From Brevibacterium sp. JSBI002 (lineage in GTDB: Bacteria > Actinomycetota > Actinomycetes > Actinomycetales > Brevibacteriaceae), in contig NZ_CP110341.1 in assembly GCF_026013965.1 (NCBI RefSeq), positions 3,162,001 to 3,226,000 on the forward strand: a stretch of 64,000 nt of DNA, given 5' to 3'. Each line of letters starts with the position of its first letter. Position 1 is the first letter of the stretch. Shown here one piece after another: positions 1 through 64,000 of this stretch. Under the pieces are notes generated by a model, which saw only the letters and a program-made list of their open reading frames with translations, was not told where the DNA came from and did no database searches. A program made the position numbers and the translations under genes.

Positions 1-64
1 GGGTTGCCGCCGCCTCGGCGCAAGGAGAGCCGAAGCGCCTCGCCGAAATAATGCGCGTCACTCG

Positions 65-115
65 GTGGTCGTTTTGGTCACGCTCTGCTCAGCGGAACGT
101 GACCAAAACGACCAC
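65..115. repeat. perfect 18-bp inverted repeat (hairpin)
   Basis: Arms GTGGTCGTTTTGGTCACG at 65-82 and its exact complement at 98-115 enclose a 15-nt loop. There is no T-tract on either side. It lies in the gene-free first 294 bases. It could be a terminator for a gene left of the window or a member of a dispersed palindrome family; no second copy with this sequence was seen here. Confidence 0.7.
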
Positions 116-185
116 TTTGCGTTGGGGCGATCCGGTGCGCGATCCGGCAGGCGCCGGCGGGATTCGTCCGTGACATGTCATTGTT

Positions 186-233
186 TGGTCGATCCGCGGC
201 GTTCTGAGCTCCACAATCACCGCGGATCGACCA
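186..233 (-). terminator. 14-bp hairpin downstream of the HxlR gene
   Basis: Arms TGGTCGATCCGCGG (186-199) and its exact complement (220-233) with a 20-nt loop, about 60 bases past the stop of the leftward HxlR gene. There is no U-tract, so it would be an actinobacterial I-shaped terminator. The rest of 1-294 holds no convincing gene, only the hairpin at 65-115 and one copy of the CCGCCTCGGCG word at 10-20. Confidence 0.5.
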
Positions 234-294
234 GAGAATGCACCCTCCCGGACGATCCGCCCCGCGGTTCTCTCACCGCAGGAGCCATCGGTGC

Positions 295-948
295 CTATTT
301 CTCTCGCGCCGCGTTGCCGTTATCGTCATCGAGAGGTGCGCGGAAGGCGCGAACGAACTCAGTCAGCAGCGACTCGTCCCCGTCGACGGATACCGTCCCG
401 GCAGCCACGGCCGTCTCCGCATCACCATCAGCAAGGAGGCCCCGCAGACCCTGGCCGCTGATGAACAGCTGCGCGGTCGGATCGGCGCCTTCGGCCACGT
501 TCACGCCCGACTCATCCACTTCAGCATGAGCGACCGCTGGGCAGGCCGTCACTTCCACCTTGAAAGCCCGCACCTTCGCCTCGGTGCGAGAGGTGAGCAA
601 CGCGGCGGCCAAGGAACTGTCGGTCGGAATCTCACCCTCACGTGCCTCAAGCATGCGCCGTGATCCCCAGCGACCGAGTTCGATGAGCACCGGACCGAGT
701 TCCGAACCGTAGTCGCTGAGGCAGTAGACCACACTGCGCCCGTCGATGCTGCGCTCGAGAATTCCTGCTGCTTCGAGTTCGCGCAATCGCGTGGTCAGGA
801 GGTTCGAGGGAATTCCGGGGTTTCCCTGCCGAAGCTCGTTGAAGCGCTTGGAACCGACGAGGAGATCGCGGAGGATGATGAGCGACCATCGCTCCCCCAG
901 CACCTCGGCTGCCCGAGCAAGACCGCAGAACTGTCCGTACGATTTCAT
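295..948 (-). CDS. HxlR-family winged-helix regulator with C-terminal SCP2-like domain
   Basis: Predicted cytoplasmic transcription factor of 217 aa. The N-terminal ~100 residues match the HxlR winged helix: the opening MKSYGQFCGLARAAEVLGER, then RWSLIILRDLL, and the SNLLTTRLRELEAAGILER recognition region. The C-terminal ~110 residues, with a short SGQGLRGLLADGD segment, resemble the sterol-carrier-like domain attached to some actinobacterial HxlR proteins. I start at 948 because family members begin MKSYGQFC; an upstream ATG at 960 would add four residues, and neither has a clear Shine-Dalgarno. It is divergent from the reductase gene at 1114, with AGTTCACT repeats between them that could be its operator. 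Family assignment is firm; ligand and targets are unknown. Confidence 0.85.
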   Translation of the reverse strand: MKSYGQFCGLARAAEVLGERWSLIILRDLLVGSKRFNELRQGNPGIPSNLLTTRLRELEAAGILERSIDGRSVVYCLSDYGSELGPVLIELGRWGSRRMLEAREGEIPTDSSLAAALLTSRTEAKVRAFKVEVTACPAVAHAEVDESGVNVAEGADPTAQLFISGQGLRGLLADGDAETAVAAGTVSVDGDESLLTEFVRAFRAPLDDDNGNAAREK

Positions 949-969
949 GCTTGACAGCATAGCAATGTG

Positions 970-1005
970 AGTTCACTATTGAAACCACAGTTCACTTTCT
1001 GAACT
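970..1005. promoter_or_regulatory. candidate HxlR operator between divergent genes
   Basis: AGTTCACT occurs at 970-977 and again at 989-996 (19-bp period). The second copy forms an inverted repeat AGTTC-N7-GAACT ending at 1005. Position between a divergent HxlR gene and its neighbour is typical of an autoregulatory operator. Inferred from position and symmetry only. Confidence 0.5.
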
Positions 1006-1113
1006 TAAACGGATATCGGGATTCACGGCCCGCACGAAACACATGAGCCCACATAGAGCGCAATGGTCCGCATGAAGCTCAAACCCCGCCCGACACTCAA
1101 TGAGGAGATCGCC

Positions 1114-1674
1114 ATGCCACGCACAGTCATCGCCGCACTGTTCCAGTCACTCGACGGGATCGCATCCGATCCGTTCAACTTCCAATTCGACTCCTTCGAC
1201 CAGGAGATGGGCGAATGGATGACCACGGCCATCGGAGGAGTCGACGACTGCATCCTCGGCCGGGTCACCTACCAGGAGTGGGAGAACCACTGGCCGAACC
1301 ACACGGAAGGCGAGGACGCACCGTTCGCGAACTTCATCAACTCGACTCCCAAGCACATCGCCTCGACGACGCTGTCGCAGCCTGACCTCAAGTGGGAGAA
1401 CTCGACACTCATCCGGTGCGACCTCGTTGACTTCGTCCGCGATCTCAAAGCCGGCGAAGGCGGCAAGATCGCCATCGAGGGTTCGATGTCGATCGTCCGT
1501 CAGATCGTCGAAGCGAACCTCGTCGACGAACTGACGGTGGCCATCCACCCGGTCGTCGCCGGCAGCGGTCGGTCCCTCTTCGAGGGCGGAACGACGACGA
1601 GGCTGGCGCTCAAAGACGTGCAGCGCACCAGCAAGGGCAACCTGTTGGCTACGTACGGTCCGTTCGCCGGCTGA
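1114..1674 (+). CDS. RibD C-terminal / dihydrofolate-reductase-like protein
   Basis: A 186-aa soluble protein of the RibD_C/DHFR-like superfamily, NAD(P)H-dependent reductases of mostly unknown substrate common in actinobacteria. Visible features are the opening strand TVIAALFQSLDGIA, the CILGRVTYQEW segment, IEGSMSIVRQIVEANLVDEL and IHPVVAGSGRSLFEGG, all in family order. The start at 1114 has an AGGAG seven bases upstream; an in-frame ATG at 1063 would add 17 poor residues. It is divergently paired with the HxlR regulator, suggesting it is the regulated target. Followed immediately by a long inverted repeat. It is not the folA housekeeping enzyme. Confidence 0.8.
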   Translation: MPRTVIAALFQSLDGIASDPFNFQFDSFDQEMGEWMTTAIGGVDDCILGRVTYQEWENHWPNHTEGEDAPFANFINSTPKHIASTTLSQPDLKWENSTLIRCDLVDFVRDLKAGEGGKIAIEGSMSIVRQIVEANLVDELTVAIHPVVAGSGRSLFEGGTTTRLALKDVQRTSKGNLLATYGPFAG

Positions 1675-1675
1675 T

Positions 1676-1733
1676 CCTGTGGGTGGATCCTCCTCGACAT
1701 CGATGCCGTTGTCCAGGTGGATCCACCCACAGG
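1676..1733. repeat. long inverted repeat, copy 1 of a two-member family
   Basis: Perfect 15-bp arms CCTGTGGGTGGATCC (1676-1690) and complement (1719-1733) around a 28-nt loop whose ends pair further (CCTCGAC with GTCCAGG, 6 of 7). It begins one base after the reductase stop, so it may terminate that gene. A second copy with the same arm core and the same 28-nt loop length is at 43266-43327. Not a simple Rho-independent terminator, as no T-tract follows. Confidence 0.8.
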
Positions 1734-1856
1734 AGACATCACGGATACCGAAGGGACCGTTCAGGAAGGCGCTGCCGAAATACTTCGCCCGTCGGCCATC
1801 CGAATCGGCATCTGCTCCGAATCACCGATACCAGCCACCTTTGGGAAAGGAACGTC

Positions 1857-2315
1857 ATGAATATCTCGATGTCGTCACAGTCGCCCGCCGCTGCACGCGG
1901 TGCGCGTTCGCAGGTGCAGATGGTCTCCGGGCTCTTCGGTGCAGTGTTCCTGCTCGTGGGCATACTCGGATTCGTCCCGGGCATCACCGCGAATCTCAGC
2001 TCGATCAGCTTCGCCGGACACCACACCGACGCGGCGCTGCTCGGCCTCTTCCAGGTCACAGTGCTCCACAACATCGTCCACCTGCTCTTCGGAGTCGTCG
2101 GGATGCTCGGACTGCGGTCGCGTGCACTGGCGAAGAACTACCTCGTCGTCGGCGGAATCATCTATGCGGTGCTGTGGATCTACGGAATGGTGATTCCGAT
2201 GGAGTCGATGGGCAACTTCGTCGGGCTCAACACCGCCGACAACTGGCTGCACTTCGTCCTCGCCGCGGCCATGATCACCACCGGCATCGTCTTCGGGCGG
2301 AAGCCTCGGGGCTGA
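1857..2315 (+). CDS. DUF4383 membrane protein
   Basis: A 152-aa integral membrane protein with about four hydrophobic helices after a short Ser/Ala-rich N-terminus. Segments such as VSGLFGAVFLLVGILGFVPG, the HNIVHLLFGVVGMLGLRS helix and LNTADNWLHFVLAAAMITTG match the DUF4383 family, which has no known biochemical role. The ATG at 1857 is preceded by GGAAAGGAA. The upstream 120 bases contain the inverted repeat and probably the promoter. It converges on the PiT gene with only four bases between stops. Confidence 0.85.
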   Translation: MNISMSSQSPAAARGARSQVQMVSGLFGAVFLLVGILGFVPGITANLSSISFAGHHTDAALLGLFQVTVLHNIVHLLFGVVGMLGLRSRALAKNYLVVGGIIYAVLWIYGMVIPMESMGNFVGLNTADNWLHFVLAAAMITTGIVFGRKPRG

Positions 2316-2319
2316 ATCG

Positions 2320-3333
2320 TCAGAGTCCGACGGAGGCCTTGACGATCCACCCGAGCACCACGGCCAACAGCGCGGCGGCCGGGATCGTCAGGAGCCAGAC
2401 GGCGAACATCGGCACGAAGTACCGGGCCCTGGCGTGGCCCTTGCGCCCGGCGTATTGGGTGCCGAGGATCGATGATCCGAGGACGAAGGTCAGCGACACC
2501 GGGACCCTCATGATCAGGGCCGCGGTGTACATGAGGATTGTGGCCGCGCCGTCGGCGATGGAGGATTTGAGCGGGTCGAGGCGGACCATGCGCACGGACA
2601 GCGTCTGGACCACTCGCCACCCGCTCAGTCCCGTGCCCAGAGCCAGTGCCGCGGCGATGAGGAGGCGCACCGGCCAGGAGATCTCGACTATGGACAGCCC
2701 ATCGTGCGGAGTCGCCTCGACGGCGAGGATCCCGACCATGACCAAGGCCGCCACCTTCTGCGCGTCCTGGACTCCGTGGACGAGCGACAGGGCCGCCGTG
2801 AGCACCGAATCGACCATCCGCGCACCGCGGAACAGCGGTTTCGGCGGGGTGGACGCGAGAGTCTTCGACAGGATGAGCGTGAGCACCCACGCCAGGATGA
2901 ACCCCAGGATGGGTGAGAGAACCAGCGGCCACACCACGGAGTCCATCGCCTCACCGGTGTTGACCGAGAAGCCGAATACGATTCCCGCGCCGAGCAGCCC
3001 GCCGATGAGACAGTGGGTCGACGACACCGGCAGGGCCAGATAGTAGGTGAACAGGCTCCACGCCGTCGCCGCCACGAAAGCGATGATGAGGCTGGTGAGG
3101 ATGAGATCGGCAGACCCGGAGAAGAGCACGATCTGGTTGGCCACGACGATGGCGATGCCCTCACCGAGGAGCGCGCCGATGAAGTTGAAGATGACGGCCA
3201 GGCTGAGCGCCCAGCCCGGACGCATCGCTCGTCCGACGACCGCGTTGCCGACGGTCAGGGCGGCGTCGTGGAATCCGTTCGAGCCGGCGAAGATCACCGC
3301 GGCGATGACGACTGCCGCCAGGAGCAGCTCCAC
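2320..3333 (-). CDS. PiT-family low-affinity inorganic phosphate permease
   Basis: A 337-aa inner-membrane phosphate transporter (PF01384), moving Pi with metal or H+/Na+. Both signature repeats are present: the GSNGFHDAALTVGNAVV motif near residues 18-34 in the first half and the LVHGVQDAQKVAA motif near the middle, with PVSSTHCLIGGLLGAG between. About ten hydrophobic helices are visible. It follows the DUF47 gene with a 3-nt gap on the same strand, the usual actinobacterial pit arrangement in which the PhoU-like partner is thought to modulate the permease. No second pit gene is nearby. Family call is secure; ion coupling is not shown. Confidence 0.93.
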   Translation of the reverse strand: MELLLAAVVIAAVIFAGSNGFHDAALTVGNAVVGRAMRPGWALSLAVIFNFIGALLGEGIAIVVANQIVLFSGSADLILTSLIIAFVAATAWSLFTYYLALPVSSTHCLIGGLLGAGIVFGFSVNTGEAMDSVVWPLVLSPILGFILAWVLTLILSKTLASTPPKPLFRGARMVDSVLTAALSLVHGVQDAQKVAALVMVGILAVEATPHDGLSIVEISWPVRLLIAAALALGTGLSGWRVVQTLSVRMVRLDPLKSSIADGAATILMYTAALIMRVPVSLTFVLGSSILGTQYAGRKGHARARYFVPMFAVWLLTIPAAALLAVVLGWIVKASVGL

Positions 3334-3336
3334 GGA

Positions 3337-3957
3337 CTACGACTCCTTGATTGCGATGGCTGCGACGACCTTGCCGAGTTCGGTGAACCCGTGGGCGGCC
3401 CGGACGAAAGCCTGCCCGAGTTGGGACACGGCCGCCATATAGGTCAGTCCCCGTTTGGAGTTCGGCACCGCGTCCGACATCCGCCACTGCAGGCTCTCGA
3501 CCTGGTAAGTCAGCCGGTTGATCGCGTCGACGTAGTCCCACTGGTCGAGCTTGCCCGGCAGCCGGGTGATCATCCGCGAGGTGTGATCAGTCTGATTCGA
3601 CAGTACGGCCAGGGTCTCGGGAACGCCGGAGGGCAGCGGGTCGAAGGCTCCGGAGGCGAGAACGTAACCGACTCCGTGCAGCCGGTGGCAGATATCGCGC
3701 ATATGGTGGCTGAGCAGGTACAGGTCGTTGCGGTCGAACGGGGTGATGTAGTTCTCGCGCAGTGCGCGGAGCATCGCGCCCATGTCCTCATCGGCTCTGT
3801 CCCCGATTTCGCGGAGGCGGTCGGCGACGTCGCGTCGTTCGCTGATTTCGATTCCGGAGAGTTCAGCGAGCACCAGGTTGCACTGGCGCATCTGAGAGAC
3901 GAGATCGGACAACCGCTCATAGAACACCTTGTCCTGCGGTACCCGCTTGAGCCGCAT
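3337..3957 (-). CDS. DUF47 / PhoU-like phosphate-transport accessory protein
   Basis: A 206-aa soluble, almost entirely helical protein of the DUF47 (PhoU_div) family, which partners PiT permeases. Heptad-like acidic and basic helices (FYERLSDLVSQMRQCNLVLA, NDLYLLSHHMRDICHRLHGV, MSDAVPNSKRG) are typical, and conserved Asp/Glu/His residues in this family bind metal clusters. Start at 3957 has GGAGGAG six bases upstream; a longer in-frame start at 4002 would add an atypical peptide. It is the first gene of a two-gene operon with the PiT permease and is preceded by a strongly foldable leader (4022-4126). Confidence 0.9.
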   Translation of the reverse strand: MRLKRVPQDKVFYERLSDLVSQMRQCNLVLAELSGIEISERRDVADRLREIGDRADEDMGAMLRALRENYITPFDRNDLYLLSHHMRDICHRLHGVGYVLASGAFDPLPSGVPETLAVLSNQTDHTSRMITRLPGKLDQWDYVDAINRLTYQVESLQWRMSDAVPNSKRGLTYMAAVSQLGQAFVRAAHGFTELGKVVAAIAIKES

Positions 3958-4021
3958 GCTCTCCTCCTGCCCGGGGCCCGGACAAGCCGGACGAATATGC
4001 ATGATGCCTCAATGATATGTG

Positions 4022-4126
4022 CCGGACGCTGAACCGAGAGCGCCTCTCGGCGGAAGGCCGCTCGAAGCGGCTGAATTTGGAGCCCGGGGCTTCAGCGATC
4101 CAGCGTCCGGTGGCCCGAAGGCCACC
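4022..4126 (-). ncRNA. structured leader RNA candidate upstream of the phosphate-transport operon
   Basis: Read leftward, the DNA first forms a 7-bp hairpin with a UUCG tetraloop (GGTGGCC/GGCCACC, 4126-4109). A 10-bp stem then pairs CCGGACGCTG (4110-4101) with CAGCGTCCGG (4031-4022). Inside that closing stem are hairpins at 4081-4091, 4057-4071 (GCCGCT/AGCGGC) and 4034-4050 (CCGAGAG/CTCTCGG), giving a multibranch junction. The C(UUCG)G loop favours the leftward strand, which runs into DUF47 at 3957. A weak -10, TATCGT, lies at 4136-4131. I recognise no known riboswitch class. A DNA-level role or a convergent terminator remains possible. Confidence 0.45.
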
Positions 4127-4223
4127 CCCTACGATACTCGGTCATGTTCATGAATCCACCGCCGAGGCGGCTCTTCGTCCGTTGAGAATCTCACAGTCGA
4201 TCACGTGGTCGGGTGGGAATAAC

Positions 4224-4241
4224 CGGTCCCGACGGGGACCG
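4224..4241 (-). terminator. hairpin downstream of the 4298-4885 gene
   Basis: CGGTCCC (4224-4230), a 4-nt loop and GGGACCG (4235-4241) form a compact GC hairpin about 60 bases past the stop of the leftward gene. No T-tract follows. Confidence 0.4.
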
Positions 4242-4297
4242 CGCTCATTCGATCGGGTGGGGCCGCCTCGGCGAATGAATTGCCTGTGGACCGAAGA

Positions 4298-4885
4298 TCA
4301 GTCGAGGCTGCCTCGGCGATGGGCGACCGCGGCGTCGGAGAGGTCTTGGGAGAGCTGCCGCAGGCGGGCGGCGGTGTCGCGGTCGTCGGTGCCGGATGCG
4401 CAGATGCCGACGAAGGCGGCGGCCCGCAGCAAGGCGATGACGACGTCGCCGCGGAAGGCCCCGACGAGGATCTCATCGATCGCGTGGGCCACCTCGTCGG
4501 GCCCGGCGGGCAGTTCGACTCCGGCGAGGATCTCGTCGTAGCCGATGCCTTCGGTGATGCGGCGTTGTCCGTCGGCGAACATTTCGGAGAGTTCGCGGGG
4601 TGCGGTTCTGATCCACTGGCGCAGGGCGTAGAGGCGCCACAGTGCGCCGGGCGCGGAGACGGCGGGAGCGGCGGACCACATTTCGGCGATGATCTCGAAG
4701 CCGATGTCATCGGCGAGTTCGACGAATCGCCTGGTGGCCGCCTCGTCGCGGTTGCCGTCTGCATCACCGAGGAGCAGTGCCGCGGTGGCGTGCGAGGTCT
4801 CCGAGCGGGCGACGGGGTCGTCGGCGGCACCGACGGCATCGAGGTCGGCCAGGGGAACGGGACGATGGAATGCGCGCTGTGACAT
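4298..4885 (-). CDS. conserved actinobacterial hypothetical protein
   Basis: A 195-aa soluble helical protein. The opening SQRAFHRPVPLADLDAV and the segments PGALWRLYALRQWIRTAP and AFRGDVVIALLRAAAFVGIC remind me of a conserved actinobacterial family sometimes misnamed as an RNA polymerase beta subunit. No catalytic motif, signal peptide or membrane segment is visible. The ATG at 4885 lacks a clear ribosome-binding site. It is transcribed away from the EcsC-like gene at 5061. Function unknown. Confidence 0.75.
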   Translation of the reverse strand: MSQRAFHRPVPLADLDAVGAADDPVARSETSHATAALLLGDADGNRDEAATRRFVELADDIGFEIIAEMWSAAPAVSAPGALWRLYALRQWIRTAPRELSEMFADGQRRITEGIGYDEILAGVELPAGPDEVAHAIDEILVGAFRGDVVIALLRAAAFVGICASGTDDRDTAARLRQLSQDLSDAAVAHRRGSLD

Positions 4886-5060
4886 GGTCTGGGCAGTCTA
4901 GTCCCCCGGGGCATGCGGGGACTAGGACGTGGAGCACATTCGGGCTTTCGCCGCACGGTCAGCTTCTGCTCCCCGGACTCACAACGGGGGCTATTAAACT
5001 GGCCGAAGATTCGTGTCTGCGACCCGCAGTCGCGAGTGACCGAAACGAGGAGGAACTCTC

Positions 5061-5999
5061 GTGGCAAAATCATCAGTGGCGAAGAAGGGCCTCGACAAGG
5101 CTGCGAAGCTGGCAGTCAATGACGATGGCACCCTCAATCCCCGCGCCCAGTCGATGTTGTCGCGTCTGCTGTCCGTGCAGCGGCCCGTCGCGCTGGCATA
5201 TGTGCGCAGTCTGCGCCGCCGGCATCCGGATGCGACCCCCGAAGAGCTCATCAAGATCATTCGTCGGCACTATCTGACCCTGACGACCTCGGGCGGTGCC
5301 GCAGTCGGTGCGACCGCTGCCGTCCCTGGCCTGGGCACGACCGCGGCACTGGGTGTCGCCGGTGTTGAGACCGCTGGATTCCTGGAGGGAACCGCGCTGT
5401 TCGCGCAGGCGATCTCGGAGATCCACGGACTGCCGGTCGCCGATGCCAAACGGGCGAATGCCCTGGTGCTCGGCCTGATGCTGGGCAAGGACGGGAAGAA
5501 CCTCGTCCAGAAGTTCAGCAAGCAGAACGGCGGAGTGGAGTCGATGTTCGGCAGCTGGGGTGCCACCGTGACCAAGCAGCTGCCCGCTCCCCTGGTCGAT
5601 CTGCTGGTGCGCAAGCTGCGCAAGACCTTCATCCGCAAGTTCGCCACCCGTGTCGGCGGTTCGCTGGTCGGACGTCTGCTGCCCTTCGGCGTCGGTGCCG
5701 TCATCGGTGCCATCGTCAACGGGCAGATGGCCCGCAAGGTCGCAGCGGAGTCGACAGAGGCCTTCGGTGCCGCGCCGACGATCTTCCCGATCGAGACCGA
5801 CCCCGAATACGTTGCCCCGAAGAAGGACCACAAGCTGCTGTCGAACCTGAAATACGTTTCGGCGCTGCTCGGTAAGCTGAAGAAGAACAAGGCGATCGAG
5901 TCCTCTGTCATCGAACCCACGGATCCCGAGGAGCTTGAGGCCCCGGACGGTCTGCCTCGTACGTACACCGCTGAGGATCGGCGCGGACTGGAGAAGTGA
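5061..5999 (+). CDS. EcsC-like conserved protein with Gly/Ala-rich hydrophobic segments
   Basis: A 312-aa protein with a basic N-terminus, a Gly/Ala hydrophobic stretch around residues 75-105 (AAVPGLGTTAALGVAGVETA), a second one near 215-235 (LPFGVGAVIGAIVNG) and a charged C-terminus. This layout resembles EcsC-related actinobacterial proteins, thought to be membrane-peripheral; the role is unknown. Start GTG at 5061 follows AGGAGGA at good spacing. A -10-like TATTAA occurs at 4992-4997. It precedes tRNA-Lys by about 140 bases, but the tRNA has its own promoter. Confidence 0.7.
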   Translation: MAKSSVAKKGLDKAAKLAVNDDGTLNPRAQSMLSRLLSVQRPVALAYVRSLRRRHPDATPEELIKIIRRHYLTLTTSGGAAVGATAAVPGLGTTAALGVAGVETAGFLEGTALFAQAISEIHGLPVADAKRANALVLGLMLGKDGKNLVQKFSKQNGGVESMFGSWGATVTKQLPAPLVDLLVRKLRKTFIRKFATRVGGSLVGRLLPFGVGAVIGAIVNGQMARKVAAESTEAFGAAPTIFPIETDPEYVAPKKDHKLLSNLKYVSALLGKLKKNKAIESSVIEPTDPEELEAPDGLPRTYTAEDRRGLEK

Positions 6000-6056
6000 G
6001 CCGCGGGGCTTCGCCGGGACGGAGTCGACGGGCTCCTCTCGACGGCAGGCCCTGGT

Positions 6057-6086
6057 TTGAGTAATTCGGCCGCGAAGCTCTACTAT
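6057..6086 (+). promoter_or_regulatory. promoter of tRNA-Lys
   Basis: TTGAGT (6057-6062), 18-bp spacer and TACTAT (6081-6086), placed 55 bases before the tRNA: a good housekeeping-sigma match. Confidence 0.65.
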
Positions 6087-6141
6087 TGGTTCGTCTCCAT
6101 CATGCGTCAGCAGGCCTGTGTCCTGCGCTTGTGATGGGGCG

Positions 6142-6214
6142 GGGCCTCTAGCTCAGTTGGTAGAGCAGCGGACTTTTAATCCGCGGGTCGTGGGTTCGAT
6201 CCCCACGGGGCCCA
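6142..6214 (+). tRNA. tRNA-Lys (anticodon TTT)
   Basis: A 73-nt cloverleaf with acceptor GGGCCTC pairing GGGGCCC (one G-T pair), D-arm GCTCAGTTGGTAGAGC, anticodon loop CTTTTAA giving TTT, T-arm GTGGGTTCGATCCCCAC and discriminator A at 6214. CCA is not encoded. It is flanked by its own promoter and a terminator at 6237. The DNA to the right is decayed and less gene-dense, but I see no duplicated tRNA end that would mark an attachment site. Confidence 0.96.
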
Positions 6215-6236
6215 CCCAGCCTGAACAGGAATGATG

Positions 6237-6265
6237 CACCCCCGAAGCTCACCGCTTCGGGGGTG
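6237..6265 (+). terminator. terminator of tRNA-Lys
   Basis: Perfect 12-bp stem CACCCCCGAAGC / GCTTCGGGGGTG with a 5-nt loop, followed by TGTCATTTCT. Confidence 0.85.
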
Positions 6266-6368
6266 TGTCATTTCTGACAGGCAATCAGCTGCAGCCGTGC
6301 ACCGAGAGTGGAGCGGTTATCGCTATAACCCTGGCCGACCAGAGACCACCGCCTCAGTGACAACTACC

Positions 6369-6947
6369 TCACGGCCAACAACAGCTGAGTGGCAACGTCA
6401 GGCAACCGTCGACACGTCGGCGAACTGGTCTATTCCTCGCCGACTGAGCCAACCACTTCGGAGTTTGCGGTCGCCAATGTGCCATCTCCTTGAGGAGGAA
6501 ACCGGGTTCTTCGCTGACGATGAGTGATTCGTGAAACCGCAATGAGATGAAGCCGCTCGCTACCATCTGATCGACCATCGCCAACGGCCGCCAGAAACCG
6601 CCTACGTCATATAAGGCGATGGGCTTAGCATGCAGGCCCAGTTGCTACCTCGAAAAGTTCTTCAAACGTCCCCGCACCACCGGGCAGGGCAACGAAACCA
6701 TCGGCCAGTTCCGCCATCCGGCTCTTGCGAGCGTGCATGTCGGCAACGACGTCGAGCCGCGTGAGTCCCGAATGTTCGATCTCGCCGTCGACAAGGCTTT
6801 GGGGAATCACTCCGTGGACAGAGCCTCCAGCAGCCAGCGCAGAGTCAGCCACGCCTCCCATCAATCGGTGCCCCGCTTCCGGACGGTGAGAATACGGCCG
6901 GATTCGTCACGGAAGACGACCGCACTGACGAGGACCGGATCGGACAC
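6369..6947 (-). pseudogene. deletion scar: NUDIX hydrolase 5' end fused to a broken LOG-family gene
   Basis: Leftward from GTG 6947 (AAGGAG upstream) are 28 codons of a NUDIX N-terminus ([20 protein letters not shown]...) ending in TGA. They join directly, in another frame, to the interior of a LOG/TIGR00730 phosphoribohydrolase: [20 protein letters not shown], then [20 protein letters not shown], then the PGGAGTFEE motif (6864-6625). A deletion of about ten bases just after FEVAT near 6630 shifts the frame. The C-terminus then resumes as PLAMVDQMVASGFISLRFHE and runs to about 6370. So the NUDIX 3' part and the LOG 5' part (YGGG region) are gone. Neither product can be functional. Confidence 0.8.
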
Positions 6948-7444
6948 GAGTCTCCTTACCTAAGTAGACGCCTGTGCATGTGAAATCGAGATTCGAGACT
7001 ACGATTGCCGACTAGGTCGAACCGACTGGGGCCTTGATTCTTCGCTGCCGCTGATTCGGCCTCAATGCCCGTCCCTCGCCCCTGGAGACTCAGACGAGTG
7101 TCAAGGCTGTCGTCGGTCACGCTTCAGTCGGCAATGTCTTTCGCATTTCGTCATCAGCATCACCTGTAGGTCTCCAGGTGATGCCAAAAGAGTTCTTATC
7201 TAAGGAGTCGTCCAATCCTGAACAGCCGCTCAGACAGGGATTGAGTCGCATAATAGGTGCCACTACCACCTACTGCTAGAGACTGACGGGCGAAACATTG
7301 AGTGTCGAGGATGTGCAGGTGTTTATCTGAATCCTCAACGCGATTGCCGATCCGACCCGACCGCGGCTGAGGGTCCCGCAGCAGTGTTTCCGAACGACCG
7401 CCAGTCGGATCAACACCCAGACAAAGACAAGTCCAGCAATACCT
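6948..7444. other. gene-free 0.5-kb stretch
   Basis: No credible coding frame. It is less GC-rich than its surroundings. The only structure seen is a 10-bp hairpin GCATCACCTG / CAGGTGATGC at 7157-7184. It lies between the NUDIX/LOG scar and a small regulator gene and looks like decayed sequence plus the promoter of the latter. Confidence 0.5.
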
Positions 7445-7714
7445 GTGATCGACTACTTAGACACCATCGAGCCCGACACTGACCACTCAGAAACAGAAGT
7501 TCACATCGTCCCCGAACTTGGCGATCTCACCCAGAAGATCAAAGAATCAAAAGAGGCGACCGCACGAGCGATAGAGCTCCAGGCTGAGGCCGGTTTGAAG
7601 AATCGGGAAATTGTGCGGGAACTTCGCGCTCAACACCTAAACGTCTCTGACGTTGCGGCAGTGCTCGAAATTTCGCGGGGCAGAGTGGCCCAACTCGAAC
7701 ACGCCCAGGGATAA
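7445..7714 (+). CDS. small helix-turn-helix protein (antitoxin-like)
   Basis: An 89-aa acidic protein. The first 30 residues are rich in Asp/Glu. Residues ~45-85 (LQAEAGLKNREIVRELRAQH followed by LNVSDVAAVLEISRGRVAQL) form a predicted helix-turn-helix. The layout recalls HicB-like antitoxins or small DNA-binding regulators, but no toxin partner is adjacent. The GTG start at 7445 has no strong ribosome-binding site. A perfect terminator follows. Lower GC and decayed neighbours hint at acquired DNA. Function not established. Confidence 0.55.
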   Translation: MIDYLDTIEPDTDHSETEVHIVPELGDLTQKIKESKEATARAIELQAEAGLKNREIVRELRAQHLNVSDVAAVLEISRGRVAQLEHAQG

Positions 7715-7716
7715 GA

Positions 7717-7756
7717 AGAAGCCCCTCGCCCACAGTCAATGCGGTGAGGGGGTTCT
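7717..7756 (+). terminator. terminator after the small HTH gene
   Basis: Arms AGAAGCCCCTCGCC (7717-7730) and GGTGAGGGGGTTCT (7743-7756) pair except one position, with a 12-nt loop, three bases after the stop. Confidence 0.75.
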
Positions 7757-7923
7757 TCCACATTCGTCGAACGCGTCCACGATCCTTCTCTGTCCGTTGA
7801 GGGAAGTTGAGGGCGGCTGTACCGGGACTGACACAGGATGTTTCCTGACGAGCACCCCCTGCAGACGGGCGACCGCATAGAGTCGGAGTCGTCGACCGGA
7901 CAGCAGCGAGAAGGATATACACA

Positions 7924-8403
7924 ATGAGTTCGAACTACCGCGCCCAGGCTGGGCCCGCCATCCACGGCCCAGGGCCCTGGCGCAACCGCGGTCAGCTGAC
8001 TCCAGCGCCGTCGGGCAGGCGCTGGTGGGCGAGGATCCTCGACGCGATCTTCGTCCTCTACTGCACCGGCACGGTCGTCGGTGTCGCCATTGCCCTCGCC
8101 GGGATCAACATCATCTCGCTCGATGCTGCTACCGGAGCTGCTCTCGCCAGCTATCCGCTGATGGCGCTGGTGTTCGGAGCCCTCTACGGCTGCACGGTCT
8201 CCCCCGGCCAGGCGCTGTGCGGAGTCGTCTCGCTCAAGCACAGCGGCAGACGCGTCGGATTCTGGAGGGGCATGTGGAGCTACCTCGGCGTCGCTTTCTT
8301 CCCCATCACGATCGTCCTCCTCATCTGGACGTTTTTCGACGCTCCGACGTTCGACCTGGATCCGGTCGACGTCTACTACCGCAGATCGCCGCAGGTCTGG
8401 TAG
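7924..8403 (+). CDS. RDD-family membrane protein
   Basis: A 159-aa inner-membrane protein of the RDD family. The defining RRWWARILDAIFVLY segment (Arg-x-x-Asp) starts the first helix near residue 32. A second helix (YPLMALVFGALYGC), the GQALCGVVSLKHSGRRVGFW cytoplasmic loop and a third helix (LGVAFFPITIVLLIW) follow. Some RDD proteins act as Na+(Li+,K+)/H+ antiporters, but most are uncharacterised. ATG 7924 follows GAAGGATATACACA. It converges on an O-methyltransferase remnant whose decay ends exactly at its stop codon. Confidence 0.85.
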   Translation: MSSNYRAQAGPAIHGPGPWRNRGQLTPAPSGRRWWARILDAIFVLYCTGTVVGVAIALAGINIISLDAATGAALASYPLMALVFGALYGCTVSPGQALCGVVSLKHSGRRVGFWRGMWSYLGVAFFPITIVLLIWTFFDAPTFDLDPVDVYYRRSPQVW

Positions 8404-8595
8404 TTCCGGCTCCAGGGTGCGGAATTCGAGGACGCGTTTCGCACCGGCGATCTTCACCAGGAGCCCGAGGAACTCTCCGTGGTTGGCTGCGACCTCGGCA
8501 CGGGCATAGACGTCGAAGCACCTGACCGGCGCGCTGCGATGAGTACGTCGTCTACACCGACGAGAGTGTCAGTGAAGTATCTGCCGACCGCCGAC
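8404..8595 (-). pseudogene. N-terminal remnant of an O-methyltransferase
   Basis: Read leftward right after the PspC stop, one frame gives GRYFTDTLVGVDDVLIAARR and continues SGASTSMPV. Then a frameshift near 8480-8500 leads to AEVAANHGEFLGLLVKIAGA followed by KRVLE. This is the N-terminus and first SAM-binding strand of a caffeoyl-CoA-type O-methyltransferase (family pattern: YFTDTLVG near the start, then QGKLLxLLVxxxGAKRVLEIGT). Similarity stops at VLEF, where the GxGxG loop should be, and the remaining ~150 residues are missing up to the RDD stop. A decayed gene, not expressed as an enzyme. Confidence 0.7.
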
Positions 8596-8601
8596 CCGCT
8601 G

Positions 8602-8853
8602 TCACTGAATCGAGCGACCGCCGAAGACCTGCTGCAGCGGGATCGAATTGTCCTGCCACGGGGTGAGGATCCACGCGACGAGGTAAGCGCCGATTCCGAG
8701 TACGGGGAGGAGGAACGAGGCGAAGACGATGAGCCGCATGATCCAGACGTTGATGCCGGTCACCTCGGCGAGGCCCCCGGCGATACCACCGAGGATGCGG
8801 TCGGGACCGCGACGGAAACCGATTCTGCGGATGGAGTCGAATAGTGAATTCAT
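8602..8853 (-). CDS. PspC-domain membrane protein
   Basis: An 83-aa single-pass protein with the PspC domain: RRIGFRRGPDRILGGIAGGL, then AEVTGINVWIMRLIVFASF and one hydrophobic helix ending at LVAWILTPW. In proteobacteria PspC senses membrane stress; in actinobacteria short PspC proteins are common and often unstudied. I start at ATG 8853 because the domain begins there; the longer frame to 8967 overlaps the GNAT 3' end. The C-terminus, IPLQQVFGGRSIQ, directly precedes the O-methyltransferase remnant. Confidence 0.85.
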   Translation of the reverse strand: MNSLFDSIRRIGFRRGPDRILGGIAGGLAEVTGINVWIMRLIVFASFLLPVLGIGAYLVAWILTPWQDNSIPLQQVFGGRSIQ

Positions 8854-8863
8854 GTCTTCGACT

Positions 8864-9434
8864 CTACGGATCCGCCGTCGCAGAGGCACTAGTGCTGACC
8901 GTCGAGGCCGATTGAGGAAAACCGGAATCCGCGCCGATCCAGTAACGCCGCTTCGGCGGTCCGTCACTGCTTCCGCGCACGTCCTCGAGGATTCCCCCGC
9001 ACCGTTCGATCACACTTGCCGAGGCGATGTTCGTAACATCGCACGTGACGAGCACGCTCTCGACCCCGGCCGAGCGAAGACGTTCGACCGAACGTGACAG
9101 GATCTGCTGGGCGTATCCTCGGCGACGGAACTCCCGGGGCGACCGCATAGCCGACGTGCCCGCCGAGATCGAACAGGAAGTCGTTGAGTTCGTAACGAAT
9201 GGAGGTGCGGCCGACGGGGCGACCGTCCGCCTCGGCGACGAGGAATTCCGCGCGCACTCGTCCCGGTGGGAGATCGATTCCGCGGGCCTCGCGCTCGTGG
9301 GTGGCGATGATGTCGTCCCACGTGCCCTCGGCTTGGAGGAATGCGAAGTCGTCGGCCCGCAGCTGCTCATGGAAGTCCCGCATCACCGCTTCATCGGCGG
9401 GAGCCAAGGGGCGCAGTCGGAGGATCTGGCTCAT
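8864..9434 (-). pseudogene. GNAT acetyltransferase with a one-base frameshift
   Basis: ATG 9434 opens SQILRLRPLAPADEAVMRDF in one frame as far as LGGHVGYAV. The acetyl-CoA motif A then continues in another frame as REFRRRGYAQQILSRSVERL and runs through SVIERCGGILED to the stop at 8864. Removing one C from the C4 run (GGGG on the given strand, 9136-9139) restores GYAVAREFRRRGYA. The gene is either recently inactivated or carries a sequencing error. Its start overlaps the stop of the FAD monooxygenase by ATGA, so the two were coupled. Substrate unknown. Confidence 0.8.
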
Positions 9435-10708
9435 CCTGCTCCTTCGAATGCCGGTTCCTCGCGTCGCGCAAAATCCGGGGCGCGTTCTGCGGTGATTCCC
9501 ATGCCGAGGATACGCGCCGGCACCACGGTGAGCGCGGGGAAGGTCCTCAGCAGCCATTCCAACGGCGCCGGCGGGCGAACGTCGCCACCGTGGTGGACGA
9601 CGGGTTCGATCATCCGGTGGATGCCGCCCTGCAGCAGTTCGACGGCCTTCGTCGTCAACAGGCGTCTGCGTTGGACCCGTCGCAGCTGCCGAATCGGCAC
9701 TTCGCCGGCGCGGAGCGAATCGGCAAGCAGCTGAGCCGTGGCCAGGCCGTCCTGGACGGCGAGGTTGACGCCGACTCCGCCGAGTGGACTCATCGCGTGC
9801 ACCGCGTCTCCGATGCACAGCAGACCGTCGACGAACCACCTCGGTGCCTCATTTCGACGCACGTCGAGCAGCTTCACCTCGTCCATCTCGATTCCTTCGA
9901 CATCCGCGGCGAGGGCTGGGAAGGTTCCGGCTACCGCGTTGCGCAGCGCTTCGACACCCTCCGCCCTGAATCGTGCGTCCTCACCCTTCGGAATGAGCCG
10001 GGCGATCTGCACGTGCCCGTCCCGCGGAATCGCAACGAAGACGCTGCCGTCGTGTGAGCGGGGTGCCACGGAGTCGGGAAGCTCCGCCTCGGTGTCGATC
10101 CGGAACCACCACACGTCGATCCCGGAATGCAGTTCGCGGACCGGAAGTCGTGCCTCCTCCCGCGCCTTCGACCAGCGGCCGTCGGCGGCCACGACGAGTG
10201 GGGCCCGGAATTCGGTCTCGCCGTCGGCCCCGACCGCGCGGACGCCGATGACACGGTCGCCGTCCCAGATCAGGGACGACATCTCTGTGCCCATCCGCAG
10301 GTCGAATCCCGGTTCGTCCTCGCCCGCCTCGGCGAGCAGGTTGAGGAAGTCCCACTGCGGGGCGATGGTCATATAAGGGTGCGCGGTGTTCAGTCGCGAC
10401 AGGTCGCCGAGGACGAAATCCTCGCCGTTCCGATCCTGGAGGCTGATATGGCTCACTCGACGGTGGGTGATTCGGGCGAACCGATGGTAGAGGCCCAGCT
10501 CGTCGAGGAGGCGCAGAGTGGACGGATGGATGGTGTCGCCGCGGAAGTCGCGGAAGAAGTCCTCGTGCTTCTCGAGAATGACGACTCTCACCCCGCCACG
10601 GGCCAGCAGCAGGCCGGCCACGATTCCGGCGGGGCCGCCTCCGCTGATGATGCAGTCGAAATGCTCAGTTTCGTGTCGGGCGGCTCGCGTGCTGTCGGTG
10701 TCGGCCAT
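9431..10708 (-). CDS. FAD-dependent aromatic-type monooxygenase
   Basis: A 425-aa flavoprotein of the PHBH/UbiH-like class A monooxygenases. FAD-binding elements in order: CIISGGGPAGIVAGLLLARG near residues 20-39, an acidic residue ending strand 2 (VVILEKHEDF), the VVAADGRWSKARE DG motif near 170, and CIGDAVHAMSPLGGVGVNLA near 300. The PHBH-like KIND of hydroxylase uses NAD(P)H and O2 on small aromatic or lipid-like substrates; the substrate is not evident here. Start ATG 10708 follows GAGGAGAG. It is translationally coupled to the frameshifted GNAT downstream. Confidence 0.87.
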   Translation of the reverse strand: MADTDSTRAARHETEHFDCIISGGGPAGIVAGLLLARGGVRVVILEKHEDFFRDFRGDTIHPSTLRLLDELGLYHRFARITHRRVSHISLQDRNGEDFVLGDLSRLNTAHPYMTIAPQWDFLNLLAEAGEDEPGFDLRMGTEMSSLIWDGDRVIGVRAVGADGETEFRAPLVVAADGRWSKAREEARLPVRELHSGIDVWWFRIDTEAELPDSVAPRSHDGSVFVAIPRDGHVQIARLIPKGEDARFRAEGVEALRNAVAGTFPALAADVEGIEMDEVKLLDVRRNEAPRWFVDGLLCIGDAVHAMSPLGGVGVNLAVQDGLATAQLLADSLRAGEVPIRQLRRVQRRRLLTTKAVELLQGGIHRMIEPVVHHGGDVRPPAPLEWLLRTFPALTVVPARILGMGITAERAPDFARREEPAFEGAG

Positions 10709-10864
10709 GACACTCTCCTCGGCTGGACGGCACTGCGGCTCCGGGAACCGGCAGCACCGTTGACTCTGTGAACGCTGGGGCTCAGTTCCCAGCGTAGACC
10801 TCGAACCGGGCGACGGAAATGGGGTACGTGCTCCGGTCAGTCAACTGACTGCCTCGGCGACGCG

Positions 10865-12637
10865 TCAGTTGGAGCGTCCGCCGGTCATCTTCTCGGTGAC
10901 GTCGAAGCGTTCGCGGTAGCGGCCGGTGAGCAGGCACCACTGCGAGTACAGCGCGGTCGAGGAATTGAACAGCAGCAGCGTGAGCGGATAGAGCAGCCAC
11001 TGTAGCCACATCGTCACGCGGCGTTCGCGCGGGACGTGGATCGGGCGAGGCGGCAGCAGCGCATTGAACACGGCGATCGAGACGATGAGGCCGACCATGC
11101 CGACCTGCTGAATGATGCCCACAGTCATCGGCATGCGCTCGACCAACGAGGTGGCCTGCCCCGTCTGTGTGGCCACGACGAAGGGGATCCAGCCACCGAT
11201 GGCGATGATGATCGAGATCGAGGCGAGACTGACGTGTCCCTCGAGCAGGGAGAGGAAGCGGATGACTCCGGCCCAGAACGGTGCGCGGGCTCCGGGAGCG
11301 AACACTCGGACCCCGACATAGGGAACGTCAGAGGCGCCGTACGACCAGCGGCTGAGCTGTTTGAACTGAGCGACCATGGTCGTCCTGAACGTCTCCGCCT
11401 GCACCGCGTCCTGGAAGATCGGGACGTGGATGGGTACGACCCGGTAGTCCCCCTCGAAGTGGAACCAGCTGCGCCAGTACTGATGACCGTCTTCGACGAT
11501 GGTCCGCTTCGACCAGAAGTCCATTTCGACCAGAGCGGTCAGCGGCTGCGCGTGGGAGGCGAAGTTGTGCAGTGCGAGCCTGCGGACAGTGGTCGTGAGA
11601 TTCCAGAAGCAGTTGGCGCTGGCGACCACTCGCGATGGTGCGGGCACGTCCCAGATGTTCGTGATGTAAAGGCTGATCGGCTGGAACGACAGCCGTTCCC
11701 GGTCGGGCGCGACCGCATATTCGTAGGCGACACAGTCGAAGTAGGACTCGTGCGGAATGTTGTCGCAGTCGAGGCTCGTGACGATGACCCGGCGTGGGTC
11801 GATGGCCTGCTCACGGACCCATTCGGCCAGGCGGTGACCGGCGTACGTGATGTTCGCGCCCTTGCCGGCGATCTCGTCGGGCAGTCCGACCGGATGCTCG
11901 ACGAGGACGAAGGCCCCGAACCGGTGGCCGTACTCGGCTTCGAGCCGCCGAGCGGTCTCAGCCATCGCCGGTCCTCCCCGTTCCTCATGGGCGAAGAAGA
12001 CGAGGAGCTGTTCGGGTCTCGTCGAGGTGTGCAACAGGGTGCGGATGGTGTCGGCGATGACCGGATAGGGCTCGTTGTACGCAGCCACGACGACCGCGTG
12101 GAGCAGGGTCGATGGCCGCATGACCGAGGTCGGATCGGCACTGACTTGAGCGACGAGGGCGGCGTGGTCAGCGGCCCGGAACCCGCCGCGCGGGTGCGCC
12201 AGTGAGGGACGTCCGTCCAGGGCTCGCTCCAGGTCCGTCAGGCGTGCCGCCCAGTCGACGCGAGCGCTGCGTCGGTAGCGGAGGAACCCGCGGGCGACGT
12301 CGATCGCGCCGAGCATGGCGCGGACGAACATCAGCCCGACGATCGAGAGCACATAGACCGCTCCGAGCATTGCGTCGACGAACGGCAGAATGAATACGAG
12401 CCCGACCGCAGTGAAGCTGATCGCCGCCGGCAGGGCTTCGAAGAAGCGGTACAGCCGAGTACGCGGGCCCATCGGCAGCTCGAGGTCGGTGGGCGATGGT
12501 GCTGCCACCGGCTCGAATGCGACGGCTCCCCCACCGGTGTTCCGAGGACCGGGTGGTGACGGCCGGAGCGGTTGAGGAAGTGGGTGGCCCGAGGTTGGTG
12601 ATTCGACGGCGGTGACTGGTTCGCGGTTCGCTCTCAC
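10865..12637 (-). CDS. membrane family-2 glycosyltransferase (cellulose-synthase-like)
   Basis: About 590 aa. Two N-terminal helices (AISFTAVGLVFILPFVDAML, VLSIVGLMFVRAML) precede a GT-A domain with AVVVAAYNEPYPVIADTIRT, VTSLDCDN (DxD) and IVEDGHQYWRSWF (ED), then FKQLSRWSYGASD resembling Q-x-x-RW. At least four C-terminal helices follow. This is the architecture of processive GT2 polymer synthases, but the polymer is unknown. GTG 12637 with AGGA upstream is my preferred start. ATG 12472 is also possible, and anything longer would overlap the divergent GNAT at 12753. The first ~55 residues are Pro-rich and unconserved-looking. Confidence 0.75.
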   Translation of the reverse strand: MRANREPVTAVESPTSGHPLPQPLRPSPPGPRNTGGGAVAFEPVAAPSPTDLELPMGPRTRLYRFFEALPAAISFTAVGLVFILPFVDAMLGAVYVLSIVGLMFVRAMLGAIDVARGFLRYRRSARVDWAARLTDLERALDGRPSLAHPRGGFRAADHAALVAQVSADPTSVMRPSTLLHAVVVAAYNEPYPVIADTIRTLLHTSTRPEQLLVFFAHEERGGPAMAETARRLEAEYGHRFGAFVLVEHPVGLPDEIAGKGANITYAGHRLAEWVREQAIDPRRVIVTSLDCDNIPHESYFDCVAYEYAVAPDRERLSFQPISLYITNIWDVPAPSRVVASANCFWNLTTTVRRLALHNFASHAQPLTALVEMDFWSKRTIVEDGHQYWRSWFHFEGDYRVVPIHVPIFQDAVQAETFRTTMVAQFKQLSRWSYGASDVPYVGVRVFAPGARAPFWAGVIRFLSLLEGHVSLASISIIIAIGGWIPFVVATQTGQATSLVERMPMTVGIIQQVGMVGLIVSIAVFNALLPPRPIHVPRERRVTMWLQWLLYPLTLLLFNSSTALYSQWCLLTGRYRERFDVTEKMTGGRSN

Positions 12638-12752
12638 TCTCTCGATCCTGGGTGCCCCGGCTGGACAGCTGTTTGTCGGCAGGTGCAGGTCAGGTGAATA
12701 TTTCGTGCCGGAGAACGATCCTCCTGGCCGCGTCGGCCGGTAGCATCCAGTC

Positions 12753-13310
12753 ATGACCCACGCAGTTCGCCCGCCCGAGCCCGCCGATGCTGCAGCCATG
12801 GCGCGCGTCCACGTCGACACCTGGCTCGAGACCTACCGCGGGATCATGCCCGACGAACTCCTCGATGCCCCCGACCTCATTGATCGACGCCGCCAGATGT
12901 GGACGCAAATCCTCGCCGAGGCGGCTCCGTCGAAGTTCACCTGCGCCGTCGCCGAATCCGACGGGGAGATCGTCGGCATCGCCATGGCTGGCCCGCCCGA
13001 GAATACGGAATCTGCCGAGGACGACATCGACGCGGGTGGCGAACACGGTAGCACCCGGGCAGCGCGTCCTGAGGACCGGCACCTCTACGTGCTCTACGCC
13101 TATCGCTCCATGCACGGCACGGGCGTCGGCCAGGACCTCCTCGACGCAGTCATCGATCCGTCCGTGACGACTGCACTGTGGGTGGCGGATCCGAATCCGC
13201 GTGCCCAAGCGTTCTACTCGAAGAACGGGTTCGTAGCCGACGGCACAGTGAAGACCGACGACTACGACGGAGTGCGCGAAGTGCGGATGGTGCGACAGGC
13301 AGCAGGGTGA
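12753..13310 (+). CDS. GNAT-family N-acetyltransferase
   Basis: A 185-aa protein with the GNAT fold: the opening VRPPEPADAAAMARVHVDTW and ETYRGIMPDEL are typical of the YkkB/RimI-like actinobacterial group. LYVLYAYRSMHGTGVGQDLL is the motif A region (V/L-x-x-x-x-x-G-x-G), and NPRAQAFYSKNGFVADG is motif B. The substrate is unknown. It is divergent from the glycosyltransferase and convergent with the peptidoglycan-sugar salvage operon, separated from it by a strong hairpin. Confidence 0.85.
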   Translation: MTHAVRPPEPADAAAMARVHVDTWLETYRGIMPDELLDAPDLIDRRRQMWTQILAEAAPSKFTCAVAESDGEIVGIAMAGPPENTESAEDDIDAGGEHGSTRAARPEDRHLYVLYAYRSMHGTGVGQDLLDAVIDPSVTTALWVADPNPRAQAFYSKNGFVADGTVKTDDYDGVREVRMVRQAAG

Positions 13311-13321
13311 GTTCGCCTCAG

Positions 13322-13379
13322 TCAACGCGGAGCTCGAAAAAGTCGTCTCCAGCGACGACGATTTCGAGCTTCGCGTTGA
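13322..13379. terminator. bidirectional terminator hairpin
   Basis: Two 26-base arms (13322-13347 and 13354-13379) pair at 23 positions around a 6-nt loop. The arm ends read TCAACGCG... and ...CGCGTTGA. It sits between the convergent GNAT gene and the salvage operon and could stop transcription from both sides. Confidence 0.75.
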
Positions 13380-13390
13380 TTGACACCTTG

Positions 13391-14485
13391 TCAGGTCCAG
13401 ATGACCCGGTCCTGCGCGCTGAGTCTCCCACCGGCACCGAGGTGGCCCAGAGTGAGTGCCCCATCGAGCGGTCCGCCTGCGGGCTCGACGACGGTGATGG
13501 TCGGATCAAGTCGTGCGGCTTCGGTGCGGAATCCCTCGACGAGGTGGCTCCCCGCGGCCGCGACTCCCCCGGTGAGCGTGATGTGTACGGGCTTATCAGT
13601 GGCTCGGTTATCCGCACCTGTGGCGTCAGAGCGCGGGACAGCGTCAGCGGGAGCCGAGGTCAACGAAGCGTCGACACGGTGAGCTGCTCGCGCGGCGACG
13701 GCGCTGCGCGCGGCTTCTCTTCCCGCACTGCGGAGCAGGTCGGCCGATGCTGTGTCGCCGGAGCGGGCAGTCTCGGCGATGTCGACAGCGAATTCGGCGA
13801 GGAGTCCGGCCCGGTCGCTGCGGGTATAGAACTGACCCGGCCACGAGGCGGGTGGGCCGAATCGTCTGGTGGCCGCGAAGAGCAGCGCACGACCTCGTTC
13901 GTCGATGCCGTCGCGAGTGCGCAGAGCGAGTTCGAGACCATGGCGTCCCAGCCACGCTCCTCCCCCGCGATCGCCGAAGAGGTGTCCCCAACCATCGGCT
14001 CTTGACCATTCGGCTGACCAGTGGCCAGCCGCGTCCGGCCCGGGGTGGGCGATGGCGATCGCTCCGGTGCCGAGCACGGTGATCGCCCCGCCACTCCCAC
14101 CGAGGGCGCCGAGATGAGCTGTCACGGCATCGATGGCGGCGACCGCCGGCACGCCGTACTCGGCCGAGATCTCGGGGAGGACTTCGGCAGGATCCTCGGC
14201 GAGAGAGGCGATCCCGGTCGCACCGATGCCGATGCCGCTGACCTCGGAGAAGCGATCGGGCCACGTCTCTGCGGCAGATTTCACGAGATCGCGAACGACG
14301 GACATGACGTTGCTGCCGCTCGGCCCGATCTCGATGCGCGGTCCGGCGATCTGGTCGACGATGCGTAGGCTGGGGAGCGCGTCGGAAGGGCCGTGTTCGC
14401 GGCGATGGTCGCTCGCTTCATCGACCTCGCCGAGCGCGCCACGGCTGCCGGTGCCGCCGATGTCGATGCCGAGGATCAGGCTCAT
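13391..14485 (-). CDS. BadF/BadG-type amino-sugar kinase (GlcNAc/MurNAc kinase-like)
   Basis: A 364-aa ASKHA-fold kinase. The phosphate-1 loop LILGIDIGGTGSRGALGE opens the protein, ITVLGTGAIAIAHPG is the second phosphate region and ITLTGGVAAAGSHLVEGF the adenosine motif. BadF-type kinases phosphorylate N-acetylglucosamine and sometimes N-acetylmuramate. As last gene of the MurNAc salvage operon it most likely phosphorylates GlcNAc, or MurNAc entering unphosphorylated. ATG 14485 overlaps the MurQ stop (ATGA). A slightly unusual Ser/Thr/Asp-rich insert near residues 280-300 may be a surface loop. Substrate is inferred from context. Confidence 0.83.
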   Translation of the reverse strand: MSLILGIDIGGTGSRGALGEVDEASDHRREHGPSDALPSLRIVDQIAGPRIEIGPSGSNVMSVVRDLVKSAAETWPDRFSEVSGIGIGATGIASLAEDPAEVLPEISAEYGVPAVAAIDAVTAHLGALGGSGGAITVLGTGAIAIAHPGPDAAGHWSAEWSRADGWGHLFGDRGGGAWLGRHGLELALRTRDGIDERGRALLFAATRRFGPPASWPGQFYTRSDRAGLLAEFAVDIAETARSGDTASADLLRSAGREAARSAVAARAAHRVDASLTSAPADAVPRSDATGADNRATDKPVHITLTGGVAAAGSHLVEGFRTEAARLDPTITVVEPAGGPLDGALTLGHLGAGGRLSAQDRVIWT

Positions 14486-15516
14486 GCGCCCACGGTACCC
14501 GGGCCGGAACCTTCCGAGTCCGTTCCGTCGTCCGAGCCATCCGGCGTCTTCGTCCCCACAAGCTCGGCGATCGCGTCCCTGACCGATCCGTCATGGGACT
14601 CCAGGGTCGACACAGCCAGGGCGGGGGCCGCCTCGGTGAAGGAGACGACGATGGCGGTCTTGAGATCGCCATCGCAGCGCTCGAGCAGAGCTCGCGCGTC
14701 GGCATCGCCCAGGTCAGCGGCCTCGCGGAGGATGCGCACAGTGCGTTCGCGCAGCTTCGCGTTCGTGGCGACAACCGAGACCATGAGGTTGTCCCAGGTG
14801 CGTCCGAGGGCGACCATGAGCGCAGTCGAGAACCCGTTGAGGGTGAGCTTCTGCGCGGTGCCGGCCTTGAGCCTGGTCGATCCGGTGATCACCTCGGGGC
14901 CGGTGTCGAGCACGATGTGGTCATCAGCTTTGTCGGCCAGAGTGGCGTGCGGGTTGTTCGAGATGAGCACAGCGTGGGCGCCGTTGGCTCGCGCCGCGTC
15001 GAGCGCCCCGCCGACGTACGGGGTCGACCCGCTCGCGGCGATGCCGATGGCCACATCGTCGGGTCCGAGCTCGGCACCGGCCGCGGATCCGTCAGCCCCG
15101 GAGTCCTCGGCGTTCTCCACCGCATTGACCAAAGCAGCCTGACCGCCGGCGATGTGCCCGATGACCCGCCCTGGTTCGAGATTGAACGTCGGCAGGAGCT
15201 CGCTGGCATCGAGGACGCCCAACCTCCCCGAGGTACCTGCGCCGAAGTAGTGGACGCGGCCGCCTCGGCGCATGCGGTCAGCGGCAATGTCGACGAGTTC
15301 GGCCAGCTGCGGCAGGGCTGCGGCCACCGCGTCGATGACGGCGTGATCTTCGGCGTTGAGGACCCGCAAGACCCCGAGCGTGTCGAGGTCGTCGAGTCCG
15401 GAGCTCGCCGAATTGCGCTGTTCGGTCGGGGACAGCGGTCGTCCAGCCGACGTCGGCGGTGCCGTTTCCGACGTCGGCGAGGTCGGGCGGGCTGAGCCCG
15501 GCTGGGAGGAAGTCAT
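14482..15516 (-). CDS. murQ: N-acetylmuramic acid 6-phosphate etherase
   Basis: A 344-aa SIS-domain lyase that cleaves the lactyl ether of MurNAc-6-phosphate, giving GlcNAc-6-phosphate and D-lactate in the cytoplasm. Signatures: RVHYFGAGTSGRLGVLDASE, PTFNLEPGRVIGHIAGGQAA, DVAIGIAASGSTPYVGGALD and TRLKAGTAQKLTLN, in family order. The first ~45 residues are a low-complexity Ser/Pro/Thr extension not usual in MurQ. Start and stop both form ATGA overlaps with neighbours. It converts the product of AnmK, so with the symporter it completes anhydro-MurNAc use. Confidence 0.95.
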   Translation of the reverse strand: MTSSQPGSARPTSPTSETAPPTSAGRPLSPTEQRNSASSGLDDLDTLGVLRVLNAEDHAVIDAVAAALPQLAELVDIAADRMRRGGRVHYFGAGTSGRLGVLDASELLPTFNLEPGRVIGHIAGGQAALVNAVENAEDSGADGSAAGAELGPDDVAIGIAASGSTPYVGGALDAARANGAHAVLISNNPHATLADKADDHIVLDTGPEVITGSTRLKAGTAQKLTLNGFSTALMVALGRTWDNLMVSVVATNAKLRERTVRILREAADLGDADARALLERCDGDLKTAIVVSFTEAAPALAVSTLESHDGSVRDAIAELVGTKTPDGSDDGTDSEGSGPGTVGA

Positions 15517-17021
15517 GGACGGGGGCTTCCTTCCACCTCGGCGATGGTGGGCTCTTCGACTTTGGTCGTGTGGCGAAGACCGAGCAGGCCGCCGACGATG
15601 AAGGTGACGATGACGCCGAGCAGCGGGTACCACTGCCACGCCACCCACACCTCGCCGGTGACGTACTTCTCCATGACGAAGAAGAACGTGTTGACGGCCA
15701 CGGCCAGGGCGAAGGCGATGTTCGCGTCGACGGCACGGGCTCGTTTGTTGACGATGCCGAAGACGAACGCGCCAAGCAGACCGCCGTACGTGATGCCGGC
15801 GATGCCGAGGGCGAGGATGACGATGTTGCCGGAGTCGGATTCGAAGATCGTGGCGGGCAGGATGAACGCGATACCCCAGCCGATCGTCGCCCAGCGGCCG
15901 ACTTTGAATCCCTGTTCGTCGGTCATCGGGGTGCGCTTGAGCTTCGCGTAGACGTCGTTGACCGTCGAGGACGACAGGGCCGACAGCGACGAGGACAGCG
16001 TCGACATCGCTGCCGCGAGGATGCCGGCCAGCAGCAGTCCGGAGATTCCTGTGGGCAGGCCCTCGATGATGAACAGCGGGAAGATCTCGTCGTCGCGGGT
16101 CAGGCCGAGGTCGGCAGGCAGCGCATGGTCGTAGTACGCCCAGAGAGCCAGGCCGACGAAGAGGAAGATCGCGAACTGGACGACCACGACGAATCCGGAG
16201 GTGATGAGGGCCTTCTGCGCCTCGAGCTTCGACCGGCACGACAGCAGGCGCTGCACGATGAGCTGATCGGAACCGTGGGAGGCCATCGCGAACACGGCGC
16301 CGCCGAGCACCGACGGAATGAACGAGTTCGCAGCGTTGATCGGGTTACCCTCGAAGACGAAGAGGTTCGTCTTTCCGGCGTCGACCGCCTCGGCGAACCA
16401 CCCGCCGCCGATCGACGCGGAGACGATGATGATCGCGAGGATCCCGCCGAGGACATAGAGGATCATCTGTGCCACGTCGACCCAGACGACTGCCTTGATG
16501 CCGCCGATGAACGTATACACGATCGTGACGAGCGAAAGGACGACGATGATGACGAAGTAGTTCGTGTGGATGCCGAGTCCGTCGAGGATGACCTTGAGCG
16601 GGATGGCCGCGGCGAGCACTCGGATGCCGTCGGCGAGCAGGCGGGTGAAGAGGAACGTCACGCCGGCCGTGGTCTGCGTCGACTGGCCGAAGCGCTTGCC
16701 CAGGTAGGCGTAGGCGGTGATCATCTCACCGTCGTAGTAGCGCGGGAGCATGAAGTAGGCGACGATGACGCGTCCGACGATGTAGCCGAGTCCCAGCTGA
16801 AGGTAGTTGAGGTCGCCGAGGTAGCTCATGACGGGGATGCCGATGACGGTGAGCGCGCTCGTCTCGGTGGCGACGACGGACAGGCAGACGGCCCACCACG
16901 GCAGGTCGCGCCCGCCGAGGAAGTAGCCCTTGAGGCTGCTCTGCTTTCCGCTCAGTGCCAGTCCCAGCCACGCCGTTGCGACGAGATAGGCGACGATCAC
17001 CAGGAGGTCGATGATCTGCAT
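15513..17021 (-). CDS. sodium:solute symporter (SSS family), probable peptidoglycan-sugar importer
   Basis: A 502-aa membrane protein with about 13 helices. The SSS family is recognised from YFLGGRDLPWWAVCLSVVAT near residues 32-51, the ETSALTVIGIP segment, GGIKAVVWVDVAQM and the SHGSDQLIVQRLLSCRSKLE motif. Such carriers use Na+ to import sugars, nucleosides or sialic acid. Its place between anmK and murQ, with ATGA coupling to murQ, indicates anhydro-MurNAc, MurNAc or a related muropeptide sugar as substrate. That specificity is inferred from context only. A ~100-bp gap separates it from anmK. Confidence 0.85.
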   Translation of the reverse strand: MQIIDLLVIVAYLVATAWLGLALSGKQSSLKGYFLGGRDLPWWAVCLSVVATETSALTVIGIPVMSYLGDLNYLQLGLGYIVGRVIVAYFMLPRYYDGEMITAYAYLGKRFGQSTQTTAGVTFLFTRLLADGIRVLAAAIPLKVILDGLGIHTNYFVIIVVLSLVTIVYTFIGGIKAVVWVDVAQMILYVLGGILAIIIVSASIGGGWFAEAVDAGKTNLFVFEGNPINAANSFIPSVLGGAVFAMASHGSDQLIVQRLLSCRSKLEAQKALITSGFVVVVQFAIFLFVGLALWAYYDHALPADLGLTRDDEIFPLFIIEGLPTGISGLLLAGILAAAMSTLSSSLSALSSSTVNDVYAKLKRTPMTDEQGFKVGRWATIGWGIAFILPATIFESDSGNIVILALGIAGITYGGLLGAFVFGIVNKRARAVDANIAFALAVAVNTFFFVMEKYVTGEVWVAWQWYPLLGVIVTFIVGGLLGLRHTTKVEEPTIAEVEGSPRP

Positions 17022-17123
17022 TGGTTTCTCCTTGTTGGGGGTGTGGAGTGTGTCGGGTGGTCGGTGGTCAGGAGGTGCGTTTGTTCGTGTGGCCGGGCGG
17101 GCGTTGCCGGTGGCGGCCGCGGT

Positions 17124-18347
17124 TCAGTCGGCCAGTCTCAGTCGGGTGGGTCGTCGGTGGAGGGGTTCGGGCAGACGGAGCGGTCCCTCGCCGGGAGTGA
17201 ACCGGCCCGCGATGCGCGGTCCGATCGCCCCGGTCAGACTGGGCTGCGTGCCGTCGAGTCCGTGCCAGCTCAGCCACCCGATGAGCGCCATGAGGAGCGC
17301 TTCCTTGCTGCCTTCCGGCAGACCGAAAGCCTCATCCGTGCTGGTGAGAACGATGCCCTCATCCAATTCCTCGCCGAGGCGGCGCATCAGCTCCGGGTTC
17401 CTCGTCCCACCTCCCGAGGCGATGACGGTGGTGGCATCGTGCTCGCGGACCGCCTCGGCGATGGTGCGCGCGGTCAGCTCGGTGACCGTGGCGATCTGAT
17501 CATGCTCGCCGAGGTGGGGGTGGGATTCGAGGTACGAGTCGAGATAGGCGGCGTGGAAGAGTTCCTTGCCCGTCGATTTCGGGGCGGGCCGTGCGTAGAA
17601 GGGTTCGGTGAGGAGCTCGGTGAGCAGGTCCGCGTCGACGGTGCCTGCAGCGGCGAGCGCGCCGTCGCGGTCATAGCTCTGCCGGCCGTCGGTGATGCGG
17701 CGGGCGAGAATATCGATGAGGGCGTTGGCCGGGCCCGTATCGAAGGCGATCGGGTCCTGGCCGGGAGTGATGACGGTGATGTTCGCGATTCCGCCGAGGT
17801 TGAGCACCGCGGTCGGAGCCTCGGCCTCGGAGAGCAGGAGGCAGTCGAGCAGCCCGACGAGTGGTGCGCCCTGTCCCCCTGCAGCGACATCGCGGGAGCG
17901 GACATCGGAGAGCACGGGAACACCGAGTCGTTCTGCTATGAAAGCCGGCTGTCCCAGCTGGAGGGTCGAAGTGACCTGGCCGTCGGTGATGTCGTGGCGG
18001 ACGGTCTGTCCGTGGGAGACGACGAGGTCAGGGGTCAAGTCGTGGTCGGCGCAGAGTTCGGACAGGGCGTCGGCGCAGAATCGGCCGAGCCGGGCGTCGA
18101 CGCTGCTGACCAGTGACAACGGCAGATCTGCCGGTTCGAGGAGGCGAAGGATGTCGGCGGAGAGCTGGTCGTCGAATGGGGTTTCGCGTTCGGCGAGGAT
18201 CCGCACGGTCAGGGTGGTGGGGTCCGCGCCGACGAGGTCGAAGCTGGGGGTGGGTTCCGTGTCGCTGATGGGGTCGGGCATGAACTCGGCGATGACGAGG
18301 TCGAGGCCGTCGGCGGAGGTTCCGGTCATGAGTCCGGCGATGATCAT
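17124..18347 (-). CDS. anmK: anhydro-N-acetylmuramic acid kinase
   Basis: A 407-aa cytoplasmic kinase that hydrolyses the 1,6-anhydro bond while phosphorylating, making MurNAc-6-phosphate from anhydro-MurNAc. Signatures are GLMTGTSADGLDLVIAEF at the N-terminus, VSHGQTVRHD near 120, VLNLGGIANITVI near 190, DTGPANALID, and VIASGGGTRNPELMRRL near 345. Length fits the family. The start at 18347 overlaps the GntR stop (ATGA). Anhydro-sugar arises from lytic transglycosylases, so the operon suggests salvage of released wall fragments. Confidence 0.95.
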   Translation of the reverse strand: MIIAGLMTGTSADGLDLVIAEFMPDPISDTEPTPSFDLVGADPTTLTVRILAERETPFDDQLSADILRLLEPADLPLSLVSSVDARLGRFCADALSELCADHDLTPDLVVSHGQTVRHDITDGQVTSTLQLGQPAFIAERLGVPVLSDVRSRDVAAGGQGAPLVGLLDCLLLSEAEAPTAVLNLGGIANITVITPGQDPIAFDTGPANALIDILARRITDGRQSYDRDGALAAAGTVDADLLTELLTEPFYARPAPKSTGKELFHAAYLDSYLESHPHLGEHDQIATVTELTARTIAEAVREHDATTVIASGGGTRNPELMRRLGEELDEGIVLTSTDEAFGLPEGSKEALLMALIGWLSWHGLDGTQPSLTGAIGPRIAGRFTPGEGPLRLPEPLHRRPTRLRLAD

Positions 18348-19120
18348 GGCTGCGTTCCTCCTGTGTGGTCGGTGACGGTGGCGGGAGCGGTGCCGGTGGG
18401 GGCGGCCCCGGATGCGGCCGGAGCGGGGACGGTGAGTTCGGTGCGGACTTTGTAGCGGTCGCCGCGGTAGACCGAGCGAACGAACTCGAAGGGGCGGTCA
18501 TCGGCACCGCGGGAGATGCGTTCGAACAGCAGGGCAGGTGAGAGTTCTTCGACGCCGAGGTGGTGAGCTTCGCCGGCGTCGAGGAGGGTGGGCTCGATCG
18601 TCTGCACGCTGTGGTTGAGGCTAATGCCGAAGTTCCGGCGCAGCAGATCGTAGAAGGACTGGTCCTCGAGGTCGCCTGGGCTCAGACCCGGGACGAGAGC
18701 CGAGGGGACGTGGAGTTCCTCGAGAGCGATCGGTTCGTCATCGGCCAGGCGCATGCGCAGGATCGCGATGACGTCATCGCCTTCGGAGATGTGGAGTCGA
18801 CGAGCGATGTGCGCGCCCGCCTCGGCGACGTCGAAGCTGAGGATATGGGATCCGGGACGCATTCCGCGGGCGAGCATATCCTCGGTGAAAGAGCTCGCGG
18901 CCAGCGGTTGGTCGAGTTTCGGCCCAAGCGCGAAGACGCCCGTGCCGTGTCGCCTGCGGACCATGCCCTTGGCGACGAGTTCGTCGATGGCGCGGCGCAG
19001 GGTCATCCGCGAGATGCCGAGCGTCTCGGCGAGCTGGCGTTCCGGCGGGAACTGCTCACCGGCGGCCATGTCCTCGAGGCGGTCGAGGAGCTGGTCGCGG
19101 ATGGCATGGAATTTCGTCAC
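18344..19120 (-). CDS. GntR-family (HutC subfamily) regulator of the MurNAc salvage operon
   Basis: A 258-aa repressor or activator. The winged helix covers residues ~1-70 (FPPERQLAETLGISRMTLRR, then AIDELVAKGMVRRRHGTGVF), and a UTRA ligand domain follows (MRLADDEPIALEELHVPSAL, ..FYDLLRRNFGISLNHSVQTI). UTRA members such as NagR and DasR bind phosphorylated amino sugars, so MurNAc-6P or GlcNAc-6P is a reasonable effector. It is the first gene of the operon and a palindrome lies 35 bp upstream, implying autoregulation. The C-terminal 25 residues are Ala/Thr/Pro-rich. Confidence 0.9.
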   Translation of the reverse strand: MTKFHAIRDQLLDRLEDMAAGEQFPPERQLAETLGISRMTLRRAIDELVAKGMVRRRHGTGVFALGPKLDQPLAASSFTEDMLARGMRPGSHILSFDVAEAGAHIARRLHISEGDDVIAILRMRLADDEPIALEELHVPSALVPGLSPGDLEDQSFYDLLRRNFGISLNHSVQTIEPTLLDAGEAHHLGVEELSPALLFERISRGADDRPFEFVRSVYRGDRYKVRTELTVPAPAASGAAPTGTAPATVTDHTGGTQP

Positions 19121-19155
19121 ACCACCATTGAGGCACAGGACACACCACTAAATCA

Positions 19156-19168
19156 AGACCACTGGTCT
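19156..19168. promoter_or_regulatory. candidate GntR operator
   Basis: AGACCA-C-TGGTCT is a perfect 13-bp palindrome just upstream of the GntR gene. Its half-sites are those of the DasR/NagR dre element (TGGTCT/AGACCA) but arranged in the opposite order around the centre. The 19121-19421 interval otherwise holds promoters and short TCAAGCG repeats. Confidence 0.6.
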
Positions 19169-19421
19169 ATTTTGCGGTGCCCGTCCCCTCGGTCAGCATC
19201 GCTCTCGCGCCCTCGCTCAAGCGCTCGCTCACTTTCAAGCGCTCCCTTCCCTCGATCAAGCGACGCCGCGAATATGACGTCGTCGACCACGACATATCTG
19301 CGCCCCGGCTTGAACGGCGGGAGTAAAGCGTTCGTCCGAGATCGGGCAACGTTGCGCCCCTGCCCGCGGGTATCGGGAACGAGGGGTTCACGCAGGAGGG
19401 AGAAGTCCCTAGCATGAAGCC

Positions 19422-20084
19422 ATGACTGCATATACCGGACAGAAGCTGCTCGACGCACTCGACTCCCAAGGGCTCAGTGACTGGCAGGGGCTGCCGGACT
19501 GCATCGGCGCCCGGTTCCTCACCGGCGACTTCGCCACCGGGCTTGATCTCGTGGCTGAGATCGGGTCCCTCGCCGAGGCGGCCGGCCACCATCCCGATGT
19601 CACGCTCACTTTCCCTCACGTCGGCATCCGCCTGACCAGCCACGACACCGGTGCGGTGACCGAACGCGACCTCAACCTCGCCGGGCAGATCAGCGAGGCG
19701 GCCGCCTCGGCGGGGGTGAAGGCGGACCCGACCATCCCGACACTGCTCGAACTCGGCCTCGACACCGCGAACCAGGACGCCATCGCCCCGTTCTGGGCGG
19801 CGCTCCTGACCGGGGAAGCGAGCAACGTCTCCGGACCCGACGTCGTCGACCCCTCCGGTCAGATGCCGCTTCTGTGGTTCCAGGACTGCGAGGAACACGA
19901 GGTTCCGCACCAGCGTCTGCACGTCGATGTCTCCGTACCCGCGGCGGTCGCGCCGGAGCGGATCAAGGCCGCGGTCGACGCCGGAGGCACGATCGTCGAC
20001 GAGTCCCAGGCGCCGTCATTCACCGTCCTCGCCGACGCCGACGGCAATCGCGCCTGCGTGTGCACGCTGGCCGCACGCCCGTAA
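19422..20084 (+). CDS. pterin-carbinolamine-dehydratase-like / VOC fusion protein
   Basis: A 220-aa protein with two parts. Residues ~5-90 resemble 4a-hydroxytetrahydrobiopterin dehydratase (PhhB/PCD): AEAAGHHPDVTLTFPHVGIR carries the conserved His-His-Pro and LTSHDTGAVTERDLNLAGQI follows. Residues ~110-215 form a VOC/glyoxalase-like domain (LLWFQDCEEHEVPHQRLHVD, APSFTVLADADGNRACVCTL). This fusion is widespread in actinobacteria and of unknown role; the PCD part may be structural rather than catalytic. ATG 19422. It precedes the aldo/keto reductase gene by about 40 bp. Confidence 0.8.
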   Translation: MTAYTGQKLLDALDSQGLSDWQGLPDCIGARFLTGDFATGLDLVAEIGSLAEAAGHHPDVTLTFPHVGIRLTSHDTGAVTERDLNLAGQISEAAASAGVKADPTIPTLLELGLDTANQDAIAPFWAALLTGEASNVSGPDVVDPSGQMPLLWFQDCEEHEVPHQRLHVDVSVPAAVAPERIKAAVDAGGTIVDESQAPSFTVLADADGNRACVCTLAARP

Positions 20085-20125
20085 GCTGGGCATCGACCTC
20101 TTCCACTCACCCCCAGGGAGTCCGT

Positions 20126-21166
20126 GTGTACCTAGCCGCCGAGAACCGCTACGACTCGATGACCTTCCGCCCCGTCGGCCGATCCGGGCTCGTCCTGCCT
20201 GCGTTGTCACTGGGACTGTGGCATAACTTCGGCGACGATGTCGCCTTCCAGAACCAGCGCGATATCGTTCGTCGCGCCTTCGACATGGGCATCACGCACT
20301 TCGACCTGGCGAACAACTACGGTCCTCCCCCAGGATCGGCGGAGACGAATTTCGGTCGGCTGCTGCGCGAAGACCTCCACCCCTACCGCGATGAGCTCAT
20401 CATCTCGACGAAGGCCGGCTGGAACATGCACCCCGGCCCGTACGGCGGCCCCGGCGGCAGTCGCAAATACCTCCTGGCCAGCCTCGATGCGTCACTGCGC
20501 CGACTCGGCCTCGACTATGTCGACATCTTCTACTCACACCGCCCCGATGCCTCGACGCCGCTCGAGGAGACCATCGGCGCACTCGACACCGCAGTGCGCT
20601 CCGGTCGCGCGCTCTACGCCGGGATCTCCTCATACTCCGCCGCCGATACGGCCCGGGCCTCGCAGATCGCCCGCGACCTGGGCACTCCCCTGCTCATCCA
20701 CCAACCGTCGTACTCGATGTTCAACCGGTGGATCGAAGACGACGGGCTGCTCGAGACCACGAACGACGAAGGACTCGGCGTCATCTGCTTCTCCCCGCTG
20801 GCGCAGGGCCTGCTCACGGACAAGTACCTCGGTGGGGTTCCCGACGATTCGCGCGCAGGCAAGTCGAAGCCGTCGTTCAAGGACGGGTTCCTAAGCGCAG
20901 ACAACCTCGCCCGGATTCGGTCGCTGAACGACATCGCTTCTGCCCGCGGTCAGTCCCTGGCGCAGCTGGCTCTGGCCTGGGCGCTGCGCGATGAGCGGGT
21001 GTCCTCGCTGGTCATCGGGGCCAGCCGCGTCGAACAGCTCGAGCACAATGTCGCGGCTCTCGACGCGGCGCCGTTGAGCGATGAAGAGCTCGCGGCAATC
21101 GACGAGTTCGCCGTCGACTCCGGTGTCGATATCTGGGGAGACGCACGCCGCAGCACCGCGGAGTGA
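20126..21166 (+). CDS. aldo/keto reductase (YghZ / glyceraldehyde-3-phosphate reductase type)
   Basis: A 346-aa NADPH-dependent TIM-barrel reductase. MTFRPVGRSGLVLPALSLGL, the catalytic Asp-Tyr pair in THFDLANNYGPPPGSAETNF, the Lys of ELIISTKAGW, the His of DIFYSHRPD and the cofactor loop VIGASRVEQLEHNVAAL are present. The GPPPGSAE signature places it with the AKR14/YghZ group, which reduces L-glyceraldehyde 3-phosphate and methylglyoxal. GTG 20126 follows CAGGGAG. Same strand as the PCD-VOC gene; it ends two bases before the convergent phosphotransferase stop. Confidence 0.9.
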   Translation: MYLAAENRYDSMTFRPVGRSGLVLPALSLGLWHNFGDDVAFQNQRDIVRRAFDMGITHFDLANNYGPPPGSAETNFGRLLREDLHPYRDELIISTKAGWNMHPGPYGGPGGSRKYLLASLDASLRRLGLDYVDIFYSHRPDASTPLEETIGALDTAVRSGRALYAGISSYSAADTARASQIARDLGTPLLIHQPSYSMFNRWIEDDGLLETTNDEGLGVICFSPLAQGLLTDKYLGGVPDDSRAGKSKPSFKDGFLSADNLARIRSLNDIASARGQSLAQLALAWALRDERVSSLVIGASRVEQLEHNVAALDAAPLSDEELAAIDEFAVDSGVDIWGDARRSTAE

Positions 21167-21168
21167 GG

Positions 21169-22293
21169 TCACCGCGCCGCAGCGAGCAGCCACCCGATCC
21201 GGTTGCTCCAAGCGGGCCGGAAAGCATAGACACAGGCGAGCCGAATGAGGGTGGCCTGTTCGTATGCGCTGACCCTGGCCGGGTCGATCCCCACCGCCGA
21301 GGCGACCCGGGCGATCTCATCGATGACCACGGCCGCCTCGGCGGAGGTCCACAGTCCCTGCTCGATACGCCACCGGGCATGCGCGCGCAGGTTGCCGAGA
21401 TCGAGCGCCCGTTCGCCCCGGCACGCCGTATCGACGTCGAGCAGCCCCGGTCCGGAGACCGGATCCCACATGATCTGCTTGTCGTGCAGGTCCCGGTGGA
21501 TGAGCCCGATCATTCCGTCCCTCGGCGAAGCGGCCCCGTCGTCGAGTGCGACCGTGACCTCTGCGATGAGTTCGTCCACCTCGGCGAGCAGAGTCTCCCC
21601 CCGCCCATTCCGCGCGGTCTCGAGCAGGGGACGGGCGCGCTCACGCCATGTTCGGAGCACCTCGAACTCCTCCGCGGCCCGATGAAACGGCATCGGGGTC
21701 GCCAAATCCGTCGCAGCCGCTGTCACGGTATTGGTCGGATATGACTCTGCCTGAGCCCAGGCGTCGAGGGACTCGGCCCAGGCGCGTGACCAATCCGCGC
21801 CGAGCCTCGCAGGATCGTGGAGTTCGACTCCGGGCACCACGCTGAGCACGACGGTCGAAGAATCCGAACTGAGCACCTGCGGGAGGGTGAAACCGGGAAG
21901 GAACCCTACCGCTCGACGCTGTCCCGCGATGACGCCGGAAGCCTTTCCTTCGCGCACGCATTTGGCGAAGCTGCCGTCGGGCAGACAGACGACGGCGCGT
22001 TTGCCCGGACGGTGGGAGACCAGTCGGCCTCCGTCTGCGAGCAGCCTGGAGAGTCCCGGCAGCTTCGGGTCACGGTCAGCGTCGAGGACCGTCACCCCGT
22101 GTTGCTCGAGATAGCCGACCCGGATCCCCTGGCCAGGAAGAGAAGCCTCCCACGCGATACGGCCGTCTCCTGCCGGCCAGGCTCGGCGCACCGTCCAGTC
22201 CTGTCCGTCGATCGTGACCGCGTCGGGGATATGCAGGGTCGCGCCCCACTTCGTCGCAGCCTGTTCCGTCACGATCTGCTTCGCCACTGTCAT
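21169..22293 (-). CDS. aminoglycoside-phosphotransferase-fold kinase, last gene of the glycan operon
   Basis: A 374-aa protein with the APH/choline-kinase fold in its C-terminal half: Brenner motif LIHRDLHDKQIMWD near residue 265 and the metal site GLLDVDTACRGE shortly after. The N-terminal half has a beta-rich lobe (KRAVVCLPDGSFAKCVREGK). APH-fold kinases phosphorylate small alcohols, sugars or antibiotics. In this operon with glycosyltransferases and an exporter, a carbohydrate or glycolipid precursor is a better guess than drug resistance. ATG overlaps the preceding APH-like gene (ATGA). Confidence 0.8.
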   Translation of the reverse strand: MTVAKQIVTEQAATKWGATLHIPDAVTIDGQDWTVRRAWPAGDGRIAWEASLPGQGIRVGYLEQHGVTVLDADRDPKLPGLSRLLADGGRLVSHRPGKRAVVCLPDGSFAKCVREGKASGVIAGQRRAVGFLPGFTLPQVLSSDSSTVVLSVVPGVELHDPARLGADWSRAWAESLDAWAQAESYPTNTVTAAATDLATPMPFHRAAEEFEVLRTWRERARPLLETARNGRGETLLAEVDELIAEVTVALDDGAASPRDGMIGLIHRDLHDKQIMWDPVSGPGLLDVDTACRGERALDLGNLRAHARWRIEQGLWTSAEAAVVIDEIARVASAVGIDPARVSAYEQATLIRLACVYAFRPAWSNRIGWLLAAAR

Positions 22294-23584
22294 GGTGCGA
22301 CCCCCATCGTCGGGGAGTCCTCACGCAGTGCGGAGCCCGCGAGGTCGATGATCCGCATCGTCTCGTCCCTCCAAGTCACGGAGCAGCTGCGCCAGGGTTC
22401 GAGTCCGGCCACGAGCATCGCCCACGCCGTCCAGGCGCCGAGGTCGGTCTCCTCGCCGCCGGAGGAACGATAACCAGCGATGAAAGGTCGCTCTAGTTGG
22501 TGCACCCGGGGATCGAAGCGGCAGGCAGCGATCCACCGCCCCAGGTCCATCCCGATCGGTCCCCACCCTGACCGGTCCAGATCGATGATCCGGCACTCGG
22601 AATTCGCCAGAAGCACCTGGTCAGGGCTGAGGTCCCCGTGGATCTCCCGCAGTTCCCTGTCCGGTTCGAATCCCCGGCTCGGCCCGAATCCCCGGCTAGG
22701 CCCGAGGCGGCCGCTCAGTTCGGCGAGGAGTCCGGAGATGTCAGCCTCTCGTTCCGGGAGCAGACGAACCAGCGACCGGCTGATGGTCTCGAGTTGGTCG
22801 AGCGGAGAGCCGAGCGCGCGGTCCGCCTCCGCCGAAGCGCCCACCTCGCCTGCCGGGCCGCCGACGTTGTCAGGCACACCGCTTCTGTGCAGTTCGGCGA
22901 TGATCACGCCGACCTCTTCAGCGACGTTCGGATCCGGGTGATCGCTCAGGTCACCGGTCCCCCACCACGGCGAACGAGTGCAGTCCCACGTCCGCCGACG
23001 AACTCGACCGGCAGGCTCGGCAGCTGCGTGCGCTGCCAACGGTCGGCCGCCTCGGCGAGGTGGATCTGGGATTCGGCGGTGATCCGCACGAATTCCGGCG
23101 CCCCGTCGACGGGGGTGTGCTTGAGCAGCAGCCGCCTGGCGGGGTTGTATCCGATGATCGTCAGGTCCCCGCCGAGGTGGTCGAGCGTCCGCGCAATCTG
23201 TTTGCCGATCCTGGGGTCGGCCAGCACGCTGCCGCTGACCAGCAAGGCACCGGTCGCGGCGGGCGAACGCGGGTCGGCCGCCTCGTGGACGATCAGTTCC
23301 TGCCCGTGCCGGGCGGCCCGCCGCCGTGCATTGGCGAGCTTGTCCGGACTCGTCATCACCGCGGTGAATCCCCAATCATCGAACTCGCCGAGGCGTCCGG
23401 GCTCCTCCCGCTGCCACGCAACGATGGCGCTCCGCCCCGGTTTGACGCGGATTCGATGGGGCCGGACCGCGAAGCCGAGGCGCAGGGAGAGCCGTTCGGC
23501 CGATCGCAGCTCATCGATATAGGGCAGCAGGGCGAACCTCGTGTCTGCGAGGTCGTTCACGAGGTCGGACATCGCTGTGGTCAT
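22290..23584 (-). pseudogene. second APH-fold protein with a one-base frameshift
   Basis: The N-terminal half runs from ATG 23584 (TTAMSDLVNDLADTRFALLP) to VEFVGGRGTALVRRGG. The C-terminal half continues in another frame as TGDLSDHPDPNVAEEVGVII and includes the Brenner-like EIHGDLSPDQVLL and the IIDLDRSGWG metal motif. Adding one base to the C5 run at 22959-22963 (G on the coding strand) would restore a ~432-aa protein. Both ends keep ATGA overlaps with neighbours and both halves are well conserved, so this may be a sequencing error or a slippage switch rather than an old pseudogene. Product unknown. Confidence 0.75.
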
Positions 23585-25506
23585 GATGAGGCTCCTGCAT
23601 AGTTCGGCACGCTGCCGACGGTGGGCGGCTCTGTCGGACGGGGATCTGCGACGACAGGCGTCTCGGACGCAGCTGGCGCCGCTTCCGCCGTTCGCCCCGG
23701 CACGCTATCGGCTTCGTCGGCCTGCGAACGGATCCACCGGGCGAAGCGCGAGTCCGCGGCAGCGGCCAGCTCGCTCGGCGCACCGTCCTCGACGATCCGA
23801 CCATCCTCGAGCCACACCACGCGGTCGAGTCCGCGGATCATCGCCACGTCGTGGCTGATGACGATGCTTGTCCGACCCTGTGTCAGCGCGGACACTGAGT
23901 CGGCCACCTCGGCGCGGGTCTGTGGATCGAGTCCGGTCGTCGCTTCGTCGAAGACGACGACCGGGGCGTCGCGGACAAGCGCCCGAGCGATGGCCAGGCG
24001 CTGCCGCTGCCCGCCGGAGAGAGTGTCCCCGCGGTTGCCGAGCGAGGTGTCGTAGCCGTCGGGAAGGGAGCGGATGAACTCGTCGGCACGGGCAGCGCGG
24101 GCGGCGGCGACCACCTCGGCGTCGGTGGCGTCGAGCCTGCCGTAGCGGATGTTCTCGCGCACGCTCGCGGCGAAGAGCACGGACTCTTGGAGGAGGACGG
24201 ACACGTTCTGCCGTAGGGAGGCACGGGTGACGTTGTGGGTGTCGTAGCCGTCAAGGTAGATCGACCCGGAGTCCGGCTGCGACAGCCTCAGCAGGTAACT
24301 CATCAGGGTCGATTTTCCGGCTCCGGAGGCACCGAGGATGCCGACCTTCTGTCCGGCCGGAATGAGCAGGTCTAGTTCGTCGAACAGTGGCCTGCCGTGC
24401 CCGTCGGCCGAGGTGATGCGGTTGAAGACGACGTCGCCGCAGACCGGGCCCATGGACACGGCGTCGGGGGCGTCGGCGATCTCGACGGGTTCGTCGAGGA
24501 GGTCGGCGATCCTCTCCCCCGAGGCGGCCGCGCGGGCGATGCGGCCGGTGTATTTGGCCATGTCCCGCAGCGGTTTCATCGCGATCTTGAGGTAGAGGAG
24601 GAAGAGGACGAGGTCGCCGGGGGACATCGCTCCGCGCAGCACCTGCCACCCTCCGAAGGCGAGAACGAGAGCCTGCGAGATGCCGACGAGAACATCCGTG
24701 GAGCGCTCGAGCCCGGCGGCCAGACGGCGTGCCCGCACCCCGGCTCTGAGTGCGCGTTCGTTGCCGTCGGCGAAATCGCGGGCGACGGTCTTCTCGAGTC
24801 CGTAGGCCTGGACGACGCGGATGGCTCCGAGCGCCTCGGCCGCGGATCCGACCAGTCGGCCCTCGCCCTTGCGGGTGGACCGGGAGGCCTTCGTGATCTT
24901 CGGGGTCGCCACCTTCGACAGCAGTCCGTAGACCGCAGCCGTGACGAGCACGATGGCGCTGAGCACCGGGTCGAGGACGACCATGACGACGAGCAGGACG
25001 GCGAGCGTGATGACATTGCCGACCAGGGGCAGCCCTGCGGTGACGGCGACTTCCTGCAGCCGTCCGATGTCACCGACGAGCCGTTGTGAGGTGTCACCGA
25101 TCGAGGCTTTCGAGTGGTAGCGCAGCGACAGGGATTGGACGTGATCGAACACCCGTGAGCGCAGCTGGGTGGCCACGCGGGCGCCGACGAGGGCGAAGCA
25201 GATCGTCGAGGCGTAGTTCGCCGCTGCCCGTCCGCCGACGATGACGGCCAGGCCGATGGCCACGACCGCGAGCGTTGTGCCGACTCCGGCGTCAAGGCCG
25301 AAGGTCGGGGCGATCTGGGCGCCCAGGGCCGCGGTGACGGCGTCGACGGCGATCTTGATCGGCCACGGTTCGAGGATGCGGAAGACGACATCGGCCAGCA
25401 GCGCGGCCATCCCGCCGATGATCAGCCACGTGTGCCGGCGCAGGTGCGGGCGGATGATGCGCAGGGTCCGCTTCAGCGCAGAGGCCGTGAGCTTCTTGCC
25501 GCTCAT
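23581..25506 (-). CDS. ABC exporter, fused permease-ATPase
   Basis: A 641-aa half-transporter of the MsbA/LmrA type. About six transmembrane helices occupy residues ~15-310 (LIIGGMAALLADVVFRILEP, LAVVAIGLAVIVGGRAAANY). The nucleotide-binding domain has Walker A ILGASGAGKSTLMSYLL, the signature LSGGQRQRLAIARAL, Walker B VVVFDEATTGLDP and the switch His (SIVISHD). The last ~45 residues are Ala/Pro/Thr-rich. ATGA overlaps on both sides bind it into the operon with three glycosyltransferases and two APH-like proteins, implying export or membrane flipping of their product. Confidence 0.9.
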   Translation of the reverse strand: MSGKKLTASALKRTLRIIRPHLRRHTWLIIGGMAALLADVVFRILEPWPIKIAVDAVTAALGAQIAPTFGLDAGVGTTLAVVAIGLAVIVGGRAAANYASTICFALVGARVATQLRSRVFDHVQSLSLRYHSKASIGDTSQRLVGDIGRLQEVAVTAGLPLVGNVITLAVLLVVMVVLDPVLSAIVLVTAAVYGLLSKVATPKITKASRSTRKGEGRLVGSAAEALGAIRVVQAYGLEKTVARDFADGNERALRAGVRARRLAAGLERSTDVLVGISQALVLAFGGWQVLRGAMSPGDLVLFLLYLKIAMKPLRDMAKYTGRIARAAASGERIADLLDEPVEIADAPDAVSMGPVCGDVVFNRITSADGHGRPLFDELDLLIPAGQKVGILGASGAGKSTLMSYLLRLSQPDSGSIYLDGYDTHNVTRASLRQNVSVLLQESVLFAASVRENIRYGRLDATDAEVVAAARAARADEFIRSLPDGYDTSLGNRGDTLSGGQRQRLAIARALVRDAPVVVFDEATTGLDPQTRAEVADSVSALTQGRTSIVISHDVAMIRGLDRVVWLEDGRIVEDGAPSELAAAADSRFARWIRSQADEADSVPGRTAEAAPAASETPVVADPRPTEPPTVGSVPNYAGASS

Positions 25507-26822
25507 GAGATCACCGCCGAGGCGGGGCGCCGTCCCGATCCGGACGTTCCCTCGGCGATGGGACCGGCACCGGTTTCGCCGGCGGCTGTGTCGCCGTCAG
25601 TTCCGGTCACCGGTGCGAGGATCTGTTGGCACCGACGCATCCAGGAGTGGTTGGTCAGTGCCTCGGCCCGGGCGCATGCTCCCATCGTCGCGCGCAGTTC
25701 GGCGTCATCGATGAGTCTCTGCAGGGCGCGGGTGAGATCTGCGGAGTCGGCCGGATCGGTGAGGATTGCGGCCCCGGTTCCTGCGAGCACGCCGGGGATC
25801 GCGCCGACCCTCGATGCAACGACGGGCAGTCCGGCGGCCAGGTATTCGTAGACCTTCAACGGTGAGAAGTAGTTCTCCCCCGCCGGGTACGGGGCCACAG
25901 CGATGTCGAATTCGCGCAGCGCCTCCGGCACGGCTTCGGGCGCCAGAGCACCGTGGAAGCGCACACGCCCACCCAACCCGAGCATGCGCACCTGGTGCTC
26001 CAGGGCCTCGGATTCGGGGCCGTGGCCGACGATGTCGACGCTGAAGTCCCCAACCAGTCCGGCGCAGGCGGCGATGAGCCGGCCCGTGCCGTGCCAGGGT
26101 TTGAGCGTGCCGACGAACCCGATCCGCACCGGACCGTGAGAACTCGGAGGTCCCGCACCGAGGCGGTCCTCCAGTATCGCGCGACCGCTGGGGGCTCCAT
26201 TCCCTTGCCCGCCGAGGCGGCCGTGATCTGACCGTGGAGTGATCCGTTCCGTGTTCACTCCGTTCGGGACGACGCTGACGTCGTCGAGGCCGGGATAGTC
26301 GGTGCGGACCCAGTCGGCGACGAGTTCGCTCACGCACACGATGCGTTCGGCGCCGGCGAAGCTTGCCGCCGTGGCACGGGCAGCATGTTCCGCGTGAACG
26401 AGTCCACGGTGTGTCCGCTGCTCCTCCAGCAGGGGCGCATTGACCTCCATGACCAGCGGCACATCGAGGCGCTGACTGATCCGGGCACCGGCGGTGGAGA
26501 ACAGCGAATACCGTTCGTAGACGAGGTCGAACCCTTGCCCCGAGGCGGCCACCGTGTCGGTGACCAGGTCGGCGAGCATATCGGACAGCCGCAGCAGAGC
26601 GATCTCACGCTGGGAGCGGTCGAGTCCGCGCGGCACCTCGAGTCGGGTGACATCGAGGTCGGCGAGGTCGGCGGGCACGTCGTCATCGGTGCGGGTGCAG
26701 AAGACGCTGACCTCATGGCCGAGTGTTCGGAAGGTGCGCACGACTTCCTGGACGTGGACGCTGGCACCTTTGGTGCCGAAGACCCCGATGCCGGGGTCGA
26801 GAAGGACATAGGCGATTCTCAT
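25503..26822 (-). CDS. family-4 (GT-B) glycosyltransferase
   Basis: A 439-aa GT-B enzyme. The N-terminal Rossmann domain begins MRIAYVLLDPGIGVFGTKGA and includes a KGASVHVQEVVRTF acceptor loop. The C-terminal half has VRIGFVGTLKPWHGTGRLIA and the donor site ENYFSPLKVYEYLAAGLPVV (E-x7-E-like). A Gly/Arg-rich insertion lies near residues 200-225, and the C-terminal 25 residues are low-complexity. Retaining GT4 enzymes use NDP-sugars on the cytoplasmic side. It is coupled by ATGA to the next GT4 and to the ABC exporter. Confidence 0.87.
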   Translation of the reverse strand: MRIAYVLLDPGIGVFGTKGASVHVQEVVRTFRTLGHEVSVFCTRTDDDVPADLADLDVTRLEVPRGLDRSQREIALLRLSDMLADLVTDTVAASGQGFDLVYERYSLFSTAGARISQRLDVPLVMEVNAPLLEEQRTHRGLVHAEHAARATAASFAGAERIVCVSELVADWVRTDYPGLDDVSVVPNGVNTERITPRSDHGRLGGQGNGAPSGRAILEDRLGAGPPSSHGPVRIGFVGTLKPWHGTGRLIAACAGLVGDFSVDIVGHGPESEALEHQVRMLGLGGRVRFHGALAPEAVPEALREFDIAVAPYPAGENYFSPLKVYEYLAAGLPVVASRVGAIPGVLAGTGAAILTDPADSADLTRALQRLIDDAELRATMGACARAEALTNHSWMRRCQQILAPVTGTDGDTAAGETGAGPIAEGTSGSGRRPASAVIS

Positions 26823-28270
26823 GACACTGACTCCATTTCACGGGCGGTCGCGATGGCGGTGGCCGCGGACTCGCTCGGTGGGGTCGCGACATCTGTCGCA
26901 ACGGTGGCCCGATCTGCGGCACGGTCGCCGACGCGGGCTGTGGCGCGGTCGGTCGCTCGCTCAGCGGCTGCGGCGGCCAGTCGGCCGAGCTGCCCGGCCT
27001 GGACGGTCGAGTCGTGCAGCCGGTACACCCGGTCACGGGCGGCATCGGTGACGGCACGGATTGCGGTCGGATCATCGCTGAGGGCGGCGGCCACCTCGGC
27101 GATGGTGGAGGCGATGTTCGCCTCATCGGAGCCGTCGACGAGCCACCCGGTCCGGCCGTGGTCGATGACCTCGGGCACGGCGGTGACGGCCCCGGCGATG
27201 CAGGGAATTCCGGTGGCCATGCCCTCGAGCAGCACGGTGGGCAGTCCGTCGGCGTTGCCGTCGGAGCCGATGACGAACGGGGAGACGAGGAGGTCGTGGT
27301 CGGTGAGCATGTCGCGGACCTCGGCCTGGGTCAGCGCTCCGTGGAAGGCGACGAGACCGTCGAGTCCGAGCGTGCGGGACTGGGTCCTCAGCTCCTCCTC
27401 GAGGGGGCCGGTGCCCACGAGGTCCAGACGGCAGGTCGCGCCCTCGCTGCGCAGGCGGGCGAGCGCATTGAGGAGGTGGGCGAAACCCTTCTTCTCGACG
27501 AGGCGGCCGACGGCCAGCAGCGAGGGAACCTCTCCCGTCACGCCCCGCTTGGGCCGGTAGGGGAAGCGGTCGATCTCGAGGCCGTTGCGCACGACGACGA
27601 TCCGGTCGGCCAGCTCAGGGCCTAGCACCCGCGACAGGTAGCGGCGATTGAAATCGCTGATCGCGATGACGTGGTCGGCGTCCGCAGTCTTGCGGGCCAG
27701 ATCGGTGAGCACGACATCCTCGTGGAAGATGTCCTTCGCATGCGTGGTGAAGGAGTACGGGATCCCTGTCAGCGCCGAGGCGGCCCGGGCCACGGTCGTC
27801 GACACCGACGCGAAGTGCGCGTGCAGGTGGGTGACCTCGTGGTCGAGGGCCAACCGGGCGAGGGTGAGAGCTTGGATCGCATCATCGTGGCCGAGTTCCA
27901 TGAGCTCGCCGAGGTGGTCCGGCACTGCCGCGGCCACGCGCGGTTCCGCTGCCGCCTCGGCGAAGGTCTGCCAGAAGCTGCGGGCACTCGAGGGTCGGTC
28001 GATGTGGATGACCTCGGCGCGGACGCGGGCGAGTTCGGGGTGGAAGCGGGCATCCGTGCTCGGGCGCAGGGAGAAGATCACAAGGTCTTCACCGGCGGCT
28101 TCGCGGGCGAGGATCTCGGAGACGATGAAGGTCTCGGAGAACCGCGGGTACATCTTGAGCACGTAGGCGCGGCGGCCGGGATGTCTTTCCGTCGGAGCGG
28201 TCGGGGTTGCCGGTGGGTGCGGAGTCGGCGTGGCCGGTGTCGAATTGGTTGATGTCTGTTCAGACAGCAT
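26819..28270 (-). CDS. second family-4 glycosyltransferase
   Basis: A 483-aa GT-B enzyme. A Thr/Pro-rich N-terminus (~35 residues) precedes RRAYVLKMYPRFSETFIVSE, typical of colanic-acid-type GT4 proteins. Then come VTHLHAHFASVSTTVARAAS, LLAVGRLVEKKGFAHLLNAL and the donor motif NADGLPTVLLEGMATGIPCI. I start at ATG 28270, which overlaps the upstream gene by 11 bases; longer readings lie inside that gene. The tail is rich in Ala/Arg/Thr. Acceptor and sugar unknown. Confidence 0.85.
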   Translation of the reverse strand: MLSEQTSTNSTPATPTPHPPATPTAPTERHPGRRAYVLKMYPRFSETFIVSEILAREAAGEDLVIFSLRPSTDARFHPELARVRAEVIHIDRPSSARSFWQTFAEAAAEPRVAAAVPDHLGELMELGHDDAIQALTLARLALDHEVTHLHAHFASVSTTVARAASALTGIPYSFTTHAKDIFHEDVVLTDLARKTADADHVIAISDFNRRYLSRVLGPELADRIVVVRNGLEIDRFPYRPKRGVTGEVPSLLAVGRLVEKKGFAHLLNALARLRSEGATCRLDLVGTGPLEEELRTQSRTLGLDGLVAFHGALTQAEVRDMLTDHDLLVSPFVIGSDGNADGLPTVLLEGMATGIPCIAGAVTAVPEVIDHGRTGWLVDGSDEANIASTIAEVAAALSDDPTAIRAVTDAARDRVYRLHDSTVQAGQLGRLAAAAAERATDRATARVGDRAADRATVATDVATPPSESAATAIATAREMESVS

Positions 28271-29585
28271 GGCTGGTCTCCTCGAGTGCGGTGGGGAAAC
28301 TGGTGGTCGTTCCGGCGGTCGCAGCGGTCGCGGGAGTCGGTTCAGTCGTGAGGTCGGCAACCGTCGCGTGTCGTTCGGAGCGGGCCTCAGCGATGAGCTC
28401 AGCGGCCAGGCGGGGAACGGTCGAGAGTCCGGTGAGATCGATATGGGAGCGGTCGGCGAGACGTCCGCCCTGGCCGGCGAACCATTCGCTGAGAACATCG
28501 GCGTCGAGGTTGTCGATCGTCAGAGCGTCGACCGCTCCGGCCGCGGCGAGGGCGAATGCCCGCCGGGGCTGTTCGGCCCGGTGTCCCTTGCGGGGGACGA
28601 CGAGTGCGGGGGTATCGGTGGCCATGAGCTCGGCCAGAGTGTTGTAACCGCCCATGCACACGACCGCGTCGGCAGCGGCGACGAGTCCTGGGATGTCATC
28701 GCAGTGACGGATGACTGTGGTGGCCGCACCGGCACGGGCACGCAGCCGTTCGAACTCCTCGGTGTCCATCTGCGGACCGGTGACGACGAGGTGACGGTGA
28801 CCATCGGGCGGTTCGGCGTCCACAGCGATCGAGGCGAGGCTGCCACCATCGGATCCCCCGCCGAGGCAGGTGAGGACGAAGGGCTGGGTTCCGGTCCCTG
28901 CCGACTCGACGTCTGCCGTCAGGTCACTCGCCGCCTCGGTGCCTGCCGCCAGAACGCCGCCGTCATCGGGGCGGTCCTGAGACAGGTAGCCGGTGGTCAT
29001 GGCTTTGGCTGCCAGGGCCGCGGGCACTTCGCCGGTGGAGCGGGGATCGTAGACGTCCGGGTCCCCGTAGATCCAGACTTCGTCGAAGGATTCGGCCACC
29101 CGTGCGGACCCTCCGACCTTCTCCCATTCGGCAGCGATGACGGATGGGGTGTCGAGGACTTCGCGTAGGCCGAGGACCGTGCGGCAGCCGTGGCCGCGGA
29201 CCTGGTCGATGGCCTCGGCGAGCTCACCGCCGATGCCGAAGGGGTGCCGGTCGACGATGAAGAGCTCAGGTCGCTGCTGGTCGAGGATTGCCGAGATCGC
29301 CGCCGCCCGCAGCGCCCGCAGTCCCTGCATCGAGGAAGCGAGTGACCGCGGGACGTAACCGCCGGGGGCAGGGGTGACTCCGGGCAGGATCACCCAGTCC
29401 CATCCGTCAGGCAGGTCGAATCGCGTGGCCTCGGGACTGCTGGCGATGAGCAGACCGGAGACCTCGCGGCCGGTCAGCGCCGGCAGGTCCCGGGCCACGG
29501 CGAAGGCCAGAGCCCGGTTGCGGCGGATGTGGCCCAGTCCCAGCGAGTCGTGGGAGAACAGTGCGATTCTCAATCGTCGTCTCAT
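28260..29585 (-). CDS. GT28/MurG-like glycosyltransferase, first gene of the glycan operon
   Basis: A 441-aa GT-B-type protein. The N-terminal RIALFSHDSLGLGHIRRNRA resembles the GxGH glycine loop of MurG and MGDG synthases. The C-terminal VVCMGGYNTLAELMATDTPA followed by LVVPR is the GGxxT donor-binding motif, and FIVDRHPFGIGGEL lies mid-protein. GT28 enzymes often glycosylate lipids at the membrane. ATG 29585 follows GATGTATGAGACGAC with weak ribosome-binding complementarity. The 63-bp space between it and the response regulator gene contains an 11-bp-period direct repeat, so this is likely the regulated promoter. Confidence 0.85.
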   Translation of the reverse strand: MRRRLRIALFSHDSLGLGHIRRNRALAFAVARDLPALTGREVSGLLIASSPEATRFDLPDGWDWVILPGVTPAPGGYVPRSLASSMQGLRALRAAAISAILDQQRPELFIVDRHPFGIGGELAEAIDQVRGHGCRTVLGLREVLDTPSVIAAEWEKVGGSARVAESFDEVWIYGDPDVYDPRSTGEVPAALAAKAMTTGYLSQDRPDDGGVLAAGTEAASDLTADVESAGTGTQPFVLTCLGGGSDGGSLASIAVDAEPPDGHRHLVVTGPQMDTEEFERLRARAGAATTVIRHCDDIPGLVAAADAVVCMGGYNTLAELMATDTPALVVPRKGHRAEQPRRAFALAAAGAVDALTIDNLDADVLSEWFAGQGGRLADRSHIDLTGLSTVPRLAAELIAEARSERHATVADLTTEPTPATAATAGTTTSFPTALEETSHAV

Positions 29586-29606
29586 ACATCTCAGCTTGTC
29601 GGCTGT

Positions 29607-29625
29607 GATTAAGATGAGATTAAGA
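29607..29625 (-). promoter_or_regulatory. 11-bp-period direct repeat, candidate response-regulator site
   Basis: GATTAAGA at 29607-29614 and 29618-29625 (TCTTAATC on the operon strand) repeat with an 11-bp period, the spacing usual for OmpR/PhoB-type dimers. It lies between the response-regulator stop and the first glycosyltransferase. The binding protein is inferred from adjacency. Confidence 0.55.
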
Positions 29626-29648
29626 CGCGGATGAGAAAGATCTTAGGT

Positions 29649-30308
29649 TCAGTCCACGCGGTATCCGAAGCCCCGCACGGTGGTGACGAAATCGGAGCCG
29701 AGCTTCTTGCGCAGATACCCGATGTAGACGTCGACGACGTTCGAGCCTGGGTCGAAGTCGAATCCCCACACATGAGAGAGCAGCTGTTCGCGGGAGAGGA
29801 CGTTGCCTCGGTTGCGCAGCAGGATCTCGGCCAAGGACAGTTCCCGGGCCGAGAGTTCGACGAGACGGTCTCTGACCCACACCTGCCGCTTGAGCAGGTC
29901 GATGCGCACCTCATCGCGGATGAGCTCCGTGACCTCCTGCTCCTGCGGGCTCTCCTTGAGCCGCAGCCGGACCCGAGCCAGCAGCTCCGCGAACCGGAAG
30001 GGCTTGATCATATAGTCGACCGCCCCGGACTCGAGAGCGTAGATCGTGTCGTCCGGGTTGTCCCGGGCAGTGAGCACGAGCACCGGCAGTTCGGGTCGCC
30101 GCTCACGCAGCTGCCCGAGTACGGTGAAGCCGTCGAGGACGGGCAGACCGATGTCGAGGATGACAAGCGCGAAGTCCCCGGTCAATGCCAGATCTCGACC
30201 GGTGAGGCCGTCGGCGGCGATCTGCGGATTGAACCCGGCGGCGGTCAGGCCCTTCGAGATGAAGGCGGAGATCCGCGCCTCGTCCTCGATCACGAGAATG
30301 CTCTTCAC
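29649..30308 (-). CDS. OmpR/PhoB-family response regulator
   Basis: A 219-aa two-domain regulator. The receiver has acidic ED near residue 8, the phospho-acceptor in VILDIGLPVLDG near 52, the Thr of VLVLTARD and the Lys of DYMIKPF. The C-terminal winged helix (LSARELSLAEILLRNRGNVL, then SREQLLSHVWGF and the wing VRGFGYRVD) binds DNA. GTG 30308 overlaps the kinase stop (GTGA). It is paired with the kinase at 30305-31804 and lies directly upstream of the glycosyltransferase operon. Confidence 0.95.
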   Translation of the reverse strand: MKSILVIEDEARISAFISKGLTAAGFNPQIAADGLTGRDLALTGDFALVILDIGLPVLDGFTVLGQLRERRPELPVLVLTARDNPDDTIYALESGAVDYMIKPFRFAELLARVRLRLKESPQEQEVTELIRDEVRIDLLKRQVWVRDRLVELSARELSLAEILLRNRGNVLSREQLLSHVWGFDFDPGSNVVDVYIGYLRKKLGSDFVTTVRGFGYRVD

Positions 30309-31804
30309 TTCTGTCCTTTCGGCAGGATCATGCGGAACTGTGCACCGATGGTGGTCTGGTCGAGCACGACCGTGCCTCCGTGCGCCTCGGCGATGGCGGA
30401 GATGATCGACAGCCCCAGACCGAAGCCGGCCCCGTCGGTCGACCCACGGCAGAAACGGTCGAAGATGTCCTCGGCGATATCGTCGGGCACCCCCTTGCCT
30501 TCGTCGCGGACCCAGATGTGCACGGATTCGGAGTCATCCCGGGCACCGAAGACGATCTTCTGACCCTCCTCGGTGTGCTCGACGGCATTGGACGCCAGCT
30601 GCAGAAGCGCCTGCGTCAGGCGCTGTCGATCCCCGCGGAAGCTCAGCGATTCGGGAACCTCGAGACCCCATTCGCGGTCTCCCAGTCCCTTGGCCTTCGC
30701 CAGGGAGTCGGACACTACCCCGCTGAGGTGCACCTCGGCGAAGCGCACGAAATCAGGACGTCGGGCACGTGCCAGCAGGAGCAGCTCCTCGACGAGGCGA
30801 CCCATCCGATCCGTCTCATCGAGCAGCATCGCCCGAGTCTCCTCGACGTCTCCGACGTCCTCTGCATTCATCGTCTCGAGGTGACCGCCGAGGATGGTCA
30901 GCGGGGTGCGCAGCTCGTGCCCGACGTCGTCGAGGAAGCGCCGTTGAGCTTCGAAGGCCGACTCGAGGCGGTCGAGCATCTCGTTGAAGGTGTGCCCGAG
31001 TTCGGCGATGTCATCGTGGCCCTTCGTCTCCAGGCGACTGCTGAGGTCACCGCCGGATATCGACTGCGCCGTCCGCCTCAGCTCGGTCACGGGTGACAGC
31101 AGGCGGCGCGCCAGGAGCGAGGAGAGCCCCGCGATGAGCAGGGCGGCGGCGAGCGCGACGACGACGTAGATCTGCATGAACTGCACGAGGTCGGAGTGAC
31201 TGGCGGAGACGTTGTGGACGACGACGAAGGCGCCCGCCCCGTTCGTCGCGGCCGCTCCGCCCGCCACCTCGCTGACGCCCTTCGTCCGGCTCGTCGAATC
31301 GGTGGGCGCGGTCTGGGTGTCCGTGGTCGTGCCCGCCCCCGCCTCGGTGCCGGTGATGGGCAGAACGAATCCTTCGTGCTCGACGCCGTCGACCGTCAGA
31401 CTGATCTCCCCGCCGGTCTCGGCGGCACCGGCAACGGCCTTCTCGAATTCGCCCGAACTCCCGAGCAGCCCTTCCGGTTCGCCCTGATAGAGCACGCGGC
31501 CGTCGGTGAGGAACGCGAACAGCACCTCGTCCTCATCTGGCCTGTTCTGGGCGAGGAAATTGCTGAGGATCTCATCGACGGAGGTGAACGGCTTACCGGT
31601 CTGCGGATCGATCCCGTTCTCCGAGAAGGTCCGCATCTCGTCGACCTCTTGGGACATCGAGGCGGTGATCCGACTGGAGACGTTGCTCGACTCGACGGTG
31701 TAGAGGATGAGTCCGACGATGGAGAGGGTGAGCACGGACAGTGCGGCGACGGTGATGGTCAACCGGTTCTGAACGGTCAGCCCGACGCGCCGTTCAGTCG
31801 TCAT
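30305..31804 (-). CDS. sensor histidine kinase (HAMP-HisKA-HATPase)
   Basis: A 499-aa membrane kinase: helix 1 (ITVAALSVLTLSIVGLILYT, ~13-35), an extracytoplasmic domain of ~190 residues with a Gly/Thr-rich insert, helix 2 (IYVVVALAAALLIAGLSSLL), HAMP (LSPVTELRRTAQSISGGDLS), H-box DVGHELRTPLTIL, N-box LASNAVEHT, G1 DEGKGVP and G2 GAGFGLGLSII. I start at ATG 31804, where the conserved TTERRVGLTVQNRL begins; it overlaps the acidic-tail gene by 11 bases. The signal sensed is unknown; an outer-surface or wall cue would fit the downstream glycan genes. Confidence 0.92.
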   Translation of the reverse strand: MTTERRVGLTVQNRLTITVAALSVLTLSIVGLILYTVESSNVSSRITASMSQEVDEMRTFSENGIDPQTGKPFTSVDEILSNFLAQNRPDEDEVLFAFLTDGRVLYQGEPEGLLGSSGEFEKAVAGAAETGGEISLTVDGVEHEGFVLPITGTEAGAGTTTDTQTAPTDSTSRTKGVSEVAGGAAATNGAGAFVVVHNVSASHSDLVQFMQIYVVVALAAALLIAGLSSLLARRLLSPVTELRRTAQSISGGDLSSRLETKGHDDIAELGHTFNEMLDRLESAFEAQRRFLDDVGHELRTPLTILGGHLETMNAEDVGDVEETRAMLLDETDRMGRLVEELLLLARARRPDFVRFAEVHLSGVVSDSLAKAKGLGDREWGLEVPESLSFRGDRQRLTQALLQLASNAVEHTEEGQKIVFGARDDSESVHIWVRDEGKGVPDDIAEDIFDRFCRGSTDGAGFGLGLSIISAIAEAHGGTVVLDQTTIGAQFRMILPKGQK

Positions 31805-32207
31805 CGTCGTCCCCATCATCGCCGTCGTCGTCCCCGTCATCATCGTCGTCGCCGTCGCCGTCGTCATCGGCGGCAGGGACTTCACGAGGCGGATTGGGCA
31901 CCGGTTCGTAGGAGTGCTCGATCTCCTCAGGTTCTCGCGAATCCTCGTTTGCGGAGTCGGCGGCATCTGAGTCGGCGGCATCTGAGGCGCCGTCGTCGGA
32001 GGAGTCAGTCGAGTCTTCGTCGGCAGAGCTGTCGGCGTCTGAATCTGAGGTCTTGGAGGTCTCCGTCGGTTCGGGGGTGACTTCCACCGGACTGAGGTCC
32101 GGCTGCTCCGGTTGAGTGGTGTTGCGCACGATGAGCACGGTCAGCAGTGCGAGCATGACGACGAGACCGGCCACAATCCAGCCGATGATCTTCGATCGTC
32201 CACCCAT
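31794..32207 (-). CDS. single-pass membrane protein with Asp-rich tail, upstream of the kinase
   Basis: A ~137-aa protein: a short basic N-terminus (GGRSKIIGW), one helix (IVAGLVVMLALLTVLIVRN), a Ser/Asp/Glu-rich stalk and a C-terminus of about 25 residues that are nearly all Asp or Gly. The tail should be extracytoplasmic and could bind divalent cations. The stop overlaps the kinase start by 11 bases, so the two are co-expressed. Start is uncertain: ATG 32207 is used, with TTG 32237 as an alternative; no good ribosome-binding site. The gene could encode a sensor accessory. No family recognised. Confidence 0.6.
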   Translation of the reverse strand: MGGRSKIIGWIVAGLVVMLALLTVLIVRNTTQPEQPDLSPVEVTPEPTETSKTSDSDADSSADEDSTDSSDDGASDAADSDAADSANEDSREPEEIEHSYEPVPNPPREVPAADDDGDGDDDDDGDDDGDDGDDDDD

Positions 32208-32336
32208 ACCGTCCACATTGCCCAAGGCCTGCGGCAATGTCGAGCCGGAGGCGATGAGAGTCTTCTTAGGTGGAGTGTTCGGGCGCCTGTGATACCGTAA
32301 GCGCCGACCGCCACGACGACCCGCAGGAGCCCACCG

Positions 32337-33167
32337 ATGAGCGACGATCGCGCGGACCGCGACGAGGCTGAGCCCGTAACCGCAGACTCCTCATCGACGA
32401 CGCCCGAGTCCACCGAGCCGAACGACGGTTCCGCGCAGGCAGACGCTTCCGCGACCACCGAGCCGGATGCCAGCTCCGCGGCCGAGTCCAAGGAGAATCC
32501 GTGGGCGGCGATCAAACCTTGGCAGGGCAAGGCTGCCGGCCTTGACAAGCTGCTGCTGTTCATCATCATCGGCGTCCCGCTCATCTACCTCGGCCTCATG
32601 CCGCTGCGACCGTGGATGCTCGTCAATGCCCCGGTCGTCCAGGAATTCATCAACGGCGCGAAGACCTCGATCGTCGCTGCCGCCGCCTATGCCAGGGTCG
32701 GTGAGATCCCGCTGTGGCTGGTCATCGTCGCCGGCTTCATCGGCATGGCCAAACTCGATTGGGCGTTCTGGCTGGCCGGTCGCTGGTGGGGCGACGGTGT
32801 GCTGCGGCTCTTCGCGCAGAACGAACGCCAGCTCAAACGCATCAACCAGCTGAAGAAGATCCCGAACTGGGCGCTGTTCCTCATGACGCTGATCTCGCGC
32901 TGCCCGGGCATCCCGGGCACCCTCGTCTACCTCGTCGCCGGGTGGACGCGGATGCGGCTGTCGCTGTTCCTTGTCGCCGACCTCCTCGGCTGCCTCATCT
33001 TCACGCTCATCTGGACCTTCCTGGGCTACCAGCTCGGAGAGGCCGCCGTCGACATCCTCAAGATCATCGACAAGTACGCCCTGTGGCTGACGCTGGCCCT
33101 CATCGTCGGCATCTTCGCCATCAGCTTCTTCAAGGAATACCGCAAGCAGAAGAAGGAACAGGTCTGA
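32337..33167 (+). CDS. VTT/DedA-family membrane protein
   Basis: A 276-aa protein: an acidic, Ser/Thr-rich cytoplasmic N-terminus of ~60 residues, then the VTT (SNARE-associated/DedA) core with LLLFIIIGVPLIYLGLMPLR, VIVAGFIGMAKLDWAFWLAG, the conserved LISRCPGIPGTLVYLVAGW segment carrying the Arg and Gly-x-x-G-x-x-x-G-like motif, and a terminal helix with KEYRKQKK tail. DedA relatives flip polyprenyl or phospholipids. ATG 32337 follows AGGAG. It is divergent from the sensor locus and converges on aroE with three bases between stops. Confidence 0.82.
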   Translation: MSDDRADRDEAEPVTADSSSTTPESTEPNDGSAQADASATTEPDASSAAESKENPWAAIKPWQGKAAGLDKLLLFIIIGVPLIYLGLMPLRPWMLVNAPVVQEFINGAKTSIVAAAAYARVGEIPLWLVIVAGFIGMAKLDWAFWLAGRWWGDGVLRLFAQNERQLKRINQLKKIPNWALFLMTLISRCPGIPGTLVYLVAGWTRMRLSLFLVADLLGCLIFTLIWTFLGYQLGEAAVDILKIIDKYALWLTLALIVGIFAISFFKEYRKQKKEQV

Positions 33168-33170
33168 GCA

Positions 33171-34031
33171 TCAGGCTCCGAAGGACAGGAAAGTATCGCG
33201 CATGCGCTGCGGGTTCGCCTTCCGGCCGCTGAAGAGCTCGAACGCGTCGATGGCCTGATTGACCGCCATCCCCGATCCGTCGAGCGTGCGGCAGCCCTTC
33301 GCTCTGGCTTCGGCGAGCAGCTGCGTCTCGAGTGGGAAGTACACGACGTCGGCCACCCAGGTATCCGACCCGAACACGGAAGTGTCGACCGGAGTTCCCG
33401 GATACGCCTTCATCCCCACCGGGGTGGCGTTGACGATCCCCTGCGCCGAGGCGGCCGCCCCTTCCAGCTCATCGAGCCCGATCGCTCGCGCCCGAGTTCC
33501 GACCGCTGACGTTTCTACGATGTCCGCGGCGAGTCCTTCGGCACGCTGCACATCGGTGTCGGCGATGATGAGGTCGCCGATCCCGAGTTCGGCAAGGGCG
33601 AACCCGACCGCACGGCCGGCACCGCCCGCACCGATCTGCACGACCGCCTCGGTGGCGGCACCGTCCAACCCGGCATGGAATCCGGCGGCGAAACCGGTGA
33701 CGTCGGTGTTGTATCCCGTCGTCCGTCCGGCATCGTCGATGACGACTGTGTTGACCGAGTTGATGCGCGCGGCCACGGGATCGACCTCATCGAGGAGGCC
33801 GATGACCTGCTGCTTGAACGGGTGGGTGATGTTGAGCCCGTCGAAACCGAGGCGAATCGCTGCGGTGAGCAGCTCCGTCAGTGTCGCCTCGGCGAGGTGG
33901 GGGCTGCTGATGTCGATGGTGCGGTAGATCGTGAGGATGGAGTGCGCGGCACCTTCGTTCTCGTGCATCCGCGGGGTGCGGGATGCGGAGATGCCGTCGC
34001 CGATGAGGCCGAGGAGGAGGGATGAGGTCAT
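33171..34031 (-). CDS. quinate/shikimate dehydrogenase (QsuD/AroE type)
   Basis: A 286-aa NAD(P)-dependent enzyme interconverting quinate or shikimate with the 3-dehydro forms. [20 protein letters not shown] carries the catalytic Lys, INSVNTVV and [10 protein letters not shown] the substrate Asn and Asp, [15 protein letters not shown] the dinucleotide loop, and IIADTD an Asp after strand 2 that favours NAD+. Context argues for catabolism: it is coupled by ATGA to aroQ and clustered with a dehydroshikimate dehydratase and transporter. It is therefore more likely the QsuD-like paralogue than the biosynthetic aroE. Confidence 0.88.
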
Positions 34032-34504
34032 AGTCTCGCTTTCGCGTTCGTGAGGAGGTCGATGAGGATCTCGACCGCGTGGACGTAGCCTTGTGCACCG
34101 GCTCCGGCGATGACGGCCGCGGCCACGGGTGAGAGGTAGGAGTGGTGGCGCACGGCCTCCCGCGCATGCGGGTTGCTCAGGTGCACCTCGATGATCGGGT
34201 GGTCGTAGGATTTGAGCGCATCGTGCAGGGCCAGGGAGGTGTGCGTGTACGCGCCGGCGTTGATGATCGCACCGACAGTGGAGTGCCGGGCTTCATGGAC
34301 GGCATCGATGAGCCCGCCCTCATGGTTGCTCTGGATGCAGCGGACGCCCAGCCCCGCCTCGGCGGCGGTGTCGGCACACATGGCCTCGATATCGGCCAGC
34401 GTGGTGCGGCCGTAGATCTTCGGTTCGCGTTCCCCGAGCAGGTTGAGGTTGGGGCCGTTGAGGACGAGGATTTCGGGCTCGATGTGCGGTTCAACCATGG
34501 TCAC
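34028..34504 (-). CDS. aroQ: type II 3-dehydroquinate dehydratase (QsuC/AroQ)
   Basis: A 158-aa enzyme interconverting 3-dehydroquinate and 3-dehydroshikimate, a dodecamer in this family. Seen: [20 protein letters not shown] with the flexible-loop Arg and Tyr, [17 protein letters not shown], the [16 protein letters not shown] active site, and [20 protein letters not shown] with the catalytic His. Start is GTG 34504 overlapping the IclR stop (GTGA), or ATG 34498. Operon order IclR-aroQ-aroE suggests the dehydratase step of quinate catabolism. Confidence 0.93.
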
Positions 34505-35250
34505 CTCGGGAATCGGGCGGCGATCAAGGCCGCGGTTTCGTTCAGTCGGGGGACGAAATCGATGAGCTCGTCGAGGCTGCGGCGGAAAACGGGTGCGGCG
34601 AGCGCGAGTGAGGCCAGCAGGGTGCCGTCGAGGTCGAAGACGGGTACGGCCAGGGCATTCATGCCGATGTCGTTCTCTTCGGACTGTCCCGCCCAGCCGT
34701 CGGTGCGGATCTGTTCGAGGCGCCTGAGCATCTGTGCCGGGTCGGTGATCGAGTTCGGAGTGCGGGCGACGAGGTCGAGGGAGGCGACCGTGGCATCGAC
34801 CTGCGGATCATGGGCGAGCAGAGCTTGACCGATCGCCGAGGTGTGCAACGGTGATTCGTCCCCAGGGTCGGTGGTCGTACGGAACTGCGGGCCGTCGACG
34901 GTGAGCACGGTGAGAGCGGCATTGCCGCGACGGACGGCGAGGATGCTCGATTCGCCGGTGGACTTCGTCAGCTCCTGGAGCAGGTCCTTCGTCGCTCCGG
35001 ACAGCCCTTGCCGGTGCGCGACCTTCTGCGCCAAGCGGAAGACCTCCATCCCGAGGGTGTAGATCTTCGTACGCGCCTCGAAGCTGGCATACCCGGATTC
35101 GACGAGCCCTCCGAGGAGGCGGTAGGCGGTCGAGAAGGGGTAGCCGGTCGTCTCGACGGCCTGAGCCGCGCTGATCCCCTCGGGTGATTCCCCGAGGAGT
35201 TCGAGCATCTCGAAGGTCTTCGTCACCGAGTTCGAGCCCTTGGGCGGCAT
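34501..35250 (-). CDS. IclR-family regulator of the quinate/shikimate cluster
   Basis: A 249-aa regulator. Winged helix at residues ~5-65 ([40 protein letters not shown]) and an IclR effector domain ([57 protein letters not shown]). IclR members such as PcaR and PobR respond to aromatic acids; the effector here may be shikimate, quinate or chorismate. ATG 35250 follows GGAGG. It sits between its own operon and the divergent transporter, with palindromes in the shared promoter. Corynebacterium glutamicum uses a LysR-type QsuR instead, so the regulator class differs. Confidence 0.9.
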
Positions 35251-35373
35251 GCTTCGCCTCCTTGCGTTGCTGTGGCAGTTCGGTGGTACTGGGGCAGTGT
35301 GTGTGCAGGTAGTTCATGAGTCCGGAAAGCAGAATTCCCGCGTTCCACGTTGACAGGCTATGTCATCTCAATC

Positions 35374-35425
35374 ACACTGTAAACCACAATGTAACAATAA
35401 TTGCCACACTATGGCAATACAGTGT
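35374..35425. promoter_or_regulatory. nested palindromes in the divergent qsu-type promoter
   Basis: ACACTGTA (35374-35381) pairs with TACAGTGT (35418-35425). Inside it ATTGCCA (35400-35406) pairs with TGGCAAT (35412-35418) over a 5-nt spacer. This AT-rich stretch lies between the IclR gene and the transporter and is the probable operator. Confidence 0.6.
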
Positions 35426-35493
35426 CGGTCCGATGAACGCTCGACAGCGCCGAGGCCGTCGATAAGTCCTGAGAGTGAGAAATGCGAGGAAGC

Positions 35494-36819
35494 ATGAGCA
35501 ACGCGATCGAGGAAGCTCGCCCCACGAAGAAGACACCGCTGCGCGCGGCCCTGTCGAGTTGGACGGGCTCGGCCCTGGAGTACTACGACTTTGCGGTCTA
35601 CGGGACCGCGGCGGCACTGGTGCTCAACACTCTGTTCTTCCCCGAGACCACCGCACCGGGGATCGCCATTCTGCTGGCGATGGGCACGGTCGGGGTCGCC
35701 TATGTCGTGCGTCCGCTGGGCGCGCTCATCATGGGACCGCTCGGTGACCGCTTCGGTCGCAAGTTCGTCCTCATGCTCACCCTGTTCATGATGGGCGTGT
35801 CGACCTTCATCGTCGGCTGCCTGCCGACCTACGACCAGGTCGGGATGTTGGCTCCGATCCTGCTCGTGCTCTGCCGCATCATCCAGGGCCTGTCGGCCTC
35901 GGGTGAGCAGGCGAGCGCGATCTCAGTCTCCCTCGAACATTCGGACGAGGAGAAGCGGTCGTGGACGACGAGCTGGACCTTGCACGGCACTCAGGCCGGC
36001 ACTCTGCTGGCCACAGCCGTGTTCATTCCCTTCACTGCCTTCCTCCCCGACGAAGCACTCTTCAGCTGGGGCTGGCGCGTACCGTTCTGGCTGTCGGCAC
36101 TGGTCGTGCTCACCGCCTGGCTCATCCGTCGCGGGCTCGAGGAGCCGCCGGCATTCAAGGAGGCGCGGGTTGAGAACCCACCGCTCATGCAGGTCTTCCG
36201 GTGGCACAAGGCCGCGGTCGTCCGCGTGGCCGTGTGCGCCATGGTCAACACCGTGAATATGGTCTTCACCGTCTGGTCGCTGTCGTTCGCCACGTCGATC
36301 GTCGGACTCGAACGTTCAACCATGCTGCTCGTCTCGGTCATCGCCAACGGTGTCGCTCTGTTCGCGATCCCGACGGCCGCGCTGCTCTCCGACCGATTCG
36401 GCCGGAAGCCGGTCTTCATCACCGGTGCCGTCGGATCGGGTCTGATGATGTTCCCGTACCTGGGTGCGGTCTCGGCCGGGAACTGGCCGCTCATCTTCGT
36501 CTTCGGCGCCATCATGTCCGGCTGCGCGTACTCGCTGGCCAATTCCATCTGGCCCTCGTTCTACGCCGAGATGTTCCCGACGACGGCACGAGTGACAGGG
36601 CTGGCCCTGGGCACACAGGTCGGATTCGCGGTCTCCGGCGGTCTGGCTCCGGTCCTCGCTTCCGCTGTCGCCGGTGCCGGAGGAGAGAATTGGGTCTCGG
36701 TCGCCGCGTTCACCGCGGGCGTCTGCATCGTCGTCGGCCTGGTCGCCATGACGGCGAAGGAGACAAAGGGGCTGAGCCTGGAAGAGATCGATGTCGTCCA
36801 TGAGGAAAGGTCACGATGA
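35494..36819 (+). CDS. MHS-family MFS transporter, probable quinate/shikimate uptake
   Basis: A ~441-aa, 12-helix metabolite:H+ symporter. The helix-1 SSWTGSALEYYDFAVYGTAA, the loop 2-3 motif MGPLGDRFGRKFVLML, RIIQGLSASGEQASAISVSL after helix 4 and LLSDRFGRKPVFITGAV between the halves are hallmarks of the ShiA/KgtP/ProP (MHS) group. ATG 35494 has AGGA upstream; ATG 35482 is an alternative. It is the first gene of a two-gene operon, coupled by ATGA to the dehydroshikimate dehydratase, hence the substrate guess. Confidence 0.87.
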   Translation: MSNAIEEARPTKKTPLRAALSSWTGSALEYYDFAVYGTAAALVLNTLFFPETTAPGIAILLAMGTVGVAYVVRPLGALIMGPLGDRFGRKFVLMLTLFMMGVSTFIVGCLPTYDQVGMLAPILLVLCRIIQGLSASGEQASAISVSLEHSDEEKRSWTTSWTLHGTQAGTLLATAVFIPFTAFLPDEALFSWGWRVPFWLSALVVLTAWLIRRGLEEPPAFKEARVENPPLMQVFRWHKAAVVRVAVCAMVNTVNMVFTVWSLSFATSIVGLERSTMLLVSVIANGVALFAIPTAALLSDRFGRKPVFITGAVGSGLMMFPYLGAVSAGNWPLIFVFGAIMSGCAYSLANSIWPSFYAEMFPTTARVTGLALGTQVGFAVSGGLAPVLASAVAGAGGENWVSVAAFTAGVCIVVGLVAMTAKETKGLSLEEIDVVHEERSR

Positions 36820-38756
36820 GAACCTCGATTGCCACGGTGTGCCTGTCAGGCACGCTCGAGGAGAAGCTGCAGGCTGCCGCAACGGCAGGATTCGATGGGG
36901 TCGAGATCTTCGAACAGGATCTCATCGTCTCCCCCAACTCCCCCGAAGCGACCGCCGCACTGGCCGCAGGCCTCGGACTGAGTCTTGACCTCTATCAGCC
37001 CTTCCGTGATTTCGAAGGCGTCGATGAGGAGCAGTTCGCTGCCAATCTGACCCGGGCCGAGGCGAAGTTCCAGCTGATGAGTCGAATGGGAATGACCACG
37101 GTCCTGCTGTGCTCGAACGTCGCCACCGCAACCATCGACGATGATGCGGTCGTCATCGATCAGCTGCGCCGCCTCGGCGATCTGGCAGAGAGATACTGCA
37201 TCGATGTCGCCTACGAGGCGTTGGCCTGGGGCCGGTTCGTCTCCGAATACGATCGCGCCTGGGACCTCGTCAAGGCAGCCGACCATCCGCGCATCGGCAC
37301 CTGCCTCGACAGCTTCCATATCCTCTCCCGCGGCACGGACCTGTCACGCATCGCCGAGATCCCGGGCGAGAAGATCTTCTTCCTCCAGCTCGCCGACGCT
37401 CCGGCCCTGTCGATGGATGTGCTCAGCTGGTCCCGTCACCACCGAGTCTTCCCCGGCGAAGGCTCGTGGGACCTCACCGACTTCCTCGCTCGCGTCGCCG
37501 GGACCGGTTATGCCGGACCGGTGTCGCTCGAAGTCTTCAACGACTCCTTCCGACAGGCCGACACCCAGCGCACCGCCGTCGACGGACTGCGTTCCCTGCG
37601 GTGGCTCGAAGCGAATGTGTCCGCGACCTTTGACGACCGTGCGTCTGGCGCTGACTGGGGAAGAGATCGCCTACAGCTAGACCTGCAGCCGCTGCCGCGG
37701 GTCGCGGAGCCGCGAGGCATCGACTACGTCGAACTGAACACCGATGACCTGGGCGCACTCACCCGGCAGATCCACCAGCTCGGGTTCCGGTTCGTCGGCT
37801 TCCACCGCACGAAACCACATGTGCAGCTGTGGCGACGCGGTCAGGCGCGAATCGTCCTCACCGAGCCCATCGAACCGGAGTACGCGCCGATCGTGCCGGC
37901 TGACGAATCCACCGTCGCGCTTGCGGTGTCCACTCCGGATGCACATTCCACTGCGTCCGGAACTTATCTGCGAGGCATCGGATTCGCCGTCGCAGATGCC
38001 GATGCCGCAATGGAACGCGCCCTCCTGCTCTCGACGACCGAGGTCCCTCGCGAACAGGCTCACGACGAGAAGGTGCTGCGTGGGGTCTTCGCCCCCGACG
38101 GGTCAGAGGTCTTCTTCGGCGACGGAGATGGTGAGGATCCGCAGTGGACCGACGAGTTCGGCACCGTCCCGGACGACCGACAGTCGGCTATCGACCACAT
38201 CAACCTCGCTCAGCCGGCCCATCACTACGACGAGGCAGTGCTCTTCTACACCTCCCTGCTTGCTCTGACCGCACTGCCGTCCCAGGACGTGCCGAGCCCC
38301 TCCGGCCTCGTGCGCTCCCAAGTAATGTCCAGCGCCGATGGGGCAGTGAGGATGCCTCTCAACGTCTCCCCCGATCACAGCCCCAACGCGTTGAGCCGAG
38401 GTGCCGGCTCACCTGCTGCGACTTACCCGGAGCATGTGGCCATCGCCTGCGATGACATCTTCACCGCGGCGACAACCGCGGTCGCGCGAGGTCTGAAGTT
38501 CTTGGCAGTGCCGCAGAACTACTATGAGGACCTTGCCGCACGCTTCGACCTCGCACCGGAGCTGCTGGATCGGCTGCGCGAGCACAACATCCTCTACGAC
38601 CATGACGCCGAGGGCGAGTTCCTCCATTTCTACACGTCGACGATCGGCTCGGTCTTCTTCGAGATGGTCGAACGCCGTACCGGCTATCGCGGCTTCGGCG
38701 CTCCGAACGCACCGGTGCGGTTGGCAGCCCAGCATCGGCGCAACACGGAGAGCTGA
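36816..38756 (+). CDS. qsuB: 3-dehydroshikimate dehydratase fused to a HPPD-like domain (QsuB/QuiC1 type)
   Basis: A 646-aa enzyme turning 3-dehydroshikimate into protocatechuate. The N-terminal TIM barrel (1-270) shows the metal ligands at E134 (AYEALAWGR), D165 (CLDSFHIL), Q191 (FLQLADAP) and E239 (SLEVFND), the positions I know from Pseudomonas QuiC1. Residues ~290-635 form a VOC domain like 4-hydroxyphenylpyruvate dioxygenase with ligands in DHINLAQPAHH, EHVAIACDDIF and FFEMVERR. That domain's activity is unclear. Coupled to the transporter. No protocatechuate ring-cleavage genes lie in the window, so the rest of the pathway must be elsewhere. Confidence 0.93.
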   Translation: MRTSIATVCLSGTLEEKLQAAATAGFDGVEIFEQDLIVSPNSPEATAALAAGLGLSLDLYQPFRDFEGVDEEQFAANLTRAEAKFQLMSRMGMTTVLLCSNVATATIDDDAVVIDQLRRLGDLAERYCIDVAYEALAWGRFVSEYDRAWDLVKAADHPRIGTCLDSFHILSRGTDLSRIAEIPGEKIFFLQLADAPALSMDVLSWSRHHRVFPGEGSWDLTDFLARVAGTGYAGPVSLEVFNDSFRQADTQRTAVDGLRSLRWLEANVSATFDDRASGADWGRDRLQLDLQPLPRVAEPRGIDYVELNTDDLGALTRQIHQLGFRFVGFHRTKPHVQLWRRGQARIVLTEPIEPEYAPIVPADESTVALAVSTPDAHSTASGTYLRGIGFAVADADAAMERALLLSTTEVPREQAHDEKVLRGVFAPDGSEVFFGDGDGEDPQWTDEFGTVPDDRQSAIDHINLAQPAHHYDEAVLFYTSLLALTALPSQDVPSPSGLVRSQVMSSADGAVRMPLNVSPDHSPNALSRGAGSPAATYPEHVAIACDDIFTAATTAVARGLKFLAVPQNYYEDLAARFDLAPELLDRLREHNILYDHDAEGEFLHFYTSTIGSVFFEMVERRTGYRGFGAPNAPVRLAAQHRRNTES

Positions 38757-38761
38757 ACCGG

Positions 38762-39622
38762 TCAGAAAGGAGCAGCGTTCCCGCGTGAATCGACGTATTC
38801 CCCACCAGACCAGTCGTTCGAGCTGATCGCCGAACCTTCGAAGCCGAAGGACGACTCCCACGACTCATAGTCGACGTCCTCGCCTGCCTCGAGCTCGACG
38901 CCGTACGGCCAAGGGCACCTCTCGCGTCGAGGATTCGGCCGAAGCCGACTGCGCGAGATCTGCCAGACGATTCGCCGGATCTCGTGCTCCTCAACACCGA
39001 GGAAATCGGCGGCAGCGCCGATCAGTTCAAGCACATACTCGTCCGTGGCTATGGGGTACCACCCGACAATCTGATTGAAATAGCCCTTCACGCGGTAGTC
39101 GATATCGAAGTGCGGGGAGCCGGCGATCATGAGCAGGTTGCGCCATGAGAACCCCGATCTCTGACTGGGAAGCGCCCTCCAAGCTTTTGCCACCACATTG
39201 GCTTGAGGCCCAATACACGGTTCTTCTCCGACGGCGGCGAGCAGCTGCTCAACGGTGTCTATGCCATGATCTGCCATCACTCGTGTGGCACGGTCGACAA
39301 CCTCGGCCCTGAGCACGGCACCCGGCTGCACATTGGCAGGCTTGACATTGCAGATCACCTCCCGTGCCCATACCTCGGGCCCGCCGGCCTCTGCGATCGA
39401 ATACCGCAGAGATTTCGCCCCATCGGATTCTCCGTGCCGTTCGATATAGCGATCGGTGACGTTGTCGACCGCAGTCGGGTGCGAACCCGTCGAATAGAGC
39501 GCGTCGAGAATACACAGAGCGAGACTGCCCGGATAGCTGATTGATCGCGGCTCCCCTCGGTCATCGAGGAACTCCTCACAGCTCCACGCCAATTCTCTGA
39601 TGCTGCTGGTCGTGATCTCCAT
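38762..39622 (-). CDS. hypothetical protein, possibly helix-hairpin-helix related
   Basis: A 286-aa soluble protein. The N-terminal ELAWSCEEFLDDRGEPRSIS and PGSLALCILDALYSTGSHPT, and a WRALPSQRSGFSWRNLLMIA segment near residue 150, resemble an actinobacterial family with a helix-hairpin-helix/DNA-glycosylase-like middle region. I recognise no catalytic residues. The C-terminal ~60 residues are acidic and look unrelated. ATG 39622 follows GGAAGGTCAGAACA. It converges on the dehydratase gene with a 5-bp gap. Function unknown. Confidence 0.6.
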   Translation of the reverse strand: MEITTSSIRELAWSCEEFLDDRGEPRSISYPGSLALCILDALYSTGSHPTAVDNVTDRYIERHGESDGAKSLRYSIAEAGGPEVWAREVICNVKPANVQPGAVLRAEVVDRATRVMADHGIDTVEQLLAAVGEEPCIGPQANVVAKAWRALPSQRSGFSWRNLLMIAGSPHFDIDYRVKGYFNQIVGWYPIATDEYVLELIGAAADFLGVEEHEIRRIVWQISRSRLRPNPRRERCPWPYGVELEAGEDVDYESWESSFGFEGSAISSNDWSGGEYVDSRGNAAPF

Positions 39623-39880
39623 TGTTCTGACCTTCCGTCATGCATCGCACCCTGCGATGCGTCACCCCCGACTCCGATGTCGAAGGCATGAAGAAACATT
39701 ATCCGGAGGCACTGACACATATTGATCGGAGACGAATAGAACGAATCATTCATATGAATGCGTGAGAGGTGCATTTCTCTGGACCGCATCCAGCCACGCA
39801 CCGTCTCACCAGGGGAAACCGCCACCCCAGAAGAGACCCTCTGCCTTGGCACACCATCAGGCCTCTGGCATGGTTGGACC

Positions 39881-40198
39881 ATGAGCACAGAAGAGATCGT
39901 CATCGATGGCCCGCTGGCACGCGCAACGCGGATCCTCTGCCAGGTTTCAGCCAAGCACGTGGCAGACAAAGCTGAGATCGACAAGTCCGAACTCAAGGAC
40001 TACGAAAAGGGGACAGCGGACCTGACTGCTGAGCAGGAGCGGCGACTCATCCTCGCCCTCGAACAGTACGGCGCGCGGTTCATTCCCGACGGCTCAGAGG
40101 GCGGTTACGGCGTGCGTCTGAAGTTCAGCCGCGCAAAGGTCCGCGCCATCGAACGCTGGGAAGACGAAGGCGGCACCCCCGGCGCCGACGACGTCTGA
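39881..40198 (+). CDS. small XRE-like helix-turn-helix protein
   Basis: A 105-aa protein. Residues ~10-65 (LARATRILCQVSAKHVADKA, then EIDKSELKDYEKGTADLT) follow the Cro/XRE pattern of two short helices and a Ser-Glu-Leu-x-x-Tyr-Glu-x-Gly segment. The C-terminus (ALEQYGARFIPDGSEGGYGV) matches small XRE-like regulators found next to actinobacterial housekeeping genes. ATG 39881 lacks a clear ribosome-binding site; the longer frame from 39758 adds unlikely residues. The 258 bp upstream show nothing else. Targets unknown. Confidence 0.65.
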   Translation: MSTEEIVIDGPLARATRILCQVSAKHVADKAEIDKSELKDYEKGTADLTAEQERRLILALEQYGARFIPDGSEGGYGVRLKFSRAKVRAIERWEDEGGTPGADDV

Positions 40199-40247
40199 GC
40201 TCTCCGCTAAAGGATGCTGAGCGACCAGGCGTCGTCAGTGAAGTTCC

Positions 40248-40287
40248 GGCGGCTGAGTCACCACAAGGGCGGCTGAGTCATCACAAG
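40248..40287 (+). repeat. 20-bp tandem direct repeat
   Basis: Two adjacent 20-bp units, GGCGGCTGAGTCACCACAAG and the same with C-to-T at position 14, end one base before the terminator hairpin at 40289. Role unknown. Confidence 0.7.
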
Positions 40288-40288
40288 G

Positions 40289-40329
40289 CTGTGGCCTCGA
40301 ATCCGCATTGAGCGGATTCGAGGCCACAG
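40289..40329. terminator. bidirectional terminator between XRE-like gene and gap
   Basis: Perfect 18-bp stem CTGTGGCCTCGAATCCGC / complement with a 5-nt loop, placed between convergent genes. Confidence 0.85.
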
Positions 40330-40411
40330 GTGCATCCGTTGACTCCGAGGGACCACCTCGGCGCCGAAAATGTCGCCGGCGACGAGCGCCGGGAAACATC
40401 AGCGGAGAACG

Positions 40412-41407
40412 TCAGTTCTTGCCGATGAACTCGAGGTTGTCGACGACACGATTGGAGAAGCCCCACTCGTTGTCATACCAGGCAACGACCTTGACGTGGT
40501 TGCCAACGACGCGGGTGAGTGCGGAGTCGAAGATCGACGAAGCGGGCTGACCGACGATATCGGAGGAGACGATGGGCTCGTCCTCGTACTCGAGGATTCC
40601 TTTGAGTTCGCCCTCCGAGGCCTTCTTGTAGGCGTCGAGCACCTCGTCGCGGGTGACCTCGCGGGACACGGTCGTGTTGATCTCGACGATCGAGCCGACC
40701 GGGACGGGCACGCGGATGGCGTCGCCGGACAGCTTTCCGTCGAGCTGCGGGAGGACGAGGCCGATGGCCTTGGCCGCACCCGTCGAAGTGGGGATGATGT
40801 TTTCGGCAGCGGCACGGGCACGACGGGGATCCTTGTGCGGGCCGTCCTGAACCATCTGGTCACCGGTGTAGGCGTGGACGGTGGTCATGAAGCCCTGCTC
40901 GATTCCGGCGAGGTCATCGAGGACCTTGGCCAGCGGAGCCAGGGCGTTCGTCGTGCACGAGGCGTTGGAGATGACGGTGTGCTCGGGCTTGTACGCCTCG
41001 CTGTTCACACCATAGGCGAGGGTGACGTCGGCACCCTTCGAGGGAGCGGAGACGAGGACCTTCTTCGCGCCGGCAGTGATGTGGGCGCTGGCCTTGTCGG
41101 CCTTGGTGAAGCGGCCGGTCGATTCGAGGGCGATGTCGATGCCGAGCTCGCCCCAGGGCAGCTTGGCCGGATCCTTCTCGGCGAAGACTTTGATGGCCTT
41201 GCCGTCGATGATGAGGGAATCCTCGGTGGCCTCGACGTCGTGATTGAAGCGTCCGAGGGTGGTGTCGAACTTCAGCAGCCGAGCGAGATCGTCGACGGCG
41301 CCGAGGTCGTTGATGGCCACAACCTCGAGCTCGCTGCCGCGCTCGATCAGGGCCCGCAGGGTGCTGCGTCCGATGCGACCGAAACCATTGATGGCGATGC
41401 GAGTCAA
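40412..41407 (-). CDS. gap: type I glyceraldehyde-3-phosphate dehydrogenase
   Basis: A 331-aa glycolytic enzyme. IAINGFGRIGRSTLRALIER opens the NAD domain, VVAINDL keeps the NAD-selecting Asp, SNASCTTNALAPLAK holds the nucleophile Cys, VHAYTGDQ the base His, and the C-terminal WYDNEWGFSNRVVD is intact. I place the start at TTG 41407: AAGGAG lies five bases upstream, while the GTG at 41413 would abut the ribosome-binding site. No pgk or tpi follows, so this is a stand-alone gap gene. The 240-bp upstream gap contains its promoter. Confidence 0.95.
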   Translation of the reverse strand: MTRIAINGFGRIGRSTLRALIERGSELEVVAINDLGAVDDLARLLKFDTTLGRFNHDVEATEDSLIIDGKAIKVFAEKDPAKLPWGELGIDIALESTGRFTKADKASAHITAGAKKVLVSAPSKGADVTLAYGVNSEAYKPEHTVISNASCTTNALAPLAKVLDDLAGIEQGFMTTVHAYTGDQMVQDGPHKDPRRARAAAENIIPTSTGAAKAIGLVLPQLDGKLSGDAIRVPVPVGSIVEINTTVSREVTRDEVLDAYKKASEGELKGILEYEDEPIVSSDIVGQPASSIFDSALTRVVGNHVKVVAWYDNEWGFSNRVVDNLEFIGKN

Positions 41408-41652
41408 TGTCACTCCTTGTAGATGTTGAACACGGGATTCGTCTTGATATCTCCATCATGGGCGATTTCCACAAACGTCAACAGTGGCCAACCAGACAAT
41501 CTACGCAAGATTATCGCCAGTTGTATTGCCAAAGGTCGAAAGTTTCTAGCCAGCCTCATGTTCGTGTGATCCGGGTCGCTGAAAGCCGGCGATGCAACTG
41601 TGGAATTGCCGATGTAGGACGACGCGGGAAGTCGTCGAGAAGAGGGCTCTTC

Positions 41653-42750
41653 TCAGCCCTGGAAGGAGTGGCGGTAGTCGTTCGGGGAGGTCGAGAGGAT
41701 GCGCTGAAAATGCATCCGCAGATTCGCACCCGATCCGAGGCCCACCTGGTCAGCGATCTGTTCGATGCCCAGGTCGGAGTTCTCCAAGAGCTCGCGAGCC
41801 AGGTCGACCCGAGCTCTGAGCACCCACTGCATGGGTGTGTAGCCGGTGTCTTCGACGAAGCGGCGGGAGAAGGTGCGCACGGAGACTCCGGCGTTGGCGG
41901 CGAGATCGTGCAGGGTGATCTTCTCGCCGATGTGCTGAAGCGCCCATTCGCGGGTGTCGGCGAAGTCGTCGCCGAGGGGGTCCGGCACGCTGCGCGGCAC
42001 GTACTGCGCCTGGCCTGCGCTTCGATAGGCGGCCGCGACGAGGCGGCGGGCGACCTGATTGGACAGTCCGACACCGTGATCGCTGCGGATGAGGTGAAGG
42101 CACAGATCGATCGCCGAGGCGGCTCCGGCGGAGGTCAGCAGCTGCCCTTCGTCGATGAAGAGGACGTTTTCGTCGACCTTGATCGAGGGGAACCGTCGGG
42201 CGAGCTCCTTCGCCGTCGACCAGTGCGTGGTGGCGCGTCGTCCGACGAGCAGTCCCGTGCGCGCGAGGACGAAGGTGCCGGTGGAGATGGCAGCGATCCG
42301 CGCGCCGCGTTCGAATGCCGAGAGGAGCGCCCCGATGACCGAGGCCGGAGGTTCTTCTGCCACCGCCGAGGTAGCACCCGGCAGGATGATCGTGTCCGCG
42401 GTCTCCAGGGCGTGAAGTCCCTGGTCGACGGAATAGTCGAGCCCGTCCGAACCGGTCACCTTTCCTGCGGTGATGCCACAGACCTCGACTTCATAGGGCC
42501 AGTTGCCTGCGGGCACGGTCGTCGGCCGTCCGCTGGGCACGGCGGAAGCCGCCTCACCGCTCGGATTCGGCTGGGAGCGTGGGGCCGCCTCGGCGCGGGT
42601 GCGGTCTGTGGCTGCGTTCGACTCCCGCCCGAAGACCTGGACGGGGACGCCGAGATCCATGGCAGACACCCCGTCCAGTGCCAGCACGAGGATGCGGTGC
42701 GGGCGGAAACGGGGTGTTCTGCGTGGAAGCGTGCGGGGGTCGTCAATCAT
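41653..42750 (-). CDS. GlxA-family AraC regulator with DJ-1/PfpI domain
   Basis: A 365-aa regulator. Residues ~18-200 form a class-I-glutamine-amidotransferase-like ligand domain (RILVLALDGVSAMDLGVPVQ, TIILPGATSAV, ARIAAISTGTFVLARTGLLV), with Thr where catalytic Cys occurs in true DJ-1 enzymes. Two AraC helix-turn-helix motifs follow (ITLHDLAANAGVSVRTFSRR, IEQIADQVGLGSGANLRMHF). GlxA-like regulators commonly control catabolic genes. An Ala/Pro/Gly insert near 55-85 is unusual. ATG 42750; ribosome-binding site weak. It is next to an AhpD-like gene. Confidence 0.87.
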   Translation of the reverse strand: MIDDPRTLPRRTPRFRPHRILVLALDGVSAMDLGVPVQVFGRESNAATDRTRAEAAPRSQPNPSGEAASAVPSGRPTTVPAGNWPYEVEVCGITAGKVTGSDGLDYSVDQGLHALETADTIILPGATSAVAEEPPASVIGALLSAFERGARIAAISTGTFVLARTGLLVGRRATTHWSTAKELARRFPSIKVDENVLFIDEGQLLTSAGAASAIDLCLHLIRSDHGVGLSNQVARRLVAAAYRSAGQAQYVPRSVPDPLGDDFADTREWALQHIGEKITLHDLAANAGVSVRTFSRRFVEDTGYTPMQWVLRARVDLARELLENSDLGIEQIADQVGLGSGANLRMHFQRILSTSPNDYRHSFQG

Positions 42751-42788
42751 GATCGCATCTCAGTCTAGGCAATCGGGACTCGGCGGAC

Positions 42789-43130
42789 TCAGTGCTCGTG
42801 GACCCCGGTGAGCTTGAAGCCGAGACGGCCGTGGGCGTAGGCTCCGCCGGCACGGAGCGCCGAGGCAGTCCAGGCGGTCTCGGCCAGTTCGGTCTCCGTG
42901 GCGCCGGCCTTGACGGCGGCATTCGAATGCGCATCGATGCAGTAGGCACACTGGGTGGTCAAGCCGACGGCGCAGGCGATCAGCTCGCGGTATTTCAGCG
43001 GGATCTCACGGCCCTCGGAAGCGAAGACGGCGTTGTTGAACTCGCCGAAGGCCTTGAGGATGTCGGGAGTGGTCTCTTTGTAGGCCCTGTCGTACTTGCC
43101 GTCGGTCTCGCGGTCGAAGAAATCGGTCAT
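42789..43130 (-). CDS. AhpD-like carboxymuconolactone decarboxylase family protein
   Basis: A 113-aa protein of the CMD/AhpD superfamily. The redox motif CAYCIDAHSNAAVKAG (C-x-x-C-x-x-x-H) and upstream REIPLKYRELIACAVGLTTQ are textbook. Such proteins form oligomers that reduce peroxide via the CXXC pair. ATG 43130 follows CAGGAG at good spacing, so the longer frame to 43190 is not used. Same strand as, and 38 bp before, the GlxA-type regulator, which could co-transcribe with it. Confidence 0.9.
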   Translation of the reverse strand: MTDFFDRETDGKYDRAYKETTPDILKAFGEFNNAVFASEGREIPLKYRELIACAVGLTTQCAYCIDAHSNAAVKAGATETELAETAWTASALRAGGAYAHGRLGFKLTGVHEH

Positions 43131-43265
43131 GGTCGCATCTCCTGTGATCGGTGTCATTCCGATCCTCACGCTACCGAGTCCCCGCACCAATCGCTACGGA
43201 ATTGTCACCTAAGAGGCGGATCGACACGTACACAGCTACGCCGGACGGGACTGCGGTCGGTGTGC

Positions 43266-43327
43266 CTCCTGTGGGTGGATCCGCTTCGAGTATCCGCACT
43301 GTTTCGAGGTGGATCCGCCCGCAGGAG
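43266..43327. repeat. long inverted repeat, copy 2 of a two-member family
   Basis: Arms CTCCTGTGGGTGGATCC (43266-43282) and GGATCCGCCCGCAGGAG (43311-43327) pair at 15 of 17 positions (the mismatches would be G-U in RNA) over a 28-nt loop. The arm core, loop length and the loop end AGGT equal those of the copy at 1676-1733. It lies between the serine hydrolase stop and the AhpD-like gene. Confidence 0.8.
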
Positions 43328-43346
43328 ACACGCGAACCGCTCGGGC

Positions 43347-45296
43347 TCAGTACAGCGTGTTCTGGCCGATGAGAGGGGCAGGCTGCGCTCCCGGCAGAGG
43401 CGGTTCCTGAGGTGCGGCTGCGGCAGGCGTGACCTCAGGAGGTGCAACCGCTGCTTCATCCAGCGCAGACACGGGCGCTGCAGATACAGGATCCGCAGCT
43501 GCTGGAATCGGGTCTGCCGGAGCCGGCGCCACGGGGGCGTCCTCCGCCGGGGCGGGCAAAGTCTGCGCAGGGACCGATTCGACGGATTCCGCAGCCGCCT
43601 GCACCGCTTCGGCCGGTGCCGCAACAGCTGGCACGGACTCCGCGGCCAAAGCTTCGGCGCTCTCCGTCTCGGGGATGCCGATTCTCGGATCGGCGGGAGC
43701 AGCCGCCGACGGCGCGGCGGGAACAGCTGCGTTCGGCGCTGCGGGCGCCACGGGCGCGGTGCCCGCTGCAGCGTTTCGGGGAGCCGCCTCGGTGGGGGCA
43801 GGAGAAGTCGGCTCGGACGGAATCGGTGGGACCGCCTCGGCGATGGCCTCGAACATGGCCAAGGTGCCGTGCTGGGCGGCGAGGCTCACCGGTTCGGGGT
43901 CGCTCGAGAGCTTGATGCCGACGGTCTGCGTGGCGCGGTCGATGTAGAGCATCTGGCCATGGATGCCGATGCCGATGACGACGTCCCGGCTGGCCGACGG
44001 CAGCCAGAACTGGCTGCGGTACATGCCGCCCGGATAGGAACGCCCCGACGGGGATACGGCGAAGATCTTCGCCGAGTCCTCGGCACCGGTGAAGATGTCG
44101 TCGACCCATTCCGCCGACAGCACCCGTTCTCCGTTTTCGGTGGTGCCGCCGCGGGCGATCATCTCGCCGAAGCGGGCGAGGTCGCGCAAGGTCGCGCTGA
44201 TGGCGCCGTCGGCGATCGATCCGCCCCACCGGTCCTGGCAGACCTGGGCAGCGTGGGCGGCGCCGATCTTCGACCACACGTATTCGCTGGTGACGATGGA
44301 GAACGGCTGGCCGGTGACCGCCTCGGCGATCCAGGCGAGCACATCGGTCTCGCAGCTGCGGTAGACGAAAGCCGATCCGTGGTCACGCTCGCTGGTCAGT
44401 CCGGTGAGGAAGTTCTTGATCCCCTTCGCCGAGGCGGCTGTCCGCGGCGCGAAATCAACGGCTTCGAACAGGGCACGGATCTCCGAATCCTTCTCGAGGT
44501 ATTCCTCGGAGAACTTGATTCCCGAGCGCATGTCAAGCAGGTCGCGGATGGTTGCCCCCGCGTAGCCGCTCTTCGCCAGAGCGGGCACATGCGTGGTGAC
44601 GAGGTCGGTGGGGCGCAGCAGCCCGGCGTCGGCGAGCGCTCCGATGACGGTGGCCACGATGGACTTGCTCACGGAGAAGAGCATGTGTTGGCGGGCGGGC
44701 TTCATCGGCCAGGCGTATTCCTCGGCCAGTGCCACCCCGTTGCGGGTGACGAGCCAGGCGTCGGTGTGGGTGTTGGCCAGGACGTCGCCGACAGTGGTCC
44801 AATCTTCGTCGATCGCCGGCCACTTCTCGCGGTCGATGGTCAGCGGGCGGAAGTCGTTGTCGTCGGTGACGTATTCGCGCACAGGTCCGATGCCGCGCGG
44901 GATGCCGCCGGTCGGGAAGATCTCCTGCATCCGGGTAAGCGCAAAGGCGAAGAACTCGGGCCATTTCCAGGTATCGAGGTCGATGCTCTCAAGCACCGCT
45001 TCGGAGGGGTCGACGATGGCGTCTTCGCTGGCCGATTCGAGTTCCCCGACGTGAGGAAGGGTGATGTCCAACGCCGAGGCGTCCACGTCGTCATCGGCGT
45101 CCCCGGACTGCGCGGTTGCAGGGTCTTTGGGGACCAGGGGCTGCTGGGAGTCAGCTTCCGCGGATCGGCCGGGAGCTGCCTCGGTGGCGGTGCCTGTGGA
45201 CGTGCTGATGCCCTTGGTATTGCCGGACAATGCACCGATGCGGCGGTTCGGCGGGGTCACCGGGCGGGGCGGAAACGTCTCGTCTTCGCCTGCCAT
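43347..45296 (-). CDS. beta-lactamase-fold serine hydrolase with long Ala/Pro-rich tail
   Basis: A 649-aa protein. Residues ~150-480 are a class C beta-lactamase/esterase domain: the nucleophile motif MLFSVSKSIVATVIGA (S-x-x-K), FVYRSCETDVLAWIAEAVTG with Tyr-x-Ser in place of Tyr-x-Asn, and LRDLARFGEMIARGG. Before it is a ~120-residue low-complexity acidic lead. The last ~150 residues are Ala/Pro/Glu repeats ending GQNTLY. No signal peptide is visible, so it may be cytoplasmic. ATG 45296 follows GGAGG. Substrate unknown; family members hydrolyse esters or D-amino-acid peptides rather than antibiotics. Confidence 0.82.
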   Translation of the reverse strand: MAGEDETFPPRPVTPPNRRIGALSGNTKGISTSTGTATEAAPGRSAEADSQQPLVPKDPATAQSGDADDDVDASALDITLPHVGELESASEDAIVDPSEAVLESIDLDTWKWPEFFAFALTRMQEIFPTGGIPRGIGPVREYVTDDNDFRPLTIDREKWPAIDEDWTTVGDVLANTHTDAWLVTRNGVALAEEYAWPMKPARQHMLFSVSKSIVATVIGALADAGLLRPTDLVTTHVPALAKSGYAGATIRDLLDMRSGIKFSEEYLEKDSEIRALFEAVDFAPRTAASAKGIKNFLTGLTSERDHGSAFVYRSCETDVLAWIAEAVTGQPFSIVTSEYVWSKIGAAHAAQVCQDRWGGSIADGAISATLRDLARFGEMIARGGTTENGERVLSAEWVDDIFTGAEDSAKIFAVSPSGRSYPGGMYRSQFWLPSASRDVVIGIGIHGQMLYIDRATQTVGIKLSSDPEPVSLAAQHGTLAMFEAIAEAVPPIPSEPTSPAPTEAAPRNAAAGTAPVAPAAPNAAVPAAPSAAAPADPRIGIPETESAEALAAESVPAVAAPAEAVQAAAESVESVPAQTLPAPAEDAPVAPAPADPIPAAADPVSAAPVSALDEAAVAPPEVTPAAAAPQEPPLPGAQPAPLIGQNTLY

Positions 45297-45537
45297 GTCA
45301 CCTCCGCTGTCTCGACCTGGACTGCGCCGCACGAGCGCGCGGCTGTCCGGATGTGCAGGGAACAGACTACCGGTAGGAAGTGAAACTCCGTAGTTGAGAC
45401 GGGCCGATTCGGGCGTTGCGGCGTTCTCCACCCCGAGCGTCTGCGCCTCTCACCTGGTGTGACAGCAAGGTGATTACCTATCAGTTATTCATCTGACAGT
45501 CGGATAGGACGTCGGTGGGGCCACCCGCCCAACGCTG

Positions 45538-47026
45538 TTATTTGTCGATGACAGCCCACATCGTGCTCGTGTCCTCGTCCGTCGCGATCGCGAATCGCCC
45601 GCTCGAAGTCAGTTCGGCGTAGTCCCCGGCCGATGGTCGCTGACAGGCTTGCCGGTCTTCGCATTGAAGAACGTCGTCTTCTTGTTATCGGTGACGACGA
45701 CCAACCCGACGTCGGGAAGTACGCCCTGCCCACCCCAGCTTCCCGTTTCGCCTTCTTCACGCAGTTTGGGCCCGCCGGTCGTCCACACTGGTTTGCCAGT
45801 CGCAGCATCCAATGCGGCGATCCCGCTATCTGCTGCGGGAACGACGACGAGCGTCTGATCTCCGTGGTCGACGGGCTCCCACTGTGGACCGCCAAGACCG
45901 CCGATCCTGGCGACCGCGGCTTCCGGAGCGTCGGAATACCATCCGTCGACGCGCCGTCGGATCCTTGGTACTTCACCGCCGAAGCGAACAGCTGAGTCTG
46001 CAGACACGCTGCTTTGCCGTCTGCGGTGAAGCTCAATGCAGTGCTGCAGACGGCGTCGAAAGTATCTTCCATACTCACTCTTGCGGACTGTTCGGTGGTA
46101 GCCAGCGTGGCCGAATCGGACGGCTTCACAACCGCAGGAATACTCAACTTCGCCGCTCGCGTCACTGTCGAGCTCATCGGATCGTCACCGTCCATCGACC
46201 CGTAGACGTAAGTGAGGCTGGCAGGATCGTCCGTCGGATACACGGTGAAGTAGTCGGCTCCCGTGTCGTCGATCTCGCGGGCTTCGGTGATGGGAATGGA
46301 CGTGTGCGAGCCGTCGTCGAGTTCCACCCGCGTGACCATCGACTCGTCCCCGTCCATCCACGACATGACCCCGGATTTGCGGTCGGGTGCCAGTTCGATG
46401 AGGCGACCGCCGAAGGTCTGCCCGCCCTCACCCAGCGACAGCGCCGGCCAGGCTTCCTTCCCCGTCTTCGGGTCGAGCGCGTAGAGGACGGTGTTCCCGT
46501 CGGCCGACGGCTCGCAGTTCTCCTCTGCGTCCATCCAAATGTTCTCGATCAGAATGAGGTCCCCCTCGCCGAGGCGGCTGTTCCCGCTCGTCGACTGCGA
46601 CCCAAAGGATTGGACGGGGCGGCAGGAACCGGCAGTGCTTGGGAGGTCGAAGGACCAGGCTTTCTGCCCATCGGTCCACGAATAGGCCGTCGTTGCACCG
46701 GAGTAGTCGTGGACGATGACGTTCTCACCTGCCGAATAGGCCTCAGTGCCACCTCCGTCGTCTTCATTGCCGTTGGAGTCGATGCTCCACTTCTCGTCGC
46801 CCTTGGCGTCGACGACTCGCAGCTTCTGGCTCATCCAGTCCCCGACGAGGGCCAGATCTGATCCGTTGTCGGTGATCACTGACGCGTAGTAGTCAAGCTC
46901 GACTGGCTCGGCCAGGGTCGGGGTGGTCGTCGGCGACGGTATCCCCGCTGGCTCACCGTTGTCATTGCTGCACCCGCTCAGTGCTACAAAGCCAGTTGCC
47001 ACGACCGCTGCCCACATCCGCTTCAT
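45538..47026 (-). pseudogene. PQQ/beta-propeller-like lipoprotein with two frameshifts
   Basis: Signal peptide and lipobox (VALSGCSN, Cys near 19) start a secreted protein with propeller-like blades (VDAKGDEKWSIDSNGN, YALDPKTGKEAWPALSLGEG). After VKYQGSDG the frame is lost near 45953-45957. GWYSDAPEAAVARIGGLGG and ALDAATGKPVWTTGG follow in a second frame. A second shift near 45636-45640 is needed to reach GDYAELTSSGRFAIATDEDT and the probable natural stop at 45538. Each repair needs one extra base. So the gene is either inactivated or affected by sequence error. ATG 47026 follows AGGAG. Role unknown. Confidence 0.75.
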
Positions 47027-47126
47027 GATGCGTTTCTCCTGCTCATACCCCGATCCATAGCTTGATCATATGCGGCGGCATTCACATTGGCACTTCGGGT
47101 GTGGTGCTCCTAGAACCGCGCACTCG

Positions 47127-47196
47127 CCGAAAAACGGGCTGCGTGTCGAGAAACGGGGGTGCACACGCGTTTCTCGACGCTCAGCCCGTTTTTCGG
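47127..47196. terminator. very long hairpin after the NarL-type operon
   Basis: Two 29-base arms (47127-47155, 47168-47196) match at 27 positions; the outer part CCGAAAAACGGGCTG and inner part GTCGAGAAACG pair perfectly over a 12-nt loop. It begins 25 bases past the response-regulator stop and separates it from the lipoprotein gene. Confidence 0.75.
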
Positions 47197-47220
47197 CGGA
47201 GGTTGCGAGAAGCACGACCC

Positions 47221-47841
47221 CTACACGAGCCCTTGGTCCTCGGCGACGCGGATGGCGCGGGCGCGAGAGTCCACCCCGAGCTTCGTGAACACGTTGACGA
47301 GGTGGCTCTTCACCGTCGCCTCGGTGACGAAGAGCTCCTGAGCGATCTGCGCGTTCGACGCTCCCGTAGCCAAGAGTCTGACGACGTCACGTTCACGCCG
47401 AGTGAGCTTCGGGCTGGGATTGCGCATCGCAGCGAAGACCTTCGACGAGATCTCCGGAGGCATATATGTCTCACCTTTCGCTGCCTTCTCGATCGCCGTC
47501 GAGATGTCCCCCGGGTCGATGTCCTTGAGCAGGTAGCCCGAGGCCCCGGCATTGATCGCGGCAATGATCTCTGAATCGAGGTCGAAGGTGGTGAGGATGA
47601 GCACCGCCGGCGGATTCGACTTCGCGCGCAGTCGCTTCGTCACCTCGATGCCGTCGATCCCCTCCCCCAGCCGCAGGTCGCAGAGGACGACGTCGGGGTC
47701 GAGTTCGTCGACGATCGTCAGCGCCTCCTCTCCGCTGCCGGCCTCGCCGATCACAGCGATGTGGTCGGGGGCGTCGATGACGGACTTCAGGCCCGCCCGA
47801 ACGACCGGGTGATCGTCGACAAGGATGACTCGAATGCTCAT
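47221..47841 (-). CDS. NarL/LuxR-family response regulator
   Basis: A 206-aa regulator: receiver with DDHPVVRAGL, phospho-acceptor Asp in VVLCDLRLGEG near residue 55, Thr in LILTTFD and Lys in GYLLKDID. The C-terminal HTH (LTRRERDVVRLLATGASNAQ, then IAQELFVTEATVKSHLVNVF) is of the LuxR type. ATG overlaps the kinase stop (ATGA). The MMPL exporter lies just upstream of the kinase on the same strand and could be a target, but the sequence shows no proof. Confidence 0.95.
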   Translation of the reverse strand: MSIRVILVDDHPVVRAGLKSVIDAPDHIAVIGEAGSGEEALTIVDELDPDVVLCDLRLGEGIDGIEVTKRLRAKSNPPAVLILTTFDLDSEIIAAINAGASGYLLKDIDPGDISTAIEKAAKGETYMPPEISSKVFAAMRNPSPKLTRRERDVVRLLATGASNAQIAQELFVTEATVKSHLVNVFTKLGVDSRARAIRVAEDQGLV

Positions 47842-49214
47842 GCGTTCTCTCCTGGATCGCGTGTCTCACCTGTGTTGCGTTCACCCTCGCCGAGGCGGCC
47901 GGCCGAATCCACGCCCGTTCTCTCGGCGGCGGTGCTGAGTCCCTCGCCCCGGGTGTGCAGCTTGGATTGGCTGGGCAGGGTCGCGGAGATGGCGAAGCCG
48001 GATCCCTGACTCGACTCGATGACGAGCTCACCGCCGAGTTCGCGCATCCTCGAACCGATGAAGTCGAGACCGAAACCCGAATCCGGATTCCGCTGTCGAT
48101 TGTGCGGATCGGCCATTCCGACCCCGTCGTCGACGATGTCCATTCTGATCGCCCCGTCGAGATCCATGAGGCTGACCATCACTCGTGTGGCCTGCGAATG
48201 CTGTCGAACGTTGGCCAGCGCCGACTGAGCGGTCCGCAGCAGCGCCACCTCCGCCTCGGCGGACAGGGTCGGCAAGGTCTCGTCGACGTCGAGGCGGCCC
48301 GTGATCGAACTGTCCTCCTCCAACCTGGCGAGCAGCCGGCGGATCGCCGCGGTCAGCGCCCCGTCCTCAAGCTCGGCCGGGGCAAGGGCGGCGATGATGC
48401 GGCGGACGTCCCGGGAGCTCTGTGCGGCGAGGTCCTCGACCTGGGCGAGCACCTGCCCGGCGTGGTGATCGGTGGTGCGCTCCGCCTCGGCGTGGGCGAT
48501 GAGACGGATCGACGAGATCGACTGCGCGATCGTGTCGTGGATGTCGCGGGAGACGCGGGTGCGCTCTTGGATCTCACCGGCATGCCGCTGGGTCAGCGCC
48601 AGCTCATCCTGGAGGTCGAGCAGATTCTGGTGGGCGAGTTCCAGGGAGCGCAGCAGCTCCTCCCGGTGACGGCCCTCGCGCAGCAGTTCAATATAGCCGC
48701 GCGAAAGCCCGAGTGCGAAGACGGCGCCGATGAGAGAGCCGATGATGCTCGGGGTCGGCACCTGCCCGTAGTGCGCGAGCGGGGCGACGATCGTCGCGAC
48801 ATAGGTGAGTGCGGTGAAGACGATGGCGATGCGGAGGGAGAAGAGGTGGCCGGCGAGCAGCCAGAGGAGGAAGGCGACCCAGATGAACTCGGCGGAGACG
48901 AGCAGCGTGCACAACCAGGATACCGCGAGGACGATGAGCCACCATTTCGCCAGCACCAGCGCACCGGACCGTGCCGCACGCACGGCGCCCAAGGCGTACC
49001 AAGCGAGGAAGACGATGCTCACTGCCACGGCGGCGAGCATCGGCGCACCGGTGGAGACTGCGCGGATGCAGGAGATGAGCATGAGGACGAGGGCGATGGC
49101 GTGCTGGCCGAACTCCATCGTCCGCTCTGTCCATCTGCGTGCGCCCACGCTGCCACCTTCCTGCAGATCGGCCCCGGCGACAAATGCGCCGAAGCGGTGA
49201 TCCTGTGCTGTCAT
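47838..49214 (-). CDS. NarL-type sensor histidine kinase (HisKA_3)
   Basis: A 458-aa membrane kinase. Five or six helices occupy residues ~35-180 (IALVLMLISCIRAVSTGAPM, WWLIVLAVSWLCTLLV, IAIVFTALTYVATIVAPL), then a coiled coil, the HisKA_3 phospho-acceptor RVSRDIHDTIAQSISSI and a HATPase domain (SALANVRQHSQAT, DDGVGMADP, GFGLDFIGSRMRELGG). The last ~45 residues are polar and unconserved. ATG 49214 follows GGGAG. Signal unknown; few extracytoplasmic residues suggest an intramembrane cue. Confidence 0.92.
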   Translation of the reverse strand: MTAQDHRFGAFVAGADLQEGGSVGARRWTERTMEFGQHAIALVLMLISCIRAVSTGAPMLAAVAVSIVFLAWYALGAVRAARSGALVLAKWWLIVLAVSWLCTLLVSAEFIWVAFLLWLLAGHLFSLRIAIVFTALTYVATIVAPLAHYGQVPTPSIIGSLIGAVFALGLSRGYIELLREGRHREELLRSLELAHQNLLDLQDELALTQRHAGEIQERTRVSRDIHDTIAQSISSIRLIAHAEAERTTDHHAGQVLAQVEDLAAQSSRDVRRIIAALAPAELEDGALTAAIRRLLARLEEDSSITGRLDVDETLPTLSAEAEVALLRTAQSALANVRQHSQATRVMVSLMDLDGAIRMDIVDDGVGMADPHNRQRNPDSGFGLDFIGSRMRELGGELVIESSQGSGFAISATLPSQSKLHTRGEGLSTAAERTGVDSAGRLGEGERNTGETRDPGENA

Positions 49215-49290
49215 GATCTCCCTGCCAACTCAATCACATCCGGAACCCCGGTGGTGTGACATCTGCGCCGTCCGATGCGGAAACCGAGCG

Positions 49291-49324
49291 GGCCCGGGCG
49301 ACGATCTGCGTCGTCGCCCGGGCC
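49291..49324 (-). terminator. hairpin downstream of the MMPL gene
   Basis: Perfect 14-bp stem GGCCCGGGCGACGA / complement with a 6-nt loop, 67 bases past the MMPL stop. No T-tract. Confidence 0.7.
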
Positions 49325-49391
49325 TGTTCAACTCACTCTGACCGGTGGTCTGCTTGCGTATGCCTGCTCGGCTCGCGCCAGGCGGTTCAGC

Positions 49392-51773
49392 TCAGTGCTT
49401 GCCGTGGTGAGCACCGGAGCCCATGTCCGCGAACTTACTTTCGGCGAGCAGGTGAGTGGAGTGCTCACCGTGTCCGGTCGCATCCGCTCCGGCGACCTCG
49501 GCCGATCCTGCGGCAGAACCGCTGCCCGCGCTTGCCGATCCGTTATCCGACGCCTCTGCCGTGCCGGCACCAGCCGCACCAGCTGCCGCACGCTCGTGGA
49601 AGTGCGTGATGGCCTTGTTGGGCCACCACATCCTGTCGCCCATGAGTCCGAAGATCGAGGGCACGATGACGGTGCGCACGAGGATCGTATCGACGAGCAC
49701 GCCGACTCCGACGATGAGGCCGAGCTGGCCGAGCACCATGAGCGGCAGCATGCCGAGTGCCGCGAACACTCCGGCGAGGACGATGCCGGCACTCGTGATG
49801 ACGCCGCCGGTGTGGGCGACGGCTTCGACCATGCCCTGGCGTCCGCCGTGGAAGACGGACTCCTTCTTCGCCCGGTGGGCGAGGAAGATCGAGTAGTCGA
49901 TGCCGAGCGCCACCAGGAAGAGGAACGCGAGAATCGGCACCTGTGCATCGAGGGCGGACTGTCCGAAGATCGTCCGTGACAGGAATGCTCCGAGACCGAT
50001 CGCCGCCGCGGAGGAGACCACGTTGACCAGCAGCAGGGTGAACGCCGCGATGGGTGCACGGAGGATGACGAGCAGGATGATGAAGCTGATTGCCAGGACC
50101 ATCGGGACGATCGTGAAGAAGTCCGTCTGGTTGCCGTCGCGGGCGTCGAGTTCCGTGGCCGCGGCACCGCCCACCTGAGCGTTCGCTCCGTCGATAGCGT
50201 GGACATCGGTGCGGATGTCCTTGACGAGGTCGAGTCCCTTTGCGCTGTCGGGTTCGTACTCGCCGGTGACCATGATCTTCGTGACGGAAGCGCCGTCGAT
50301 TGTCGTGTCCTCGATCGCCGAGGCGCGCACGACGCCGTTCATATCGCTGACCGAATCGGCGACCTCATCGGCATGGTCGGTATCGGCGACGATCCAGATC
50401 GGCTGGGATTCGCCGGGCGGGAAGTGGTCGGCGAGGACGTCGAGTCCCTGCGCCGATTCGGACTGGACCCGGAACTTCTCGGTCTGATCGAGACCGATCG
50501 ACGATCCGATGAAACCGGTGGCCATGACACCGAGGATGACGATTCCGGCACCGAGGTGGAGCCCCGGTTTGCGCACTACGCGGGTGGCGATGGTCCGCCA
50601 GATCGAGGGCCTCGCCGCACCTCGCGGTGCGGTTCCACCGTCTCGCGCACCTGTCGGTGCGGTTCCATGGTTCGTGGCGGCCGCCTCGGTGGGGGTGAGC
50701 TCTTCGTCCGCGGTGTCTTCGCCCTTCGGGATGAAGGGCCAGAACATCTTCTTGCCGCAGATGGCAAGCACGGGCGGCAGCGCGAAGAGGACGGCGGCTG
50801 CGGAGATGAGCAGGCCGACGGCCGCGGTGATGCCCAGGCCGCGGGTGCCGGGGATGATCGCGAAGACGAGGCTGAGCAGGGACAACACGACGGTGAGGTT
50901 CGAGGCGAGGATCGTCGACGCGGTGTGCATCCAGGCTTCGGCGAGAGCGACGCGGTGATCGCTGAAACGGCGCAGCTCCTCGCGGTAGCGGGAGATGAAC
51001 AGCAGCGCGTAGTTCGCGCCGGCTCCGAAGACGAGGACGCTGATGATGCCCGCATCGAACTGCAGGTTCAGCCAGTCGCCGACGGCCGCGGTCACGGTCG
51101 AGGCGAGTCCGTCGGCGGTGCCGATGACGATGAGCGGCAGCAGCCACAGGATCGGCGAGCGATAGGTGATGATGAGCAGCAGCGCCACGATGACGATGGT
51201 GACGATAAGCAGGGTGAAGTCTGCGCCGTTGAACGCCGAGGCGATATCGGCGCCGATAGCGGGACCACCCGTGACCAGCAGTGACATGCCATCATCAGTG
51301 AGTCCGGTGGCGGTCGGGTCATCGGCGATGGCGGTGCGCAGATCGTCGACGGTCTCGGCGGTGTCGGAGTTCGTCAGGCCGACCGCGATGGGCACCATGA
51401 GCAGCGCGGCCTGTTTGTCGTCGCTGAGGATCGGTCCGGTCACGGTCTCGGTGGATTCTTCGCCGACGGAATCGCCGAGCGAGGTGCCGAGCTCCTTCAG
51501 CTGCGCCTGGTCGTCGGCGGAGAGTTCGGATCCGTCCTCGTTCGAGGCCACGACCATGACGGACTGCTTGTCCGCCTCGGGGAACTTGTCGAGGATCTTC
51601 TGTGCCTGAGTCGATTCGGAGTCGGCCGGAGCGGTTTCGTTGGGCCGGTCCTCCCCTGACCCGGACAGGAGTCCGAACAGCAGAGCGACGAGGACGACGA
51701 TCCCGCCGAGGACGAGCCACGAACCGCGCTTCGATGTCAGCGTGTGTGCGGTTTTCGCCAGTGGTGAGTTCAT
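49392..51773 (-). CDS. MMPL-family RND-type exporter
   Basis: A 793-aa transporter with two similar halves: one N-terminal helix (SWLVLGGIVVLVALLFGLLS), a ~140-residue outer domain, then helices with GAGANYALLFISRYREELRR. The pattern repeats after residue ~400, with LGIDYSIFLAHRAKKESVFH in the second half. The GxxxDY-like motifs of the proton pathway are visible (DYSIF; the first half has NYALL instead of the usual DYxLF). Family members export lipids, siderophores or drugs. The last 80 residues are Gly/Ala/Ser-rich and end His-rich (GHGEHSTH, AHHGKH). ATG 51773 follows GGAG. Confidence 0.92.
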   Translation of the reverse strand: MNSPLAKTAHTLTSKRGSWLVLGGIVVLVALLFGLLSGSGEDRPNETAPADSESTQAQKILDKFPEADKQSVMVVASNEDGSELSADDQAQLKELGTSLGDSVGEESTETVTGPILSDDKQAALLMVPIAVGLTNSDTAETVDDLRTAIADDPTATGLTDDGMSLLVTGGPAIGADIASAFNGADFTLLIVTIVIVALLLIITYRSPILWLLPLIVIGTADGLASTVTAAVGDWLNLQFDAGIISVLVFGAGANYALLFISRYREELRRFSDHRVALAEAWMHTASTILASNLTVVLSLLSLVFAIIPGTRGLGITAAVGLLISAAAVLFALPPVLAICGKKMFWPFIPKGEDTADEELTPTEAAATNHGTAPTGARDGGTAPRGAARPSIWRTIATRVVRKPGLHLGAGIVILGVMATGFIGSSIGLDQTEKFRVQSESAQGLDVLADHFPPGESQPIWIVADTDHADEVADSVSDMNGVVRASAIEDTTIDGASVTKIMVTGEYEPDSAKGLDLVKDIRTDVHAIDGANAQVGGAAATELDARDGNQTDFFTIVPMVLAISFIILLVILRAPIAAFTLLLVNVVSSAAAIGLGAFLSRTIFGQSALDAQVPILAFLFLVALGIDYSIFLAHRAKKESVFHGGRQGMVEAVAHTGGVITSAGIVLAGVFAALGMLPLMVLGQLGLIVGVGVLVDTILVRTVIVPSIFGLMGDRMWWPNKAITHFHERAAAGAAGAGTAEASDNGSASAGSGSAAGSAEVAGADATGHGEHSTHLLAESKFADMGSGAHHGKH

Positions 51774-51911
51774 GACTCCAGTCCATCAATCTAAGGAGTC
51801 ACACACATCGCCTGTGAGTTCAGATTCGATCTGCAACTTTCGATGGAGAAAACGCGCTGACCTGGGGCGATAGTTCTTCTGAGGGTGGAGTTTCCGCGGA
51901 GAGTCAGCGAG

Positions 51912-52478
51912 TCAGTCGAGTATGGCCCCCGCTTTCTCGACCTCCGCGAGGGCGGCCCTGCTCGACTCGTCTCCGACGCCCGCGACGAGGTCGGTGAGCA
52001 CGCGAACGCTCAGCCCCGCGCTCAGCGCGTCGAGTGCGGAAGCGCGTACGCAGTGGTCGGTGGCGATGCCGACGACGTCCACCTCGGTGATGGTGAGATC
52101 GCCAAGAAGCTCGCCGAGGCGGCTCCCCGTGTCCGTGATCCCCTGGAAAGCCGAATAGTCGGGTTTGCCTTGGCCCTTGCGGACCTCGTGGGTGATGGCC
52201 GCGGTATCGAGCAACGGATCGAAAGCCGCACCGTCGGTGCCTGCGACGCAGTGGACGGGCCAGGAATCGATGAAGTCCGGGGAGTCACTGAAGTGGCCGC
52301 CGTTGTCATTGTCGGCATCGTGCCAGTCGCGGGAAGCGATGATCGCGTCGTAGTCGCCGGCATGTGCGGCGAGGTGAGCGGTGATGCCTTCGGCGACGGC
52401 GTCACCGCCGGTCACGCCGAGCGCGCCGCCTTCGGTGAAGTCATTCTGGACATCGACGATGAGGAGTGCCTTGGCCAT
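51912..52478 (-). CDS. pncA: nicotinamidase / isochorismatase-fold hydrolase
   Basis: A 188-aa cysteine hydrolase, most likely nicotinamidase (nicotinamide to nicotinate in NAD salvage). Catalytic triad elements: Asp in LLIVDVQNDFTEGGAL, Lys in VRKGQGKPDYSAF and Cys in VGIATDHCVRASALDAL. The metal-binding SRDWHDADNDNGGHF and WPVHCVAGTDGAAF follow the PncA pattern. ATG 52478. It stands alone between the MMPL exporter and the DoxX gene. The gene name is by family resemblance; other isochorismatase-fold activities are possible. Confidence 0.87.
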   Translation of the reverse strand: MAKALLIVDVQNDFTEGGALGVTGGDAVAEGITAHLAAHAGDYDAIIASRDWHDADNDNGGHFSDSPDFIDSWPVHCVAGTDGAAFDPLLDTAAITHEVRKGQGKPDYSAFQGITDTGSRLGELLGDLTITEVDVVGIATDHCVRASALDALSAGLSVRVLTDLVAGVGDESSRAALAEVEKAGAILD

Positions 52479-52666
52479 GCCTCGAGCATAGGCGCTTCCC
52501 GGCCGATTTCCAGGGGTGCGGCGGATTCGCTTGAAGGCTGGTGCGACTGGTGGTGGGCGCGTCAGGCGATGGGCGAACGCCGAGATGCGGACGATCTGTG
52601 CTGAAATTCACCGGGTTTGCCCGCACGGATAGTCCGCAACTTCGAGCACACAGACCATCACTGAAC

Positions 52667-53131
52667 TCAGGCTTGCTTGAGGGCGCGCTTCTCGGCCTTC
52701 TTCGCGGCCTTCTCGATGGCCTTGGCGTTGTCACTGTCCCCGGCGATGAGGAGCAGTCCGCCGAGGGCCGCGAGGTTCTTCGAGAACTGGGTCTGGTGGG
52801 CCTTCGCGTCGCCGCCCTCCATCTCCCAGAAGGAGTGTCCGGCCAGCGTGGTCGGGATGAGGGAGCCTGCAAACGCCAGTGCCGAGAGTCGCGGCTTGAT
52901 GCCGAGCAGGAGGGTGGCACCGGCGAGGATCTGCACGCCGCCGTTGATGCGCACGAGCAGTTCGTTGTCGTCGGGAAGTCCGGGCACGTATTCGCGGATG
53001 GAGTCCAGGGTCGATTCAGCCACCGCCGCCTTCCCTGCGGGATCCTTCACAGCCGAGAGCCCGCCGGTGATGAAGATCGGTGCGGTGAGCATGCGTCCTG
53101 CCGTCTGCAGCAGCGATGGTCCGAAAAGCAT
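52667..53131 (-). CDS. DoxX-family membrane protein
   Basis: A 154-aa protein with about four hydrophobic segments. RMLTAPIFITGGLSAVKDPA, RINGGVQILAGATLLLGIKP, RLSALAFAGSLIPTTLAGHS and FSKNLAALGGLLLIAGDS match the DoxX family; the C-terminus is a Lys/Ala helix. Some actinobacterial DoxX proteins form a membrane oxidoreductase complex (with SodA and SseA), not seen here. ATG 53131 follows AGGAG. The 188-bp region to the left shows nothing of note. Confidence 0.88.
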   Translation of the reverse strand: MLFGPSLLQTAGRMLTAPIFITGGLSAVKDPAGKAAVAESTLDSIREYVPGLPDDNELLVRINGGVQILAGATLLLGIKPRLSALAFAGSLIPTTLAGHSFWEMEGGDAKAHQTQFSKNLAALGGLLLIAGDSDNAKAIEKAAKKAEKRALKQA

Positions 53132-53206
53132 AGTGCTCCTAAGAGGTTTGAGGATTCCCGTCGTTCGGGTTTTGAGCCTAACGGACGCCGGGGCCGAGCC
53201 TCAATT

Positions 53207-54364
53207 TCAGAGGCCGGCCTCGGTGCCGATCTTCGGCTTCTTGATTCCCAGTTCCGGCTGCTTGCGGAACTGGCCGGCGAGGACGAGGACGACGATGACA
53301 ACGGCAGAGACAATCCATCCGGCCACCCCGAGGAAGGCGACGAGGGCAGGGTCCGGCGTCTGCGCCCCGGCGTCGACGAACAACCCGAGAAGCATGGCCC
53401 CGCATCCGTTGAGTGCGGCGTGCGCGAAGACCGCTGGCCAGACCGAACCCGTGCGGAGGCGCAGCCAGCCGAAGAGGATGCCGACTGCGATGCACCCGCC
53501 GACCATGAAGCCCACGCCGGTGATGTCGGGGCGGCCGAAGTTGTAGCCGAGCAGGATCAGCGGTGAGTGCCACAGGCCCCAGACGGCACCGACGATGAGC
53601 AGCGCCGGCCAGGTTCCTAAGGGGCGCAGGCTGGTGAGCAGCCAGCCCCTCCAACCGAACTCCTCACCGATGGTGACGAAGATGTTGCCCAACGAACTGA
53701 TGAGCATCAGCCCCAGATAGACGGCGATGGCGCCCGCGGTCGGCACCGAGTCCATGCCGGGCAGTGTGGCTGCCTGCGCCTTGAACCCGGACAGCCCGGT
53801 GAGATCAAGGCTCAGCCACCCGAGGGCCGCACTGAGGAGATAGCCGAGGATGATGAGCACCATGATTCCGAAGAAGGCGGCCACCGTCATCCACATGACC
53901 CGCCCGAAGGCGCGCAGCGGCCAGAAGCCGAAGTAGCGCGGAGCACTGGCCAGGACCTCTCCCCTGGCACGGGCGCGGCGGCGCTGGACGATGGAGGCGA
54001 TGATGCTCGCGATGAGCGGAGTGAACATCATGGCGCTGCCGCAGGCCAGAAGCAGAACGGGATCGCCGATCCCCTCCGCGGAGAACCACAGCGGCAGGCA
54101 GGCAATCCAAGCGAGCCCGAATGCGGTGACGGCGAAGATTCCGATCTCGAGCCACGGGACCCGAGCGGGCACGACGGCGAGCGGCCGTCCTTTCGCGTCG
54201 ACATCCTCGGCGGGGGTGTGCGATCCATCCATCGCCGAGGCGGTCGGACCGGACATGGAATCCGTCGTTCCGGGCGGGTGGGGTTGGATGGCGGGCTGAG
54301 GTGATGGCTCGGCCGGGCCGGTCGCCTCGGCGAATCCGGATTGACTGTGCGTCTGCGTGTTCAC
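53207..54364 (-). CDS. CPBP-family intramembrane metalloprotease
   Basis: A 385-aa membrane protein of the CPBP/Rce1 (Abi) family. A polar N-terminal ~90 residues precede eight or so helices. The three motifs are TIGEEFGWRGWLL (EExxxR), AVWGLWHSPLILLGYN and FAHAALNGCGAM (HxxxN). These are glutamic proteases acting in the membrane, with roles in peptide maturation or self-immunity. GTG 54364 follows GAGGAGG, so I do not use the longer reading to 54487. Substrate unknown. Confidence 0.87.
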   Translation of the reverse strand: MNTQTHSQSGFAEATGPAEPSPQPAIQPHPPGTTDSMSGPTASAMDGSHTPAEDVDAKGRPLAVVPARVPWLEIGIFAVTAFGLAWIACLPLWFSAEGIGDPVLLLACGSAMMFTPLIASIIASIVQRRRARARGEVLASAPRYFGFWPLRAFGRVMWMTVAAFFGIMVLIILGYLLSAALGWLSLDLTGLSGFKAQAATLPGMDSVPTAGAIAVYLGLMLISSLGNIFVTIGEEFGWRGWLLTSLRPLGTWPALLIVGAVWGLWHSPLILLGYNFGRPDITGVGFMVGGCIAVGILFGWLRLRTGSVWPAVFAHAALNGCGAMLLGLFVDAGAQTPDPALVAFLGVAGWIVSAVVIVVLVLAGQFRKQPELGIKKPKIGTEAGL

Positions 54365-54620
54365 GGTTCCTCCTCGTTCCTGCACTGTGTCCACCGGTTC
54401 GGCGGTGGTCCGTGCCTGTGATTCCACGCTATGACTCGCCGTCGTCGGGCACCTCCGCCGTGCGGATGAAATCGCGCTCAGCCGCACGGGCGAGGATTTT
54501 CGGAAGGAGAGTCAGGGCCGGCGAGACGCGCAGCCGCCGATCGGTTCCGAAGAGGGGATTCGGCGATACGATGTCGAACAGAAACGGAATCAACGACGAT
54601 TCGAATGAAGGAACATCACC

Positions 54621-56168
54621 ATGTCCGATCTCCCCTCGAATGCCCACCATCCCGCGGGCACTCACACCTCCGCCGGCAATCGTGCCGGTGGCCATCTCTC
54701 CGACTCCGACCACCTTGCTGTCCTCGGCTACGGTGACTCGTTCGAGCGGTCGATGAGCCCGTGGGCGAACTTCGCTCTCGGCTTCACCTATCTCTCACCG
54801 CTCGTCGGCGTCTATTCGCTGCTGGCCGTCGCACTGTCGACCGGTGGTCCGCCCTCGATCTGGTGGATCGTCATCGTCGCCTGCGGGCAGCTGCTCGTCG
54901 CCCTCGTCTTCGGGGAGGTCGTCTCCCAGTTCCCCATCGCCGGTGGGATCTACCCATGGGCGAGACGACTGTGGAGCAAGCGGTATGCGTGGATGGCCGC
55001 CTGGATCTACATCTGCGCACTCATCGTCACGATCACCTCGGTGGCGGAGTTCGGGGCCGGATTCCTCGCGAGCCTGTTCGGGCTCGAGCTCAACCGCACC
55101 ACCACTCTCGTTCTCGCTCTGGTTCTGCTCGTGCTTGCTCTGGCGATCAACTTCTCGGGCACGAAGTGGTTGGCCCGAATCGCCCGCATCGGGCTCTTCG
55201 CCGAGCTCATCGGAGTCATCGGCCTCGGCCTGTTCCTGCTCATCTTCGAACGCAAGCACAGCTTCTCAGTCTTCTTCGACACCATGGGCACCGCCGGTGA
55301 CGGCAGCTATCTGCCCGTGTTCCTGGGTGCCGCCGTCGCCGGGCTCTTCCTCTTCTACGGCTTCGAAGCCTGCGGCGACGTCGCCGAGGAGGTTTCGAAC
55401 CCGGCTCGAGGAATCCCGAAGGCCATGCTCATGACGATCTTCGTCGGCGCGATCTCGGCCCTGTTCTCCTTCGGCGGGTATGTGCTGGCGGCTCCGAACC
55501 TCGATGAGATCGTCGCCGGTGAAGTCGCCGACCCGATCCCTGCGATCCTCGCCGGCAGCCTCGGCGATGTCGGTGCGAAGATCTTCCTGCTCGTTGCGAT
55601 CCTCGCGTTCATCTCCTGCGTGCTCAGCTTGCAGGCCGCCGCATCGAGGCTGATCTTCAGCTTCGCCCGCGACGGAATGATGCCCGGGCACACGTGGTTG
55701 TCCATGGTCACCGACGGGACGAAGATCCCACACAACGCTCTCATCGTCGCCTGCACGGCACCCGCTCTCATCTGCGTGCTCATCTGGTTCAACGACGGAA
55801 TCCTCGTCGCCGTGACCTCGTTTGCCATCCTCGGCATCTACCTCGCCTTCCAGATGGTCGTCCTCGGGGCGCTGCGGCAGAGAGTCAAGGGGTGGAAGCC
55901 GGCGGGGCCGTGGTCGCTGGGAAGCTGGGGTATCGTCGTCAACATCGCGGCCCTTGCTTACGGAGTTTTCGCGATGATCCTGTTGTCGCTGCCCGGCGAC
56001 TCCGGGTCGTTCTTTGCCGACTGGATCGTGCTCATCGGCCTCGTCGTCGTGTTGGCGGTCGGGTTCATCTATCTCTTCACGGCACGTCCGGATCGGAAGT
56101 CCGACGCTCCCGAAGGTGACGCCATCGCCGTCGCCGACGCGATCCGCGCCCACCGGGCGAAGCTGTAG
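54621..56168 (+). CDS. APC-superfamily amino acid permease
   Basis: A 515-aa transporter with 12 helices. The unwound helix-1 region NFALGFTYLSPLVGVYSLLA, PIAGGIYPWARRLWSKRYAW after helix 2 and GFEACGDVAEEVSNPARGIP after helix 6 (the E-x-x-NP-x-R-x-IP signature) identify the AAT/APC family of amino acid or amine importers. A ~35-residue polar N-terminus precedes. ATG 54621 follows AAGGAA. It is monocistronic, divergent from the CPBP gene and convergent with a GNAT gene. Substrate not evident. Confidence 0.9.
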   Translation: MSDLPSNAHHPAGTHTSAGNRAGGHLSDSDHLAVLGYGDSFERSMSPWANFALGFTYLSPLVGVYSLLAVALSTGGPPSIWWIVIVACGQLLVALVFGEVVSQFPIAGGIYPWARRLWSKRYAWMAAWIYICALIVTITSVAEFGAGFLASLFGLELNRTTTLVLALVLLVLALAINFSGTKWLARIARIGLFAELIGVIGLGLFLLIFERKHSFSVFFDTMGTAGDGSYLPVFLGAAVAGLFLFYGFEACGDVAEEVSNPARGIPKAMLMTIFVGAISALFSFGGYVLAAPNLDEIVAGEVADPIPAILAGSLGDVGAKIFLLVAILAFISCVLSLQAAASRLIFSFARDGMMPGHTWLSMVTDGTKIPHNALIVACTAPALICVLIWFNDGILVAVTSFAILGIYLAFQMVVLGALRQRVKGWKPAGPWSLGSWGIVVNIAALAYGVFAMILLSLPGDSGSFFADWIVLIGLVVVLAVGFIYLFTARPDRKSDAPEGDAIAVADAIRAHRAKL

Positions 56169-56228
56169 GTGGCGCGGGGTCGGGCGTGGATCTTTCCGGC
56201 GAACGGGGTGAGGCGCGGCGGCCCCGGA

Positions 56229-56681
56229 TCAGACCCCGAACTCTGGCGCGAAGGCCAGGGCACCCGCAGGCACCTCTCCGGCCAACGACATCGCCATGAG
56301 CGCCTCGTCGGGAACCTCGACGTGCAGGGTGATGCCGAATCCCGAGGCCGGCGTGAACCCGAAGCGTGGGTAGTACTCGGGGTGACCGAGCACGACGGCG
56401 AATGCCTCACCGCTGCGGGCCGCCTCGGCGAGGAGCGCCTCGATGACGGGGGTGCCGGCGCCGGTGCGCTGATGCTCGGGCCACACGGAACAGGGCGCGA
56501 GGCAGACTCCGGGCGCCTCTCCGACGAAGCACCGGGAGAGCATGGCGTGGGCGAAGACCTCACCGTCGAGGACGCCGACGAACGACAGGCCCTCGATTCC
56601 GTAGCCGGATGCGTGGATGGCATCGATGTCACCGGATGTCTCAGTGCGGATGGTGAACTGAGGTGCGAGAGGATTCGTCAC
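56229..56681 (-). CDS. GNAT-family N-acetyltransferase (YhbS-like)
   Basis: A 150-aa protein resembling the COG3153/YhbS group: FTIRTETSGDIDAIHASGYG, CLAPCSVWPEHQRTGAGTPV (the Q/R-x-x-G-x-G/A acetyl-CoA motif), EAFAVVLGHPEYYPRFGFTP and a C-terminal GALAFAPEFGV. Slightly shorter than usual. The substrate is unknown. It is divergent from argG, sharing a 110-bp AT-rich intergenic region. Confidence 0.85.
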   Translation of the reverse strand: MTNPLAPQFTIRTETSGDIDAIHASGYGIEGLSFVGVLDGEVFAHAMLSRCFVGEAPGVCLAPCSVWPEHQRTGAGTPVIEALLAEAARSGEAFAVVLGHPEYYPRFGFTPASGFGITLHVEVPDEALMAMSLAGEVPAGALAFAPEFGV

Positions 56682-56734
56682 CTGTTCACGATAACAATCG
56701 GCGGAGCCGCCTCACCCATCCCACACACATAAAA

Positions 56735-56757
56735 ATACATTCCTATGCATAACAATT
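56735..56757 (+). promoter_or_regulatory. candidate ARG box upstream of argG
   Basis: The AT-rich segment ATACATTCCTATGCATAACA contains the palindrome TATGCATA and ARG-box-like half-sites, 36 bp before the argG start in an otherwise GC-rich region. It would be bound by ArgR with arginine. Inferred from position and composition. Confidence 0.5.
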
Positions 56758-56777
56758 CGACATTCGGCGGGGAATGA

Positions 56778-58214
<1,437 letters not shown>

Positions 58215-58329
58215 GGTCACGCGCCCGACGCCGGTGCCGGTCGGGCTGAGCCCCGTCCGCGCCGGATGGTGAAAGACTTCCGGAGACACTGCGCAGCATG
58301 AGACTCGCGGCCTCCGGTTGAGAACAGAG

Positions 58330-58389
58330 AACGGCCGGCAGGCGCACTCCCCGATCAATGTGATCGACGGAGTCCGCCTGCCGGCCGTT
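58330..58389 (+). terminator. terminator of argG
   Basis: Two 21-base arms (58330-58350, 58369-58389) pair at 20 positions over an 18-nt loop; core GGCCGGCAGGCG. It ends in GTTT. Confidence 0.8.
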
Positions 58390-58467
58390 TCGCATTCACC
58401 GCGAGCTGCAGCGCGCGCGTCCGCACGATGCCGTGCGGTGCGGTGCGACCGTGGAATGATTCGTTCC

Positions 58468-59276
58468 ATGACCTCCGATTCCCGGTACAACGCCCAGACC
58501 CTCGCCGAGGCGGTCGACCGAGATCTGCGCGCCCGTGGCAGCAGCGAACGCGCCCAGAAGGAGAAGGCCTACCTCAAGAGCGAACTCCTCCATTACGGGG
58601 TGAGCGTGCCCGATACTCGTGCCGTCGTTCGCACCGCTCTGCGCACAGCGAAGCTCAGCCACGATGAGGTCATCGATCTCGCCCGAACCCTCTGGGCCGC
58701 GCCGACGTCGTCGGACGACTCGGCCGGCAACGCTGAACCAAACGGACACAGGCGCCGGGCCAGCAGGGCACCCCACACCCGTCCACGAGCGACGCGCCGC
58801 GGCCACAATGGTGCTCATCCAGTCGAAGGACCGCCTCGGCGGCGGGGATGCGGATTTCATCGGGGGCCTACTCCGCGAGGCGATGACCTGGGCGCTCGTC
58901 GACCCTCTGGCCGGGGACCTCATCGGGCCGTTCAGCGAACGGGATGCCGCTTTCGACCCCGTCCTGGAGCGCTGGGCGAGCGATGAGGATTTCTGGATTC
59001 GCCGCTCGGCCCTATTGGCGCACCTGGTCCCGCTGCGACACGGCCGCGGCGACTTCGACAGGTTCTCTCGATTCGCCGATGCGATGCTCGAGGAGAAGGA
59101 ATTCTTCGTCCGCAAAGGCCATCGGCTGGGTTCTGCACGATTCCTCGCGCAAACGCCCCGACCTCGTCTTCGACTGGATCCTCCCGCGTGCCCACCGTGC
59201 CTCGGGAGTGACGATCAGGGAGGCCGTCAAACGCCTGTCGACGGAACAGCGTGAGGCCGTTCTCGCCGCCAGATGA
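58468..59276 (+). pseudogene. AlkD-like DNA alkylation repair gene with two frameshifts
   Basis: ATG 58468 opens a HEAT-repeat protein (YNAQTLAEAVDRDLRARGSS, HYGVSVPDTRAVVRTALR) as far as ARTLWAAP. The frame then changes within a poorly conserved linker around 58700-58760. PVHERRAAATMVLIQSKDRL and DEDFWIRRSALLAHLVPLRH follow in a second frame. An extra A in the AAA at 59114-59116 breaks it again before KAIGWVLHDSSRKRPDLVFD, which ends at 59276. All conserved blocks are present in order, so the loss is recent or artefactual. AlkD enzymes remove positively charged alkylated bases. Confidence 0.78.
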
Positions 59277-59310
59277 CTCGACGCCCGGCCGCAGGTGGGC
59301 CAAGTCCCAG

Positions 59311-60036
59311 CTATCTGACTCCACCCCTGCCGACCGGAGGGTGGCCGGGCAGTTGTCGTGCTGCGTCCTCGGGGTTGCCGGTCAGCTCGACGACTCCGCG
59401 ATCGAGCGCGACCTGAGCCAGCTGCGCATACCCCGCCGCCGAGGCGGCCCGAGCGATGGCCTCGACCGCCGCGCCTGCGGGTCGTCGGCCGGTCCCCGCG
59501 AACCAGATCCAGCGACCGTCGATCGACCGTGGAATCGGGTCGAGCGCCAGTGTGAAACGTCTGCGTCCGCGCCTGGCGTCCTCGGCCGAGCAGGCGACGA
59601 AGTGGACACCGTTCTTCGTCCACCACGACGCTCGCAGAGTCGACTGCGCGATCTGCCCCTGCAGTCCGACCTCTTTGAGATATCTGTTCGCACCGGCGAC
59701 CCCGGCAATGCTGCCGGGCGTGATCTGCTGATAGGGAATGGCGTAGGGACGAATCCCCGGCGCAATGGAGCCGACAAGGATCCCGCGCTCGCACACGATG
59801 AGCCGCTCACCTGAGAGATAGAGAAGGATCAGACCGAACATCACCGCGAAGATGACACCCGGAGCAATCGCCAGCAATGGCGTCTCCCCCGGGTTGATAA
59901 ATGTCAGAACTGTGAAGAGCACCCACCCGAGGACGAACCCCGTCACTGTTTTCGGTCCTGGGCGGTCGGCGAACACCTCGATGACCTCACCGAGCTCTTC
60001 ACGATGGCGACTGGCTTTCCGCATCTCAGCACCCAA
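59311..60036 (-). CDS. two-helix membrane protein with PH-like soluble part
   Basis: A 241-aa protein: two adjacent helices at residues ~30-75 (TVTGFVLGWVLFTVLTFINP, LLAIAPGVIFAVMFGLILLY) followed by a beta-rich cytoplasmic region (ERLIVCERGILVGSIAPGIR, IPYQQITPGSIAG, GVHFVACSAEDARRGRRRFT) that looks PH-domain-like. A C-terminal helix ends Pro/Gly-rich. No catalytic motif. It resembles the 62620-63282 protein in layout. ATG 60036 or 60024. Function unknown. Confidence 0.65.
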   Translation of the reverse strand: MGAEMRKASRHREELGEVIEVFADRPGPKTVTGFVLGWVLFTVLTFINPGETPLLAIAPGVIFAVMFGLILLYLSGERLIVCERGILVGSIAPGIRPYAIPYQQITPGSIAGVAGANRYLKEVGLQGQIAQSTLRASWWTKNGVHFVACSAEDARRGRRRFTLALDPIPRSIDGRWIWFAGTGRRPAGAAVEAIARAASAAGYAQLAQVALDRGVVELTGNPEDAARQLPGHPPVGRGGVR

Positions 60037-60093
60037 CAGAACCCCAACCTTCGGATCTACGCCCAGATCGGCCTGACTCCGGGCAAACGAAAA

Positions 60094-60128
60094 AGTCCCT
60101 CACCGGCAATCGTGCCAGGTGAGGGACT
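60094..60128 (-). terminator. terminator of tRNA-Arg
   Basis: 11-bp perfect stem AGTCCCTCACC / complement, inner GGC/GCC pair, followed on the leftward strand by five T: a classical Rho-independent terminator ten bases past the tRNA. Confidence 0.9.
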
Positions 60129-60137
60129 CTCTTTCTG

Positions 60138-60210
60138 TGCGCCACGAGGGATTCGAACCCCCAACCTTCTGATCCGTAGTCAGATGCTCTATCCGTTGAG
60201 CTAGTGGCGC
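60138..60210 (-). tRNA. tRNA-Arg (anticodon ACG)
   Basis: A 73-nt cloverleaf on the leftward strand: acceptor GCGCCAC / GTGGCGC, D-arm CTCAACGGATAGAG, anticodon loop CTACGGA giving ACG (read as ICG for CGN codons), T-arm GGGGGTTCGAATCCC and discriminator A. CCA is not encoded. Confidence 0.96.
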
Positions 60211-60244
60211 ATGTCGCTCGGACTCACGCCCTGCAACTCGAACA

Positions 60245-60274
60245 ACTATACACACCAGTTTCGCCGAAGCTCAA
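60245..60274 (-). promoter_or_regulatory. promoter of tRNA-Arg
   Basis: On the leftward strand TTGAGC (60274-60269), 18-bp spacer, TATAGT (60250-60245), 35 bases before the tRNA. The remaining 60275-60584 region must hold the PEPCK promoter; it also carries an intergenic CCGCCTCGGCG at 60320-60330 but no gene. Confidence 0.65.
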
Positions 60275-60584
60275 ATCGCACCGACGTGCGCTTCGCCACA
60301 TTCGCACTTACGGTCAGAGCCGCCTCGGCGACAGGGGTTGAAATCGTCGATTTCAGCCGTCGGTCATCGGTGAAACAAACCGCCAATCATTTGAAACAAC
60401 ACGTCAGTCAGTTGCTGCATTCGCGTCAACGACCCGCCGGCTGTGATCCAATGCACATCTTCGAGTGACCGAAACGCGCGTATTTCGCTTCCGCCCCCAT
60501 CCTACGGTGGATGTGTACCAACCGCTCGACGGACGCCAGCCGCCGGACACCTAACCCCATTCTCGATTGACCAGGAGACCACTC

Positions 60585-62417
60585 ATGACTGTCCTCGACC
60601 ATGATGTCGTCGCTGACCAGCTGAAGAACGCACCGACCGAAAACAAGTCGGTGCTCTCGTTCGTCAGCCGGATCGCCGCCCTGACCACCCCGGACGACAT
60701 CGTCTGGATCGATGGTTCCGAAGCACAGAAGAACGAGATCGCTGAGAAGCTCGTCGAGGCCGGCACCATCCAGCGTGTCAACGGCACCAAGGACTCCTAC
60801 TACGCGGCCTCCGACCCCGAGGACGTCGCCCGTGTCGAGGGCCGGACCTACATCTGCTCCGAGGACGAGAAGGATGCCGGTCCGCTCAACAACTGGGTGG
60901 CTCCCGCGGAGATGAAGGAGACCCTCAACCCGCTGTTCGAGGGTGCGATGCGCGGACGCACCATGTACGTCATCCCCTTCGTCATGGGCCACGCCGAGGC
61001 GGACCAGCCGATGTTCGGCATCGAGGTCACCGATTCGGCCTACGTCGTGCTCTCCATGCTCGTCATGGCTCGCTCGGGCAAGTACGCCCTCGATGCGATC
61101 GACGCCCAGGACGCGAAGTTCGTCGAGTGCGTCCACTCCGTCGGCGCTCCGCTGGAAGAGGGACAAGAAGACGTCGCCTGGCCCTGCAACACCACCAAGT
61201 ACATCACCCACTTCCCCGAGGATCGCGCCATCTGGTCCTTCGGCTCCGGCTACGGCGGCAACGCTCTGCTGGGCAAGAAGTGCTACGCGCTGCGCATCGC
61301 CTCCGCAATCGCCCGCGACGAAGGCTGGCTGGCCGAGCACATGCTCATCCTCAAGCTGACGAGCCCGGAAGGCGTCGTCAAGTACGTCGCCGCGGCGTTC
61401 CCCTCTGCCTGCGGCAAGACCAACCTCGCCATGATCGAGCCGACCATCCCCGGGTGGAAGGCCGAGACCCTCGGTGACGACATCGCGTGGATGCGCTTCG
61501 GCGAGGACGGCCAGCTCTACGCCGTCAACCCCGAGTTCGGTCTCTTCGGCGTCGCCCCGGGCACCGGCTACACGACGAACCCGACCGCGATGCGCGCCAT
61601 CGAGGCCGGCGGCAACATCTTCACCAACGTCGCTCTGACCGACGACGGTGACGTGTGGTGGGAAGGCAAGACCGACGAGGCGCCTGCTCACCTCACCGAC
61701 TGGAGGGGCAACGACTGGACTCCCGAGTCCGACACCCCCGCCGCTCACCCGAACTCGCGTTTCTGCACCCCGATCGCGAACGTGCCGACCCTGGCTCCCG
61801 AGTGGACCAACCCGAACGGTGTGCCGATCTCGGCTATCCTCTTCGGCGGTCGCCGCAAGACCACGATGCCTCTGGTCACCGAGACCAAGGACTGGACCCA
61901 CGGCGTGTTCATGGGCTCGGTGCTCTCCTCGGAGACCACCGCTGCTGCCACCGGTGCCGTCGGCGTCGTCCGCCGCGATCCCATGGCGATGCGCCCGTTC
62001 ATCGGCTACAACGTCGGTGACTACCTGCAGCACTGGATCAACATCGGCAACACCGAGGGTGCCCAGCTGCCGAAGATCTTCTACGTCAACTGGTTCCGCC
62101 GCGACGATGACAACTCGTTCCTGTGGCCCGGATTCTCCGAGAACTCACGCGTTCTCAAGTGGGTCTTCGAACGCGTCACCGGCACCGCCGATGCCCAGGA
62201 ATCCCCGCTCGGCCTCACCCCGGTCGAAGGCGGCCTCGACACCGAAGGCCTCGATTTCACCGACGAGCAGCTGCGCAAGGCTCTCGCCATCAAGCCCGAA
62301 GAGTGGGAGACCGAACTCGGCCTCATCGAGGAATGGTATGCCGAGCTCGGCGATTCGGTTCCGGCCGAACTCCGCGCCGAGGTGGACAACCTCCGCGAGC
62401 GCCTCGGCCTCGCTTGA
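60585..62417 (+). CDS. pckG: GTP-dependent phosphoenolpyruvate carboxykinase
   Basis: A 610-aa cytosolic enzyme interconverting oxaloacetate + GTP and PEP + CO2 + GDP, the gluconeogenic entry step. [20 protein letters not shown], the kinase-1 P-loop [14 protein letters not shown] with the hyper-reactive Cys, [20 protein letters not shown] (metal and kinase-2) and [20 protein letters not shown] identify the GTP type. Length is standard. ATG 60585 follows AGGAG. A single-gene unit with a strong terminator, and no cotranscribed neighbours. Confidence 0.97.
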
Positions 62418-62489
62418 GCCGTTCGGCTGAGTTGCCGACGGCCTCAGCCGCTCGGCTTCATCGCTGACAGTCTGAGCCGCCCGTTCATC

Positions 62490-62530
62490 GACAATCCCCC
62501 AACCGCCGCCGAGGTGGTTGGGGGATTGTC
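62490..62530 (+). terminator. terminator of PEP carboxykinase
   Basis: Perfect 15-bp stem GACAATCCCCCAACC / complement with an 11-nt loop, 70 bases past the stop, followed by GTATTTCG. The loop carries one CCGCCGAGGTGG word. Confidence 0.85.
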
Positions 62531-62619
62531 GTATTTCGCTGAGGGCGCGCGTTCGGCCGTTTGAAGCTCGCCGTTGATTCGTCAGTGCTTTCGGGCCCTA
62601 GTGCCGAAGCCGCGCAGAC

Positions 62620-63282
62620 TCAGCAATGCGCCGCCTGCGCCCTGTGAACCTCACGGAGAAATACCAAGACATCACGCGGTTTCGCTTTGAGCTCCCTCAA
62701 TACGCGATAGGTGACTTCCTCAGGCTTCCTTGGCTTGCCGATCAGTGCGTTCTGATGAGCGGTCGCCCCGCGGGCGGTGATCGTCACGAACAGGGCGTCC
62801 GGAAGCGGATACTTCCTCCACTCGAACTCTCCCCCGATGTCGACGACGCCTGACCACGGCGTTGCGAACTGCATGACCCGCCCTCCAGGCTTCCACCATG
62901 AGGACTCCACGCCCCATCTCGACACGACAAACTGTGGTCGCGCAAAGGGAAAGACAAAAGTCCACAACAGCGCTCCGACGCCGAACAACGCCAAACCGAT
63001 GGCGAAGACCACAAGGAGGAAGAACACCAGCCACCCGCCGAAGCCAGGGGACTTCGGGTTCCACGTCGAGGCGGGGGTGACGGCGAAGGTGAGGATGATC
63101 GCTCCGACGAACAGCCAGCTAACGAGTGCAAGGGCGAACGTCTTAGCTAGGTTCGTTCGCAGCACGACTCGCCCTTCGCGCCGCATCGCTGCATGCCAGT
63201 GCTCGATGCGCCGGCGATCTGCTTTGGCGATCTCTTTCTGCAGATCGGCGGTATGTCGAGGATTGTGCGGTGGAGTTCTCAC
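62620..63282 (-). CDS. two-helix membrane protein of unknown function
   Basis: A 220-aa protein: a basic helical N-terminus (~40 residues), two helices (FALALVSWLFVGAIILTFAV, GWLVFFLLVVFAIGLALFGV) and a beta-rich C-terminal half (PQFVVSRWGVESSWWKPGGR, FATPWSGVVDIGGEFEWRKY) that again suggests a PH-like fold as in the 59311-60036 gene. ATG 63282. No known family recognised with confidence. Confidence 0.6.
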   Translation of the reverse strand: MRTPPHNPRHTADLQKEIAKADRRRIEHWHAAMRREGRVVLRTNLAKTFALALVSWLFVGAIILTFAVTPASTWNPKSPGFGGWLVFFLLVVFAIGLALFGVGALLWTFVFPFARPQFVVSRWGVESSWWKPGGRVMQFATPWSGVVDIGGEFEWRKYPLPDALFVTITARGATAHQNALIGKPRKPEEVTYRVLRELKAKPRDVLVFLREVHRAQAAHC

Positions 63283-63749
63283 AGGTCGAGTCTAAGCCGA
63301 GGCGCCAGGGTCTCAGGAAAGCTACCCGCAGCTGCTTTCACTGAGCCGCCCCGACTCCACCGCTTGGGTATCACGCACTGTCAGCGGCATAACCACCTGG
63401 CAGTGGCGCTTCCTCTCGTGACGCGGGGATGTTCCATGCACATAGCCCGGAGCATCCCTCACCGCTGCTGTCGCTAGGCACCAGTGGGAGCAAAACACCG
63501 TCGCGGCGGCACGTTGCACCGTTGCAAATGTAGGCACAGCAACTAAGGGCGAGGGCTGGTGCTCTAGAGGTTGTCCGTGACGCTACCGGTACGTGATCGC
63601 CGCACGAAGAAGCCGCGGCGTCACGCGGGGATCACCCAGAGAGCTCAGGCGAGCACTTCAGACACGACACGTGGCCCGCAGCACGGCGGCGTCAGGCGGT
63701 CGCCGCGTCAAGCGCCATCGGAATCGTCAGGCGGTCGGCGCCCGAAGTG
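63283..63749. other. gene-free 0.47-kb stretch
   Basis: No convincing coding frame or RNA gene. CGTCAGGCGGTCG occurs twice exactly (63690-63702, 63725-63737) with a third partial GTCAGGCG at 63749-63756, just past the stop of the leftward gene at 63750. Confidence 0.5.
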
Positions 63750-63983
63750 TCAGGCGCCGTGGAGAGCCGGGACGATGAGATAGACGCCGAGCAGCACGAC
63801 TGCTCCGCAGACTCCGAAGACCGTCCAGTAGGCGACCTGCAGCCCTGAGCTGCTGCGGCCCTCGTCGACCCGGTCGAGATGTGTCGCGCGCATGCGCACG
63901 GCAACCGAGAACAGCGTGATGACGATGATGGCCGAGACCCATGTCGCGGCAGCCACGATGGCGAAGGAACTCCATTCGATCAT
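63750..63983 (-). CDS. small two-helix membrane protein
   Basis: A 77-aa protein: helix 1 (FAIVAAATWVSAIIVITLFS), a short charged loop (RMRATHLDRVDEGRSSSG) and helix 2 (VAYWTVFGVCGAVVLLGVYL). ATG 63983 has GGGAG upstream, so it is probably complete. Similar small proteins are common and uncharacterised. Confidence 0.7.
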   Translation of the reverse strand: MIEWSSFAIVAAATWVSAIIVITLFSVAVRMRATHLDRVDEGRSSSGLQVAYWTVFGVCGAVVLLGVYLIVPALHGA

Positions 63984-64000
63984 TTCGCGTCTCCCTGATC

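Follow-up and report, generated by a model that had tools for sequence, protein, structure and literature searches.

What do six tightly packed genes in Brevibacterium sp. JSBI002, encoding three glycosyltransferases, an ABC exporter and two APH-fold proteins, produce, and what controls them? The block lies in a stretch of 64,000 nucleotides analysed as a whole (the window), which belongs to a genome assembled as a single contig of 3.74 Mb. From the sensor pair to the last gene, its features are as follows.

30305 to 31981 (longest frame), (-) strand: sensor histidine kinase (HK), with HAMP, HisKA and HATPase_c domains (Pfam)
29649 to 30308, (-) strand: response regulator (RR) of OmpR/PhoB type (Pfam; cluster-linked relatives)
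29608 to 29624, (-) strand: CTTAAT-N5-CTTAAT direct repeat, the predicted RR box before GT28
28260 to 29585, (-) strand: GT28-type glycosyltransferase (GT28), PF04101, GT-B fold model (Pfam; structure comparison)
26819 to 28270, (-) strand: GT4b, glycosyltransferase of the GT4 family (Pfam)
25503 to 26822, (-) strand: GT4a, glycosyltransferase of the GT4 family (Pfam)
23581 to 25506, (-) strand: ABCB-type half exporter, PF00664 and PF00005 (Pfam)
22946 to 23584, (-) strand: N-terminal part of APHa, whose frame closes there
22290 to 22991 (start of the conserved part approximate), (-) strand: C-terminal part of APHa in another frame, PF01636, with HGDLSPDQ
21169 to 22293, (-) strand: APHb, APH-fold kinase, PF01636, with the motif HRDLHDKQ

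An earlier note had described this region as a run of six genes behind a co-directional HK and RR. Its layout and overlaps were confirmed: neighbouring genes overlap by 4 bases, except for GT28 and GT4b, where the GT4b ATG sits 11 bases inside GT28, and for a gap of 63 bases between RR and GT28. One correction applies to APHa, which is spread over two frames in JSBI002 (22290 to 23584, (-) strand). A promoter scan returned one promoter-like site, on the opposite strand, where 0.5 were expected, and a terminator scan returned two terminator-like sites where 3.3 were expected. In the longest HK frame, the hydropathy profile shows two hydrophobic stretches, one spanning residues 74-92 and the other 273-291, and the real start is probably downstream of the start of that frame. 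Its upstream end is overlapped by a 147-residue frame (31794 to 32237, (-) strand) with a single hydrophobic stretch and an Asp/Glu-rich tail. Divergent from the sensor pair lies a gene for a DedA/VTT-domain protein (32337 to 33167, (+) strand); it adjoins the pair in 12 of 13 named Brevibacterium loci, the exception being L049, whose contig starts nearby, and was detected in none of the named loci other than Brevibacterium.

The APHa stretch is one frame in five Brevibacterium relatives (L039-L042 and L044), and the two-frame state in JSBI002 may be either a sequencing error or a real mutation. Due to the split, the pathway in JSBI002 may be without APHa protein, and the frame change may cripple the cassette in this strain.

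Is the block a peculiarity of Brevibacterium? Using a GT28 profile at a threshold of E 1e-30, we found matches in 37 of the 57 Brevibacterium genomes, in 62 of 347 order-level genomes (from 23 of 104 genera) and, counting profile matches alone, in 18 of 396 phylum-level genomes. The complete six, with identical order and strand, were present in 39 of 46 order-level loci outside Brevibacterium, and an operon restricted to Brevibacterium was accordingly dropped as an explanation. Two of the 46 loci end at a contig edge within or after GT4a, and five (L196-L200) are arranged differently, one of them being also contig-cut. L198-L200 hold GT28, the exporter, GT4b and at least two APH-fold proteins in orders that differ from the block, while L196 and L197 hold GT28, the exporter and APH, with no GT4b match.

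We also examined 80 named GT28 loci out of the 293 relatives found. The full six occurred in 40 of them, 13 from Brevibacterium and 27 from elsewhere. The actinobacterial carriers include Brachybacterium, Micrococcus, Corynebacterium, Microbacterium, Cryobacterium, Rothia, Millisia and Isoptericola; Gemmataceae, Planctomyces, Cereibacter, Rhodobacter and Paracoccus are also among the carriers, several of the planctomycete and alphaproteobacterial members being MAGs. A further 33 named loci are of a Rhodobacteraceae type, with GT28, GT4b and a second GT28 and with the exporter and kinases of the block absent, and seven are partial, several at contig ends. Loci such as L079 and L081 of this Rhodobacteraceae type combine GT28, GT4b, a further glycosyltransferase and often a histidine phosphatase with a second GT28 and with deacetylase and methyltransferase genes, and several of these loci have importer-type ABC genes close by. 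Because the named set shares some members with the order-level sample (one stretch appears as both L052 and L155), the two sets of counts are not independent. With an APHa profile at E 1e-20, matches were found in 2 of 398 Pseudomonadota genomes and in 19 of 199 Planctomycetota genomes, one in each group being the search centre itself. The confinement to one genus that the earlier note had named as evidence against its reading was thus not what we found: the set occurs in many genera and in at least three phyla.

Do the six genes belong together? Across 75 chosen loci, we compared the pairwise distances of the six protein families with one another and obtained correlations of 0.76-0.92, in keeping with joint inheritance, although shared species history contributes as well. 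In the same loci, APHa and APHb form a single protein in 23 cases (a natural fusion of this kind occurs in Paracoccus), and GT4b and GT4a share one protein in five; one open frame covers GT4b and GT4a in L163, L169 and L205-L207. Some gene calls in relatives are over-long in this high-GC DNA and were used solely for spotting neighbours, and lists of structural matches were taken as showing the fold only, residues 1-400 of the fused APH model being barely covered. The conserved order, the gene fusions and the correlated divergence bear out the proposal that the six act as one functional set. The cassette is real and widespread.

Its spread extends to plasmids of Escherichia coli. A plasmid search with GT28 matched Escherichia records, among them p1RM9088 (L119), an IncFIA/IncFIB plasmid typed as conjugative. 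Here, positions 12001 to 22179 encode GT28, GT4, GT4, ABC, APH and APH in the order of the block, followed by an 'alginate export family protein' (PF13372) and then a nucleotide sugar dehydrogenase (PF03721). A fimbrial region of the F4 (K88) type lies upstream of the block on this plasmid. The 10.2-kb stretch was found in 18 of 5,426 complete E. coli genomes, always plasmid-borne and with at least 99% identity. The glycan cassette is probably transferable, and horizontal transfer would have moved the gene set between lineages.

What might the two APH-fold proteins contribute? Both passed the gathering cut-off of PF01636 (23.2 bits), APHb with 37.6 bits and the C-terminal part of APHa with 32.7 bits. 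The catalytic motif of the APH superfamily is HxDxxxxN. APHb carries HRDxxxxQ in 17 of 17 sequences, with Gln where the APH motif has Asn, and its residues K111, H266, R267, D268, Q273, D286 and D288 are invariant in this set. APHa carries HGDxxxxQ in 11 of 11 sequences, again with an invariant catalytic Asp and Gln for Asn. In 4 of the 11 sequences, however, APHa has a residue other than Lys at the N-lobe Lys position, and therefore it may not be a catalyst. The HxDxxxxQ kinase pair serves as a marker for locating the pathway in genomes. A role of these proteins as resistance genes was dropped, as they did not reach the NCBIfam resistance models: the C-terminal part of APHa scored 18.7 bits against MTRK (cut-off 275) and 17.1 bits against LxmK (cut-off 315), and APHb matched no NCBIfam family at E 0.01. 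That the block makes a glycosylated natural product, with the kinases providing self-protection, appears to us very improbable.

To which class of product do the neighbouring genes point? Within the limited flanks covered, a nucleotide-sugar dehydrogenase lies no more than 3 kb from the block in 13 of 46 order-level loci, in 7 of 23 further named actinobacterial loci and in 6 of 35 Rhodobacteraceae-type loci; by our own estimate from the gene density in JSBI002, chance would place one there in well under 2% of loci. The same limited flanks held none within 3 kb in 33 of the 46 order-level loci and in all 13 named Brevibacterium loci, and of the three nucleotide-sugar dehydrogenases over the family cut-off in the JSBI002 genome none is near the block. 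For the four actinobacterial dehydrogenases scanned and the E. coli one, the best equivalog models are UDP-glucose 6-dehydrogenases, and for two alphaproteobacterial ones they are UDP-ManNAc or UDP-GlcNAc dehydrogenases; all scored below the equivalog cut-offs and above that of the nucleotide-sugar-dehydrogenase subfamily. An AlgE-type gene accompanies the block in 2 of the 8 Gram-negative six-gene loci examined, namely on the E. coli plasmid and in Paracoccus (L101), where the protein is 33% identical to the plasmid one and its gene lies some 3 kb upstream of the block, on the other strand. No AlgE-type gene was found near the block in Brevibacterium.

More remote relatives on rhizobial replicons of the pSymB type (L122 from Rhizobium, L261 from S. 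meliloti) share with the block a GT28 followed by a GT4 and an ABC exporter nearby, together with a nucleotide-sugar dehydrogenase in L122 and a polysaccharide lyase in L261. Unlike in the block, their third glycosyltransferase is GT28-like and no APH-fold kinase is annotated; where the block has its two-component pair, they have cyclases and a cyclic-nucleotide-binding or Crp/Fnr-type protein. A surface saccharide of S. meliloti is reportedly controlled by cGMP, and we treat a link between that work and these relatives as a lead only. The available text of two papers on Clr targets (PMC5498481, PMC10127613) names no gene of the six-gene set.

The dehydrogenase, AlgE-type and lyase neighbours in relatives favour an acidic, soluble saccharide, which we infer for Brevibacterium too. 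A glycan pathway, as proposed in the earlier note, is supported by these data; its more specific suggestion of a glycolipid or glycosylated small molecule is less so, because the dehydrogenases and AlgE-type genes of relatives point to an acidic saccharide. At a probability of roughly one half, we favour a conserved, transferable cassette in which the glycosyltransferases make a short acidic saccharide of uronate type, the APH pair phosphorylates it and the ABCB-type protein exports it.

A membrane-anchored phosphoglycolipid would offer a different solution, in which GT28 and the GT4 enzymes attach sugars to a lipid, whose head group is phosphorylated by the kinases and which is flipped by the ABC protein. 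This idea is modelled on MsbA and on the LPS core kinases, kinase-fold enzymes which phosphorylate the growing oligosaccharide before ABC export by MsbA. It draws on the sequence of GT28, which is nearest to MurG, an enzyme acting on a lipid carrier (35.5 bits against TIGR01133, curated cut-off 250.25), and on the exporter, which scores with MsbA-type models below their cut-offs (341.9 bits against TIGR02203, cut-off 602; 372 bits against an MsbA-related model, cut-off 780). However, no recurrent lipid-modifying gene stands beside the block in the loci examined, and the AlgE-type gene directly behind the E. coli plasmid block would suit a hydrophilic saccharide, such that we consider a phosphoglycolipid unlikely. 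The likeness to LPS core kinases also has its limits, as APHa and APHb match PF01636 and no LPS-kinase family was matched in Pfam. With the NdvA/ChvA glucan exporters, as with MsbA, the block has an ABCB-type half exporter in common (266 bits against TIGR01192, cut-off 585.4; 325.1 bits against NF010178, cut-off 733), while their partner genes are unlike those of the block.

Alternatively, the glycosyltransferases could act iteratively and the exporter secrete a long chain, i.e. a capsule or exopolysaccharide. According to the available text of PMC9601211, AlgE is the outer-membrane barrel for alginate export. An Alginate_exp protein stands behind the E. coli plasmid block, and the lyase near the S. 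meliloti locus would also fit a polymer. Yet neither the block nor the annotated E. coli plasmid stretch contains a polymerase, synthase, OPX or PCP gene, and we regard a polymer as quite unlikely. Like the Wzx/Wzy, ABC-transporter and synthase pathways, the block combines cytosolic glycosyltransferases with export; it differs from all three in having an ABCB-type exporter and two APH-fold kinases instead. The Wzx/Wzy and ABC-transporter polysaccharide pathways begin with a phosphoglycosyl transferase, as stated in the available text of PMC12802240. Pfam revealed no priming transferase, polymerase, flippase or synthase among the six proteins, and neither they nor the annotated E. coli plasmid block include a priming phosphoglycosyl transferase, Wzx/Wzy or Wzm/Wzt. 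The block thus differs from the pathway types described in the parts of PMC9601211 and PMC12802240 available to us. Literature searches gave no description of the six-gene set among the matches listed.

How is the cassette controlled in Brevibacterium? The RR scored over the cut-offs of PF00072 and PF00486 (receiver plus Trans_reg_C), and the gap between its gene and GT28 contains CTTAAT-CTCAT-CTTAAT. Allowing at most one mismatch, this box has one match in the window and none in 100 shuffles, and CTTAAT-N5-CTTAAT is the only match in the 3.74-Mb genome. At least 10 of the 12 box bases are retained in 22 of 37 distinct Brevibacterium promoters, in 21 of them at the same position; the other 15 lack a good CTTAAT box. 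PmrA, a member of the OmpR/PhoB family, binds to a pair of half-sites, CTTAAT and CCTAAG, with five bases between them (PMC3973317, available text); this enterobacterial site resembles the box of the window in its two CTTAAT-like hexamers and five-base spacing. The RR itself differs from PmrA, scoring 169.5 against a model cut-off of 330, and also remained below the cztR/silR/copR model (200.1, cut-off 279.2).

In other actinobacterial genera, a TCATS-N6-TCAT repeat with the same 11-base period as the box was found in 15 of 23 named promoters and in 20 of 43 order-level and family promoters, two sets that share some members; shuffles gave means of 0.06 and 0.07, respectively, and a maximum of 2. 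Other periods from 6 to 17 occurred in at most two promoters, and the opposite strand yielded none in the named set and three in the order-level and family set. Within Brevibacterium, the TCATS repeat also appears at a period of 17 in 7 of 36 promoters, and two promoters show a mixed form. In other actinobacterial genera, the RRs linked to the cluster share 49-66% identity with that of the window (44% in L115), compared to 39% for the closest paralogue within the JSBI002 genome; those of Alphaproteobacteria, with 32-40%, resemble it no more than the JSBI002 paralogues do. As an RR lies near the block in just 7 of 39 order-level six-gene loci, the sensor pair stands outside the core, and its candidacy as a core member was dropped. 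For Brevibacterium, the two-component control proposed earlier gains support from a box that occurs once in the JSBI002 genome and from the cluster-linked RR, and the cassette there looks to have a dedicated regulator: the neighbouring RR would bind the predicted box and activate the operon. In the earlier note, a surface signal was put forward as the possible trigger.

Taken together, we envisage that the three glycosyltransferases may work as a single chain on a carrier or primer synthesised elsewhere, that a uronic acid may be part of the sugar in Brevibacterium as well, that the APH-fold kinases would phosphorylate the glycan, and that the ABCB-type exporter would carry the phosphorylated saccharide out of the cell. 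More tentatively, and with less confidence than in the cassette as such, we speculate that this amounts to a further route of glycan assembly and export, which Actinobacteria, Planctomycetes, Alphaproteobacteria and E. coli plasmids would share through horizontal transfer. In it, three cytosolic glycosyltransferases and an often fused APH pair would yield a phospho-uronate oligosaccharide released by the ABCB-type protein, passing through an AlgE-type channel in bacteria that have an outer membrane; phosphoglycosyl transferase, Wzx/Wzy, KpsMT and synthase would all be absent. The fused kinases, the partner genes for dehydrogenases and AlgE-type proteins and the box with its one genomic site open the pathway to direct testing. 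If the saccharide pathway is true, it would extend the range of means by which bacteria complete and export sugars for the cell surface or for secretion.
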